From positions 1 to 33,949 of IMG/VR virus record IMGVR_UViG_3300045950_000264: a DNA stretch of 33,949 nt, one strand, 5' to 3'. The notes under the pieces were generated by a model that saw only the letters and a program-made list of their open reading frames with translations, had not been told where the DNA came from and made no database searches. This document shows, one piece after another, positions 1-33,949 of this stretch. The position numbers were made by a program, and so were the translations under genes. Within the stretch, counting starts at the first letter, position 1; every line of letters starts with the position of its first letter. This stretch comes from a virus.

Positions 1-237
1 GAGTTTCCGAAGGTGAAGAGGAAGCTATGGGGAGGACATTTTTGGGAGCAAGGATATTTTGTGCGTACAGTTGGGGAACAAGTGACTGATGAAGTAATAC
101 GCCGGTATATTGAGAAGCATAGTTTTTGGTACGAAAATAACCTTTGTCTTCCATTATCTATATATTTTCATGCCCCTTTGTGCCGACTAATCGGCATGTG
201 GGTTTCATCTGAACAGCTCCGGTTTGGAGATTTCTAA
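1..237 (+). CDS. tnpA: IS200/IS605-family TnpA transposase, C-terminal part (5' end outside window)
   Basis: The frame is open from the first base and ends with TAA at 235-237. The peptide around WGGHFWEQGYFVRTVG followed by VTDEVIRRYIEKH is the conserved C-terminal block of Y1-type (HUH single-strand) transposases of the IS200/IS605 family. By family knowledge, the tyrosine in RRYIE is likely the catalytic tyrosine on the last conserved helix. The HUH histidines would lie upstream, outside the window. The roughly 35 residues after IEKH are not conserved-looking and run into the terminal hairpins of the element. Family assignment is by motif recognition; full length and integrity cannot be judged. 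Confidence 0.85.
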   Translation, partial: EFPKVKRKLWGGHFWEQGYFVRTVGEQVTDEVIRRYIEKHSFWYENNLCLPLSIYFHAPLCRLIGMWVSSEQLRFGDF

Positions 238-262
238 AGCCCCGACTTTAGTCGGGGTTCTT
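1..262 (+). mobile_element. Right end of an IS200/IS605-type insertion sequence
   Basis: Downstream of the TnpA block are two hairpins expected at an IS200/IS605 right end: TGCCGA-CTAA-TCGGCA at 181-196 and CCCCGACT-TT-AGTCGGGG at 240-257. MuA-like coding sequence resumes directly afterwards, around 262-268 (LEKYARGGSRALDN...). The exact cleavage position cannot be fixed because the left end is outside the window; 262 is an estimate. The element appears to sit inside the phage transposase gene. Confidence 0.7.
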
Positions 263-264
263 TA

Positions 265-1743
265 CTTGAAAAATACGCACGCGGCGGCAGCCGTGCATTA
301 GATAATGTCTTTTACATCCTTCGTCAATACAAAGACCTTGAGCCTTTTGAGTGCATTGTCGGCGACCAGCACAGGTTTGATTTTTGGGTGCATGATCGCG
401 AGATCGACAGGGTATTCAGGATGGAGGGGTATTTCTGGCTCGATCTCCGCACCCGCGCTCCTTACGGCATCAGCATAGCAGACCGCTATAACTCCTACAT
501 GATAGGGCTTTCTATGCGGATGGGCATAAGGCACTGGGGCAAATTTCAGACTGCCTATACCGATAACGGCAAGCCTGAAACATCGAAATATACAAACTCC
601 ATACTCAATGATCTCCGCGCATACGGCATGCAGGAACGGGATATTTCAGAGCTTTACAAGACAAATGATGGATATGCAATTGAAGGAGACGAGGGAGAGG
701 TCATAGATGTTGTCTCCACTTCGCAGGCGTGGCATCGGCATGCGAGACCTTATAATGCAAAGGCTAAGCTTATCGAGCGGTTTTTCCAGACGCTTGAGGG
801 CATTCTTTTATCCCTCGGCGTCCCGGGGCTTGTCAGGGAATTGAAAGGCACATCAGAAGAAAAGGCGCTCTCTGACAAGAGACTGAAGAAACTCAAAGAG
901 GAAAATAAGCTGCTCACTCCCGAAGAATTCACGCTCAAGGTTTTTGAGGCCATAGACATATATCTGCACAGGCGGCATTCAGCACTGAAAAGGTCGCCTC
1001 TGGACGAGACCCTTCATGCAGTGAAAAACGAAGGGTTCACGCCGCGCATGATGATCGAATCCGAGCTTGATTTTGTGCTTATGGCAAGGGATACGAGGTC
1101 TGTAAACAGAGGCAGGATACAGATCAACAATGAGCTTTACGAAGGCATAAACCTTGATCACGGACTATGGGATATAAAGGACGGCACAAGGGTGGAGGTA
1201 AGGTTCGACATATATGAAGACAATGTAATCGCAATCAGGCCTGACGGCGCTGCCGTGCAGCTCCGCAGAGTGCCTGAATCATCCATGAAAGATAAAAATC
1301 TCACATCAGAGCTCATGCAATGGAAGCGAGAGATGATAGCCAAGGTCAAAGAGCAATACAAAAAGCTCGCCGCGCCGATACCCGGCATCATCGAATACAG
1401 CGCTCACACAAAAGCGGCGCTGAATCTCAAGAAGGCGGCAAAGAAGGCCGAGCCTAAGATGACAGATCAGGAATACAGGGAAAGCGTTGACAGGATCGTA
1501 GCAGAATCGTCGCAGCCGGTAAGGCCAAAGCCGATGATGCTCAAGAGGCCTGTATTTACAGCAGAGCACGATTACTACAAGTGGTGTGTCAAGAATCAGC
1601 TTAACGGCTATGCCCTGCCTGAGCAGGACATTAAATTCATGGGCGCTTATGAGGCAAAGATGGAAGAATCAGAGCGGATCCACTGGGAAGAATTCAGGAA
1701 GTTCTATCACTTAGATACAAAGGCAGTGAATGAAAGGAGGTGA
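265..1743 (+). pseudogene. MuA-like DDE transposase, N-terminal part cut off by the IS insertion
   Basis: This is the phage DDE recombinase that carries out integration and replicative transposition. The frame is open from just after the IS hairpin (238) to TGA at 1741-1743, and the first in-frame start codon is GTG at 388. Catalytic-core landmarks are visible: first Asp in VGDQHRFDFWV, second Asp in YTDNGK, and Glu in AKLIERFFQTLEG, followed by a Mu-type C-terminal beta-barrel and a basic tail. Intact MuA-type proteins are roughly 600-700 residues; about 490 remain here. The end-binding N-terminal domains would lie on the far side of the IS. An internal start at 388 would begin after the first catalytic Asp region, so the product would not work as a complete transposase. 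Confidence 0.85.
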
Positions 1744-1798
1744 GAAATAAGTCGTATTGGCCGCATAAGAACCATATTCAAACAAAGGAGGATACGGA

Positions 1799-2677
1799 AT
1801 GAAGCTTAAAAAACTGATGGATGAAAATGGACTCATCAACGCCAGAGTCGCCAAACTCACAGGCTATGATGAGTCCACGATCAGCCTCTTGGTCAGAGGC
1901 AAATACAACGGCGATACCGCCAAGCTCGAAGCGGACATCATCTCAAAAATAGCAGAACACGGCTACAAAATGCAAGACGGCAGCAGGCTCACAGTCAGGC
2001 CTGATATTTTCATCATGACTGAAAATGTTAAACGGCTGAACTCTCTCTGCGATGAGCTCATAGACCCTGCCGGAGACCTCACATCGTCATTCGGCATCAT
2101 TATCGGCAGGGCAGGCAGGGGCAAGTCAAAGGCGTCTCTGCATTACGCTGTCAATAATCCCAACGCAGTATATGCGATATATATTGACGGGATGACATTG
2201 CCGAGCGTGGCAAGGAAGATCGCATACGAATTTTCAGGGTTAAAGCCTCATACATTTGAGGGGTGTCTTGAAATAATCGGCAAGGAGACAGCATCTCGCA
2301 GGCGGCTCGTGATCATTGACGAGGCAGACAAGATGCCGAAGAAGAGCATAGAGATGCTCAGGGGCATCAACGAGCAATGCAGATGTCCGATAGTCCTTGT
2401 GGGCGAGGAAACGCTTACAAATACTGTAAGTCAGGAGAGACGGCTTAAAAGCAGAGTCAGGCAGACGGTAATTTTCGATGAAGTTACAGTGCCTGATGTC
2501 TCGGCTTTTTACCGCATGGCAGTGAAGCTTGAGCTTGACGCCGAGTGCGCAAGGGCATTATGGAAACGCACGGAAGGCGATTTCAGGATAGTCGTTCGGG
2601 ATGCGCTTTCAATCATAAGAGTCATGAACGCAAGCAAACTGCAAACTCTGACGATGGATGTGGTAAAGGCGCTATGA
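1799..2677 (+). CDS. MuB-like AAA+ ATPase (transposition target-selection protein)
   Basis: The 292-residue protein has an N-terminal helix-turn-helix (about residues 8-40, VAKLTGYDESTISLLVRG) joined to an AAA+ ATPase. Walker A is GRAGRGKS (103-110) and Walker B is LVIIDEAD (170-177). This is the architecture of Mu B, which binds target DNA, activates the transposase and gives target immunity. It directly follows the transposase, as in Mu, with AAAGGAGG about 8 bases before the ATG. Its stop overlaps the next start (ATGA at 2674-2677), so it is probably translationally coupled. Family assignment is from motifs and gene order. Confidence 0.9.
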   Translation: MKLKKLMDENGLINARVAKLTGYDESTISLLVRGKYNGDTAKLEADIISKIAEHGYKMQDGSRLTVRPDIFIMTENVKRLNSLCDELIDPAGDLTSSFGIIIGRAGRGKSKASLHYAVNNPNAVYAIYIDGMTLPSVARKIAYEFSGLKPHTFEGCLEIIGKETASRRRLVIIDEADKMPKKSIEMLRGINEQCRCPIVLVGEETLTNTVSQERRLKSRVRQTVIFDEVTVPDVSAFYRMAVKLELDAECARALWKRTEGDFRIVVRDALSIIRVMNASKLQTLTMDVVKAL

Positions 2678-3135
2678 GAAGAAATAAGGGAGCGGCACAG
2701 GCGATCAGGGAGTATTTCAGGAAAAAAAGCAGATGTGGCCTTTCTGAACTAAGAGCCGACATGCCGTATGACAACGCTGCAATTCGCGATGCCCTGAAGG
2801 ACTTCCTGAAGCGAGGAGAGATACGGAAGCTTGAGTCAACAGTCCCCTCGTATGAGTATGTCGGCAGGAAAGAGGCAATAATAAAGGCCGATAGGGTCTG
2901 GAGGGCAATGCGGTATCTGCCGGTCTTCAGCGCCTCCGAGATCGCGATGCTTGCAAAGGTTAAGACAGAGTATGTATCCGACATCATCAAGCGATACAGG
3001 AAGGCCGGATACATCTCAAAGGCAGGGCAGAGAAAGAGGAAACACAGAGGCGGGATTGATATGCTTTACACCCTGCTGAATAGAGAGCTGCGTGAGCGAC
3101 CTATTTTGTCTTCACGGAGGCAGGGCAATGAGTAA
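2674..3135 (+). CDS. Winged-helix DNA-binding protein, phage early region
   Basis: I place the start at ATG 2674, overlapping the MuB-like stop, rather than at the further upstream in-frame ATG (2545) that lies inside MuB. The 153-residue basic protein seems to contain two helical DNA-binding modules: residues about 8-60 (IREYFRKKSRCGLSELRADM, then AAIRDALKDFLKRGEIRKLE, ending in a wing-like YEYVG) and about 70-125 (FSASEIAMLAKVKTEYVSDIIKRYRKAGYI). I do not recognise a named family. Its position between MuB and GemA suggests an early regulatory or replication-accessory role, which is inference. Confidence 0.75.
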   Translation: MRRNKGAAQAIREYFRKKSRCGLSELRADMPYDNAAIRDALKDFLKRGEIRKLESTVPSYEYVGRKEAIIKADRVWRAMRYLPVFSASEIAMLAKVKTEYVSDIIKRYRKAGYISKAGQRKRKHRGGIDMLYTLLNRELRERPILSSRRQGNE

Positions 3136-3721
3136 AGTCATACAAGGACCGTGGCCGAACAGCGGTAATGCAGTGACAAAGGCCGAGGCAAGCCGCAAGA
3201 CTCGCCCTGCCCTTGTTAAGCGGCCCGACTTCCCGCATCGCAAGGCGATGCTTGCAAAAATACATGTCGCAAAAAAAGACCTGATGGTCTGCACTGCCTG
3301 TCCGTGGCTCTCGTATTCATATATAGAGCCGTGGGGATGCCCGCAGTGCGGCTCAAAAACAAGGCGACAGATTACGGAGCTTGATTACAGGGCATTTCTA
3401 AGGAGACTGACGAATAAGACGAGCTGCGCTGATATGAACAAGTTTGAGCTTGAGTCTGTGCTTTTTTCCCTGCGCTCTGCCGGATTTATAGACACTAAAC
3501 GGACGCACATAAGCAGGGCAGGCAACTACAACAAAAAAGGCATGGCAGCAAAGGCAGAGGAAAAGGCAAGGCTCGTGCTCGGCAGGCATTGGGAGGCAAG
3601 GCTCAACGGATGGATCAAAAAAGGATTCGGCGTGGACAGCGTTTATTTTCTCACGCCGAAACAACTAAGAGCGGTATTCGGATTCCTGCATAAAGTAAAG
3701 CAGGAGACCGAGCCGTTTTAA
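3128..3721 (+). CDS. GemA/Mu gp16-like protein (DUF1018) with inserted zinc finger
   Basis: The start chosen is ATG 3128 (MSKVIQGPW), which overlaps the previous gene's end; the upstream in-frame codon at 3092 is less likely. Family features are the RKAMLAKIHVAKKDL block followed by LDYRAFLRRLTNKTS and ELESVLFSLRSAGF, as in GemA proteins of Mu-like phages, which modulate host gene expression and DNA gyrase. Unusually, about 35 residues separate the two halves. They contain Cys55-x2-Cys58 and Cys71-x2-Cys74 (CTAC...CPQC), a four-cysteine zinc-ribbon pattern. Typical family members have a short GLDDETYR-like link there. The C-terminal part (YFLTPKQLRAVFGFL) resembles the usual GemA tail. Confidence 0.8.
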   Translation: MSKVIQGPWPNSGNAVTKAEASRKTRPALVKRPDFPHRKAMLAKIHVAKKDLMVCTACPWLSYSYIEPWGCPQCGSKTRRQITELDYRAFLRRLTNKTSCADMNKFELESVLFSLRSAGFIDTKRTHISRAGNYNKKGMAAKAEEKARLVLGRHWEARLNGWIKKGFGVDSVYFLTPKQLRAVFGFLHKVKQETEPF

Positions 3722-4018
3722 AAGACATCCTATAAAGGTGTCAAGTGCAGAAAAAGGGTAATGGTTAGATATGGGTTGGGCAGAAAAAAATCGATTGTAG
3801 GGCTTCCTACGAAGTCGATTTTCGACAGTGCACCCAAAATCTTTGAATTCAGTTGTCAAAGAACGATCTTTGAAAATTTAATTTGAGACAAAGACCCTTG
3901 CAGGGTTATAGGTTTCTCCTGATTTAAGCAGGCTAAGAGAAATCTGGAGAAGCTTTTTACCCACGCATATGACTTCTTTGCCCATATCTATGGGTGAAGA
4001 TTATACCAGGAGGAAGCG
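3722..4018. other. Non-coding gap between early and middle genes, rich in hairpins
   Basis: No convincing gene lies here. Inverted repeats visible are a two-part stem at 3788-3821 (listed separately), CAAAGA-ACGA-TCTTTG at about 3857-3872, ACCCT-TGC-AGGGT at about 3893-3905, and CCCATA-TC-TATGGG at about 3981-3994. The last lies just before the ribosome site AGGAGG of the next gene. The stretch probably holds the end of the transposition operon and the start of the next transcript. I could not settle on a promoter. A 41-codon frame starting ATGGTTAGA near 3761 has no further support. Confidence 0.5.
3788..3822 (+). terminator. Candidate terminator after the transposition operon
   Basis: Outer stem AAATCGA (3788-3794) pairs with TCGATTT (3815-3821) and inner stem GTAGG (3797-3801) pairs with CCTAC (3806-3810) around a GCTT loop, with a short T run at the 3' edge. 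It lies 67 bases after the GemA-like stop codon. The T run partly overlaps the stem, so it could equally be an attenuator or a processing hairpin. Confidence 0.4.
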
Positions 4019-4306
4019 ATGAAAAAGGTTATCAGGGCAATATGCTATATCGCAGTGATGATACTGCTGATGCTTATTGGCTACAGCATAGGCAATTCAG
4101 ATAAGTGCGGAGACTGGTATCAGTTTGGCATTGAGGATGTAAAAAAAGAGATGAAGATTGCCGTGCAAGAAGGCAGGCCGTTTATTTTTGGAGATATTAA
4201 ATTTATACCTCGCAAAGACGGCGCAGTCAATGCAGCCATTGCAGGCATCGGAGATCAGGGAAGGAGGCTCGTATGGGCAGAAGATCAGGCAGAAAGAAAA
4301 CACTGA
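4019..4306 (+). CDS. Small single-pass membrane protein, unknown function
   Basis: The 95-residue protein has a strong ribosome site (AGGAGG, about 7 bases before ATG). Residues about 6-25 (RAICYIAVMILLMLIGYSIG) form one transmembrane segment after a short basic start, so the N-terminus is probably cytoplasmic (or it is an uncleaved signal anchor). The remainder is a soluble domain with FGIEDVKKEMKIAVQEGRPFIFGDIKFIP. No family recognised. It is first in a run of small genes that reaches 6001. Confidence 0.7.
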   Translation: MKKVIRAICYIAVMILLMLIGYSIGNSDKCGDWYQFGIEDVKKEMKIAVQEGRPFIFGDIKFIPRKDGAVNAAIAGIGDQGRRLVWAEDQAERKH

Positions 4307-4407
4307 GAGTTAAAAAGATGCATCTAAATGGCACAGGCACAGACAAATTTCTGGCCGAGACCTTAAGGGGCATAAATAAAGCAAGAAAGGAGGATCAAAA
4401 GCGATGA
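4273..4407 (+). CDS. Very small basic protein (44 aa), unknown function
   Basis: ATG 4273 to TGA 4405-4407 encodes 44 residues beginning MGRRSGRKKTLRVKK, strongly basic. The start overlaps the previous gene's 3' end and the stop overlaps the next start (GATGA at 4403-4407), as with most neighbouring genes. A ribosome-site-like GGGAAGGAGG precedes it at about 4258-4267. Coupling at both ends and the good ribosome site are the reasons to call it real; no homology is recognised. The basic N-terminus could bind nucleic acid. Confidence 0.55.
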   Translation: MGRRSGRKKTLRVKKMHLNGTGTDKFLAETLRGINKARKEDQKR

Positions 4408-4721
4408 CGACAATGGCGGCAAAATTAAAAAGCAAAGGCGCGGAGGTGATCAGAAATCTCACGCCTGAGATCAAGACGATCAAAGAGATCGCAAAAGAAC
4501 AGGGAGGACATCCAATAAAGGCTTCGATGGCAAGCCTTTACGCTCCTATCCGTGAGCTCATGATCGGCGAGGCATATGCGGCAGCGGAGATGAAAAATAT
4601 CCTCGAGATATGCGTCAACGAAGCAGACAAGGAACTGAAAGAGATCAAACGCAAAGAGCGAAAGACATTTCAGGAGATGAAAAAGAGGGCAAAAGATCTG
4701 CCCGGAAAGGAGGGAAAATAA
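4404..4721 (+). CDS. Helical phage protein, unknown function
   Basis: The 105-residue protein is coupled to the 44-aa gene by an ATGA overlap, with AAAGGAGG about 11 bases upstream (inside the previous gene). It is predominantly helical and charged: IKTIKEIAKEQGG, then a lysine/glutamate-rich C-terminal helix (ADKELKEIKRKERKTFQEMKKRAKDL) that looks like a coiled coil. Nothing catalytic is visible and no family is recognised. Its position among early or middle genes suggests a regulatory or DNA-metabolism accessory. Confidence 0.7.
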   Translation: MTTMAAKLKSKGAEVIRNLTPEIKTIKEIAKEQGGHPIKASMASLYAPIRELMIGEAYAAAEMKNILEICVNEADKELKEIKRKERKTFQEMKKRAKDLPGKEGK

Positions 4722-4723
4722 TC

Positions 4724-5179
4724 ATGGGGACAGCGACGATGCACGACGAAGTGATTATCAAAAAAGGCAGAGAGACCTCTTCGCTGAATAGTCCCAAGCT
4801 CGCAAAGATCATCATGGCGGCGCAGAGGCTTAACATCGAGATGAAGGCTCTGGAGCCTGCGCTCAAAGAATATAAGGAGCAGATAGCTCTTGCGGCAAGG
4901 GACCACATTGACGCATCCGGCACGCTCACATTCATAGTGGACGGCGTTTACTGCCGGGTTACATTCGGCTATGAGTGCGTGATACCGGAAGAGAAAGTCT
5001 CTGAGGTAAAGAGTATCCTCGGCAACAGGTTTGAAGACTTGGTAAAGGTAAAGACCGTTTATAACGGCACAACGAAGCTTATAGACATGGCTGCTGACGG
5101 CGACAGAGGCAAGGCTCTGGCTGCATGTCTGACAGTCAAGGAGAAAACGCCAAGCATAAGATTTGAGGAGGCGGCATGA
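4724..5179 (+). CDS. Phage early/middle protein, unknown function
   Basis: I start at ATG 4724, two bases after the preceding gene with GGAAAGGAGGG just upstream, rather than at the in-frame 4610 that lies inside that gene. The protein has 151 residues. Residues about 22-62 form a long helix (SPKLAKIIMAAQRLNIEMKA... then PALKEYKEQIALAAR). After it comes a probable small beta domain (TLTFIVDGVYCRVTFGYECVIPEEK) and a further helical segment. I do not recognise the family. Confidence 0.7.
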   Translation: MGTATMHDEVIIKKGRETSSLNSPKLAKIIMAAQRLNIEMKALEPALKEYKEQIALAARDHIDASGTLTFIVDGVYCRVTFGYECVIPEEKVSEVKSILGNRFEDLVKVKTVYNGTTKLIDMAADGDRGKALAACLTVKEKTPSIRFEEAA

Positions 5180-5190
5180 GGCTATGAAGG

Positions 5191-5544
5191 ATGCAACAGG
5201 CGACTCTTAATTTTGATCTGACAAATGAGGAAGCTGCTGTACTGGGGATCATAGAGAAGCACAGAGGCAAAGGGAGCGCTATTTTGGGAAAGGCTATAGG
5301 AAGCATCACCGGCATAGAATACGACCGTCTGCGGGCTGTGATCTCGCATTTAGTCAATGATCACGGCTATCTGATTGCAAGCAATTCAAAAGGCTATTAT
5401 GTGCCGGTAACAGCCGATGAGATTTCAGAGGCCACAAGAAGCCTACGACACAGAGCAATTATGATATTGGTGAGAGCCTCACGGCTTCAAAAGATAAGCC
5501 TTGAAGAGATATTTCATCAGGCAAGAATGGAGTTCGGAGAATGA
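5191..5544 (+). CDS. Predicted winged-helix regulator, phage early/middle region
   Basis: ATG 5191 is preceded at short distance by GAAGG. The 117-residue protein has AAVLGIIEKHRGKGSAILGKAIGSITGIEYDRLRAVISHLVNDHGYLIASNSKGYYVPV. This is a helix-turn-helix pattern followed by a beta wing, as in proteins that decide whether a transcript or DNA site is bound. It lies directly upstream of the late-gene region, where Mu keeps Mor and C, but I see no Mor/C family signature. A role as late activator is only a possibility. The stop overlaps the next start. Confidence 0.65.
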   Translation: MQQATLNFDLTNEEAAVLGIIEKHRGKGSAILGKAIGSITGIEYDRLRAVISHLVNDHGYLIASNSKGYYVPVTADEISEATRSLRHRAIMILVRASRLQKISLEEIFHQARMEFGE

Positions 5545-5744
5545 GGAGATTTTTATTGCGAGTCGGCAAATACTTTGAGACCGTCATCACATACGGTGGT
5601 GATAAGCCGGTTATCAGGATTAATAACGAGCCTCTCTGCTGTAAGCATGTAAAAAAGATGCATTGCTGCACTGGGCCTGAATTAGGCATTGTCAGGCTCA
5701 ATATAAACTATTGTTTTGTTTGCGGGAAGAAATTGGAGCGATGA
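5541..5744 (+). CDS. Small cysteine-rich protein (67 aa)
   Basis: The start overlaps the preceding stop (ATGA). The 67 residues include CC near 33-34, CC near 42-43 and a terminal CxxC (CFVCGKK). The overall pattern CCKH...HCCTG...CFVC is compatible with binding one or two zinc ions. No family recognised. The stop overlaps the ATG of the next gene. Confidence 0.6.
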   Translation: MRRFLLRVGKYFETVITYGGDKPVIRINNEPLCCKHVKKMHCCTGPELGIVRLNINYCFVCGKKLER

Positions 5745-6001
5745 ATAATCTCGGCGGCATAAGGCAGATGGAGCTTTTTGAGATCGAAGAGATCAGGAAT
5801 GAGCTCAAAAGGGGGCCTGAGTTTTACACAATTGCCGAAGCCGCCGATATGCTGAAAGTTCACTACATCACCGTTTACCGCCTTGTGAATGTCGGCGACA
5901 TCGCAGCCTCGATGGTGGCCGGATGTTGGAGGATACCTTCGATTGCGCTCAGAGATTATCTTGAAAAAAGACATCCGTTTAATATGCCGGATGACGATTA
6001 A
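5741..6001 (+). CDS. Excisionase/MerR-type helix-turn-helix protein
   Basis: ATG 5741 overlaps the previous stop; the in-frame 5711 start would lie inside that gene. Residues about 29-75 (YTIAEAADMLKVHYITVYRLVNVGDIAAS, then RIPSIALRDYLEKR) match the helix-turn-helix_17/excisionase pattern: a 'tiaEaAemL.vs..TvyrlI..G.i.a....g.wrI....l..yl' domain. Such proteins bind short DNA sites as regulators or as recombination directionality factors. Being the last gene before the promoter at 6015, it is a candidate for the factor acting on the late promoters; that is inference. Confidence 0.8.
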   Translation: MNNLGGIRQMELFEIEEIRNELKRGPEFYTIAEAADMLKVHYITVYRLVNVGDIAASMVAGCWRIPSIALRDYLEKRHPFNMPDDD

Positions 6002-6014
6002 AATCCTTCCTCTG

Positions 6015-6070
6015 TTTTAGCACATTTTACAGTCATCAGTAGCATCATCTGATACCCTCTGAGGTAAAAG
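6015..6070 (+). promoter_or_regulatory. Candidate late promoter for the lysis operon (Plys analogue)
   Basis: TTTTAGCACATTTTACA (6015-6031), then 18 bases, then TGATAC (6050-6055), then 8 bases, then GTAAAAG (6064-6070). The same arrangement, including both spacings, occurs at 12747-12802. TTTACA and TGATAC read as weak -35 and -10 boxes 18 bases apart. The conserved TTTTAGCA part upstream would be a site for an activator. In Mu, C-activated late promoters sit before the lysis gene and before gene I, the same two places as here. Confidence 0.6.
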
Positions 6071-6090
6071 CATCAAAGGAGGGCATTCAG

Positions 6091-6396
6091 ATGAAGCTTT
6101 TAGAGAAACTTTCCGAAATTAAATCCACAGTTAAAAGGGTGCTGCCTGACAGCATAATCTTCATAGCGCTTGTAATTGCGCTGTTGACAGGCTTTTACAA
6201 ATTTCTGCCGAATCCATTGCAGGTACTGATATCAAAGATAATCCTCGTGAGCGCCGGATTTATGCATGCGCACATCACCCGGAAGATCGCATTCCCATCT
6301 GTGAACTGGGATAGCTCAAGAGACGACAAGATGAAAAAGCTGCTCGTGATCGCTCTGTATGTGATCTTCATTTACGCTTACGCACAGGGAGGGTAA
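6091..6396 (+). CDS. Putative phage holin
   Basis: The 101-residue protein has three hydrophobic stretches: about 21-38 (IIFIALVIALLTGFYKFL), about 44-60 (VLISKIILVSAGFMHAH) and about 84-98 (LLVIALYVIFIYAYA), with charged linkers including ITRKIAFPSVNW. Size, topology and position immediately before an endolysin fit a holin that opens the inner membrane at the end of the lytic cycle. A strong AAAGGAGG precedes the start. It is the first gene after the candidate late promoter. Confidence 0.75.
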   Translation: MKLLEKLSEIKSTVKRVLPDSIIFIALVIALLTGFYKFLPNPLQVLISKIILVSAGFMHAHITRKIAFPSVNWDSSRDDKMKKLLVIALYVIFIYAYAQGG

Positions 6397-6406
6397 AAAG
6401 ACAGTT

Positions 6407-7033
6407 ATGAGTTGTGAGTTAAGAGTTAAGAGTTTAAGAATAATTATTCTGGCTGTTGCTCTGCTGCTCTGCTACACTGATGCGCTTGCACTACAGCGCT
6501 GCAAGCAATATGCCCATGATGTTAAGCGATTTCACAACTGGTATTTCGGCATAGACTTCCCTTCTGAATACTCGGTCGCTCAGCTTCACAAAGAAAGCCT
6601 TTGCAGGAATCACATCTTGAGCTCAGACGGCATAGGCTCAGAGGGGCCTGCACAGATCACCTTCAGGGTGTGGAAAAGGCAACTCGAAGACGAAGGCATT
6701 CATGAGATCAAGACGATTTCGAATCACCTAAGAGCGCAGGCATATATCAATCGCGTCAGCTATGACAATGCAGCCTGCAAAAAGCTCTGGGTGATGTATC
6801 AGATATACAACGGCGGGACTCTTGTGAATGCTGAAATCGCAAGGGCAGGCGTATGCGACTGGTCTAAGGCTTATAGAACTTGCAAAAGAAAAGATATTGT
6901 TTTCGGCAGCGGGCAGAGGCGCAATGCCTGCGATATTAACTACGAGTATTCAAAGAAGATATATGAGATTGCAGAAGGCTACTATCGGGGACAGTCCCCT
7001 AAAGAGAAGCGGGGAGGCTATGAATACTGGTAG
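6407..7033 (+). CDS. Endolysin, lytic transglycosylase (SLT-like), secreted
   Basis: The 208-residue protein starts with an export signal (RVKSLRIIILAVALLLCYTDALA, cleavage likely after ALA at about residue 29). The catalytic-domain motif is KESLCRN with the presumptive glutamate at 63, then SSDGIGSEGPAQITFRVW (80-84 GPAQI), and IYNGG further on. These match the ES..GxxGxxQi..aW...YNaG pattern of soluble lytic transglycosylases, which cleave peptidoglycan between MurNAc and GlcNAc. It sits directly after the holin. Four later cysteines may form disulfides in the periplasm. Confidence 0.8.
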   Translation: MSCELRVKSLRIIILAVALLLCYTDALALQRCKQYAHDVKRFHNWYFGIDFPSEYSVAQLHKESLCRNHILSSDGIGSEGPAQITFRVWKRQLEDEGIHEIKTISNHLRAQAYINRVSYDNAACKKLWVMYQIYNGGTLVNAEIARAGVCDWSKAYRTCKRKDIVFGSGQRRNACDINYEYSKKIYEIAEGYYRGQSPKEKRGGYEYW

Positions 7034-7187
7034 CCGTATCACATGGGCAGAGTTTGTTGAATGCAGTAAAAAGCACTCATGCCCTAACTGTGAGATAGGA
7101 GAGCCTGAGAAATGTTGGAATGAGTGTATGGAGTGCTTTGCAGCTTATGTGGAGTGGACTGTAAAGACAGTAATGCGTAATGCGTGA
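7020..7187 (+). CDS. Small cysteine-rich protein (55 aa) in the lysis operon
   Basis: ATG 7020 lies inside the endolysin 3' end, with GGGGAGG 5 bases upstream. The product is MNTGSRITWAEFVECSKKH..., with six cysteines in CSKKHSCPNCEIG, then CWNECMEC. Two CxxC/CxxxC-type pairs suggest a small metal-binding fold. No family recognised. Confidence 0.5.
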   Translation: MNTGSRITWAEFVECSKKHSCPNCEIGEPEKCWNECMECFAAYVEWTVKTVMRNA

Positions 7188-7205
7188 AGCGTGAAGCGTC
7201 AGTAG

Positions 7206-7224
7206 GACAGGCGTCTCGCCTGTC
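7206..7224. repeat. Perfect 8-bp hairpin GACAGGCG-TCT-CGCCTGTC
   Basis: This inverted repeat lies between two lysis genes and lacks a following T run, so it is more like a dispersed palindromic repeat unit than a terminator. Similar GACAGGC/GCCTGTC palindromes are common in intergenic DNA of some bacterial genomes. Confidence 0.5.
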
Positions 7225-7251
7225 AGAGTTGAGAAGGAAGGGTGAATAGAG

Positions 7252-7695
7252 ATGTATGCAGCATGGTGGTCAATGATCGGCTTTGGACTTAAGTACTGGA
7301 AATACATTGTCTCATCCCTTGCAGCATTGGCTTTAGGCTTTGGTGCTGCATGGTTTATTCAGGGTGTGAGACTTAACTATGCAAAATCTGAAGTCTTAAA
7401 CCTCAAATCTCAAATACAAATATGTCAGGATGCGAATGTGGCAAATCAGGAGACGATAGTAAAACTAAAGACCGAGATCGAGAGCGCACAGAGTCTTTGT
7501 GAATCAAGGCTCAGGGTGAAAGACAAGGTAATCTCAAGGCTTAAAGAGATAGACGCTTTAAGAGCGGAAGGGCGGAAGCGCGGAAGTGCGGAAGAGGAGA
7601 TAAAGAAGGATGAAAAAGGCATTGATGCTACTGTTGATGATCCTATTCTTCACGAGCTCAATAGGATGTTCAACAAGGCAGATAGTAAAGACTGA
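7252..7695 (+). CDS. Inner-membrane spanin (Rz-like)
   Basis: The 147-residue protein has one N-terminal transmembrane helix at about 18-37 (YIVSSLAALALGFGAAWFI). A long periplasmic coiled coil follows (NYAKSEVLNLKSQIQ, NQETIVKLKTEIESAQSL, VKDKVISRLKEIDALR). This is the layout of Rz-type i-spanins, which join an outer-membrane partner to fuse the two membranes in the last step of lysis of Gram-negative cells. The lipoprotein gene embedded in its 3' end in another frame supports the call. Confidence 0.8.
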   Translation: MYAAWWSMIGFGLKYWKYIVSSLAALALGFGAAWFIQGVRLNYAKSEVLNLKSQIQICQDANVANQETIVKLKTEIESAQSLCESRLRVKDKVISRLKEIDALRAEGRKRGSAEEEIKKDEKGIDATVDDPILHELNRMFNKADSKD

Positions 7696-7876
7696 ATACA
7701 TTAAGCATCAAGTTCCGGAGTTGCCACAGGAGCCGGAATATTATCCTGTGCAGTGGCATATGTCCCATATGTCCTATTGCCTCGATGAAGGCAATGCAAA
7801 GAACCTGCTTAAGAACAGAGAGCTTGACAAGGCATATTCTGAGGAGCTGAGGACAATACTGGAGGGACTGAGGTAA
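7610..7876 (+). CDS. Outer-membrane spanin lipoprotein (Rz1-like), overlapping Rz
   Basis: ATG 7610 lies within the Rz-like gene in a different frame, with GAGGAGATAAAGAAGG in front. The 88-residue product begins MKKALMLLLMILFFTSSIGC, a lipoprotein signal with the lipid-accepting cysteine at position 20. A proline-containing stretch follows (HQVPELPQEPEYYP). Embedded or overlapping Rz/Rz1 pairs are typical. It is longer than the classic 60-residue Rz1, which leaves some freedom for an additional C-terminal helix. Confidence 0.8.
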   Translation: MKKALMLLLMILFFTSSIGCSTRQIVKTEYIKHQVPELPQEPEYYPVQWHMSHMSYCLDEGNAKNLLKNRELDKAYSEELRTILEGLR

Positions 7877-8164
7877 ATGGACGGCATAGGCATACTTAGG
7901 TTTATCGAGCAAGGAGGGGCAATAGCATTAATCGTATTTTTAGCTTTCTTGTTTTTCAGGCTCGAAAGGGCGATGACAAGGCTTCATGAGAGAATGGATG
8001 CAATCCAGAGCGAGCTTATCGAGAAATACGCGCAGAAAGGCGAACTCTACAGCGATATATCGGGATGGAGGGGCGATTTGAGGACATTGACGGACAAGGT
8101 GGATAAATTGAGAGAGGAATTTTTTTACCTCAAGGGCAGGTATGATGAGCTTAAGGAGGAGTAA
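7877..8164 (+). CDS. Membrane-anchored coiled-coil protein, Mu gp25 (DUF2730)-like
   Basis: The 95-residue protein has one transmembrane helix at about 15-30 (AIALIVFLAFLFFRLE). A coiled-coil tail follows (AMTRLHERMDAIQSELIEKY, LRTLTDKVDKLREEFFYLKGRYDEL). Size, architecture and position, just before the gp26/gp27-type genes, match the DUF2730 protein of Mu-like phages, whose role is unknown. It begins immediately after the Rz1 stop. Confidence 0.6.
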   Translation: MDGIGILRFIEQGGAIALIVFLAFLFFRLERAMTRLHERMDAIQSELIEKYAQKGELYSDISGWRGDLRTLTDKVDKLREEFFYLKGRYDELKEE

Positions 8165-8166
8165 AC

Positions 8167-8457
8167 ATGCACCTTAAATCTTTGCGCGGCATGATGCTGG
8201 AATTTCTTAACAGAGTGTATCCCAGCATGGTGATTGAGCTTGACATTATAGGTGTCTTTTATCGTGACTACAGGGATAGTAATATCCGCAAGGCCCTTTC
8301 ATATCTTGTAGATAAAGGCTATGTTGAGGCTATAAAGAAGCCGCATCCTGTCCGCAGATACGATGAACAGGTTTTATACAAAATCACCCCGAAGGGCATT
8401 GACCTTCTGGATGGAACAGAGAACGATAATGGAATACTGCTGGAGGACAGGGAGTAA
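8167..8457 (+). CDS. Winged-helix phage protein in the Mu gp26 position
   Basis: The 96-residue protein LRGMMLEFLNRVYPSMVIELDIIGVFY...NIRKALSYLVDKGYVEAI...LYKITPKGIDLLDG reads as a winged helix with a typical 'kaLayL.dkGyv......Y.iTpkGidLl' ending. This agrees with the small protein found between gp25 and gp27 in many Mu-like phages (often named VpaChn25_0724 family). ATG follows AAGGAGG closely, and its stop overlaps the small terminase start. Confidence 0.7.
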   Translation: MHLKSLRGMMLEFLNRVYPSMVIELDIIGVFYRDYRDSNIRKALSYLVDKGYVEAIKKPHPVRRYDEQVLYKITPKGIDLLDGTENDNGILLEDRE

Positions 8458-8993
8458 TGGGACAGCGATCTAAGGTTGATTTATATGGCCTCCTCGACAG
8501 GATCATTAAGCTGCACACAGGCGAGGAAGGCGGCAGTCCCAAGACTATCGAGGAGATAGAAATAATCCTTCGCGGCGAGGGCTATGACATAAGCCGTGAA
8601 AGCATCCGAAGGAAGCTTAAATCCTCAAAAGAGGTTGCAGCGGTATACCAAAAGTCCCTCGAAGAAGCCAAGATACTGCTCGATGCAGTGAGAAATAATC
8701 CGAATACCGATGTTGTCGAAGTAACGAACTCGCTCCTCGCTCACAGGCTCTTTGAGTTTGCAAAGAGCGTCGAGGAGCTGAACTTCGACGATCCCAGTGA
8801 ATTCGTATGGTCGGTCAATAAATTATCCGATGCACAGGTTAAAGTTGCGAAGTTGAGGCTGGATTTTCAGAAGGGCTTTGAGGCTGCGAAAAAAGAGATC
8901 ATGCAGAAGGTCTCTGCCGAGCTTTCAAGGCAGCCCGAGATCAAGGGCAGGCTTGTAAATATCATAGAAGGCATAAGGGCTGAGCAAAAATGA
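8457..8993 (+). CDS. Terminase small subunit, Mu gp27-like (DUF3486)
   Basis: The 178-residue protein MGQRSKVDLYGLLDRIIKL...SPKTIEEIEIILRGEGYDISRESIRRKLKS has the N-terminal helix-turn-helix of DUF3486 proteins. A helical region follows (NSLLAHRLFEFAKSVEELNFDD...KLSDAQVKVAKLRLDFQKGFEAAKKEI). It recognises phage DNA and hands it to the large subunit during headful packaging. It overlaps the large-terminase start (ATGA at 8990-8993). Confidence 0.85.
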   Translation: MGQRSKVDLYGLLDRIIKLHTGEEGGSPKTIEEIEIILRGEGYDISRESIRRKLKSSKEVAAVYQKSLEEAKILLDAVRNNPNTDVVEVTNSLLAHRLFEFAKSVEELNFDDPSEFVWSVNKLSDAQVKVAKLRLDFQKGFEAAKKEIMQKVSAELSRQPEIKGRLVNIIEGIRAEQK

Positions 8994-10495
8994 GCATCCT
9001 CAAGGAACTGGTCGGAGATATAGATGCTGAAAAAGAGAAGCGCATATCAAGGGCAGAAAAAGACTTTTTCTTTTTTGCAAGGACATATTTTTCGCATCTG
9101 TTCTCTGTGGAGCCTGCCGAATACCAGCGGACAATCATAGATATAATCAACGATGGCAGACTCAATAAAAGGCATATAGGCAGGCTTAAGCGCTATATCC
9201 ATGAGCGGTATGCGAATATACTGGCGCCTTCGGACAGGCTTGAAGGCATTATAGACATAGAGCCGCGCGGCCACGGCAAGTCAACAAGGATGAGCATAGT
9301 TTTTCCGCTGTGGCGCGCTATTACAGGGAAATCAAGGTTTGTGGTCATCTTTTCGTCATCAGAACAAAGGGCGGCGCAGATACTTGATGATATAAAGTTT
9401 GAGCTTGCGGAGAATGAGGCGGTAATAGAAGACTTTGGCGATGTAAGAGGCAAGATATGGAAGGCGAACTTTATACACCTGAAAAACGGCTCTGCCATAG
9501 CCTCAAGGGGCGCGGGGGCGTCTGTAAGGGGCATGAGATTCAGGCAATACAGACCTGACCTTGTGATATGCGATGACATAATGAAGGACGACATAGCCCG
9601 TTCAAAGACCCAGAGAGAGAAGCTGTATCAATGGTTTAAAAAAGTGGTATTGCCGCTGGGCAAGGATATTTTTGTGGTAGTGGTCAATACTATTTTTCAT
9701 AATGATGACCTGCCCTCCAGACTGCTCAAGGAATCCGTGGACGGCAAGCTTAAAGGGTGGCTTGCATTGAGGTTTTCCGCGATCGTCTCAGGACATCCTC
9801 TGTGGCATGAATACTGGAGCATGGAGAGCCTTGAAAAGAAAAAACAAGAGATGGGATCAATCGCATTCAGCACGGAGTATATGAATGAGCCGCTTTCGGA
9901 GGAGGACAGGCTCTTTAAAGAGGACTGGCTTGAATTTGATGCTGAAGAAGCCGAACTCAAGGAGATGAGGGTCTTTGCAGGCGTTGACCCTGCATTAGGC
10001 TCGGGAGATTATTCCGCGATTGTAACAATAGCAGTTGACAGGGACGGCATTGCACATGTGGTAGACGCCTTTGCCGAAAGGCTTACTCCCGATGCTTTCA
10101 TGGACAGGATCATACAGAAATACATCAGATACAAGCCCCAGCTTATAGCCTTTGAAGAGGTGGCATTTCAAAAGGTGATGAAAGAGCATCTCATCAAGAA
10201 GGCCGCGCAATATGGGGTGTACCTGCCTGTCAAAGGCGTTACCCCGGGCAGATTGAGCAAGGAGATGAGGATAGCCAAGATAAGCCCGATGGTGGAAAAC
10301 AAACTTATCAGATTCAGGGAAAACCAGAGATTGCTTATAGAGCAGCTCCTGACATTCCCCAGAGGCGATCATGACGACCTTCTGGACGCTTTGTATTATG
10401 CAATCCAGATAATCGGAGGCGTTTCAAAGGAGCCGATGGTCTTTTATATGGGCGTGCATAGAGATACAAGGGCGATATTTAGGGGGTATAGATAA
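8990..10495 (+). CDS. Terminase large subunit, Mu gp28-like
   Basis: The 501-residue packaging motor has an ATPase domain with Walker A EPRGHGKST (91-99) and Walker B LVICDD (191-196). Its RNase H-like nuclease domain shows GVDPALGSGDYSAIV (Asp333), LIAFEEVAF (Glu389/390) and DHDDLLDALYYA near 460. The domain order and length agree with Mu-type large terminases, which package DNA from integrated copies. The neighbours are the small subunit and the portal. Confidence 0.92.
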   Translation: MSILKELVGDIDAEKEKRISRAEKDFFFFARTYFSHLFSVEPAEYQRTIIDIINDGRLNKRHIGRLKRYIHERYANILAPSDRLEGIIDIEPRGHGKSTRMSIVFPLWRAITGKSRFVVIFSSSEQRAAQILDDIKFELAENEAVIEDFGDVRGKIWKANFIHLKNGSAIASRGAGASVRGMRFRQYRPDLVICDDIMKDDIARSKTQREKLYQWFKKVVLPLGKDIFVVVVNTIFHNDDLPSRLLKESVDGKLKGWLALRFSAIVSGHPLWHEYWSMESLEKKKQEMGSIAFSTEYMNEPLSEEDRLFKEDWLEFDAEEAELKEMRVFAGVDPALGSGDYSAIVTIAVDRDGIAHVVDAFAERLTPDAFMDRIIQKYIRYKPQLIAFEEVAFQKVMKEHLIKKAAQYGVYLPVKGVTPGRLSKEMRIAKISPMVENKLIRFRENQRLLIEQLLTFPRGDHDDLLDALYYAIQIIGGVSKEPMVFYMGVHRDTRAIFRGYR

Positions 10496-11757
10496 TGGCA
10501 GAGGACAAAAAGGATAAAGCAGTTCTGGCAGCAGAGGTAATCAGCCCGTTTGCGGCAAAGCTCGGCGCATTCACGGAGTATATGCCTAATCCTGATGAAC
10601 TCCTCCAGGATATAGGGCAGACTCTTGAAATATACGAGAAAATGAAGCTCGACGCCCGGATATCATCGCTTTTAGATATCAGGAAGGCCGATGTGTTGAA
10701 TTATCCGTATTATCTCGTTCCGGGCGATGACACTCCGCAGGCGCAAGAAATATCGGACTTCGCGGGCAAGACGATTAAAGCCTTAAATCTCTATCAGGAG
10801 ATGAAGGAGTTCTTGTCCGCTCTTGATCTCGGCTTTTCTCTCTCAGAGGTCATATGGTCATTGCAGGATGGCAAATGGAGACCGGTTGCACTGAAAAACA
10901 GGAAGGCTGAACGCTTTATGTTTCAGCCTGACGGAACGCCGGTGTTATTGAATCAGGGACAGAAGACGCCGCTCGATGAGCCGTATAAATACATCGTCCA
11001 CACTCATAACTCAGGAGCGGAGAATCCTTACGGCAATGCGGTTCTGAAGCAGTGTTACTGGCCGTGGATATTCAAAAAAGCAGGATGGAGGTTTTGGCTT
11101 ACTGCCGCAGAAAAGTTCGGAGTTCCTACTGTGCTTGCTCTTTTTGAAACGGATGATGAGGATAAGGCAAGGGAGCGGGCTAAGATGTTGGCAGAAATGC
11201 TTTCAGGCATCCAGAGCGACGCGGCTGTGGCATTGGCAAATGTCAAAGAAGTAACTACGCTGGAGGTTAAGGGAGACCTGTCATCGTTCAAAACGCTCAT
11301 AGAGGCTTGCGATGTGCAGATCTCTTATGCCATCACGGGCCAGTCGCTGGCAAGCGGTGAAGGGCAATACGGCACACGCGCACAGGCAGAAGTGCATGAG
11401 GGGCAATTAGACTCGCTTACGGGCGGCGATGCAAAGCAGCTTGCTTATACGCTCAATAAGACTCTGATAGCGTGGATCGTCGAGTTGAATTACGGCCCAG
11501 ATGCGCCCAAGCCGATCCTCGAGTTTGATACGGATGATTATGCCTCTTGGGAGATAGTTAAGGATGCGATTGACAGGGGAGTGCCTATCTCACAGAGCGC
11601 GCTCTACACGAAATACAATATCCCCAAGCCTGCTAATGATAAGGATATATTCATAATCAGCCCTGATTTTAGAAAAGCAGACAGTTCAAACAGCTCAAAC
11701 AGTTCGAGCAGTTTAAATATGAGCGACGGTTTTTTTTTGCGGACACGTCGCCGTTAG
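10495..11757 (+). CDS. Portal protein, Mu gp29-like (DUF935); C-terminus displaced at a T9 run
   Basis: The protein forms the dodecameric portal ring through which DNA enters. Recognisable DUF935 blocks are ITGQSLASGEGQYGTRAQAEVHEG, YIVHTHNSGAENPYGNAVLKQCYWPW and KKAGWRFWLTAAEKFGVPTV. The in-frame product is 420 residues and ends SDGFFLRTRRR, shorter than the roughly 500 residues usual for the family. The missing C-terminus (FADTSPLAKD..., AEELDRAVDKF..., LAEKLRDAFLFSFLLG) is present in the -1 frame directly after nine T's at 11730-11738. Either slippage there makes the full portal, or one T is missing from the sequence. A Ser/Asn-rich linker (SSNSSNSSSS) precedes the T run. Confidence 0.9.
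   Translation: MAEDKKDKAVLAAEVISPFAAKLGAFTEYMPNPDELLQDIGQTLEIYEKMKLDARISSLLDIRKADVLNYPYYLVPGDDTPQAQEISDFAGKTIKALNLYQEMKEFLSALDLGFSLSEVIWSLQDGKWRPVALKNRKAERFMFQPDGTPVLLNQGQKTPLDEPYKYIVHTHNSGAENPYGNAVLKQCYWPWIFKKAGWRFWLTAAEKFGVPTVLALFETDDEDKARERAKMLAEMLSGIQSDAAVALANVKEVTTLEVKGDLSSFKTLIEACDVQISYAITGQSLASGEGQYGTRAQAEVHEGQLDSLTGGDAKQLAYTLNKTLIAWIVELNYGPDAPKPILEFDTDDYASWEIVKDAIDRGVPISQSALYTKYNIPKPANDKDIFIISPDFRKADSSNSSNSSSSLNMSDGFFLRTRRR
11730..11738 (+). other. T9 homopolymer: slippage or frameshift site in the portal gene
   Basis: Frame 1 reads GGT TTT TTT TTG CGG to a stop at 11755-11757. The -1 frame reads TTT TTT TTT GCG GAC ACG and stays open without a stop through the F gene to 12746. Adding one T (or -1 slippage) gives GFFFADTSPLAKDAP..., which restores a normal-looking portal C-terminus and then runs into gpF. 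Confidence 0.65.
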
Positions 11758-11984
11758 CGAAAGATGCGCCTCCGCATCTAAAGCAGGAAATAGCAAAGGC
11801 AGAGGAGCTTGATAGAGCGGTAGACAAGTTCCAGCGGGAGATTACGGACATCTTCATAGACAGCTTTCCCATCAGCGGCATATCCGATCTGAAAAAATTA
11901 CAGGATAATGCTTTACAAGTTCCGGCGTCGAAGGAACTGGCAGAGAAGCTGAGAGACGCATTTTTATTTTCATTCCTGCTCGGC

Positions 11985-12746
11985 ATGGATCACGCAGGCA
12001 GCGATATGGAGTTGTCGGATGATATTGACCTTGAAACTTTCCCTGAACCTGTGCCTTTTGATGATTCTATGAACTTCCTGAAAGCCCGAATACCTATATC
12101 AAAAAAGGCTTATAAAGATTTGGAATCAAAGCTCCGATTCAGGGCATTCAGCGTGGCAAGGCTCGCGCAATACGATGCTATCGAGGCTGTCAGACAGCAG
12201 CTTATCAAGGCGCAGGACGAAGGGAAGACGGTTGCTCAATTCTGGGAAGACGCCGGAAAAGACGAGATTCTCAAAAAAGCGGGGTTTCACAAGTCCGACC
12301 CGTGGTATTGGGAGACGGTGTTCAGGACAAATGTCCAGACAAATTACAACGCAGGCCGTTTAATGCAATTCAGGCAGAACCCTCCAAAGATGCTTGAGTT
12401 CGTAGGCATCATGGACAGCAGGCAGTCGAGGATATGCAGACAGAGATCAGGAGTGCGAAGACCGGCGAATGATTCGTGGTGGTCTTCAAACTGGCCGCCG
12501 CTTCATTTCGCATGCCGCTCAACTGTGCGCGGCATCGATGCTGCGGAAGCGAAAGCATTGGATCTGACGGTTACACCTTCAAAAGAACTGAAGTCGCTCG
12601 TGTCCGTGCAGAAAGGTTTCGGCGGCGATCCGCTTGAGACGGAATCATTCTATCGCATGACTCCGGAGATGAAAAAGCGGGCAAGGCAATACGGCGTCGA
12701 GGATGAAATTAAAGAGGCTGCAAAAAAGTTATCCGTGAATTATTGA
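11985..12746 (+). CDS. Head morphogenesis protein, Mu gpF-like (SPP1 gp7 family)
   Basis: The first ATG in this frame is 11985, but the frame is open upstream to the portal T9 run, so the protein may be made as a portal-F fusion. From about 12058 the sequence matches the Mu F domain: PFDDSMNFLKARIPISKKAYKDLE, RFRAFSVARLAQYDAIEAVRQQLIKAQDEGKTVAQFWEDA, and ETVFRTNVQTNYNAGRLMQF. The C-terminal SPP1 gp7-type minor-head region ends PPLHFACRSTVRGID. It is a minor capsid protein needed for head assembly. I see no good ribosome site before ATG 11985, which favours read-through from the portal. Confidence 0.85.
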   Translation: MDHAGSDMELSDDIDLETFPEPVPFDDSMNFLKARIPISKKAYKDLESKLRFRAFSVARLAQYDAIEAVRQQLIKAQDEGKTVAQFWEDAGKDEILKKAGFHKSDPWYWETVFRTNVQTNYNAGRLMQFRQNPPKMLEFVGIMDSRQSRICRQRSGVRRPANDSWWSSNWPPLHFACRSTVRGIDAAEAKALDLTVTPSKELKSLVSVQKGFGGDPLETESFYRMTPEMKKRARQYGVEDEIKEAAKKLSVNY

Positions 12747-12813
12747 TTTTAGCAGATTTTACAATGCCCGCCTTTATTTCCTGATACGCTACACCGTAAA
12801 AGGAGGTGTAGCG
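12747..12813 (+). promoter_or_regulatory. Candidate late promoter before protease/scaffold gene (PI analogue), with start-site palindrome
   Basis: TTTTAGCAGATTTTACA (12747-12763), 18 bases, TGATAC (12782-12787), 8 bases, GTAAAAG (12796-12802): the same layout as at 6015-6070. In addition CGCTACACC (12787-12795) and GGTGTAGCG (12805-12813) form a 9-bp palindrome spanning the expected transcription start and the Shine-Dalgarno AAGGAGGT (12800-12807) of the next gene. The palindrome could be an operator, or a hairpin that covers the ribosome site in read-through mRNA but is incomplete in mRNA started at this promoter. Confidence 0.6.
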
Positions 12814-12814
12814 T

Positions 12815-13618
12815 ATGGCATTAAGGCTTCAACTTGCAAAGCCGGGGAAGTTTGGAATAGACGGAACCGTTGTTACAGAACAGGCTCTCAGGGATGCGGT
12901 AGAGACTTTCGAGTCCGATGTCCCTATAACATTAGGTCATCACCTTGCCGATTTCATGCCTGCTTTCGGATGGGTGAAATCGGTTGAGTATTCAGAGCCC
13001 GAGAAAATCCTTTATGGAGATGTAGAACTTTCGGATGTCTTAAAAGATGCCTTTGAGGAGGGGCTTTATAAAAAATGGTCTGTAGGTATTCATAAACGGG
13101 CATCTGACGGAAAACGCTTTCTTCATCATCTCGCATTCCTCGGCGCAGTGCCGCCAAAGATCAAGGATCTTAAAATCATGGACAGCAAAGTAATCAATAT
13201 GTCCGATGTTCAGGAGACATGGACATTCCCTGATGAATCTAAACAAAAGGAGGAGGTAAAGATTATGCCAAAGGATGAAGGCAAGGACCTTGAGCTTGCC
13301 GACGCTAAAAAGAAGGCGAGCGATCTTGAGACAGCGCTCAGAAACGCAAAGAAGGATGCGCTCAAAAAAGCAATTGAAGGAAAAGTCCCTGCTGCAAAGG
13401 CAGGGCTGGTGATGGAGCTTGCGGATCATCTTACTCTCGATGAGACTATCGAGTTGAGCGATGATGCAGGCAAGAGGAAGGTGTCTGCATTTGATATTCT
13501 GAGCGAGATATTCGCCTTGATCCCGCTGCCGGTCAAACCCGGAAGTGTGGATATGGGCGATGCGCCGGATACGGGCGGAAGCTCGGTTGACGCCGCAGCA
13601 ATGATAAAAAGCATGTAA
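12815..13618 (+). CDS. Capsid maturation protease with C-terminal scaffold, Mu gpI-like
   Basis: The 267-residue protein has an N-terminal protease domain (FGIDGTVVTEQALRDAVETFE, PITLGHHLADFMPAFGWVKSV, KWSVGIHKR, HHLAFLGAVPPKIKDL), the pattern of Mu I and relatives. It cleaves the scaffold and sometimes other head proteins. From about residue 150 it becomes a charged helical scaffold region (DLELADAKKKASDLETALRNAKKDAL). An in-frame internal start (13265) would make the scaffold alone. It follows the second candidate late promoter. Confidence 0.88.
   Translation: MALRLQLAKPGKFGIDGTVVTEQALRDAVETFESDVPITLGHHLADFMPAFGWVKSVEYSEPEKILYGDVELSDVLKDAFEEGLYKKWSVGIHKRASDGKRFLHHLAFLGAVPPKIKDLKIMDSKVINMSDVQETWTFPDESKQKEEVKIMPKDEGKDLELADAKKKASDLETALRNAKKDALKKAIEGKVPAAKAGLVMELADHLTLDETIELSDDAGKRKVSAFDILSEIFALIPLPVKPGSVDMGDAPDTGGSSVDAAAMIKSM
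13265..13618 (+). CDS. Scaffold protein from an internal start in the protease gene (Mu gpZ analogue)
   Basis: Inside the protease gene, AAAAGGAGGAGGT (13245-13257) lies 8 bases before ATG 13265, which is in the same frame as the protease and would give a 117-residue protein equal to its C-terminal scaffold part (MPKDEGKDLELADAKKKAS...). Mu makes its scaffold Z from an internal start in gene I in just this way. The ribosome site is stronger than that of most genes in the window. Confidence 0.7.
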   Translation: MPKDEGKDLELADAKKKASDLETALRNAKKDALKKAIEGKVPAAKAGLVMELADHLTLDETIELSDDAGKRKVSAFDILSEIFALIPLPVKPGSVDMGDAPDTGGSSVDAAAMIKSM

Positions 13619-13627
13619 GGAGGAGAT

Positions 13628-14203
13628 ATGGACGCAGTATTAGGAAAACAGACATTTACAGAGGTGCAGATAGTAAATCAGGTGCACCCTCCCCTGATAG
13701 TAACCGAGAAACTTAAGGCCAATCAGGGAGAGCTTGCAGCAGGGTTGATCCTTGCTGAGGACGCAAACGGCGACAGAGTGCCGTATAAAAAAAACTACTC
13801 TCAGGTAATTGGCACTGGTAACGGCGTTGCTACATCGTTCAGTGGGACTCTTACTGATAAACCTGTATGTCCCGGCAGTGTGACTGTTGGAGCGAATACG
13901 GTGACGCTTGCTGATGACGAGAACGGCAATCTCAAAGGCAATGGCGGCTCCGGATATATAAACTATAAGACCGGCGAGATCAATGTAACCTACACTGCCG
14001 CGCCTGCAAATGCAGTCAATGTTACGGCTGCCTATGCAAATAAGCCCGTAGGCGTGCTTACGCGGGGCGTTGATACGGCAAAGGACACGACAGGAGAGGT
14101 GCTTTGTCATGGCGTAGTTGTGAAATCAAATCTCAAGGTGGGCGATGGCGCTCCCGCCGACGCGGACCTCAAAAAACTTGAGCCCGCGATCTTTGCATGG
14201 TAA
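13628..14203 (+). CDS. Probable head decoration protein with inserted beta domain
   Basis: The 191-residue protein lies between scaffold and capsid, the place of the decoration protein in many phages. The first about 55 and last about 45 residues (LKANQGELAAGLILAEDANGDRVPY; GVLTRGVDTAKDTTGEVLCHGVVV...LEPAIFAW) read like a lambda gpD-type fold that contributes to capsid stability. Between them is an insert of about 80 residues with beta repeats (GTGNGVATSFSGTLTDKPVCPGSVTV, GYINYKTGEINVTYTAAP). Inserts of this type appear in phage surface proteins. ATG follows AAGGAGG. Confidence 0.65.
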   Translation: MDAVLGKQTFTEVQIVNQVHPPLIVTEKLKANQGELAAGLILAEDANGDRVPYKKNYSQVIGTGNGVATSFSGTLTDKPVCPGSVTVGANTVTLADDENGNLKGNGGSGYINYKTGEINVTYTAAPANAVNVTAAYANKPVGVLTRGVDTAKDTTGEVLCHGVVVKSNLKVGDGAPADADLKKLEPAIFAW

Positions 14204-14215
14204 GGAGGAAAAGCT

Positions 14216-15193
14216 ATGGAAATAGATCTCAGAAAATACTTTACACCGGCATCAGTGGCAAAGACGCTTGCCGCGATGCCGCCGCTGAATACGCCTGTAA
14301 TGGATTTGATCTACCCGGAGTCGGTGAGGACTAATCACCCTCTGCCGGTGATAGGAGTGGACGAGATTACAGCGGTAATCAAGAATGTCCCTGTAGTAAA
14401 GCGCGGGTCTCCTGCTGTCTCGATAGACGGCGGAGGCGAGAGCATCACCTATATCGAGGCGCAGCCTGTTGATACCGAGACCTTTATTGACGCGGCAGCG
14501 CTGAATAACCTAAAGCTCCTAAAAGAAGAGGGCATCCAGCAGTATATCAATAACCGGATAGACCGGATGCGGAAGACGGTGCGGAAGACATCCGAGGCGC
14601 TGTCCGCGCAGTCGCTTACAGGGGCGATCTCATATCCGATGAAGACGAAGAGCGGATGGGATTCCTATAACATCACCTTCGGAGCCACTCTGGAGTTTGT
14701 TCCTGCCAAAACATGGGATACGGCAACTCTGGAAGAGATGCTTTTGGCCCTTATCAACATGAGCGCTCTGGTCATAGAGAGCGGCTTCGGTTCAAAGGTC
14801 GAGTTTTTAGTCGGCAAAGATGTGTATGTAAAGGTCGCATCAAAGGTGCTGGCGCTTCAGGATTCCGGCACGGTTGCAGCCAAGATAATGCCTGACGGCA
14901 TACAGGTAGCGTCATTTACGCTGAGGCTCTTTAACGGGACATATCAGAACCCGCAGACCGGGGCTTCCACTGCTGTTGTTGATGCCAAGAAGGTATGCGC
15001 CGTGGCAATAGACGCTCCGTTCAGCTTCTACTATCTGGCGATTGACGACATTGACGCAGGACTGCTGCCGATGCCGTTCTACGCCTCTCCGGAGAAGAAA
15101 AAGAATCCCTCCGGCATCGAAGTGGTCGGCAAGTCAAAGCCTCTGCCTGTGCCTGTGCCAAAGGCTATATGCTGGGCGCAGATGCTGCCATAG
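14216..15193 (+). CDS. Major capsid protein (gpE/Mu T-like, HK97 fold expected)
   Basis: The 325-residue protein directly follows the decoration protein, preceded by AAGGAGG. Blocks such as VMDLIYPESVRTNHPLPVIG, TYIEAQPVDTETFIDAAALNN, IQQYINNRIDRMRKTVRKTSEALSAQSLTG and the C-terminal FSFYYLAIDDIDAGLLPMPFY agree with the lambda gpE-type capsid family. Order (protease, decoration, capsid, gp36) supports it. A strong hairpin follows 4 bases after the stop, and capsid genes often have one, either to stabilise the mRNA or to stop part of the transcription. Confidence 0.85.
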   Translation: MEIDLRKYFTPASVAKTLAAMPPLNTPVMDLIYPESVRTNHPLPVIGVDEITAVIKNVPVVKRGSPAVSIDGGGESITYIEAQPVDTETFIDAAALNNLKLLKEEGIQQYINNRIDRMRKTVRKTSEALSAQSLTGAISYPMKTKSGWDSYNITFGATLEFVPAKTWDTATLEEMLLALINMSALVIESGFGSKVEFLVGKDVYVKVASKVLALQDSGTVAAKIMPDGIQVASFTLRLFNGTYQNPQTGASTAVVDAKKVCAVAIDAPFSFYYLAIDDIDAGLLPMPFYASPEKKKNPSGIEVVGKSKPLPVPVPKAICWAQMLP

Positions 15194-15197
15194 TTTT

Positions 15198-15225
15198 GCA
15201 GGGGGAGGGCAATCCCTCCCCCTGC
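15198..15225 (+). terminator. Strong hairpin just after the capsid gene
   Basis: GCAGGGGGAGGG (15198-15209) and CCCTCCCCCTGC (15214-15225) form a perfect 12-bp stem with a CAAT loop; CTCTTT follows. It is very stable but has only a short T run, so it may be a partial terminator or a 3' stabiliser of the abundant capsid mRNA. Confidence 0.6.
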
Positions 15226-15268
15226 CTCTTTGGGCGCAGGGGTAACACTGAATCAAGGGAGGCAGAGA

Positions 15269-15300
15269 AAAGGGCTTTATAAAGGTTTATAAAGCCCTTT
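15269..15300. terminator. Second, perfect 15-bp palindrome after the capsid gene
   Basis: AAAGGGCTTTATAAA (15269-15283) and TTTATAAAGCCCTTT (15286-15300) are perfect inverted repeats separated by GG. With A's on one side and T's on the other it could act as a terminator in either direction. It ends 13 bases before the next ATG, so it could also shield the ribosome-binding region. Confidence 0.5.
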
Positions 15301-15313
15301 AAAGCAGGATTAA

Positions 15314-15703
15314 ATGATAACCACAGCCTATTTAAAAACCCAAATCAAGGGATATAACTTCGAGACCCTCACAGGAGGGGATGACTCGGTAGCTGCCGGG
15401 TGCATCCGAAAGGCCGAGATATGGGTAAGGGCAAAGCTCAGAAAATGCGGGGTCGAGCCTGACTTTACAGACGAGATAGACAAAGAGTCCCTGACCAAGA
15501 GGGCATTATACGAGCTTTACAGCTTTGCGGAAAATGAGGATATAGCAAAGGACAAAAAGCAGGATGCCTACGACCTGCTGAGGGCGAAATACGGAAACTG
15601 CATAGATAAAGACCTGTCGCAGCAGACAGGCAGCCAGAAAACAGCAGGCGATCCGGTGGGGGCAGTCAAAGCTGGGTCGGATAACTGGCAGGGGTTTAAA
15701 TAG
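15314..15703 (+). CDS. Head-completion/adaptor protein, Mu gp36-like (DUF1320)
   Basis: The 129-residue protein has the DUF1320 layout: a four-helix adaptor of which VAAGCIRKAEIWVRAKLRKCG, LTKRALYELYSFAENEDIAKDKKQDAYDLL are visible, then a flexible C-terminus ending NWQGFK. It joins the portal to the tail. The ribosome site is poor (AGCAGG), consistent with the second palindrome just upstream influencing initiation. Confidence 0.75.
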   Translation: MITTAYLKTQIKGYNFETLTGGDDSVAAGCIRKAEIWVRAKLRKCGVEPDFTDEIDKESLTKRALYELYSFAENEDIAKDKKQDAYDLLRAKYGNCIDKDLSQQTGSQKTAGDPVGAVKAGSDNWQGFK

Positions 15704-15704
15704 T

Positions 15705-16322
15705 ATGTTATCCGCTCAAATAAATACGAGCGATCTGACGAAGATCAGGTCGATAGCTGACAAGGTACGTAACACAGGCGGACTAATGTCCGAGGTCGGG
15801 CAATACATGACATCTTCGACACAGCGCAAAATTGACAAAGGCATACAGCCTGAGAATGCCCCGCTGACAAGGGCATGGAAAAAAGGCGGCCTGCCTTTAA
15901 GAGATACTGGCAAATATATGTCCTCCATAAGCCATAGGTCCGACAATGCTAAGGCTGTTATCGGCACGAAGGCGATTCAGGGGCCGCTCATTCATCAGGG
16001 CGGGACAGTCAAGCCCAAAAAGGCAAAGAAGCTCTATATCCCTGCCGGATGGAAGACGCGGCAGATGATGCGGAAGTTCGGGCTGACTCCCGGCAAGTGC
16101 ATCGAGGGCATGAAAAAGGCGGGCTATAAGATATGGAAGTCAAAGAGCGGCAAGGCGTTGATGGCAGCTCAAAAAGGAGCGAAAGGGAAGAAAGCAGAGG
16201 CATTTGTTCTGTTTGTTTTGAAGGACAGAGTAACTATACCGGCAAGAAAGCACTTTTTTATAGACAGCGTTGACAGACAAGTCCTTATGGAGAAGGCGGC
16301 GCAATGGCTAAAGAAGAAATAG
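15705..16322 (+). CDS. Tail completion/virion morphogenesis protein, Mu gpG-like
   Basis: The 205-residue protein has the phage virion morphogenesis family pattern: YMTSSTQRKIDKGIQPENAPLTRAWKKGGLPLRDTGKYMSSIS, AVIGTKAIQGPLIHQGGTVKPK, and ending VTIPARKHFFIDSVDRQ. Such proteins (P2 S, Mu G) attach or finish the tail end. The last 19 bases overlap the next gene. There is a longer basic middle part (GWKTRQMMRKFG, KKAGYKIWKSKSGKAL) than usual. Confidence 0.78.
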   Translation: MLSAQINTSDLTKIRSIADKVRNTGGLMSEVGQYMTSSTQRKIDKGIQPENAPLTRAWKKGGLPLRDTGKYMSSISHRSDNAKAVIGTKAIQGPLIHQGGTVKPKKAKKLYIPAGWKTRQMMRKFGLTPGKCIEGMKKAGYKIWKSKSGKALMAAQKGAKGKKAEAFVLFVLKDRVTIPARKHFFIDSVDRQVLMEKAAQWLKKK

Positions 16323-16813
16323 CTGTTCTTGAAGTATTCAGAGAGCACATCGAGAAGACAACGGGCGTAAAGGCTCTGCTTGAGCCTCAGCCGGTGAAGC
16401 TGCACGAACCGCATTTGAGGATCATGGCGCCGACTGGATGGGATTTCAGGTTTGAGGACTGGACGACAAATGAGACTGCCAAGCTCTACACCGCAAAACT
16501 CGATGCGCTTGTAACATTGACAGCCTATGGCGATGGGCCTGATGTCTATCTGGGCGAATGCTTAAATGCTTCGTTTAAGGTCAACCGTTATTTCCGCGAT
16601 CCAGTTGGTATACCCATAGTCTCGCTTGTAAAAGGCGCATGGAAGGCATCCGGCGCAGGCAGCATAACAGTAACCGGCCAGAGGAAGCCCGGAGGCCAGC
16701 ACTTTAAAAACGAGGATGAGGCTAAAGGCGAAAAGCCGTATCTCTATGAGGAGAGCTTTGAAGCGAGCATATATTTCCCGTATGCGGAATTAATAACTGT
16801 TCAAACTGTTTAA
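16304..16813 (+). CDS. Probable tail terminator/neck protein in the Mu gp37 position
   Basis: The 169-residue protein has an alpha/beta start (EEIAVLEVFREHIEKTTGVKALLEPQPVK) and beta strands to the C-terminus (SFEASIYFPYAELITV). Position between the G-like protein and the DUF2635-like/sheath genes is that of Mu gp37, a small neck or tail-terminator protein. I do not recognise a decisive motif; the call rests on size and order. Confidence 0.55.
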   Translation: MAKEEIAVLEVFREHIEKTTGVKALLEPQPVKLHEPHLRIMAPTGWDFRFEDWTTNETAKLYTAKLDALVTLTAYGDGPDVYLGECLNASFKVNRYFRDPVGIPIVSLVKGAWKASGAGSITVTGQRKPGGQHFKNEDEAKGEKPYLYEESFEASIYFPYAELITVQTV

Positions 16814-16858
16814 GCCGTTTGAATAGTTTAAACAGCTAAAGAAAAGGAGGTCTCAGAA

Positions 16859-17110
16859 ATGGCAAAGAAAAATCAGACAGAAGAAAAGGTGGCGGAGAGT
16901 CAGGAGCCGGAAGTTCAGGAGACAACTGAAAATTCCGAATCCAAAGCCCAGATCTCTCAGCTCAGGTATGTCGGCAAGACGATCAAGCATTTTGACCATA
17001 ACGACAAGATGTATCAGCTCATGCCTAACAGCGTATATCTGAATCTGCCTGCTGACGCAGAGCAGGTTAAAAGGCTGATCGAAAATAAAGAATTAGTATC
17101 GGTCGTATAG
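16859..17110 (+). CDS. Small protein preceding the sheath, Mu gp38 (DUF2635)-like
   Basis: The 83-residue protein has a charged, disordered N-terminal third (KKNQTEEKVAESQEPEVQE...). The compact C-terminal domain reads LRYVGKTIKHFDHNDKMYQLMPNSVYLNLP...AEQVKRLIENKELVSV. A short protein of this type lies before the sheath gene in Mu-like phages (DUF2635). AAAGGAGG precedes ATG. Confidence 0.6.
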   Translation: MAKKNQTEEKVAESQEPEVQETTENSESKAQISQLRYVGKTIKHFDHNDKMYQLMPNSVYLNLPADAEQVKRLIENKELVSVV

Positions 17111-17144
17111 GATTTATATGACCGATAGAAAGGAGGACTAAAAA

Positions 17145-18365
17145 ATGGCATTTCAACACGGAGTATATATTCATGAACTGGATACGAAGATTTTAGGAGT
17201 CAGGACATGCGACAGCGCATTGCCTTTTATTGTCGGCATTGCGCCGGTGCAGTCTCTGACAGGAGACAAGCCTATCAATCAGGCAAAGCTGATATTCAAC
17301 TACAAAGAGTTTGTAAACACATTCGGCAATGTGCCTGCGGGACAAAGCGAAAGCATCTACACACTTTCGCAATTTGCGAGGATATACTTCACGCTCTATG
17401 GAATGAGCCCGGCGATATTCGTAAATGTATTTGACCCTGCAGTGCATAAGGATGCGCAGAACAATCCCGACCCCTCTCTGGTGGCATCAAACGATATCAT
17501 CGGCGGAGTGGATGCGGGGACAGGCAAAAGAAGAGGCCTTGAGCTCATAGAGGAGACATTCAGCAGCTTCGGCAAGGTTGTGGGCGCGGTGCTTGCGCCG
17601 GGATACGGACATATCGCCTCTGTAGCCAATGCGCTCATCGCAAAGGCAGAGAAGGTCTGCAATCACTTTAAAGCGATGGCATATTTCGATGTTCCGACCA
17701 CTATAGAGAAGCCTGCGGATGCGATTGCATTCAAAGCAGCATTCGGCTCGCCTCATGCGGTTATCGCATGGCCGCAGGCTCAATATGGCAACCAGATGCA
17801 CTGGCTATCAGCTCAGGCAGCGGGTCTAACGGCAAAAGTGGACGAGAAGAACACAGGCGTGCCTTATGAATCTCCATCGAACAAAGAGCTGAGGATAGAC
17901 GGCCCATCAAAGATACTTACTATTCAGGAGGCGAATTACCTCAACGAGCAGGGCATTGCAACCGTCTTCAGGTTCTCGACCGGCTGGAAGCTCTGGGGCA
18001 ACCGCACCGCTGCATTCCCTGGAAAAACGGACATCAAAGACGCCTTCATCCCCTGCAGGAGAATGGCAAACTGGATTGAGAACAACCTTGTGCTTTTGTC
18101 ATGGCAAAAGGTTGACGATCCAATGAACAAGAGGCTCATCGAGACGGTCGTAAGCACGGTGAATATCTGGCTCAATGGCCTTGTGGGAAGGAGCTTTTTG
18201 ATCGGCGCAAAGGTGTATTTCAGGAAAGAGGATAATCCGCTTACGGATCTCGCAAACGGCATAATCAGATTCTACATCACCTATCTCGCCCCGCCGCCTG
18301 CAGAGACGATCGAATACATCCTCGAAGTGGATGTTACTTATTTCAATAATCTGTTTGGAGGTTAG
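17145..18365 (+). CDS. Tail sheath protein (Mu gpL/P2 FI-like)
   Basis: The 406-residue protein has the sheath-family N-terminus (HGVYIHELDTKILGVRTCDSALPFIVGIAP). The domain III-like C-terminus is also recognisable: WIENNLVLLSWQKVDDPMNKRLIETVVSTVNIWLNGLVGRSFLIGAKVYF, then LANGIIRFYITYLAPPPAETIEYILEVD. It forms the contractile outer tube of the tail. AAGGAGG precedes it and the tube gene follows at 3 bases. Confidence 0.92.
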   Translation: MAFQHGVYIHELDTKILGVRTCDSALPFIVGIAPVQSLTGDKPINQAKLIFNYKEFVNTFGNVPAGQSESIYTLSQFARIYFTLYGMSPAIFVNVFDPAVHKDAQNNPDPSLVASNDIIGGVDAGTGKRRGLELIEETFSSFGKVVGAVLAPGYGHIASVANALIAKAEKVCNHFKAMAYFDVPTTIEKPADAIAFKAAFGSPHAVIAWPQAQYGNQMHWLSAQAAGLTAKVDEKNTGVPYESPSNKELRIDGPSKILTIQEANYLNEQGIATVFRFSTGWKLWGNRTAAFPGKTDIKDAFIPCRRMANWIENNLVLLSWQKVDDPMNKRLIETVVSTVNIWLNGLVGRSFLIGAKVYFRKEDNPLTDLANGIIRFYITYLAPPPAETIEYILEVDVTYFNNLFGG

Positions 18366-18367
18366 CA

Positions 18368-18892
18368 ATGAAAGATATACCTACTTTAATCAATGACGCG
18401 AATGTGTATGTTGACGAGGCCAACTGGCTTGGAAAGTCAGAAGTGGAGCTTCCGTCCATAGCTCATAAGGTGATAGAGATGAAGCAGTTCGGCATCTCAG
18501 GCTCGATGGAAGTGCCGCTCATCGGGCATATAGATAAGCTCGACGGCAAGATCAAGTTTAAGGCGATTGAGCCGGATGCGCTGAATGTGATCTACAACCC
18601 GAAAAAAGCCCCTCTCCTTGATGTGCGGGCAGCACAACAGAAATACAACACATCCTCCGGAGAGATTGTTATCGAGGACATCAAGATTACGATGAGGGCG
18701 TTTTTTAAGAATGTGAAGATACAGAGCATGAAGCAGGGATCTGACAGCGAATCCGAAGCGGACTATGCAGCTCATTACTTCAAGATGGAGATCAACGGTC
18801 AGGAGGTGCTGGAGATTGATAAGTTCAATTACATCTACAAGGTAAACGGCGAGGATATACTTGCCGAGGTGAGGTCTGCCTTAGGACAGTAA
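18368..18892 (+). CDS. Tail tube protein (Mu gpM/P2 FII-like)
   Basis: The 174-residue protein begins with IPTLINDANVYVDEANWLGKSEVELPSIAHKV, continues with GISGSMEVPLIGHIDKLDGKIKF, and ends with HYFKMEINGQEVLEIDKFNYIYKVNGEDIL, all typical for contractile tail tube proteins of the P2 FII family. It stacks as hexameric rings inside the sheath. Confidence 0.9.
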   Translation: MKDIPTLINDANVYVDEANWLGKSEVELPSIAHKVIEMKQFGISGSMEVPLIGHIDKLDGKIKFKAIEPDALNVIYNPKKAPLLDVRAAQQKYNTSSGEIVIEDIKITMRAFFKNVKIQSMKQGSDSESEADYAAHYFKMEINGQEVLEIDKFNYIYKVNGEDILAEVRSALGQ

Positions 18893-18931
18893 TAAAACAT
18901 GAGCAGAAAGCAAAGGAGGAAAAAGGAATCT

Positions 18932-19243
18932 ATGGAAAGCGAAACAAACGCGATAAAAGAACTAACCTTATCTGACGGCAGAAAAGCTGTCATAAAGGCT
19001 GGCAAGGGCAGAGACCTGCTTAATGCTCAACGAAAGGCAAAGTCATCAGAAGAGGTCATGTGGTCTCTTCTCGGAGAGCTGCTGGAGGTTGACGGCAAAA
19101 AAATTCCGTTTGAAGACCTGCTGGAGATGCCTCTCGGTGATATCATGGCGCTCATGGCTGAATTGTCGGACGGCTTCGCAAATTTGCCCTTCCCTCAGCC
19201 CGGCACGTCATCCATCTCGCAAAAACAACCGGCTGGAGTTTAG
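18932..19243 (+). CDS. Tail assembly chaperone, Mu gp41-like (unshifted product)
   Basis: I prefer ATG 18932 (MESETNAIKELTL) with AAAGGAGG upstream; an in-frame ATG at 18899 has no ribosome site. The protein ELTLSDGRKAVIKAGKGRDLLNAQRKA...VMWSLLGELLEVDGKKIPFEDLLEMPLGDIMALMAEL has the E-type phage tail assembly chaperone pattern. Near the 3' end lies AAATTTG (19180-19186), a slippery heptamer in the correct phase. The chaperones assist folding of the tape measure, which follows in the next + strand gene. Confidence 0.85.
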   Translation: MESETNAIKELTLSDGRKAVIKAGKGRDLLNAQRKAKSSEEVMWSLLGELLEVDGKKIPFEDLLEMPLGDIMALMAELSDGFANLPFPQPGTSSISQKQPAGV

Positions 19244-19341
19244 CGGAGATAGAGGAGATGGGATGGGAAAAACTTTCTTTCTGGGTTGAGGAGGCTGCGA
19301 AATACAGCGAGGCAATGCAGCCGGACTTAGGGGAGATGTAA
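18932..19341 (+). CDS. gp41/42-like chaperone made by -1 programmed frameshift
   Basis: Shifting -1 at A AAT TTG (19180-19186) continues ALPSARHVIHLAKTTGWSLAEIEEMGWEKLSFWVEEAAKYSEAMQ... in the overlapping frame, ending at TAA 19339-19341. The 'LA..TGWsl.Ei..M...eL.fW' stretch is typical of the frameshifted half of tail chaperones (Mu gp42, lambda GT-like). The -1 frame has no start codon with a ribosome site. It opens only after a TGA around 19160, leaving a narrow window that includes the heptamer. The shifted product would be 136 residues. Confidence 0.75.
19180..19186 (+). other. Slippery heptamer A AAT TTG for -1 ribosomal frameshift
   Basis: The heptamer AAATTTG fits X XXY YYZ in the gp41 frame (GCA AAT TTG). 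After slippage both codons can re-pair (AAA, TTT). It lies at the position expected for tail-chaperone frameshifting, upstream of the tape measure gene. Confidence 0.7.
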
Positions 19342-19563
19342 AAGTCTCCCCTTCAAATATTTTTTATTGGTTTTGTGAATAGGATTTTGAGAGGCGCGTA
19401 TGGAGAAAACGAGCTTAAAAATGATGTATACGATCAGAAAGACCGCGCTTAGCACAAGCATAGCGGCAAAAGTAAGGCCGAGCATGGCCGCAAAGATATA
19501 CGCGGCAACAATTACAAGTGTCGGCGCTATGAGGTAGGCGATGATAAAAGGCAGCCAGTACAT
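19327..19563 (-). CDS. Minus-strand small membrane protein, probable moron
   Basis: This is the only gene on the opposite strand inside the late region. The 78 residues start MYWLPFIIAYLIAPTLVIVAAYIFAAML and continue GLTFAAMLVLSAVFLIVYIIFKLVF, giving two transmembrane segments, with a basic tail (NKKYLKGRLLH). Its own promoter is visible: extended -10 TGGTATAAT (19569-19577, read on minus) only 5 bases before ATG, so the mRNA is probably leaderless. Plus-strand DNA between the chaperone and tape measure contains no other gene. An independently transcribed extra gene in a phage late operon is a moron; these are often expressed from the prophage and alter the host envelope. No family recognised. 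Confidence 0.7.
   Translation of the reverse strand: MYWLPFIIAYLIAPTLVIVAAYIFAAMLGLTFAAMLVLSAVFLIVYIIFKLVFSIRASQNPIHKTNKKYLKGRLLHLP
19330..19351 (+). terminator. Hairpin after the tail chaperone, T-rich tail
   Basis: GGGGAGA (19330-19336) pairs with TCTCCCC (19345-19351), and ATATTTTTTATT follows a few bases later. It overlaps the 3' ends of both the plus-strand chaperone frame and the minus-strand gene that converges on it. Confidence 0.5.
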
Positions 19564-19568
19564 AACTA

Positions 19569-19577
19569 ATTATACCA
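19569..19577 (-). promoter_or_regulatory. Extended -10 promoter of the minus-strand moron
   Basis: Read on the minus strand this is TGGTATAAT (TGN-TATAAT), a perfect -10 with TG extension. The -35 region 17 bases further upstream (TTCCCT) is weak. Transcription would begin about at the A of the ATG (19563). Confidence 0.6.
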
Positions 19578-19606
19578 TGTCAATCGGCAAGAGGGAATAG
19601 AAAATT

Positions 19607-22018
19607 ATGGATATGTTCACCATAGGCTTGTTGTTTACTGCGATAGACAAAGTCTCCAGCGTGGTCAACGGCATGTGCAACAACACTATAACCAATCTTG
19701 GAAAAGTGCAGGACAAAATGCTTGCAGTCTCTGAGAGTATGAAGCGTATAGGTTTTGCGGCGGCAGGCGCGGGATTGATGATCAGCGGGGCGATACAGAA
19801 GCCTATCAGGATATTTGCCGACCTCGATGAATCTCAGAAGCGTCTTAAAACAACGCTGATGGATGCTTCCGGCGCCGTCGGCAAAGAATTCGAGGAGCTG
19901 AAGGTTTTAGCGGATAAACTCGGTACTGCTTTGCCCGGCTCTTCAAAAGACATGATCGAGATGTTTATTGCCCTTCGAGAGCAGGGAGTGCAGACAAAAG
20001 CCATACTCGGCGGCATCGGAGAGGCAACAGCAAAATTTGCAGTTCTGATGAAGCTCGGATTTTCCGAGGCTGCCACGCATATTTCTAAGTTTCAGGAGAG
20101 CATGGGCGTTGCGGATAAAGACGCAGTAGCGTTCATGGATACTCTGCAGAGATTAAAGTTCGCATCGGGCATAGAGGTCGGAGATCTTGCCTACACCTTT
20201 AAATATATGGGCGCATCTCTGAAGACATTAAATATTCAGGGTATCGAGGATGCTAAAAAACTCTCGGCCATTATTGGAGTAATGGCTGCTAATTCCATCG
20301 AGGGCAGCACGGCAGGCACCAACTTTGCCGCTGCACTTGGCAAGATGGCGGAGATAACCCATAAACTCGATAGAAAAAGAATAAGAGAGGTCATAGGCCC
20401 GATGCTTGACAGCCATAGAATAAAGCTGGACTTCTTTACAGAAAAAGGAGAATTCATCGGGCTTGAGGGCATGATAAAACAACTCGAAAAGCTCAAAGCT
20501 CTTAGCCAGCAGGAAAAGCTTCTTGTGCTGAGCAAACTGTTCAGCGTTGAGGCTGCAAGGCCGCTTTCGATACTTGTGGACAAAGGACTTGCCGGGTATA
20601 ACGAGATGCATCAGCGGATGCAGCAGCAGGCTGACATGCAGAAAAAAATAGACGAAATCATGTCCGGCACAAAGATGAAGTGGGATACCCTCTCAGGCAC
20701 GGTCAGTAATTTCCTTGCCCACATGGGCGGCGCTATTGCCGGCAGTCTGAAGCTAAATATAGTCTTTGAAAAGCTTAACGATATTTTTGGCAGGCTTGAC
20801 GCATGGGTTGTCAGACATCAGAAGCTCGCGGGCGCTATCGGCGCAGTGGTGGCAGTCGGCGGCGTGGGGCTTGTCGTTTTCGGCAGCGCATTGATGCTGC
20901 TGGGCATGGCGACAAAGATGCTCTCGCACGGCATCGGCGCAGTCAATACCTTTACGAGTTTTATAAAGATCGCTATTCCATGGGTGCGGTTGAAGGCGAT
21001 GGAGATATGGCGATTGATAGGTGCTCATAAACTGTTGGCTGCTATTGAATATCACGGCGGCTTCTGGAATACTTTGCAGTATTTTATGCTGACCACTCGC
21101 TATAGAATCCTTGCTGCCGGAGGCGCAATGAAGTTTCTGATAGGCGGCATTAAGGCATTTTCGCTTGCCCTCCTCACAATGCCGGTGGGCTGGATCACAA
21201 TGGCTATCGCAGGGACTGCATTTCTGATATATAAGTTCTGGGGGCCTATCTCGGGATTTTTTAAAGGGCTCTTTAAAGGAATTGCCGAGGCCTTGAAACC
21301 GCTTGAGCCTGCGTGGGACGTCTTCAAGAAAATAGCGCCGATTTTTTCCCCTATAATCATACCGCTAAGGCTTATTTACAACCTCGTGAAATGGCTTATA
21401 AAGCCGGTTAATGACACAGGAAAGGCTGCGGAAAATCTCGGTTTGAGATTTGGCAGGGCGATAGGCAGGATACTTTCGTCTATACTTACCTTGCCCGCAA
21501 AAATGCTCACTGCCGGTGCGAACATCATTGACAGCCTGTATCAGGGCATGATGTCGAAGATAAGCAAACCTATTGAAGCTATAAAAGGGATAGCGCAGAG
21601 GATCAGGAACTTTTTGCCCTTTAGTCCAGCCAGAGAGGGGCCTTTTAAGGATCTGCACAGAATCAGAATTATAGAGACTATTGCAGAGACAATAAAGCCA
21701 GCACCGATGTTGACGGCTATGGGCAGAGTAATGTCAGAAACAAAACAGGTGCTACAGCCAATTACACAGCCTGTGTTTCAGCAATTACATGCAGTTAAGA
21801 CAGCGATACAGCCAATTACACAGCCTGTTCGATATGCATCTGCAATGGGCGGAGCCGGTTTGCCTTCTATTTCTATAACACAAAACTTTTATGTTCAAGG
21901 AAGCCCTGGCGATACGGCAGTTAAAAAGATCGCATCGCAGACATATACGGCAAGCGAGGATGCGATCAGGCGCGTGATCGAGAAGTATTTTGCGAATAAG
22001 GCAAGGAAGGAGTGGTAA
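19607..22018 (+). CDS. Tail tape measure protein
   Basis: The 803-residue protein is the longest in the window. It has an N-terminal helical part (MDMFTIGLLFTAIDKVSSVVNGM...LAVSESMKRIGFAAAGAGLMISGA) typical for TP901-type tape measures, then a central part with QQEKLLVLSKLFSVEAARPLS. Two hydrophobic regions follow at about 405-445 (LAGAIGAVVAVGGVGLVVFGSALMLLG) and 505-550 (FSLALLTMPVGWITMAIAG). The 'FLPFSPAREGPFKDL' box near residue 670 is common to tape measures. It sets tail length and may form the DNA channel in the inner membrane. The C-terminus has QPITQPV repeats. The stop overlaps the gpU-like ATG (TAATG). Confidence 0.9.
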   Translation: MDMFTIGLLFTAIDKVSSVVNGMCNNTITNLGKVQDKMLAVSESMKRIGFAAAGAGLMISGAIQKPIRIFADLDESQKRLKTTLMDASGAVGKEFEELKVLADKLGTALPGSSKDMIEMFIALREQGVQTKAILGGIGEATAKFAVLMKLGFSEAATHISKFQESMGVADKDAVAFMDTLQRLKFASGIEVGDLAYTFKYMGASLKTLNIQGIEDAKKLSAIIGVMAANSIEGSTAGTNFAAALGKMAEITHKLDRKRIREVIGPMLDSHRIKLDFFTEKGEFIGLEGMIKQLEKLKALSQQEKLLVLSKLFSVEAARPLSILVDKGLAGYNEMHQRMQQQADMQKKIDEIMSGTKMKWDTLSGTVSNFLAHMGGAIAGSLKLNIVFEKLNDIFGRLDAWVVRHQKLAGAIGAVVAVGGVGLVVFGSALMLLGMATKMLSHGIGAVNTFTSFIKIAIPWVRLKAMEIWRLIGAHKLLAAIEYHGGFWNTLQYFMLTTRYRILAAGGAMKFLIGGIKAFSLALLTMPVGWITMAIAGTAFLIYKFWGPISGFFKGLFKGIAEALKPLEPAWDVFKKIAPIFSPIIIPLRLIYNLVKWLIKPVNDTGKAAENLGLRFGRAIGRILSSILTLPAKMLTAGANIIDSLYQGMMSKISKPIEAIKGIAQRIRNFLPFSPAREGPFKDLHRIRIIETIAETIKPAPMLTAMGRVMSETKQVLQPITQPVFQQLHAVKTAIQPITQPVRYASAMGGAGLPSISITQNFYVQGSPGDTAVKKIASQTYTASEDAIRRVIEKYFANKARKEW

Positions 22019-22401
22019 TGGAGATAGGCGCTCTCGGAGACATAGCTTTTGAGTTTTCAGAGCGATATGCAAACAGCATTGATGAGCTGAAGCGCAGCCG
22101 TTCATGGAAATATGCAGAGCATGAGATTGTTAAAGGAAAATCAAAACTTCAGGGACTCGGCAGGCAGCTTGATACTGTCTCTTTCAGCGGAAGGTTCGTT
22201 GATTATTTCTGCTATCCACTCGATGAGATGCACAGGCTTGAGGCCGAGGCAGAAAAAGGAGAGCATCTTGTTCTTGTGCTTGGCGATGAGACCTTCGGAG
22301 AGTTCGTAATAGAGAGCATCTCAGAGACATGGAGGGATGTGGACGGCAGCGGCAATCCAAGAGTGATAGAGTTTGATGTGCAGCTCAAGGAGTATAACTG
22401 A
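22018..22401 (+). CDS. Tail protein, P2 gpU-like
   Basis: I choose ATG 22018 (MEIGALGDIAFEFS), overlapping the tape-measure stop with AAGGAGT in front, instead of GTG 22012. The protein has 127 residues; the pattern RSWKYAEHEIVKGKSKLQGLGRQLDTVSFSGRFVDYFCYPLDEMHRLEAEAEKGEHLVLVLGDETFGEFVIESI is that of P2 U. U-like proteins work at the tail tip/baseplate side. The presence of U, X and D shows a P2-type distal tail behind a Mu-type head. Confidence 0.88.
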   Translation: MEIGALGDIAFEFSERYANSIDELKRSRSWKYAEHEIVKGKSKLQGLGRQLDTVSFSGRFVDYFCYPLDEMHRLEAEAEKGEHLVLVLGDETFGEFVIESISETWRDVDGSGNPRVIEFDVQLKEYN

Positions 22402-22616
22402 TGAGGTATCGCACTATTCAGAATGACAGGTGGGATCAGATTTCAATGAAGTTTTACGGCCACTCTGACTATTACAAGGAGATCATAAAGGCAAATCCGT
22501 ATCTCTCTGACGAGATAAAGAGGAGTCCCCTGCTTTCGGCAGGAGCTGAGCTTGAAATACCGGAGCTTGAAATAGAGCCGTCATATCCAGAGGAGCTGCC
22601 GCCGTGGAAAAGATAA
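22401..22616 (+). CDS. Tail protein, P2 gpX-like (LysM-type)
   Basis: The 71-residue protein (MRYRTIQNDRWDQISMKFYGHSDYYKEIIKANPYLSD, then LSAGAELEIPELE) is a typical tail protein X with a LysM-like fold: 'Dr.D.Ia...YG...y...ii.aNP.L......l.aG..i.lPel'. It may bind the peptidoglycan or clip the hub. It overlaps genes at both ends. Confidence 0.88.
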   Translation: MRYRTIQNDRWDQISMKFYGHSDYYKEIIKANPYLSDEIKRSPLLSAGAELEIPELEIEPSYPEELPPWKR

Positions 22617-23677
22617 GAGAGCCTTTATATAGCATTACATGGTCAGGCAGGGATGTAAGCAAAGATGTCTCACCGTATCTTTTGAATCTATCTTATACTG
22701 ATCATCTTCACGGAAAAAGCGATGAGATACAGATGACATTTGAGGATAGAGATGACAGATGGAAGGCGTCATGGTATCCGACAAAGGGGGATAAAGTAGC
22801 GGTAAAAATAGGGATCAAAGAAGACAATGAAAAGTGGCTTAATACAGGCACATTTCAGATAGATGAGATTGAGTTCAGCGGGCCTCCTGACACGATCAAT
22901 GTGAAAGGGCTTTCTACATATGTTACAGAGGCATTCAGACAGAAAAGGACGCACGCTTGGGAAAATGTAAATTTGTCAAGGGTTATTCTGGATATTGCAA
23001 GGCGCAATAAGCTGAAGCCTCAAATAAAAATAAATCCTGAAATCAGGCTGAAAAGACTGGATCAGAAAGACGAAAGCGATCTTGGCTTTATAAAAGGCGT
23101 CTGCGAGAAATACGGATACAATGTAAAGGTTGACGCTGAAAGGCTTATATGCGTGAAACCTGACGAACTGGAAGAATCAGAGCCGGTGTATGTCATGCGC
23201 AGAGGCAATTACAACATTATCTCTTACCGTTTTTCAACCAAGACATGTGAGATATATAAGGCATGCGAGGTCAGATATTGGGATCCGGCATCTAAGAAGG
23301 AATTTAGGCATACAGAGACCGCAAAAAAGGTTGTATCAGGAAGCGTGCTGAAAATCTCAGAAAGATGCGAAAACAAACAACAGGCTATAGAGCGGGCAAA
23401 GGCAGAGCTAAAGAGAAAGAACAAATTTGAATGCGAATCTGAAATCACAGTGATGGGAGAGCCTTATTTAGCCGCAGGCGCTACCTTGCTCGTAGAGGGC
23501 TTTGCAAGTCTTGACGGACAGTATCTTATAGAGGAGGCAGTGCATACATTAAGCAAAGGCAGTGGTTATACGACTTCGTGCAAGATCAGGAGGTTTGAGA
23601 GGTACGAGGAGATACAGAAGATGAAGTATAAGCAAAAAGGACAATCCAAACCCAAGGGATGGGCATTAGAGGCATGA
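22604..23677 (+). CDS. Baseplate hub protein, P2 gpD-like (late control D family)
   Basis: The 357-residue protein starts at GTG 22604 inside the gpX 3' end. Landmarks are YSITWSGRDVSKDVSPYLLNLSYTDHLHGKSDEIQMTFEDRDDRWKASWYPTKGDKVAVKIGI, LDQKDESDLGFIKGVCEKYGYNVKVDAERLIC, and EQ-type C-terminal strands (YLAAGATLLVEGFASLDGQYLIEEAVHTLSKGSGYTTSCKI). It corresponds to gp27-type hub components that connect tube and spike. Confidence 0.88.
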   Translation: MEKIREPLYSITWSGRDVSKDVSPYLLNLSYTDHLHGKSDEIQMTFEDRDDRWKASWYPTKGDKVAVKIGIKEDNEKWLNTGTFQIDEIEFSGPPDTINVKGLSTYVTEAFRQKRTHAWENVNLSRVILDIARRNKLKPQIKINPEIRLKRLDQKDESDLGFIKGVCEKYGYNVKVDAERLICVKPDELEESEPVYVMRRGNYNIISYRFSTKTCEIYKACEVRYWDPASKKEFRHTETAKKVVSGSVLKISERCENKQQAIERAKAELKRKNKFECESEITVMGEPYLAAGATLLVEGFASLDGQYLIEEAVHTLSKGSGYTTSCKIRRFERYEEIQKMKYKQKGQSKPKGWALEA

Positions 23678-24267
23678 TAAACGAGCTTGTGAGAGTAGGC
23701 ATTGTTACTCAGCGGTATCCTGAGCGAGGCGCTGTTAGAGTGCACCTGGTTGACGTGGATGAGCAGGTGTCTTATGAATTGCCGGTGATATTTAGAAAGA
23801 CCCTTAAAGACAAGGATTACTGGATGCCTGATATAAATGAGCAAGTGGTATGCCTTTTTTCAGGTCAGGGGCTTGAGCAAGGCTTTGTGCTTGGAGCGAT
23901 TTACAGCGAGAGCGATGCTGTGCCGGTAAGCAGTAACGATAAGTGGCACAAGGTTTTTGAGGACGGCACAGTGATTGAGTATGACCGGGTGGCACACAAA
24001 CTTACCGCTGATGTGAAGGGCGATATTGAGGTTAATGCAACTGGGGAGTGTGATGCAGATGTGCAGGGAACAGTTGTTGTAAAAAGCGCCTCGAGCATTA
24101 CGCTGAAAGCGCCGAGCATCAATATCCAGAGCTATACAGGCGAAAGCGCAGCCGGATATTTCACAGGCGATTTTAGCATGATAGGAAATCTGAATGTGCA
24201 GGGCAATATTAATGCAACTGGAAACATTATTGATGGCAGCGGGAATACGAATCATCACAGTCATTAG
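23674..24267 (+). CDS. Baseplate spike (gpV/Mu gp45-like) with metal-binding tip
   Basis: The start ATG 23674 overlaps the hub stop (ATGA) with AGAGG in front; in-frame ATG 23659 is less likely. The 197-residue protein has an N-terminal OB fold (VGIVTQRYPERGAVRVHLVD...YWMPDINEQVVCLFSGQGLEQGFVLGAIYS). A beta-helical spike of short repeats follows (KLTADVKGDIEVNATGECDADVQGTVVVKSASSITLKAPSINI). The last residues, NTNHHSH, contain the HxH motif that binds an iron ion at the sharp tip of P2/phi92-type spikes. It punctures the outer membrane on contraction. Confidence 0.9.
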   Translation: MINELVRVGIVTQRYPERGAVRVHLVDVDEQVSYELPVIFRKTLKDKDYWMPDINEQVVCLFSGQGLEQGFVLGAIYSESDAVPVSSNDKWHKVFEDGTVIEYDRVAHKLTADVKGDIEVNATGECDADVQGTVVVKSASSITLKAPSINIQSYTGESAAGYFTGDFSMIGNLNVQGNINATGNIIDGSGNTNHHSH

Positions 24268-24275
24268 GAGTAGCT

Positions 24276-24626
24276 ATGCAGATCAAGATCGGAGCGATAG
24301 GCTTAACAGTTGAAGGCATTGAGGACCTCAATCAGGAGATAGGTCTGATTATCGCTACTCCTCTCGGCTCTATCCCTCATATGCCGGAGTTTGGAAGCAG
24401 GATACCCTTTTATCTCGATAGACCCCAGAACATAGCGCGGCCTTTGATAATAGCAGAGGCTTACAGGGCGATAAAGAAAAATACAACGAGGTTTAAGCCG
24501 TCAAGCGTCAAGCTCGTGAGCGCATCGCCGAACGGAAAGATGGCGTTTAAGATTACGGGCGTCCCTACGGATGCTCAGACGGATAAAGAAGTCGCTCTCA
24601 ATGTTTTAGCAGATTTTACAAGATGA
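24276..24626 (+). CDS. Baseplate wedge protein, gpW/gp25-like
   Basis: The 116-residue protein has IEDLNQEIGLIIATPLGSIPHMPEFGSRIPFYLDRPQNIARPLIIAEAYRAIKKNTTRFKPSSVKL, the gpW/T4 gp25 signature (EF-G-l pattern with a conserved EFGSrip). It sits in the baseplate wedge between V and J, as in P2 and Mu. Its last codons coincide with the third copy of the 17-bp late-promoter element. Confidence 0.9.
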   Translation: MQIKIGAIGLTVEGIEDLNQEIGLIIATPLGSIPHMPEFGSRIPFYLDRPQNIARPLIIAEAYRAIKKNTTRFKPSSVKLVSASPNGKMAFKITGVPTDAQTDKEVALNVLADFTR

Positions 24627-24647
24627 GACAGAAGGAGATTGTAATAT
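24604..24647 (+). promoter_or_regulatory. Third copy of the 17-bp late-promoter element, before gene J
   Basis: TTTTAGCAGATTTTACA (24604-24620) is identical over 17 bases to the copy at 12747, but it lies in the end of the gpW coding region (codons for LADFT). The -10 at the usual distance is not TGATAC; the nearest candidates are TGTAAT (24640-24645) or TAATAT (24642-24647). GTAAAAG is missing. It may be a weaker late promoter for the distal baseplate and fibre genes, or a chance or relic copy. Confidence 0.4.
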
Positions 24648-24653
24648 CTCAAT

Positions 24654-25781
24654 ATGATAGACCTGAAGACATTGCCTGAGCCTGAGTTTGTTACTGTTGA
24701 TTGGAACCGGCAGTATGCAGAACTCGTAAAATCTTATGAGCAGATAGTCGGAATGCCTTTATCAAAAGGCCAAGTAGAATCCTTGATTATTGCCGCATTT
24801 GCCTATCGTGAAAACCTTATCCGCATCGCTATAAACGATACTGCAAAGCAGAATCTCCTCGCGTATGCACGAGGCGAGATGCTGGATCATCTCGGTGCAT
24901 TTCCGGGTGTAACGAGGCTTCCTGCGGCAGCGGCAATTACGACATTACGCTTTACTTTTGAGACTGCATTAACAGCGCCTCTGCTTATCCCGGCAGGCAC
25001 GAGGGTAATGAGCAAGGACAATAAAGTCGTTTTTGCAACCTCAAAGGATATTAATGCCGGCGCAGGCAGCGCATATATTGATGCAGAAGCATCATGCACA
25101 GAGACAGGCCAAACAGGCAACGGCTATCTCGCCGGAGAGATTAACCAGCTTATAGATCCTTTGCCATATGTGCAGAAAGTCGAAAATACGACTCTGACAT
25201 ACGGCGGCGCCGACATCGAGAGCGATGACCACCTGCGGATGCGGATACAGATCGCTCCTGAGTCTTTCAGCACGGCAGGACCGGAAGGAGCATACGAATA
25301 CTGGGCGAAAACAGCGCATCAGGATATTGTTGATGCGGCTGTCTGGAGTCCAGAACCCGGAAAAGTAAAAGTTGCGCCTTTGCTGAAAAACGGTGGCATC
25401 CCTGATGCCGATATGCTTGCGCTTGTCTCGGGGGCGCTGAATCACGAAAAACGCAGACCCTTGACCGACAGCGTAATCGTCGAGGCTCCTGTGATTGTAA
25501 ATTACAGCATTGATGTCCAACTGTATATCTATAGTTCATCCTCGATGCTTTCGGATGCGATCCTTACAAAGGCAAAAGAAAGTCTCCAGAGCTATGCTGA
25601 CTCTGTAAAAGAGCGGCTCGGAGTAGATATCGTTCCTGAGCAGATAGTGGGAATACTCCAAAAGATAACCGGAGTATACAGGGCAGTGGTTATGCAGCCT
25701 GCATACATTCAGCTTGCGCAGAACCAAGTAGCAATTTGCGTAGGCATCACAGTAACAATCGCGGGGAGCGTAGATGGCTAA
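24654..25781 (+). CDS. Baseplate protein J-like
   Basis: The 375-residue protein has the Baseplate J family layout: IIAAFAYRENLIRIAINDTAKQNLLAYARGEMLDHLGAFPGVTRLPAAAA, TCTETGQTGNGYLAGEINQLIDPLPYVQKVENTT, GGADIESDDHLRMRIQIAPESFSTAGPEGAYEYWAKTA, and a C-terminal beta region. It forms the baseplate outer ring with gpW and gpI. The ribosome site is AGAAGGAGA. Confidence 0.92.
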   Translation: MIDLKTLPEPEFVTVDWNRQYAELVKSYEQIVGMPLSKGQVESLIIAAFAYRENLIRIAINDTAKQNLLAYARGEMLDHLGAFPGVTRLPAAAAITTLRFTFETALTAPLLIPAGTRVMSKDNKVVFATSKDINAGAGSAYIDAEASCTETGQTGNGYLAGEINQLIDPLPYVQKVENTTLTYGGADIESDDHLRMRIQIAPESFSTAGPEGAYEYWAKTAHQDIVDAAVWSPEPGKVKVAPLLKNGGIPDADMLALVSGALNHEKRRPLTDSVIVEAPVIVNYSIDVQLYIYSSSSMLSDAILTKAKESLQSYADSVKERLGVDIVPEQIVGILQKITGVYRAVVMQPAYIQLAQNQVAICVGITVTIAGSVDG

Positions 25782-26817
25782 CAAAACAAAAGACTTGTTG
25801 CCTGCAAATCTGCAAGGCGATAAAAACCTTGAGGGGCTTTGCTCGGCAGCAGATAAGATATTCTCCATAGAGAATGAACTCAATAAGCTTCTCGTCTATC
25901 TCATTGATGATGTGCCTGCCGAGGCGCTGCCTCATCTTGCATGGCAGTTTCATGTTACAGGACTGGAGGGCTGGTCGCTTGCTCAGACAGACACAGAAAA
26001 GAGAGCCCTAATAAAAAGGGCGATTGAACTGCATCGGTATAAAGGCACGCCGTGGGCGGTTAAGCAGGCTATAAGATCAGTTGGATATGCTGATGCTGAA
26101 ATTATTGAAGGACTGCCGACTGTAAAATATAACGGCGCATACACATACTCAGGAGCTGAAGATTATATGGGCGGCGTCAGGTGGGCGCTCTTTAGAGTAA
26201 TCCTCGATATCGGCGAATCAAAGGGCCTGACAAAAACAGATATTGAAAGACTTGTCGCTCTGGTTAAAGAATACAAAAATGTGAGGAGCCATCTTAAAGA
26301 TATTGCATTCAAATCCACGGTTGAAGATCATTTTGATGCCTTAATTGATCTGCTTTCATCTGTTATCTCTACTGCATGTGAAGATATAAAGCCATGGGGA
26401 ATAAGATACGACGGCTCTATGCTGCATAATCAGGCAGAGAGGCGCTGTTATGACGGCCAATTAAGGCATGACTCTCATGCCCTCTATAATGAATGGCTCG
26501 CTCACGGCAAGTTATACGACAATGAGTGGGATGTCATGTCTGAAATTGATATTGGCTTTGCTGTATCTGATGAAGTCAATATCGCTCCGCTTTACGACGG
26601 CAGATTTCAATATTCAGGCTTTGCTTATGGCTCTGATGCGCCATTTGCAGTTGATACTGCAATGCCGCTATCAATTACAAAGCATATCAGACATGACAGC
26701 AGATACAACTATGGAGGCATCTATTACAACAGTGCATTTAAGCATGACGCATCAAGGTCATACTTCGGGGGTATTTTTTATAGCGGCAGTATTAAAACAG
26801 AGGAGGCGCTTATATGA
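25774..26817 (+). CDS. Tail protein I-like (P2 gpI family) with tyrosine/glycine-rich repeat tail
   Basis: The 347-residue protein starts inside the J 3' end. Family blocks are KNLEGLCSAADKIFSIENELNKLLVYLIDDVPAEALPHLAWQFHVTGLEGW and KRALIKRAIELHRYKGTPWAVKQAIRSVGY. From about residue 110 the protein carries a series of loosely repeated units of form (R/K)Y(D/N)G...(Y/H)(N/S): KYNGAYTYSGAEDYMGG, RYDGSMLHNQ, CYDGQLRHDS, LYDGRFQYSG, RYNYGGIYYNS, SYFGGIFYSG. Such YDG units are common in gpI proteins that hold tail fibres. Confidence 0.88.
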   Translation: MANKTKDLLPANLQGDKNLEGLCSAADKIFSIENELNKLLVYLIDDVPAEALPHLAWQFHVTGLEGWSLAQTDTEKRALIKRAIELHRYKGTPWAVKQAIRSVGYADAEIIEGLPTVKYNGAYTYSGAEDYMGGVRWALFRVILDIGESKGLTKTDIERLVALVKEYKNVRSHLKDIAFKSTVEDHFDALIDLLSSVISTACEDIKPWGIRYDGSMLHNQAERRCYDGQLRHDSHALYNEWLAHGKLYDNEWDVMSEIDIGFAVSDEVNIAPLYDGRFQYSGFAYGSDAPFAVDTAMPLSITKHIRHDSRYNYGGIYYNSAFKHDASRSYFGGIFYSGSIKTEEALI

Positions 26818-27251
26818 AGATTGTTGATATGGAAAAGGTAAAAGGCATGTTTGAGCTGAGGGTTTTTCGCGATGGACAGGTTATTGAGGAATACAGCGAT
26901 GAAAACATGATCGTGAATGCAGCGAAAGATGCGTTAGCGAGGCTCATTGGAGGCGACGGGACAGGGAAAACCATTACAGGAATAGGCTTTGGAACAAATG
27001 GCTCAGGCCCTACGCCTGCTGATACGGCGCTGACAGGGGCGTTTATAAAAACCCTTTCAGGGCGCTCATACCCGCAGACAGGGCAGGTAAGATTTACATG
27101 GAGTCTTGCCACCACAGAGGCAAACGGGATGAGCGTCAGAGAGTTTGGGCTTATATGTTCAGACAATACAATCTTTGCGAGAAAAACCAGGGGGGCTATT
27201 GAGAAGGCGAATGACATAAGCCTTGAAGGCTCATGGACAATAATATTTTAG
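26814..27251 (+). CDS. Tail fibre-associated protein
   Basis: The 145-residue protein overlaps the gpI stop (ATGA), with GAGGAGG upstream. It reads MFELRVFRDGQVIEEYSDENMIVNAAKDALARLIGGDGTGKTITGIGFGTNGSGPTPADTALTGAFIKTLSG and is beta-rich; C-terminal: REFGLICSDNTIFARKTRG. Similar short proteins are found before fibres in Mu/P2-type phages of environmental bacteria. Its role as connector between baseplate and fibre is inferred from position. Confidence 0.6.
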   Translation: MKIVDMEKVKGMFELRVFRDGQVIEEYSDENMIVNAAKDALARLIGGDGTGKTITGIGFGTNGSGPTPADTALTGAFIKTLSGRSYPQTGQVRFTWSLATTEANGMSVREFGLICSDNTIFARKTRGAIEKANDISLEGSWTIIF

Positions 27252-27268
27252 AAAGGAGGAGATAGACA

Positions 27269-28189
27269 ATGGCAAACTTACCTGAAAGCACAATATTTGA
27301 GGCCGGGATATACCAGCTCCAAACAACTGATCCAGTAGTTGGAGGTCCTGACGGTGTTTCAAATCTGCAGGCAAAACAGCTTGCAAACAGGACGAATTGG
27401 CTGAAGGCTATTGCAGACGAGGTAATCGCTGCAAGGGGCGGGAAAACAACTATCGGAGAGAGGGTCTCTCAGTATGACGCGTTCAGCCCTGACAGCCAGT
27501 CCAATATAATTGCAGGGATAATGTCTGCATTAGGGCTTGGCGGAGTGTTGTCAAAAGAGATCGAAAACATCAGAAAGAGGGTTTTTGCTCAGGGCATCAC
27601 ATATATAAAGAACAAATATGTGATACAGGGATTTGTGCTGACAAAATCAGACATTCGTGCCCTTCATCTGAGCCAGACCGGCACGGTCGGGACAGGAACG
27701 AACAGGGCAAGAATCAATGGTCAGATTATAAGCCTGCCGGATGATGATTATCATGTCTCTGTTCCGACGAACTCTGATGCGGTTGCAAAGACATATTACG
27801 CATATCTGAAAAGACAGGCAGACGGCTCTTATCGGGTTGACATAGCGCAAGAGATTCCTTATGACGGACAGCTTCTGTATACATTAAGCATCCCTGCGAA
27901 TGACTCTGCTAATAACCTGAACAATGTAACACTCACAGACAATAGGGTCATTCAGGGTGATAGCGGATGGACAGTCAATTTAGAGCCGTATGTGTATGTT
28001 GCGCTCCCCCACACCCTCCCGTCAGCAAACTACGGGGTGGGCATAGAAGTGGAATCTGCAACTGATGTATCAGCAGTAGGAGCTGTGACTGTTTATGACA
28101 GGGCAATAAACGGGTTTAAGGTCAAGGCATCAGGGAGCGCAGATAATGTAAGGTTGAGATGGACGCTCCTAAACATTAACTACTCATAA
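27269..28189 (+). CDS. Tail fibre protein
   Basis: The 306-residue protein begins with the fibre-attachment motif FEAGIYQLQTTDPVVGGPDGVSNLQAKQLANRTNWLKA, very common at the N-terminus of fibre/collar proteins of Mu-like phages. The rest is beta-rich: HLSQTGTVGTGTNRARINGQIISLPDDDYHVSVP, then a C-terminal sandwich with YVYVALPHTLPSANYGVGIEVES ... RLRWTLLNINYS. It probably forms the shaft that carries the host-binding proteins. AAAGGAGG precedes ATG. Confidence 0.8.
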   Translation: MANLPESTIFEAGIYQLQTTDPVVGGPDGVSNLQAKQLANRTNWLKAIADEVIAARGGKTTIGERVSQYDAFSPDSQSNIIAGIMSALGLGGVLSKEIENIRKRVFAQGITYIKNKYVIQGFVLTKSDIRALHLSQTGTVGTGTNRARINGQIISLPDDDYHVSVPTNSDAVAKTYYAYLKRQADGSYRVDIAQEIPYDGQLLYTLSIPANDSANNLNNVTLTDNRVIQGDSGWTVNLEPYVYVALPHTLPSANYGVGIEVESATDVSAVGAVTVYDRAINGFKVKASGSADNVRLRWTLLNINYS

Positions 28190-28201
28190 GGAGGGATATA
28201 T

Positions 28202-28555
28202 ATGTTGATTAAAGAAATGACAGAGGGCAAAAAGATAGCTTATAGGCTTAATGGCAATATCCTCTATCTTGGAGACAACGATGAGATAGAGATAAACCTT
28301 AACCAGAGGCAGAAGGATGTAGCGGTTGCTATAGATGTCTATCTTGACGCTGATATGTTGAGCGAGGGTGTAGGCAGACACTATGCTGCAAATATACTTA
28401 TACCGCCGGGACGGTATAAGGAAGTGCTGGTTAACAGCAAGGATATGCAGGGCAATGACATTGTCGTCACTCAAAAAGAGCCTCTATCCGTTGATGTTAA
28501 CGCAGTCGTATTACAACTATGGGGAATCCCGGAAAAAATAAAAGGAGGTATGTAA
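28202..28555 (+). CDS. Protein of unknown function between fibre and DGR target
   Basis: The 117-residue protein is mostly beta: KKIAYRLNGNILYLGDNDEIEINLNQRQKDVAVAIDVYLDAD, then ANILIPPGRYKEVLVNSKD. It starts after AAGGAGGG and ends 1 base before the target gene. Position suggests a small fibre subunit or an adaptor that carries the variable protein on the virion. No family recognised. Confidence 0.6.
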   Translation: MLIKEMTEGKKIAYRLNGNILYLGDNDEIEINLNQRQKDVAVAIDVYLDADMLSEGVGRHYAANILIPPGRYKEVLVNSKDMQGNDIVVTQKEPLSVDVNAVVLQLWGIPEKIKGGM

Positions 28556-28556
28556 A

Positions 28557-29645
28557 ATGGCTATAACCATATCAGTTACTGATGCATTAAGGCAGTCAGT
28601 AGAGGCTGCCAGCGGAGGTAAAAACACAGTGCTTTATGACAGCAAGGGATATCCGAGCATTATGGTCAGGATACCCAGATTTAACCTTCAGGATATTGAC
28701 GCATCTCTTGGCACCGGCGCTCACCCTGCGTTTATCGTTAACGGGGTAGAGAAAAGTGAAATCTTTATCGGAAAGTTTCAGGCAATAGTGCACGATGGCA
28801 ATGCCTTGAGCCTGCCAGCGCAGGACCCTGCAGTGAACCTGAATTTTGATCAGGCTCTTGCCTTCTGCAAGGCAAAGGGGACGGGCTGGCATGTAATGAC
28901 CAACGCAGAATGGGCGGCATTAGCCCTCTGGTGCTGGAAAAATGGCTTTATGCCGAGAGGCAATAATGATAACACTAAAGACCATTCCGCAGCCTACGAG
29001 AGCGCCGTGAAAGCCACGATTGGCATGGATAATAGAACTCTAACAGGCTCTGGACCCGCAAGCTGGTATCATGACAACACACCCTTTGGCGTTGCAGACC
29101 TCAACGGGAACATTTGGGAATGGACTGGAGGTATGAGACTTAATAACGGAGAGATTCAAATATTACAGAACAACGATGCTGCCGATAATACAAAAGACCA
29201 GAGCGCCTCATCAACCCTCTGGAGGGCGATACTGGCATCGGATGGCTCTCTTGCCGATCCCGGAACGGCAGGCACATGCAAATACGACTCGGTGAATGCA
29301 GGGACAGTTGGACAGGTTGGCCCAGCACAACTTGACGATGTCAGGGACAATTCCAATGCCCCGGCATCCGGAGACAATGGACACACTTATAACACATTCC
29401 AGAGTCTTGTTGCTGACACAGGAATCACACCACCTGCAATACTAAAAGCACTCGCCCTTTTCCCAATTGCCACAACAGGACTGGGCGATGATGGAATGTG
29501 GGTAAGGAACTATAACGAGCGGCTACTGCTTCGCGGCGGTAACTGGAGCGATAGCTCCGATGCGGGGGTGTTCGCGCTTAATCTGGATAATGCGCGCTCG
29601 ATCGTGAGCGGCACTGTGGGGTTCCGCCCCGCCTGTGTCTTATGA
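28557..29645 (+). CDS. DGR target protein: FGE-sulfatase/C-type-lectin-fold variable protein
   Basis: The 362-residue protein is probably the virion's host-binding tip. The formylglycine-generating-enzyme-like fold is shown by AFCKAKGTGWHVMTNAEWAALALWCW, GVADLNGNIWEWTGG and the C-terminal RGGNW...AGVFALNLDNARS...VGFRPA. These are the motifs of the C-type-lectin-related fold used by many diversity-generating retroelements. No catalytic FGE cysteines are apparent, as expected for a binding version. Its last 39 codons contain the variable repeat. Compared with the template, residues 331, 332, 335, 344, 351, 352 and 353 are changed and codon 348 is silently changed. AAAGGAGG precedes the ATG. It follows tail fibre genes. 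Confidence 0.9.
   Translation: MAITISVTDALRQSVEAASGGKNTVLYDSKGYPSIMVRIPRFNLQDIDASLGTGAHPAFIVNGVEKSEIFIGKFQAIVHDGNALSLPAQDPAVNLNFDQALAFCKAKGTGWHVMTNAEWAALALWCWKNGFMPRGNNDNTKDHSAAYESAVKATIGMDNRTLTGSGPASWYHDNTPFGVADLNGNIWEWTGGMRLNNGEIQILQNNDAADNTKDQSASSTLWRAILASDGSLADPGTAGTCKYDSVNAGTVGQVGPAQLDDVRDNSNAPASGDNGHTYNTFQSLVADTGITPPAILKALALFPIATTGLGDDGMWVRNYNERLLLRGGNWSDSSDAGVFALNLDNARSIVSGTVGFRPACVL
29530..29637 (+). repeat. Variable repeat (VR) of the diversity-generating retroelement
   Basis: The 108-bp segment aligns without gaps to the template at 30086-30193 (offset 556). There are nine mismatches, at 29548, 29550, 29559, 29586, 29600, 29608, 29610, 29611 (all A in TR to G here) and 29614 (A to C). 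None of the 85 non-adenine TR positions differ; 9 of about 23 adenines do. The last 22 bases (GTGGGGTTCCGCCCCGCCTGTG) are identical and GC-rich, fitting the initiation-of-mutagenic-homing sequence. Confidence 0.95.
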
Positions 29646-29681
29646 TTATCTGTTCTCTGAAATCTGTCAATCTGTTTTTTG

Positions 29682-29703
29682 GAGGCGGGCTAATGCCCGC
29701 CTC
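29682..29703 (+). other. 9-bp hairpin downstream of VR
   Basis: GAGGCGGGC (29682-29690), loop TAAT, GCCCGCCTC (29695-29703) is a perfect stem 44 bases past the VR end. DGRs such as that of phage BPP-1 need a similar hairpin with a 4-base loop just behind the VR for efficient homing, though there it lies much closer. ATTTTTTT follows 8 bases later, so it may also end target-gene transcription. Confidence 0.7.
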
Positions 29704-29730
29704 GCGGAAAATTTTTTTAAAGGGGGCAGA

Positions 29731-29736
29731 TATAAT
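29731..29736 (+). promoter_or_regulatory. Candidate -10 box for avd/TR/RT transcript
   Basis: TATAAT lies 11 bases before the avd ATG, immediately after the hairpin and T run, so it would start a separate DGR transcript. I see no good -35 at 16-18 bases upstream (the region is A/T-only). There is no Shine-Dalgarno before avd, consistent with a very short leader. Confidence 0.45.
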
Positions 29737-29747
29737 ATAATGTCGGC

Positions 29748-30080
29748 ATGGATAATTTGGTCATATATCAGAAGGTTTATGATTTCACATTATATCTATT
29801 CCCTGTTGTTGACAAATTTCCGAAACATGAGAAATTTGTTCTCTGCACGCATATTAAGTCATGCGTGCTGGACATTGCAAGGGAGATCATCAGGGCAAAT
29901 AAAAGTAAAAATAAGAAGCCGATTCTGTATGACATTGATGTAAGGATAGAAGAACTGAAATTCCTGCTGAGACTGGCTCATGACAGGAAGTATCTATCTC
30001 ACAAGAGTTACGAGCATAGCGGTAAGCTTGTAACTGAAATAGGGCGGCTGTTGGGAGGGTGGATTAAAAGTGTGGGTTAA
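29748..30080 (+). CDS. avd: DGR accessory variability protein Avd (four-helix bundle)
   Basis: The 110-residue protein MDNLVIYQKVYDFTLYLFPVVDKFPKHEKFVLCTHIKSCVLDIAREIIRANKSKNKK...IDVRIEELKFLLRLAHDRKYLSHKSYEHSGKLVTEIGRLLGGWIKS has the four-helix pattern of Avd/S23-like proteins. 'FpK.ekf.L..qi......i...i..A' and the R...Y.....Y......igr.LggWi.s ending are clear. By family knowledge it forms a pentameric barrel that binds the reverse transcriptase and TR RNA and is needed for cDNA synthesis. It lies directly before the TR: the stop is 5 bases upstream of the first TR base. Confidence 0.92.
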   Translation: MDNLVIYQKVYDFTLYLFPVVDKFPKHEKFVLCTHIKSCVLDIAREIIRANKSKNKKPILYDIDVRIEELKFLLRLAHDRKYLSHKSYEHSGKLVTEIGRLLGGWIKSVG

Positions 30081-30085
30081 GGGCA

Positions 30086-30193
30086 TTCGCGGCGGTAACT
30101 GGAACAATAGCTCCAATGCGGGGGTGTTCGCGCTTAATCTGAATAATGCGCGCTCAATCGTGAACAACAATGTGGGGTTCCGCCCCGCCTGTG
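30086..30193 (+). ncRNA. Template repeat (TR) of the DGR
   Basis: This is the invariant donor copied by the reverse transcriptase. Read in the target frame it encodes RGGN WNNSS NAGVFALNLNNARS IVNNNVGFRPAC. Ten asparagine codons (AAC/AAT) are placed at or around the changed positions, the usual design because randomising both A's in AAY reaches 15 amino acids without stop codons. Its frame starts after avd and is not part of a credible gene. The homology starts weakly earlier (TGTGGGTTAAGG at 30071-30082 resembles TGTGGGTAAGG in front of the VR). Confidence 0.95.
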
Positions 30194-30304
30194 CCTGTGT
30201 AATGTTTTTAGAGAGGATGTCTCTACGGAGCGCCTCCAGTGTCGTACACAGACAGGCTCTTAATCCCTGCCGAAAGGCAAAAATTGGAGAGGCACTGTGT
30301 AGTG
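30187..30304 (+). ncRNA. Structured RNA at the TR 3' end (candidate cDNA-priming/spacer region)
   Basis: GCCTGT (30187-30192, the very end of TR) pairs with ACAGGC (30252-30257) and TGTGTA (30196-30201) with TACACA (30245-30250). They close a junction containing hairpins TAGAGA-GGATG-TCTCTA (30209-30225) and GGAG-CGC-CTCC (30227-30237). Downstream, TGCC-GAAA-GGCA (30268-30279) and CACT-GTGT-AGTG (30293-30304). In the BPP-1 system the roughly 140 bases after TR fold with it and supply the cDNA primer; this region is in the equivalent place. Confidence 0.65.
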
Positions 30305-30340
30305 AGTACGGATAATCCATAAAATTGCACATGCCGCATA

Positions 30341-30460
30341 ATTTCGGTCGGTTAATAGCTCCACTCCTGTTGGAGAATTATTAGGCCCGAAATCTCAGAA
30401 TCGTAGAAACGGTCGGTTGGCAGCTCCACTGAGAATTGCCAAGCCCATCAAAAACCGTTT
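30341..30460 (+). ncRNA. Two tandem copies of a structured RNA motif with covarying stems
   Basis: Unit 1 (30341-30393): ATTTCGG pairs with CCGAAAT (30387-30393), TAATA (30353-30357) with TATTA (30379-30383), CTCCA with TGGAG. Unit 2 (30407-30460): AAACGG pairs with CCGTTT (30455-30460), TTGGCA (30417-30422) with TGCCAA (30437-30442), CTC with GAG. Both keep TCGGTT, GCTCCACT and GAGAATT at matching places, while stem bases differ in a compensated way (AAT/ATT versus GGC/GCC). No coding frame explains this. It lies between TR and the 61-aa ORF/RT. I do not recognise a described RNA family. Confidence 0.7.
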
Positions 30461-30485
30461 TACGGTTTTAAGATTTCGGGCTTTT
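30451..30485 (+). terminator. Hairpins with T run competing with the tandem RNA motif
   Basis: AAAACCGT (30451-30458), TTT, ACGGTTTT (30462-30469) forms an 8-bp stem that shares bases with the unit 2 outer stem. AGATTTCGGGC (30471-30481) is fully complementary over 11 bases to GCCCGAAATCT (30385-30395), which overlaps the unit 1 outer stem; TTTT follows it. Both would form only when the units open, as in an attenuator. Confidence 0.5.
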
Positions 30486-30504
30486 CGTTTCAGGAGGCTG
30501 AGCA

Positions 30505-30690
30505 ATGGTTGAGAAGAAAGACGTTAAGGAGTGGAAAAAAGTACTGGTGAGATGTTTAGAAGGGCTGTCAAAAGAGGGAATTGTCCCGCAGGATGTGAAG
30601 GAACTTACCGGCAGAATTGTCCTTGATCTGAACATGAGTCAGGGCGGCATTACGGATATGGACATATCTGTTAAGAGGAAATTCAAATAG
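30505..30690 (+). CDS. Small protein (61 aa) before the DGR reverse transcriptase
   Basis: ATG 30505 follows CAGGAGG. The 61 residues VEKKDVKEWKKVLVRCLEGLSKEGIVPQDVKELTGRIVLDLNMSQGGITDMDISVKRKFK are lysine-rich and probably an alpha/beta or helical mini-domain. It ends 3 bases before the RT GTG. No family recognised. Gene position and a good ribosome site suggest a DGR accessory (nucleic-acid or RT binding); this is inference. Confidence 0.6.
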   Translation: MVEKKDVKEWKKVLVRCLEGLSKEGIVPQDVKELTGRIVLDLNMSQGGITDMDISVKRKFK

Positions 30691-30693
30691 TCT

Positions 30694-31731
30694 GTGGGTG
30701 ATGCTATGCCAAAAACATACAACGGTCTATTTGAAAAGATATATACCTTTGAAAACCTCTACAGCGCATATCTCAAGGCACGCCGGTGCAAGCGATACCG
30801 GAAAGAAGTTCTTATATTCTCCCGCAATGTCGAGGAGGAACTATTGACTCTTCAAGAAGAGATAAGCTTAGGCACCTATACGACTGGCCGGTATAGGAGA
30901 TTTCTGGTATTTGAGCCAAAGAAACGGGAGATTTCAGCGCTACCGTTCAGGGACCGGGTGGTTCATCATGCAATCCACTCTATTATAGAACCTCTCTTTG
31001 AGAGACGGTTCATTTTCGATTCTTACGGCTGCCGTGTCGGGAAAGGCACTCATGCCGGATCTGCAAGGCTGGTGAACTTTTTGCGGAGGGCCCAGAGAGT
31101 ATGGGGTGTCGTGTATTGCATGAAGGCGGATATTTCAAAGTTCTTCCCTTCTGTAGATCACGAAGCATTAAAGAAGATCATTCGCAGGACAATACGCTGC
31201 AATAGGACTCTCCATCTCATCGAGGAGATCATTGATAGCATCCCCGGAGGGAAAGGGATTCCTATTGGGAATCTTACGAGCCAGCTCTTTGCAAATGTGT
31301 ATCTGGATGAGCTTGATCATTTTATAAAAGAAAAGCTGCGGGTGAAATTCTATATACGATATATGGATGATTTTGTGATATTAAATGAGGATAAGATACG
31401 GTTGCATAAGTGGAAATCTGATATTGAGACATTTCTAAAAGAAGAACTGCGGCTTAATTTCAATGCCAAAACGTCTATCTTTCCTATTTCGCAGGGAGTT
31501 GACTTTCTCGGATATAGGACATGGCCAACTCATAAGCTACTCAGGAAGAGGAGTGTCATAGGGATGAGGCGGAAGCTGAAAAAGCTTTCTGAACGCTACA
31601 GAAAGGGGACAGTAACACTCAAGGATATAAGGCCTGTAATAGCGTCATGGCTTGGCCATGCGAAGCATGCAAATAGCTATAACGCAGTAAAAAGAGTGCT
31701 GGGCGGGATGGTTTTTAGCAGGAGTTACTGA
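30694..31731 (+). CDS. DGR reverse transcriptase
   Basis: The start is GTG 30694 or, more likely by family alignment, ATG 30706 (MPKTYNGLFEKIYTFENLYSAYLKARRCKRYR). Residues (numbered from 30694): motif 1/2 ISALPFRDRVVHHAI (80-94) and SYGCRVGKGTH (110-120), motif 3 KADISKFFPSVDH with first catalytic Asp 146, motif 4 GIPIGNLTSQLFANVYLDELDHF with IGNLTSQ (191-197), motif 5 YMDD (223-226) with the catalytic aspartates. IGxxxSQ instead of the QGxxxSP of retroviral and group II RTs is diagnostic of DGR RTs. There is no maturase or endonuclease domain. It copies TR RNA to cDNA with errors opposite adenine. Confidence 0.95.
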   Translation: MGDAMPKTYNGLFEKIYTFENLYSAYLKARRCKRYRKEVLIFSRNVEEELLTLQEEISLGTYTTGRYRRFLVFEPKKREISALPFRDRVVHHAIHSIIEPLFERRFIFDSYGCRVGKGTHAGSARLVNFLRRAQRVWGVVYCMKADISKFFPSVDHEALKKIIRRTIRCNRTLHLIEEIIDSIPGGKGIPIGNLTSQLFANVYLDELDHFIKEKLRVKFYIRYMDDFVILNEDKIRLHKWKSDIETFLKEELRLNFNAKTSIFPISQGVDFLGYRTWPTHKLLRKRSVIGMRRKLKKLSERYRKGTVTLKDIRPVIASWLGHAKHANSYNAVKRVLGGMVFSRSY

Positions 31732-31741
31732 AAAATAAAGC

Positions 31742-31839
31742 GGACAGTAGACTAATCCTATGTTGGAGCATAGGATCGGGATGCCCTGCTACCATCCGCA
31801 CCTCTGGCCGAGGCGGTTTCATTGTAGCAGTGGTGTCCC
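31742..31839 (+). ncRNA. Three-way-junction RNA between RT and DNA methylase
   Basis: Closing stem GGACA (31742-31746) with TGTCC (31834-31838). Hairpin ATCCTATG-TTGGAG-CATAGGAT (31755-31776), a perfect 8-bp stem. Second arm CTGCTAC (31786-31792) with GTAGCAG (31824-31830), enclosing CCG..CCTC-TGGCC-GAGG-CGG (31796-31816). GGGA (31778-31781) could pair with TCCC (31836-31839) as an alternative. The region has no gene, lies 10 bases after the RT stop and ends 30 bases before the next ATG. It may be a 3' cap of the DGR transcript, a leader element of the methylase, or an independent small RNA. Confidence 0.6.
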
Positions 31840-31869
31840 TAAAAATTCAATTCAGGGAGGTTATTTATT

Positions 31870-32637
31870 ATGAAGAAAAGCTTTCTCAGTTATCTGGGCG
31901 GCAAATCACTGCTTGCAAGCAAGATTATTCCTCTGATACCGGAACATTCCTGTTACTGTGAAGTCTTTGCCGGTGCAGCGTGGATGCTCTTCAAAAAGGA
32001 AGAGTCGAAGGTCGAAGTTATTAATGATATTAATACAGATCTGGTAACTCTTTATCGCGTAGTGAAAAACCATCTTGATGAGTTCGTCAGATATTTAAGA
32101 TGGATACTTATAGCGAGGGACGAGTTTGAGCGCTTTAAGGCTGAAAATCCGGAGGCCCTCACGGATATACAGAGAGCAGTGAGGTTTTACTATCTACTCA
32201 GGACAGGATTTTCAAGTCGTATTGATAATCCGAGCTTTGCGATCGGAACGGTGAGGCGGCCAAACCTTAATCTTTTAAGGATCGAAGAGGAGCTATCCGA
32301 GGCGCATCTCAGGTTGTCCAGAGTGTATATCGAGAATCTGCATTACGAGAAGCTTATAGAGAGGTATGATAGGACGCATGTGTTTTTCTATCTCGACCCT
32401 CCCTATCACGGAGTCGAGGATTATTACGGCAAGGGGATATTCGGTAGGAACGATTTTGCAAAACTGAGGGATATTCTAAAGGGCATTAAGGGCAAATTCA
32501 TAATGTCCATAAATGATACGAAGGAGATACGAGGACTTTATAAGGATTTCCGCATCGAGGAGGTAAAAACATCATATTCGGTAAATGGAGGTAGTAAAAA
32601 GCTGGGCGTTACAGAATTGCTGATTATGAACTTTTAG
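31870..32637 (+). CDS. dam: D12-class N6-adenine DNA methyltransferase (Dam-like)
   Basis: The 255-residue protein has SYLGGKSLLASKIIPLIP (7-24), the SAM-binding CEVFAGAAWML (30-40) and the catalytic YLDPPYHG with DPPY at 176-179, the order of class-alpha D12 adenine methylases. The variable recognition part lies between. As the last phage gene it occupies the place of mom in Mu and probably protects phage DNA from host restriction. A CAGGGAGG ribosome site precedes it. Specificity (for example GATC) cannot be read from the sequence with certainty. Confidence 0.9.
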   Translation: MKKSFLSYLGGKSLLASKIIPLIPEHSCYCEVFAGAAWMLFKKEESKVEVINDINTDLVTLYRVVKNHLDEFVRYLRWILIARDEFERFKAENPEALTDIQRAVRFYYLLRTGFSSRIDNPSFAIGTVRRPNLNLLRIEEELSEAHLRLSRVYIENLHYEKLIERYDRTHVFFYLDPPYHGVEDYYGKGIFGRNDFAKLRDILKGIKGKFIMSINDTKEIRGLYKDFRIEEVKTSYSVNGGSKKLGVTELLIMNF

Positions 32638-32700
32638 ACATGATAAAACACGGAAAGGCAGGAAAAAACACGCTTGTAAAGTTGTAAAGCGTTATCCTGT
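32638..32700. other. A/T-rich non-coding stretch between methylase and right end
   Basis: The stretch contains the direct repeat TTGTAAAG-TTGTAAAG (about 32674-32689) and no gene. It probably belongs to the transposase-binding right end. Confidence 0.5.
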
Positions 32701-32752
32701 AATTTGTAACATTTAATTCTGGAATTTGTCGCATTTTCGGCTGGAATGAACA
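32679..32752. mobile_element. Right end of the Mu-like prophage with tandem transposase-binding sites
   Basis: Two adjacent 22-bp repeats, 32701-32722 and 32723-32744, share AATTTGT-N2-CATTT-N5-TGG; a third, weaker copy (14 of 22 matches to the first) lies at 32679-32700. Read from the end inward (minus strand) the sequence begins TGTTCATT-CCAGCCGAAAATGCGACAAATT. A terminal TG followed by such sites is the plan of Mu ends. The last phage base is then 32752 (CA), where host coding sequence starts. The left end is outside the window. Confidence 0.65.
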
Positions 32753-33949
32753 CTTATCATATCCCAAAGCCGCTCCTGCCAATACTTGGAAAGCCGTTGA
32801 TAGAGGGCATCATTGAAAAATTCTCTCTTATATCCTCAGGCAGAATAGGCATAAACCTCCATTATAAGGCAGATATGTTAAGAGATTGGGCCAGAAATTC
32901 TGCATTCTCAGAGCGCATTGAATTGTTTTATGAAGACCCGATACTCGGCACGGGCGGGGCATTGAAAAATGCCGAAGAATTTCTTTCAGGAGGACACTTC
33001 CTTACGCACAATTCCGACATTGTCTCTGACATTGTTTTTTCGCTCCTGATAGAAACACATCTATCGAAGGGCAATATTGCGACACTCGCAACACATGATT
33101 ATCCAAGATACAACAATGTTGTTCTGGATGAAAGGGGATATGTTGTGGATGTCGAGAATCCTGGCACTTCAATGCCGAATCCTGAAACTTCAGGTAGAAA
33201 AGCCGCATATACAGGAATTGCGGTCTACTCTCCGGAGATTCTGAAGTTTCTGCCTCAAGGAATTTCACATGCCACGGTTGCATGGCTTGCAGCAGCTAAA
33301 GCAGGACATAAGGTAAAAGCCATGGATTTCACCGGATGCTACTGGAACGACATAGGAACACCACAGGCATATGCCTCTGCAATAATCGATGCGTTAAGAA
33401 CTGACGGCGAAACAGTATACATTCATCCATCGATGGGAGGTTGCCCGGATATCGAAATTGACGGCTATGTCGCTATAGAGAAAGGCTGCATCCTTGATGA
33501 TGCATCTTCTTTCAGAAACTGCATTGTGCTTGAGGGCAGCCAGCTAAATCCCCCCATCCCCCCTTTAGAAAAGGGGGGTGAGGGGGGATTTTACGAGAAC
33601 TGTATAATCGGGCCTGATTTTGAGATCAATCTCGACGAGACCGAGATGCTCGGCACTTTTGGAGATAATGGATTGATTCTTATCGGCACAGGAGGCTCTG
33701 ACAGGAAGTATTACAGAATGAAGAATGATAATTCGACTGCTGTGTTTGTGAAATACAAAAAAGAAGACCCCGACTTCCATCGGCATATAGAGTACACAAA
33801 ATTCTTCAGGAAGCATGATATACCTGTCCCTGAATTGCTTGATGTCAATTTTGAAGAAATGACTGCTTTATTTGAAGACCTCGGAGATGTTTCCCTTTAC
33901 AGTTGGCTGAAATGTCTGCGGGAATCTATGCAAATAGAAGCTATGTACA
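32746..33949 (+). pseudogene. Host NDP-sugar nucleotidyltransferase-kinase fusion, 5' part displaced by the prophage, 3' end outside window
   Basis: The frame is open to the window edge. YHIPKPLLPILGKPLIEGIIEKF is the second conserved block of nucleotidyltransferases. PILGTGGALKNAEEFL, FLTHNSDIV and FTGCYWNDIGTPQAY agree with GDP-mannose/UDP-sugar pyrophosphorylases (MurU-like). From about 33690 LIGTGGSDRKYYRMKNDNSTAVFVKYKKEDPDFHRHIEYTKFFRKHDIPVPELL is an aminoglycoside-phosphotransferase-type kinase start, as in AmgK. A fused MurU-AmgK-like enzyme (cell-wall sugar salvage) is a reasonable guess. The N-terminal GxGxR nucleotide-binding block that should precede IPKPLLP is missing because the prophage lies there. 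The only start, ATG 32746, is supplied by phage DNA. Confidence 0.75.
33546..33592. repeat. Palindromic coding repeat (NPPxPPxxKGGxGGF type)
   Basis: A run of C's (AAATCCCCCC...CCCCCC) is followed by the complementary run of G's, forming a long hairpin around TTTAGAAAA. Read in the gene frame it codes for NPPIPPLEKGGEGGF, between the nucleotidyltransferase and kinase parts. The same peptide-coding palindrome is dispersed in many bacterial genomes. Here it is inserted in frame without breaking the gene. Confidence 0.8.

Follow-up and report, generated by a model that had tools for sequence, protein, structure and literature searches.

The sequence analysed here is a single IMG/VR record (IMGVR_UViG_3300045950_000264) taken over its full 33,949 nt, called the window below. 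It carries a set of Mu-type genes (Mu-transpos_C, GemA, Mu Gp27, Portal_Mu and Mu F), with an AAA/TniB-type ATPase occupying the place of MuB. The features of its late promoters, all on the plus strand, are as follows.

5741-6001, plus strand: gene for an 86-aa HTH_17 winged-helix protein (Pfam HTH_17, E 1.8e-12), the proposed late activator
6015-6031, plus strand: late box 1, TTTTAGCACATTTTACA, before the lysis genes; kept in G003, G001/G002, G008 and G088, diverged in G012
6046-6093, plus strand: predicted hairpin 1, pairing the ribosome-binding site and start of gene 6091 with sequence that lies ahead of the predicted transcript start (-19.1 kcal/mol, z -3.4)
6050-6055, plus strand: -10-like element TGATAC of predicted promoter 1, 18 bp past the box, conserved in position among relatives and weak in sequence; predicted start near 6064
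6091-6396, plus strand: holin-like gene, first after promoter 1 (weak PHROG holin match, E 0.033)
6407-7033, plus strand: endolysin-like gene (PHROG endolysin, E 2e-4)
12747-12763, plus strand: late box 2, TTTTAGCAGATTTTACA, before the head protease gene; same place in G003, G008 and G012, and before a protease-like gene in G001 and G088
12782-12787, plus strand: -10-like element TGATAC of predicted promoter 2; predicted start near 12796
12784-12816, plus strand: predicted hairpin 2, with 12-bp perfect arms, covering the start of gene 12815 (-20.4 kcal/mol, z -5.4)
12815-13618, plus strand: head maturation protease gene (Mu I-like), first after promoter 2 (PHROG E 5e-19)
24604-24620, plus strand: late box 3, TTTTAGCAGATTTTACA, at the 3' end of gene 24276-24626 and before gp47; same place in G003, G004, G008 and G012
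24639-24645, plus strand: -10-like element TTGTAAT of predicted promoter 3; predicted start near 24652
24654-25781, plus strand: baseplate gp47/J gene, first after promoter 3 (PHROG baseplate wedge, E 5e-90)

Several other features of the genome can be recorded here. ORFs 7252-7695 and 7610-7876 overlap, and the second begins like a lipoprotein gene; they look like an Rz/Rz1 spanin pair. At 8457-10495 the genes for the Gp27-like protein and the terminase share 64% and 47% identity with those of the closest relative, G003 (3300045950_000162), most of their neighbours being about 90% identical, and this difference in identity suggests a mosaic exchange. A reverse transcriptase gene (RVT_1, 30694-31731) lies downstream of gene 28557-29645, the end of which resembles the peptide of ORF 30070-30315, and the region 28557-31731 resembles a diversity-generating retroelement that has both a target and a template. 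A gene for a D12-class adenine methyltransferase (31870-32637) lies near the right end, roughly at the place of Mu mom.

The 17-bp box in the window and in related phages

A sequence-only reading of this DNA had described two late promoters of identical architecture, at 6015 and 12747, in which a 17-mer is followed at fixed spacings by TGATAC and GTAAAAG. Indeed, all 29 specified positions match between the two sites, the spacings hold, and the single difference within the 17-mer is C or G at position 9. Both sites are real and the count was incomplete, since a third 17-mer, identical to that at site 2, lies at 24604-24620 on the same strand. Within the window the 29-position pattern holds as a shared architecture at sites 1 and 2 only; as a conserved unit it was rejected, and the 17-bp box alone was kept. 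The next best match to the full pattern in the window, 20 of 29 positions, is the third box copy itself. The downstream part, TGATAC-N8-GTAAAAG, occurs at sites 1 and 2 of the window and of G003 (with one base changed, TGATAG, at G003 site 2) and is absent at site 3 and in distant relatives.

About 2e-5 exact matches to the 16 fixed bases of the box would be expected by chance in 34 kb, both strands counted. The three boxes scored 28.8-30.8 bits in a weight-matrix scan, against 10.6 for the best of all other places in the window, so that no further comparable box was found there. Across 19 sites the information content is close to 2 bits at most positions of the box and falls at both edges, with conservation returning weakly at offsets 35-39, the -10 region, and at offset 43. 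Box 3 overlaps coding sequence, and part of its conservation could therefore reflect protein constraint. The box can be written as a direct repeat, TTTNGCA-NN-TTTNGCA, with a period of 9 bp, and its period-9 score was reached by 1 of 500 shuffles; an alternative period-10 repeat, TTTTA-N5-TTTTA, was weaker (12 of 500).

A motif search in related phages, the check that had been proposed for the two promoters, found the box directly before the lysis and protease genes, and also before gp47 genes, in relatives at about 30-70% protein identity; protein matches to the window are mostly about 25-70% identical in these phages, G003 excepted. In G003 three boxes stand where they do in the window, one of them differing by a single mismatch, and G004 (L071; gp47 57% identical) has an exact box before gp47. 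In G001/G002 (HTH protein 50% identical), one box overlaps the stop of the HTH gene and precedes an ORF that, by eye, resembles a SleB-type cell-wall hydrolase, and a second precedes an ORF that reads like a head protease. One copy was found in G005 and two in G088, a genome from a search of Thermodesulfobacteriota. Three, one of them diverged, were found in G012 (prophage pieces in a Thermodesulfobacteriota MAG), with a perfect TATAAT at offset 37 behind each. The four boxes of G008 (3300017593_001763) all end in GCA, not ACA, and lie before a lysis-type gene, the protease gene, a homologue of gene 16859 and gp47. At 16797-16836 of the window, before gene 16859, where G008 has its late box, there are interleaved inverted repeats, TTCAAAC...GTTTGAA and CTGTTTAA...TTAAACAG.

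Two more distant phages have altered boxes, with both copies changed alike. L161/G009 carries CTTTGCAAATTYCGCA twice, before an amidase-like gene and the protease gene, with the same 18-bp gap to TGNTAG. In L147/G011 the two boxes are CCTTGGCAGGTTTGGCG and TTTTGGCAGGTTTGGCA, which precede the gene for an M15-like peptidase and that for the protease, and the exact 14-mer core TTGGCAGGTTTGGC is limited to these two places in the 1.9 Mb G011 genome. Copies inside one phage thus differ by 0-3 mismatches, and boxes differ between phages, as would be expected if the box is read by a DNA-binding protein that acts in trans and is specific to each phage.

No box was recognised in L149 or L150, and the sequence of L156 stops at the gene preceding the protease gene. 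Repeats of the type TTTGAAC/GTTCAAA lie before the protease gene in L147 (14525-14560), L149 (15154) and L150 (15102-15112); these TTGAAC-type repeats were set aside, and L147 has a proper box nearby. Additional scans for relatives yielded none with a new box, and TerL used as a single-protein query gave no matches. An exact-box scan of viral_contigs returned, among the matches listed, mostly unrelated sequences, and became informative once gene context was added.

Geometry of the predicted promoters

In the relatives a -10-like element lies 18-21 bp downstream of the box, and the -10 region at offset 35-39 recurs as a T-starting, A/T-rich stretch. The elements at sites 1 and 2 are poor, the exact spacing differs between phages (offset 35-38), and the slot for a -35 hexamer is variable (TTTACA, TTTGCA or TTCGCA). 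A -10 element at offset 35-42 would put the transcript start near offset 49 and the centre of the box near -41, over the -35 region.

The positions of start codons, taken from ORFs at 23 sites, fall into two groups. At 13 of the 23, including site 3 of the window, the likely start codon is at offset 49-55, at or a few bases past the predicted transcript start; the other ten have it at offset 64-79, most with a recognisable Shine-Dalgarno sequence. With a predicted start near 24652, the mRNA for gene 24654 would thus be nearly leaderless, and by the same geometry about half of the sites would give late mRNAs with almost no leader.

At sites 1 and 2 the start of the first late gene falls within a predicted hairpin. 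When the upstream part was shuffled, 0 of 200 shuffles were as stable at site 1 and 2 of 200 at site 2; the predicted accessibility of the ribosome-binding region at site 2 was no lower than in shuffles (89 of 200). According to the folding predictions these hairpins may hide the ribosome-binding site in read-through RNA, and the transcript from the late promoter would be without the 5' arm, by analogy with T4 gene e. There, a hairpin hides the ribosome-binding site in read-through RNA and the late transcript is made without the 5' arm (PMC3014915); here the arrangement is predicted and is sporadic among relatives. Hairpin 2 is lost at G003 site 2, and a similarly strong hairpin occurs elsewhere only in G008, before gp47, being absent at most sites. 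The hairpin switch was therefore rejected as a general feature and is kept as a side hypothesis.

A BldC-type protein as candidate activator

The sequence-only reading recognised no C/Mor homologue and proposed another activator, perhaps the product of gene 5191 or gene 5741. The first part is borne out: in the five phage records searched, which are the window (G000), G003, G001, G008 and G009 and include some fragments, the Mor domain (PF08765) had no match at E<=1. Two weak Mor hits in G088 were both below the cut-off. The choice between the two genes can now be narrowed. The product of gene 5741 is favoured because the gene adjoins box 1, is found in every phage in which the region is present and has a recognition helix that co-varies with the box, and gene 5191 is disfavoured for the reasons given below.

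Gene 5741-6001 lies directly upstream of box 1, and in each of the eight phages with the region present (the window, G003, G001/G002, G008, G012, G088, L161 and G011) this gene or its homologue is found upstream of the box that precedes the lysis genes. The distance from gene to box is usually within about 30 bp, extending to about 0.2 kb in L161 and about 1.3 kb in G011, with other sequence between. The protein has no close match among 50,697 annotated phage records. Its AlphaFold model (mean pLDDT 76.8) has as top Foldseek matches BldC-DNA complexes, RdfS and the Pukovnik Xis, with a best E of 3.6e-3 at probability 1.00 and none reaching E 0.001; Pfam, model and Foldseek agree on the HTH_17-type winged-helix fold of the BldC type.

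Streptomyces BldC binds 9-bp direct repeats (PMC5859096, PMC11963761), where Arg30 makes contact with guanines that follow a T and are spaced by 9 bp. The bottom strand of the late box has TG at positions 1-2 and 10-11. Arg47 of the 5741 protein is equivalent to BldC Arg30 and is kept in all members but L161; there the arginine expected at the TG steps is a glutamate, yet the CA/TG steps are kept.

Furthermore, changes in the protein track changes in the box. When eight phages, of which two are near-duplicates, were compared pairwise, phages with more different recognition helices also had more different boxes (distances correlated at r 0.86; partial correlation 0.86 with the remainder of the domain taken into account; p 0.007 by exhaustive permutation), and the rest of the HTH domain gives r 0.20. 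The recognition-helix segment was fixed from the BldC comparison ahead of a sliding scan, in which the correlation peaks at that helix. In a control, 2 of 382 windows from two virion proteins reached r 0.86. The signal appears to come mostly from two divergent phages, L161 and L147.

It is unlikely that the box is bound by a different protein, be it the product of gene 5191, of some other early phage gene, or a host factor. Gene 5191 is a conserved early gene (phrog_2113) and was the other candidate of the sequence-only reading. It was found by BLAST in 4 of the 8 phages, with a divergent homologue seen by eye in G001 and with short upstream sequence available for the search in G012 and G088, and it is not adjacent to the box; on this record it is disfavoured. 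Gene g8167 has a weak winged-helix match and no match in L161, which still has the box pair. Box variants that are peculiar to each phage and go with changes in the helix of the HTH protein would be hard to account for by a host factor. A search of open libraries, with partial coverage, found no report of such a late activator.

A proposed late switch and its relation to known systems

Probably, then, a late activator encoded by the phage itself, the product of gene 5741-6001, binds at the boxes and would switch on the lysis, head and part of the tail genes. From the computed results, namely three exact boxes on one strand, gene positions in relatives, agreement of boxes within each phage, helix-box co-variation and absence of a Mor match from the phage records searched, we infer binding by the 5741 protein, activation, transcript starts and timing. 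In this model the BldC/excisionase-type winged-HTH protein would be made ahead of the late phase and would bind TTTNGCA-NN-TTTNGCA as what is probably a head-to-tail pair, covering about -49 to -33 of every late promoter and centred near -41. The bound protein would enable RNA polymerase to work from a weak -10 element that lies 18-21 bp past the box, and late-phase transcripts of the lysis, head and part of the tail operons would begin, which is the job of protein C in Mu.

The same overlap with the -35 region could be read in the opposite sense, with the box as an operator at which the HTH protein or another repressor keeps the late genes off until induction. Proteins of the HTH_17 type can repress, as does the chlamydial Euo, a tandem-domain protein resembling TorI/Xis-type excisionases (PMC4989314). 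Repression is nonetheless improbable here: the promoters have no consistent -35 element beyond the box and most of their -10 elements are weak, which suits an activator, and gene 5741 immediately precedes the lysis promoter, as the C gene does in Mu. A -35 element for an alternative or phage sigma factor is very unlikely, even though TTTACA-N18-TGATAC resembles a sigma-70 promoter; a nearly invariant 17-bp direct repeat far exceeds a -35 hexamer, the hexamer slot itself varies, and no sigma factor was found in the subset of window proteins scanned. Mu-like genomes do have repeated protein-binding sites for transposase, but that the boxes are transposition, packaging or replication sites, not promoters, is scarcely credible for three internal copies on one strand, each followed at once by the start of a late gene and having a -10 region and a start codon at set distances.

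Under the activator model the layout resembles that of Mu. In Mu the activator gene lies just ahead of the lysis promoter, and the candidate activator gene 5741 likewise directly precedes it. Lambda CII, a small phage activator, acts at direct repeats over the -35 region, as is proposed here, and differs from the 5741 protein in fold and half-site. The claim that late promoters occur at the positions of Mu Plys and PI under an activator other than C/Mor is supported by the sequence comparison with relatives. As in the Mu set of Plys, PI, PP and Pmom served by C (PMC4461284), there are several predicted late promoters, including ones before the lysis and protease genes, and the predicted activator site lies next to or over the -35 region of promoters with non-consensus elements (PMC4461284). 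The match to the Mu set is partial: the third predicted promoter is before gp47 and not before gene P, no other box was found in the window, and in particular none ahead of the DNA methylase gene at 31870. Further differences from the C system are that no Mor/C match was found and that the site is a direct repeat of 9-bp period.

The likeness to BldC (PDB 6AMK, 6AMA; PMC5859096) is one of predicted fold and HTH_17-type domain, together with a putative site made of 9-bp direct repeats whose TG steps recur on one strand after 9 bp. The number of repeats that BldC occupies is variable (PMC5859096), whereas the phage gene proposed here would encode a dedicated late activator acting at a fixed position near -41. 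The excisionase-type regulators RdfS, Xis and Euo belong to the same winged-HTH group. RdfS and Xis act in excision, unlike the role proposed for the 5741 protein; RdfS can also activate transcription, and no consensus site was found for it (PMC11963761).

On balance, the window appears to represent a Mu-like lineage in which a BldC-family activator and a 9-bp direct-repeat box replace Mor/C, the box and the recognition helix co-evolve, and near-leaderless mRNAs arise at about half of the promoters. The new element proposed here, from sequence comparison, is Mu-type late control by a BldC-type protein. If this is correct, it would provide a late switch for Mu-like phages without Mor/C, and late-gene activation would join the known roles of BldC/excisionase-type proteins. 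The phages would then also offer naturally paired variants of protein and site, in which to study how this winged-HTH fold recognises DNA, and the box can be used as a marker for late operons in related prophages.

Follow-up and report, generated by a model that had tools for sequence, protein, structure and literature searches.

What kind of retroelement lies near the 3' end of the 33,949-nt viral record IMGVR_UViG_3300045950_000264 (this whole stretch is called here the window), does it still diversify its target gene, and what occupies the long interval between its TR and its reverse transcriptase (RT) gene? An earlier note had described a Mu-like prophage that carries, in this segment, a complete diversity-generating retroelement (DGR) with target gene, VR, hairpin, avd, TR, small ORF and RT in that order. 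Each of these elements was recovered at its place, and the core ones are the following.

28557-29645, plus strand: DGR target gene (362 aa) encoding a C-type-lectin (FGE-subtype) variable protein, a TaqVP homologue
29530-29637, plus strand: VR, the recipient of mutagenised cDNA, defined by its match to TR
29682-29703, plus strand: hairpin/cruciform 3' of VR with a 9-bp GC-rich stem and the 4-nt loop TAAT, from a stem scan
29748-30080, plus strand: avd, accessory variability determinant (110 aa; NF033474, bAvd PF22296, phrog_3206)
30086-30193, plus strand: TR, with 23 adenines that lie mostly in AAY codons
30194-30335, plus strand: spacer (Sp) RNA after TR, RT-14-like by a sub-threshold RF02921 match
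30709-31731, plus strand: DGR reverse transcriptase of the bRT type (340 aa; RVT_1, phrog_1423, BPP-1 bRT)

The avd product was matched by NF033474 (E 1.8e-36, above the NCBIfam equivalog cut-off) and by bAvd PF22296 (E 4.7e-34), and is homologous to the BPP-1 Bbp7/Avd structures 4dwl and 8ub7_B. The RT matched RVT_1 (E 7e-22), phrog_1423 (E 6e-149) and the BPP-1 bRT of 8ub7 (E 1.5e-70), and carries intact YMDD and IPIGNLTSQ motifs aligned to YMDD and IPIGSLTSQ of bRT. The window also encodes Mu head and transposition functions, namely Portal_Mu (E 1e-86), Phage_Mu_F, and a Mu-type transposase and a transposition protein (phrog_310, phrog_296). The first reading is confirmed, the DGR being complete and its carrier a Mu-like prophage.

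The VR sits at the 3' end of the target gene, whose product belongs to PF03781 (E 1.6e-9) and phrog_2889 (E 1.8e-141). The C-type-lectin/FGE fold assigned to it earlier was borne out by homology to TaqVP, both in sequence (5vf4, E 9e-100) and in the comparison of its structural model with TaqVP (Foldseek TM 0.86; Z 43.8 with 51% identity). The ungapped C-terminal alignment places window residue r at TaqVP residue r+19, and 8 of the 9 variable residues of TaqVP fall here on adenine-containing TR codons (window residues 329, 332, 335, 342, 345, 349, 351 and 353). Of the altered residues, 332, 335, 351 and 353 coincide with variable positions of TaqVP, and 352 aligns with W371, an aromatic residue that is part of the same site without being variable. 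The target gene adjoins tail-fibre genes, and this position together with the fold suggests that the protein may control host binding.

The longest repeat of the region is a direct repeat of 111 nt with 91% identity (29530-29640 and 30086-30196). Re-alignment of TR and VR exactly reproduced the differences described before: their gap-free alignment of 108 nt contains nine mismatches, all nine at TR adenines, of which eight are G in VR and one is C. The probability that nine random mismatches would all fall on the 23 TR adenines is 2e-7. At the non-adenine sites of this homing segment, TR and VR are identical (85/85). Residues 331, 332, 335, 344, 351, 352 (two changes) and 353 are altered, and the remaining change is silent, at S348. 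The first mismatch beyond the homing segment, at 29638 (C in TR, T in VR), is the IMH/IMH* boundary; since it is not at an adenine, the adenine specificity that had been called perfect is so within the 108-nt segment and not beyond it. In the viral record itself, which was the extent of the search, no VR other than 29530-29640 was found. The finding that would have spoken against the DGR, relatives whose VRs depart from TR mostly at other bases, did not appear. Adenine-specific pairs were detected by a repeat scan in 67 of 85 relatives, compared with 0, 2 and 3 of 85 when C, G or T was the free base in the same scan, and 569 of 582 TR/VR mismatches pooled over 44 loci were at A, although the scan through which these loci were chosen is biased towards such mismatches.

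The RNA that follows TR matches RF02921 (RT-14) over its full length at 30195-30335, with 31.5 bits, below the gathering threshold of 48.1; one relative, L055, likewise scores below this threshold (29.7 bits). Matches at gathering level lie directly after TR in L004, L005, L008, L010 and L060, and the Bacillus phage BalMu-1 carries a strong, gathering-level match at its spacer position, which makes it the sixth such DGR locus. By contrast, the BPP-1 spacer matches Phage_DGR (RF03022). The single-strand fold of the window spacer and leader has a z score of -5.05. Thus, position and fold mark this segment as a structured spacer RNA 3' of TR, at the place where relatives carry RT-14. Given the matches at the spacer of six DGR loci, we infer that the RT-14 family consists of DGR spacer RNAs; the name RT-14 RNA was absent from the literature searched.

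How ordinary is this DGR? BPP-1 (mtd-avd-TR-brt) has the same components in the same order, an RT and Avd (both in the solved RNP 8ub7) homologous to those of the window, and a GC-rich hairpin after VR; it differs in not being Mu-like, in its target Mtd, which is only distantly related, in its RF03022 spacer and in a TR-RT gap of 144 nt. BalMu-1 (NC_030945) is closer: it is named as Mu-like and shows the order SUMF1/FGE-type target, Avd, TR and RT near its right end, with an RT 46% identical to that of the window. Unlike the window, it has a TR-RT gap of about 167 nt without extra module or 61-aa protein, and a holin and endolysin after RT where the window has a Dam methyltransferase. For the DGR of the Thermus aquaticus prophage the protein alone was compared, TaqVP (5vf4) being about 50% identical to the target over its length. 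The hankyphage, likened here by its description, is a temperate transposable phage with a DGR that infects another host, Bacteroides (PMC6199706, PMC12135933). Transposable phages with DGRs are therefore already published (PMC6199706, PMC12135933), and DGR-encoding viruses are known in very large number (PMC8144416). In view of the BalMu-1 gene order and of these published phages, the DGR core of the window adds one more ordinary member to a known kind. What is uncommon is the small-ORF region, the only unusual part of the locus, which the earlier reader had passed over.

In the window and four relatives (L020, L054, L055 and L082), 511-555 nt separate TR from RT. The distance is 42-265 nt in 39 of 40 other loci, the exception being L069, in which other genes lie there. 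In the long gaps, the first 140 nt or so are the spacer RNA and are followed by about 300 nt of extra sequence with these elements.

30345-30387, plus strand: hairpin H1 (CGGTCGGTTAATAGCTCC...GGAGAATTATTA), a tandem copy with covariation
30410-30450, plus strand: hairpin H2 (CGGTCGGTTGGCAGCTCC...GAGAATTGCCAA), repeat D3, with covariation
30385-30488, plus strand: long stem around H2 (arms 30385-30408 and 30458-30481; inverted repeat I1), then a T-run, terminator-like
30505-30690, plus strand: 61-aa ORF with AGGAGG upstream, kept in five loci

H1 and H2 share one architecture, in which two stems are separated by a 1x3 internal loop (R/AnY). When the ten hairpins of the five loci were treated as one family, 93.8% of the cells paired, compared with 33-48% in slid controls, and 22 cells showed two-sided changes against 7.6 +/- 2.8 in shuffled alignments (0/500). 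The outer 11 bp of the long stem are paired in all 55 cells of the five loci, two of these pairs with compensatory changes. This stem was not listed by a simple terminator scan because its loop exceeds the limit of that scan. A terminator function is uncertain, since some copies have only a short T-run. The RNA of the extra segment gave no Rfam match at E<=1. Copies of the 61-aa ORF are 51-79% identical to that of the window. In-frame dN/dS values were 0.02-0.10 in the three computable pairs (among the window, L020 and L054; synonymous sites are saturated against L055), against at least 0.7 out of frame; for the window compared with L020 and L054, the values were 0.04-0.10 in frame and at least 0.8 in the other frames. 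Judged by these substitution patterns, the ORF is under purifying selection. No relative of its product was found in Pfam, NCBIfam, PHROGs or the PDB, and its AlphaFold model (pLDDT 63.5) was too poor for a fold search.

All five copies of the extra segment lie at the same DGR position. Searches of about 790 genomes yielded no clear copy outside a DGR, and those of IMG/VR none other than L020. Weak hits of the 61-aa profile elsewhere (E 0.001-0.01 per genome) were set aside as chance level over about 790 genomes. The RTs of the loci that carry the segment form one clade (100/99 support), which also includes that of L003, a locus without it; this is best explained by a single gain followed by a single loss. 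Full-text searches, whose coverage left subscription journals outside, returned no description of the segment, which is known from five sequences only (part of the L055 VR is N). On these comparisons, we propose that the extra 300 nt or so may be a lineage-specific regulatory or accessory module. More specifically, tandem sensor-like hairpins, an attenuator and the 61-aa protein might form a dedicated control module that sets the share of template RNA passing into RT expression and thereby regulates or assists hypermutation, a reading that we hold tentatively and rate somewhat short of probable. In the reading that we favour, such a module would keep the template RNA apart from the expression of RT and the 61-aa protein, or would tune that expression by attenuation, and the 61-aa protein could be an RNA-binding regulator or a partner in the RNP. 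The strongest competing account is that the segment is foreign to the DGR, a cassette of leader plus small gene that was inserted once between spacer and RT and has since been carried along. The segment has its own SD and stop, nothing known ties it to RT function, and in L003 it was apparently lost while the DGR stayed. This account fits less well with the constant position of the five copies and the lack of a clear copy elsewhere, and with the conservation of both RNA and ORF across RT divergence down to 65% identity; we regard it as possible and, on balance, rather improbable.

Another account is that the DGR is a relic, having homed in the past and being now inactive in this prophage. In phage DGRs, the hairpin has the loop consensus GRNA and lies 4-34 bp from VR (PMC3240598). 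The hairpin of the window fits this rule in its stem and loop size and deviates from it in its TAAT loop and in its distance, as it begins 44 nt after VR; most relatives and BPP-1 have the same hairpin shape with different stem sequences. Since changing the BPP-1 loop from GAAA to CTTT brought homing down to near background (PMC3240598), TAAT instead of GRNA could weaken the homing site. The prophage also adjoins a host gene of truncated appearance, a second point in favour of a relic. However, all genes of the cassette are open, the RT motifs are intact, and the identity of TR and VR at the 85 non-adenine sites is one that drift would erode. Further evidence came from L020, the record of a sister phage whose DNA is 87% identical to the window over about 7 kb and which terminates within its RT. 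The TRs of the two phages differ at seven positions and all seven differences are mirrored in the VR of the same phage, which places a transfer from TR to VR later than those TR substitutions. The L020 VR tracks its own TR, from which it differs at nine sites, again adenines only and largely other sites than in the window (T5 C3 G1, against G8 C1 in the window), and its hairpin loop is TAAC despite these signs of recent homing. Independent drift cannot plausibly have produced this pattern. The mirrored substitutions argue strongly for homing and, strongly but indirectly, for mutagenic retrohoming. Homing at least once had been deduced before from the number of changed adenines, which is weak proof; the deduction itself holds by way of L020. 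It is unlikely that the DGR is a relic, and it has very probably been active in the recent ancestry of this phage. A duplication diversified by A-to-G editing or mutational bias with no retroelement, to which the A-to-G share of the window lends some colour (8/9, skewed against 50% in the pooled loci, P 0.018), is contradicted by the changes to T, C and G at largely other adenines in L020, sits beside complete DGR machinery and leaves the concerted change of TR and VR unexplained, and is so improbable that it may be dismissed.

By analogy with BPP-1, the active DGR would work as follows. The TR RNA would be primed inside its 3' spacer RNA and copied by an RT-Avd complex with errors at adenines, and the cDNA would replace VR at the IMH beside the hairpin. 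Up to about 12 residues could thereby be altered on the presumed ligand face of the TaqVP-like protein.

A second structured RNA element (31741-31849) starts ten nt after the RT stop, where a Dam methyltransferase gene adjoins RT on its 3' side. It belongs to the Dam gene and was rejected as a part of the DGR, since it also lies upstream of Dam genes in viral contigs outside the RT relatives. Another 37 IMG/VR contigs carry its core pattern, in 35 of them directly 5' of a Dam-like ORF as judged by N-terminal sequences, and the element has no Rfam match. One fold is a junction closed by GCGGA/UCCGC, with 31 two-sided changes, mostly from one helix, against 12.0 +/- 2.5 in shuffled alignments. 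A long helix pairing GGGAU..CCCGCUA with UAGCAGGG..UCCC competes with it; this helix has little column covariation, and its energy is preserved (mean z -3.1, 28 of 35 below -2, -5.4 in the window). The element might act like a switch in the leader of the gene for this SAM-dependent enzyme.

Taken together, the window and its sister phage form a pair in which sequence alone reveals repeated transfer from template to target in uncultured phages. A function for the Rfam family RT-14 would follow from its occurrence at DGR spacers. The regulation of DGRs and their partners besides Avd are little known, and the leader with its small protein offers a compact, testable candidate; if the proposed control module is real, this would be a regulated DGR together with a new DGR accessory protein.

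A structured RNA is conserved downstream of the reverse transcriptase gene of the diversity-generating retroelement (DGR), directly 5' of a methyltransferase gene:

31741-31849, conserved structured RNA
31870-32637, Dam-family adenine methyltransferase gene

The core pattern of this RNA was found in 37 further IMG/VR contigs (L126-L162), 35 of which carry a Dam-like gene downstream of it, and no match to the RNA was obtained in Rfam. Two mutually exclusive folds are possible, the first being a junction in which covariation is present and the alternative a long helix of at most 15 bp. We considered whether the RNA could be a component of the DGR and rejected this reading; the element goes with dam genes in other viral contigs. 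In phages, the RNA is a candidate for a leader of riboswitch-like type that belongs to dam genes.

At the left edge of the window, upstream of the Mu-type transposase gene, lies a transposase fragment:

1-237, IS200-type Y1 transposase, C-terminal part

The right flank (32700-33949) is host DNA. Its nucleotidyltransferase ORF matches the Pfam profile from position 17 onward only, which would fit insertion of the prophage close to the 5' end of this gene.

Repeat pairs were also seen in other records. In L066 and L067 there is a direct repeat pair (7799-7923 and 9576-9700) whose mismatches all, or almost all, fall on T residues in one of the two copies; it is probably a pair of template repeat (TR) and variable repeat (VR) on the opposite strand. 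L078, a Saprospiraceae MAG, has a single TR with two candidate VRs (9003-9129 with 13166-13292 and 7313-7433).

Regarding the DGR spacers, the RT-14 RNA (Rfam RF02921) matches directly 3' of the TR in records L004, L005, L008, L010 and L060, and at the spacer position in the DGR of Bacillus phage BalMu-1 (L112). These locations make it probable that RT-14 represents a family of DGR spacer RNAs separate from Phage_DGR (RF03022).

Follow-up and report, generated by a model that had tools for sequence, protein, structure and literature searches.

Genomic setting of the locus

The window, by which we mean the whole 33,949-nt stretch analysed, is IMG/VR virus record IMGVR_UViG_3300045950_000264. 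By its Mu-type genes (a Mu transposase C-terminal domain, a TniB-like ATPase, Portal_Mu, a Mu F-like protein and a tail sheath) it is a Mu-like bacterial virus, and near its right end it carries a complete DGR with target gene, Avd, template repeat (TR) and reverse transcriptase (RT):

28557..29645, + strand: DGR target gene, formylglycine-generating-enzyme/C-lectin-like (Pfam FGE-sulfatase, 1.6e-9)
about 29530-29640, + strand: VR, inside the target gene (BLAST match with TR, 91%)
29748..30080, + strand: Avd (Pfam bAvd, 4.7e-34; phrog_3206 'Avd protein of DGR', 5.8e-38)
30086..30196, + strand: TR (BLAST against VR 29530-29640)
30197..30335, + strand: DGR spacer (Sp) RNA, weakly RT-14-like (Rfam RT-14, 31.5 bits; gathering score 48.1)
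30694..31731, + strand: DGR RT (Pfam RVT_1, 7e-22; phrog_1423, 4e-150)

Mismatches within the TR/VR repeats (BLAST, 91% match) fall at TR adenines, which is the DGR signature, and the window holds everything by which a DGR is recognized: RT, Avd, TR, VR and adenine-specific differences. Strong hairpins also occupy 31732-31870, between RT and a Dam-like methyltransferase gene (MFE -43.2, z -1.95); DNA similar to them was not found in the fetched DGR loci. Read by eye, the phage-like part apparently ends near 32.64-32.75 kb (window 32640-33949), and a frame at 32710-33948 with no proper start resembles, by eye rather than by family search, a bacterial sugar-nucleotidyltransferase/phosphotransferase-like protein, which looks as though the Mu-like prophage had inserted into a host gene.

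The weak RT-14 match (Rfam RF02921) spans 30195-30335 and stays below gathering, while at the same position in the related DGRs L005, L007 and L061 RT-14 is found above gathering, and the Sp consensus fold built from six loci contains 11 pairs with double-sided changes. This spacer corresponds to the RNA structure known to recruit the bRT-Avd complex (PMC12875486). In L005, L007 and L061 RT-14 abuts RT, whereas the window instead has an insert of ~360 nt that contains two RNA units, a terminator-like stem and a gene for a 61-aa protein. The tandem modules are distinct from the known DGR spacer RNA; the latter already stops at ~30335, shortly before unit 1.

Two covarying RNA modules in tandem

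The initial annotation had proposed a tandem RNA motif between TR and RT, under selection, whose two units have different yet complementary stems. Both units are present at that place:

30341..30393, + strand: RNA module unit 1 (unit model R1, 64.5 bits, E 3e-14, a score that is not independent, the window sequence having been in the model; covariation; fold z)
30341-30347 (ATTTCGG) / 30387-30393 (CCGAAAT), + strand: unit 1 P1, outer stem
30352-30357 (TTAATA) / 30379-30384 (TATTAG), + strand: unit 1 P2, inner stem
30359-30363 / 30371-30375, + strand: unit 1 P3
30406..30461, + strand: RNA module unit 2 (R1, 43.1 bits; covariation; fold z)
30407-30412 (AAACGG) / 30455-30460 (CCGTTT), + strand: unit 2 P1, outer stem
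30417-30422 (TTGGCA) / 30437-30442 (TGCCAA), + strand: unit 2 P2, inner stem
30424-30426 / 30431-30433, + strand: unit 2 P3

Unit 2 ends at 30461, not at 30482 as first annotated; the latter coordinate is the end of the terminator-like stem. The window contains exactly two occurrences of the pattern GGTCGGTT..GCTCCACT..GAGAATT (0.00 expected). The 155-nt region folds with z = -5.0 (0/300 shuffles as stable) and single units fold moderately (z -2.4 to -2.6 for unit 1, -2.35 to -2.6 for unit 2). Units share the conserved core CGG-UYRG-[6 bp]-R-CUCC...GGAG-AnY-[6 bp]-RC-CCG, in which the 6-bp stem between two internal loops varies by compensation. We found no conserved reading frame over the modules, where only small unrelated ORFs overlap, and homologues of the region differ by indels; a coding region was rejected on these grounds. 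Over the modules Rfam returned no gathering-score match, and relaxed-E matches, for example with plant microRNA precursors, lie far below gathering and concern unrelated families; with no Rfam match, a known RNA family was rejected as the identity of the modules. No tRNA or tmRNA was found.

Homologous loci were obtained by searching with RT. Four of them have the same arrangement with both units: L020, a viral contig (RT fragment 95% identical to the window), and MAGs of Nitrospirae (L055, RT 76% identical), Deltaproteobacteria (L056, 70%) and Bacteroidota (L083, 65%), which with the window make five carriers. Across the ten aligned units 91.7% of cells are paired and 0/500 shuffles are as good, which bears out the proposed selected structure; double-sided changes occupy 21 cells over six pairs against a shuffled mean of 7.2, and pairing falls to ~50% once the partner is shifted by one column. 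The covariation support derives from P2 and P3. The core of P1 is invariant and carries little informative variation, no P1 pair has a two-sided change and its variable pairs partly break; P1 covariation is weak, since the known carriers number only five and include three close relatives.

The check proposed with the annotation, a unit model searched across DGR loci, recovered two units in each of the five loci and nothing else credible in ~160 DGR loci; matches in L103 (25.7 bits) and L186 are single, context-free and chance-like, and were set aside. Two DNA patterns and small-protein searches detected no further carriers in viral contigs, nor did searches of phages and of plasmids. The unit model had no match in 395 genomes of the L056 phylum, and the 61-aa protein profile no further carriers in 295, 395 and 395 genomes.

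Unit-specific signatures persist across loci: at the bulge position R, unit 1 mostly has G whereas unit 2 mostly has A, and P2 is AU- or GC-rich according to unit. Since these signatures were kept, the duplication of the module is, by this comparison, older than the divergence of the carrier loci. The apical sequence of window unit 2 is unit-1-like (AGCTCCACT, GAGAATT), unlike that of its sister L020, which suggests local conversion of window unit 2 by unit 1. The 'fixed words' that the annotation saw in both units do occur twice in the window, in part because of this conversion; GCTCCACT and the GAGAATT of unit 2 are peculiar to this window.

A predicted terminator shares a strand with unit 1

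30385..30481, + strand: terminator stem, with unit 2 in its loop (11/11 pairs in four homologues; MFE in five loci)
30385-30395, + strand: terminator 5' arm GCCCGAAATCT (= GCCCGAAAUCU), which includes the 3' strand of unit 1 P1
30471-30481, + strand: terminator 3' arm AGATTTCGGGC (= AGAUUUCGGGC), which pairs with 30385-30395
30482..30489, + strand: terminator U-run TTTTCGTT (= UUUUCGUU), a U-rich tract after the stem in five/five loci

A stem of 10-11 bp followed by a U-rich tract, the sequence feature of a (predicted) terminator, is present in 5/5 carrier loci. The stem is paired at 11/11 positions in four homologues, with double-sided changes at two pairs, and a comparable stem plus U-run arose in 28/20,000 shuffles. 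In a scan of 79 distinct Sp-RT gaps, a CCCGAA stem plus U-run was found in the five carriers only. Its loop is long (75 nt, containing unit 2), unlike that of a classical short hairpin, and a simple terminator scan of the window does not report the stem. A promoter in the interval from Sp to the small gene was rejected, as a scan of the window gave no sigma-70-like site there on the + strand.

The CCGAAAU strand of unit 1 P1 (4-7 pairs) is the terminator 5' arm in 5/5 loci, so that P1 and the terminator are conserved, mutually exclusive predicted hairpins sharing a strand. In 5/5 loci the full-leader MFE is the terminator state, which across the five leaders is 7.6-13.9 kcal/mol better than the state with the 3' arm blocked; when the arm is blocked, unit 1 P1 forms in folding. 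Equilibrium folds of the growing transcript give a P1 probability of 0.94-0.97 with ~4 nt of the counted 3' arm out, and a terminator probability of 0.95-0.99 two nt later, with ~six nt out (5/5 loci). At some lengths in L020 and L083, P1 dips to 0.01-0.5 and then recovers, these folds describing equilibria, not kinetics.

Terminator-like hairpins also occur elsewhere. In another DGR clade (L116, L117 and L121), a simple one (GCGGCATA stem, U-run) lies ~25-60 nt before RT and may be an independent way of separating template RNA from RT. In L083, a second one (CCCGCTGAT/ATCAGCGGG, then TTGATTTT) lies at 3949-3990, between the 61-aa gene and RT.

A small gene co-inherited with the modules

30492..30497, + strand: Shine-Dalgarno AGGAGG of the 61-aa gene (GGAGG kept in all five)
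30505..30690, + strand: 61-aa gene, no family assigned (alignment A1; third-codon-position excess; dN/dS)

While right about the tandem structure itself, the initial annotation overlooked this gene, the predicted terminator and the strand that the terminator shares with unit 1. Protein copies are 51-79% identical to the window copy, changes concentrate at third codon positions and dN is 0.08-0.13 versus dS > 1 in close pairs: by these measures the gene is real and under purifying selection. The protein matched no Pfam, NCBIfam or PHROG family, and its AlphaFold model is poor (pLDDT 64). Its N-terminal 35 residues weakly resemble the ParE/RelE helical hairpin (hhalign score 36 vs at most 17.5 for shuffles). 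This match was chosen from ~1,085 genomes with a per-genome E of 0.001-0.01, and ParE/RelE homology was rejected as probably chance.

By their arrangement the modules are the leader of the 61-aa gene upstream of RT. Modules, terminator and gene occur together in 5/5 carriers and none of them in the other DGR loci examined, ~150 of which are without modules. One such locus, L004, retains Sp and RT and has neither modules, terminator nor ORF. In the RT tree it is the sister of carrier L083 (100/100) and falls inside the carrier clade (100/98). Since L004 is nested among carriers without all three, joint loss is the simplest history, which suggests that modules, terminator and gene were lost together. 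The cassette is dispensable for DGR retention, which argues for a regulatory unit and not a core part of the RNP.

A putative transcription attenuator

From sequence comparison (covarying modules, terminator overlap in 5/5 loci, strict gene co-occurrence and absence in a nested relative) we infer that termination occurs, that it is regulated, that a factor would lead to read-through and which factor this may be. We consider it somewhat likely that the leader is a phage-encoded transcription attenuator, by which TR-Sp RNA would be made while expression of the small protein and RT would be conditional; the doubled hairpin probably controls the timing of RT synthesis. Avd, TR and Sp would be transcribed first, and the nascent RNA would form unit 1, whose outer stem P1 would sequester CCGAAAU. 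Unaided, the AUUUCGG just before the U-run would capture CCGAAAU as the last ~100 nt emerge, and the terminator would form, stopping transcription after the template RNA and short of the 61-aa gene and RT. Binding of a factor to the two internal loops of the module would keep P1 closed and prevent the terminator, so that RNA polymerase would continue through the small gene into RT. Unit 2 lies within the terminator loop and has these internal loops too; it would offer the factor a further site, for cooperative binding or for loading. Because the predicted folds show P1 closed and then a flip to the more stable terminator, default termination with factor-stabilised read-through would be the simplest reading.

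The 61-aa protein, whose gene immediately follows the terminator, is by co-occurrence and position the leading candidate for this factor. More tentatively, a 61-aa RNA-binding protein and the tandem RNA switch could form an antitermination circuit with positive feedback, which would determine whether the mutagenic RT, too, is produced in a cell where template RNA is already being made. If true, the phage would possess a dedicated on/off switch for targeted hypermutation. Of the functions first suggested for the motif, 'sensor controlling mutagenesis' lies closest to what the anatomy suggests.

A constitutive terminator with a 3' cap seems unlikely, although several observations fit it: the stem would end the TR-Sp RNA so that template exceeds RT, which it may need to outnumber, and the hairpins would protect the 3' end with no sensing. 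Folding strongly favours the terminator state, and L116, L117 and L121 have their simple hairpin right before RT. Such a terminator leaves unexplained, however, why each locus has two modules that stay different from one another yet conserve their internal loops, why unit 1 P1 overlaps the terminator arm exactly and why the 61-aa gene is strictly tied to them. 'Self-contained small RNA', another of the functions first suggested, could apply only insofar as a terminator would give the TR-Sp transcript a 3' end.

The 61-aa protein might instead repress its own synthesis, binding the open modules and thereby favouring the terminator or blocking its own start, which would cap RT expression. The modules do stand immediately ahead of the gene, an arrangement shared with the rplJL attenuator (PMC4538822), and in two carriers, L056 and L083, RNAalifold joins the CGGUUAG of unit 1 to a CUAACCG ahead of the ATG. 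Neither the window nor L055 retains this duplex, so start-site sequestration was rejected; moreover, one conserved loop exists only with P1 closed, which favours read-through, and we regard autogenous repression as rather doubtful. It is improbable that the leader is a tandem riboswitch in which each unit has a small-molecule or ion ligand whose level sets read-through into the small gene and RT. Aptamer-like tandem modules with conserved internal loops on a terminator expression platform would suit this reading, and overlap with P1 is typical of riboswitches, but a unit spans no more than 40-55 nt and has few unpaired bases that never vary; no Rfam family matches, and across MAGs from several phyla the units precede just one phage gene, with no occurrence elsewhere in 395 genomes (unit model). 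The annotation's 'RT/Avd binding element', by which the modules would extend the spacer RNP and tune priming or cDNA synthesis, is highly improbable: they directly follow Sp, presumably on the same transcript, but it is the adjoining Sp (30197-30335) that corresponds to the RNA known to recruit bRT-Avd (PMC12875486), and Sp and RT do without modules at other DGR loci, L004 in the carrier clade among them.

Relation to known systems

Natural regulation of DGRs has been called an open frontier (PMC12875486), and among the open-access papers searched none describes a DGR that has an element of this kind. Here a concrete, putative cis-acting control element comes with just one candidate trans-acting gene and, in L004, with a knock-out made by nature, and this makes DGR regulation directly testable in a reconstituted DGR. 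The modules constitute an RNA family without a match in Rfam.

Like the modules, RT-14 RNA is a structured RNA between TR and RT of DGRs; the modules are separate from it, have no RT-14 match and lie beyond its 3' end. In the glycine and guanidine-II tandem riboswitches, two like modules likewise stand in tandem in a leader, whereas the modules here match no Rfam family and precede no metabolic gene. The RAT of BglG/LicT is a small hairpin with asymmetric internal loops that overlaps a terminator arm, and by analogy the modules would work in the same way; no BglG-type regulator was seen among the DGR-flanking proteins scanned. The L10(L12)4 leader of rplJL is an attenuator in front of its gene (PMC4538822), and the place of the L10 regulator gene within its operon may parallel that of the 61-aa gene. 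Unlike the RAT and L10 attenuators, the modules described here are in tandem, belong to a phage DGR and have no Rfam match, and no member of a known regulator family was found beside them.
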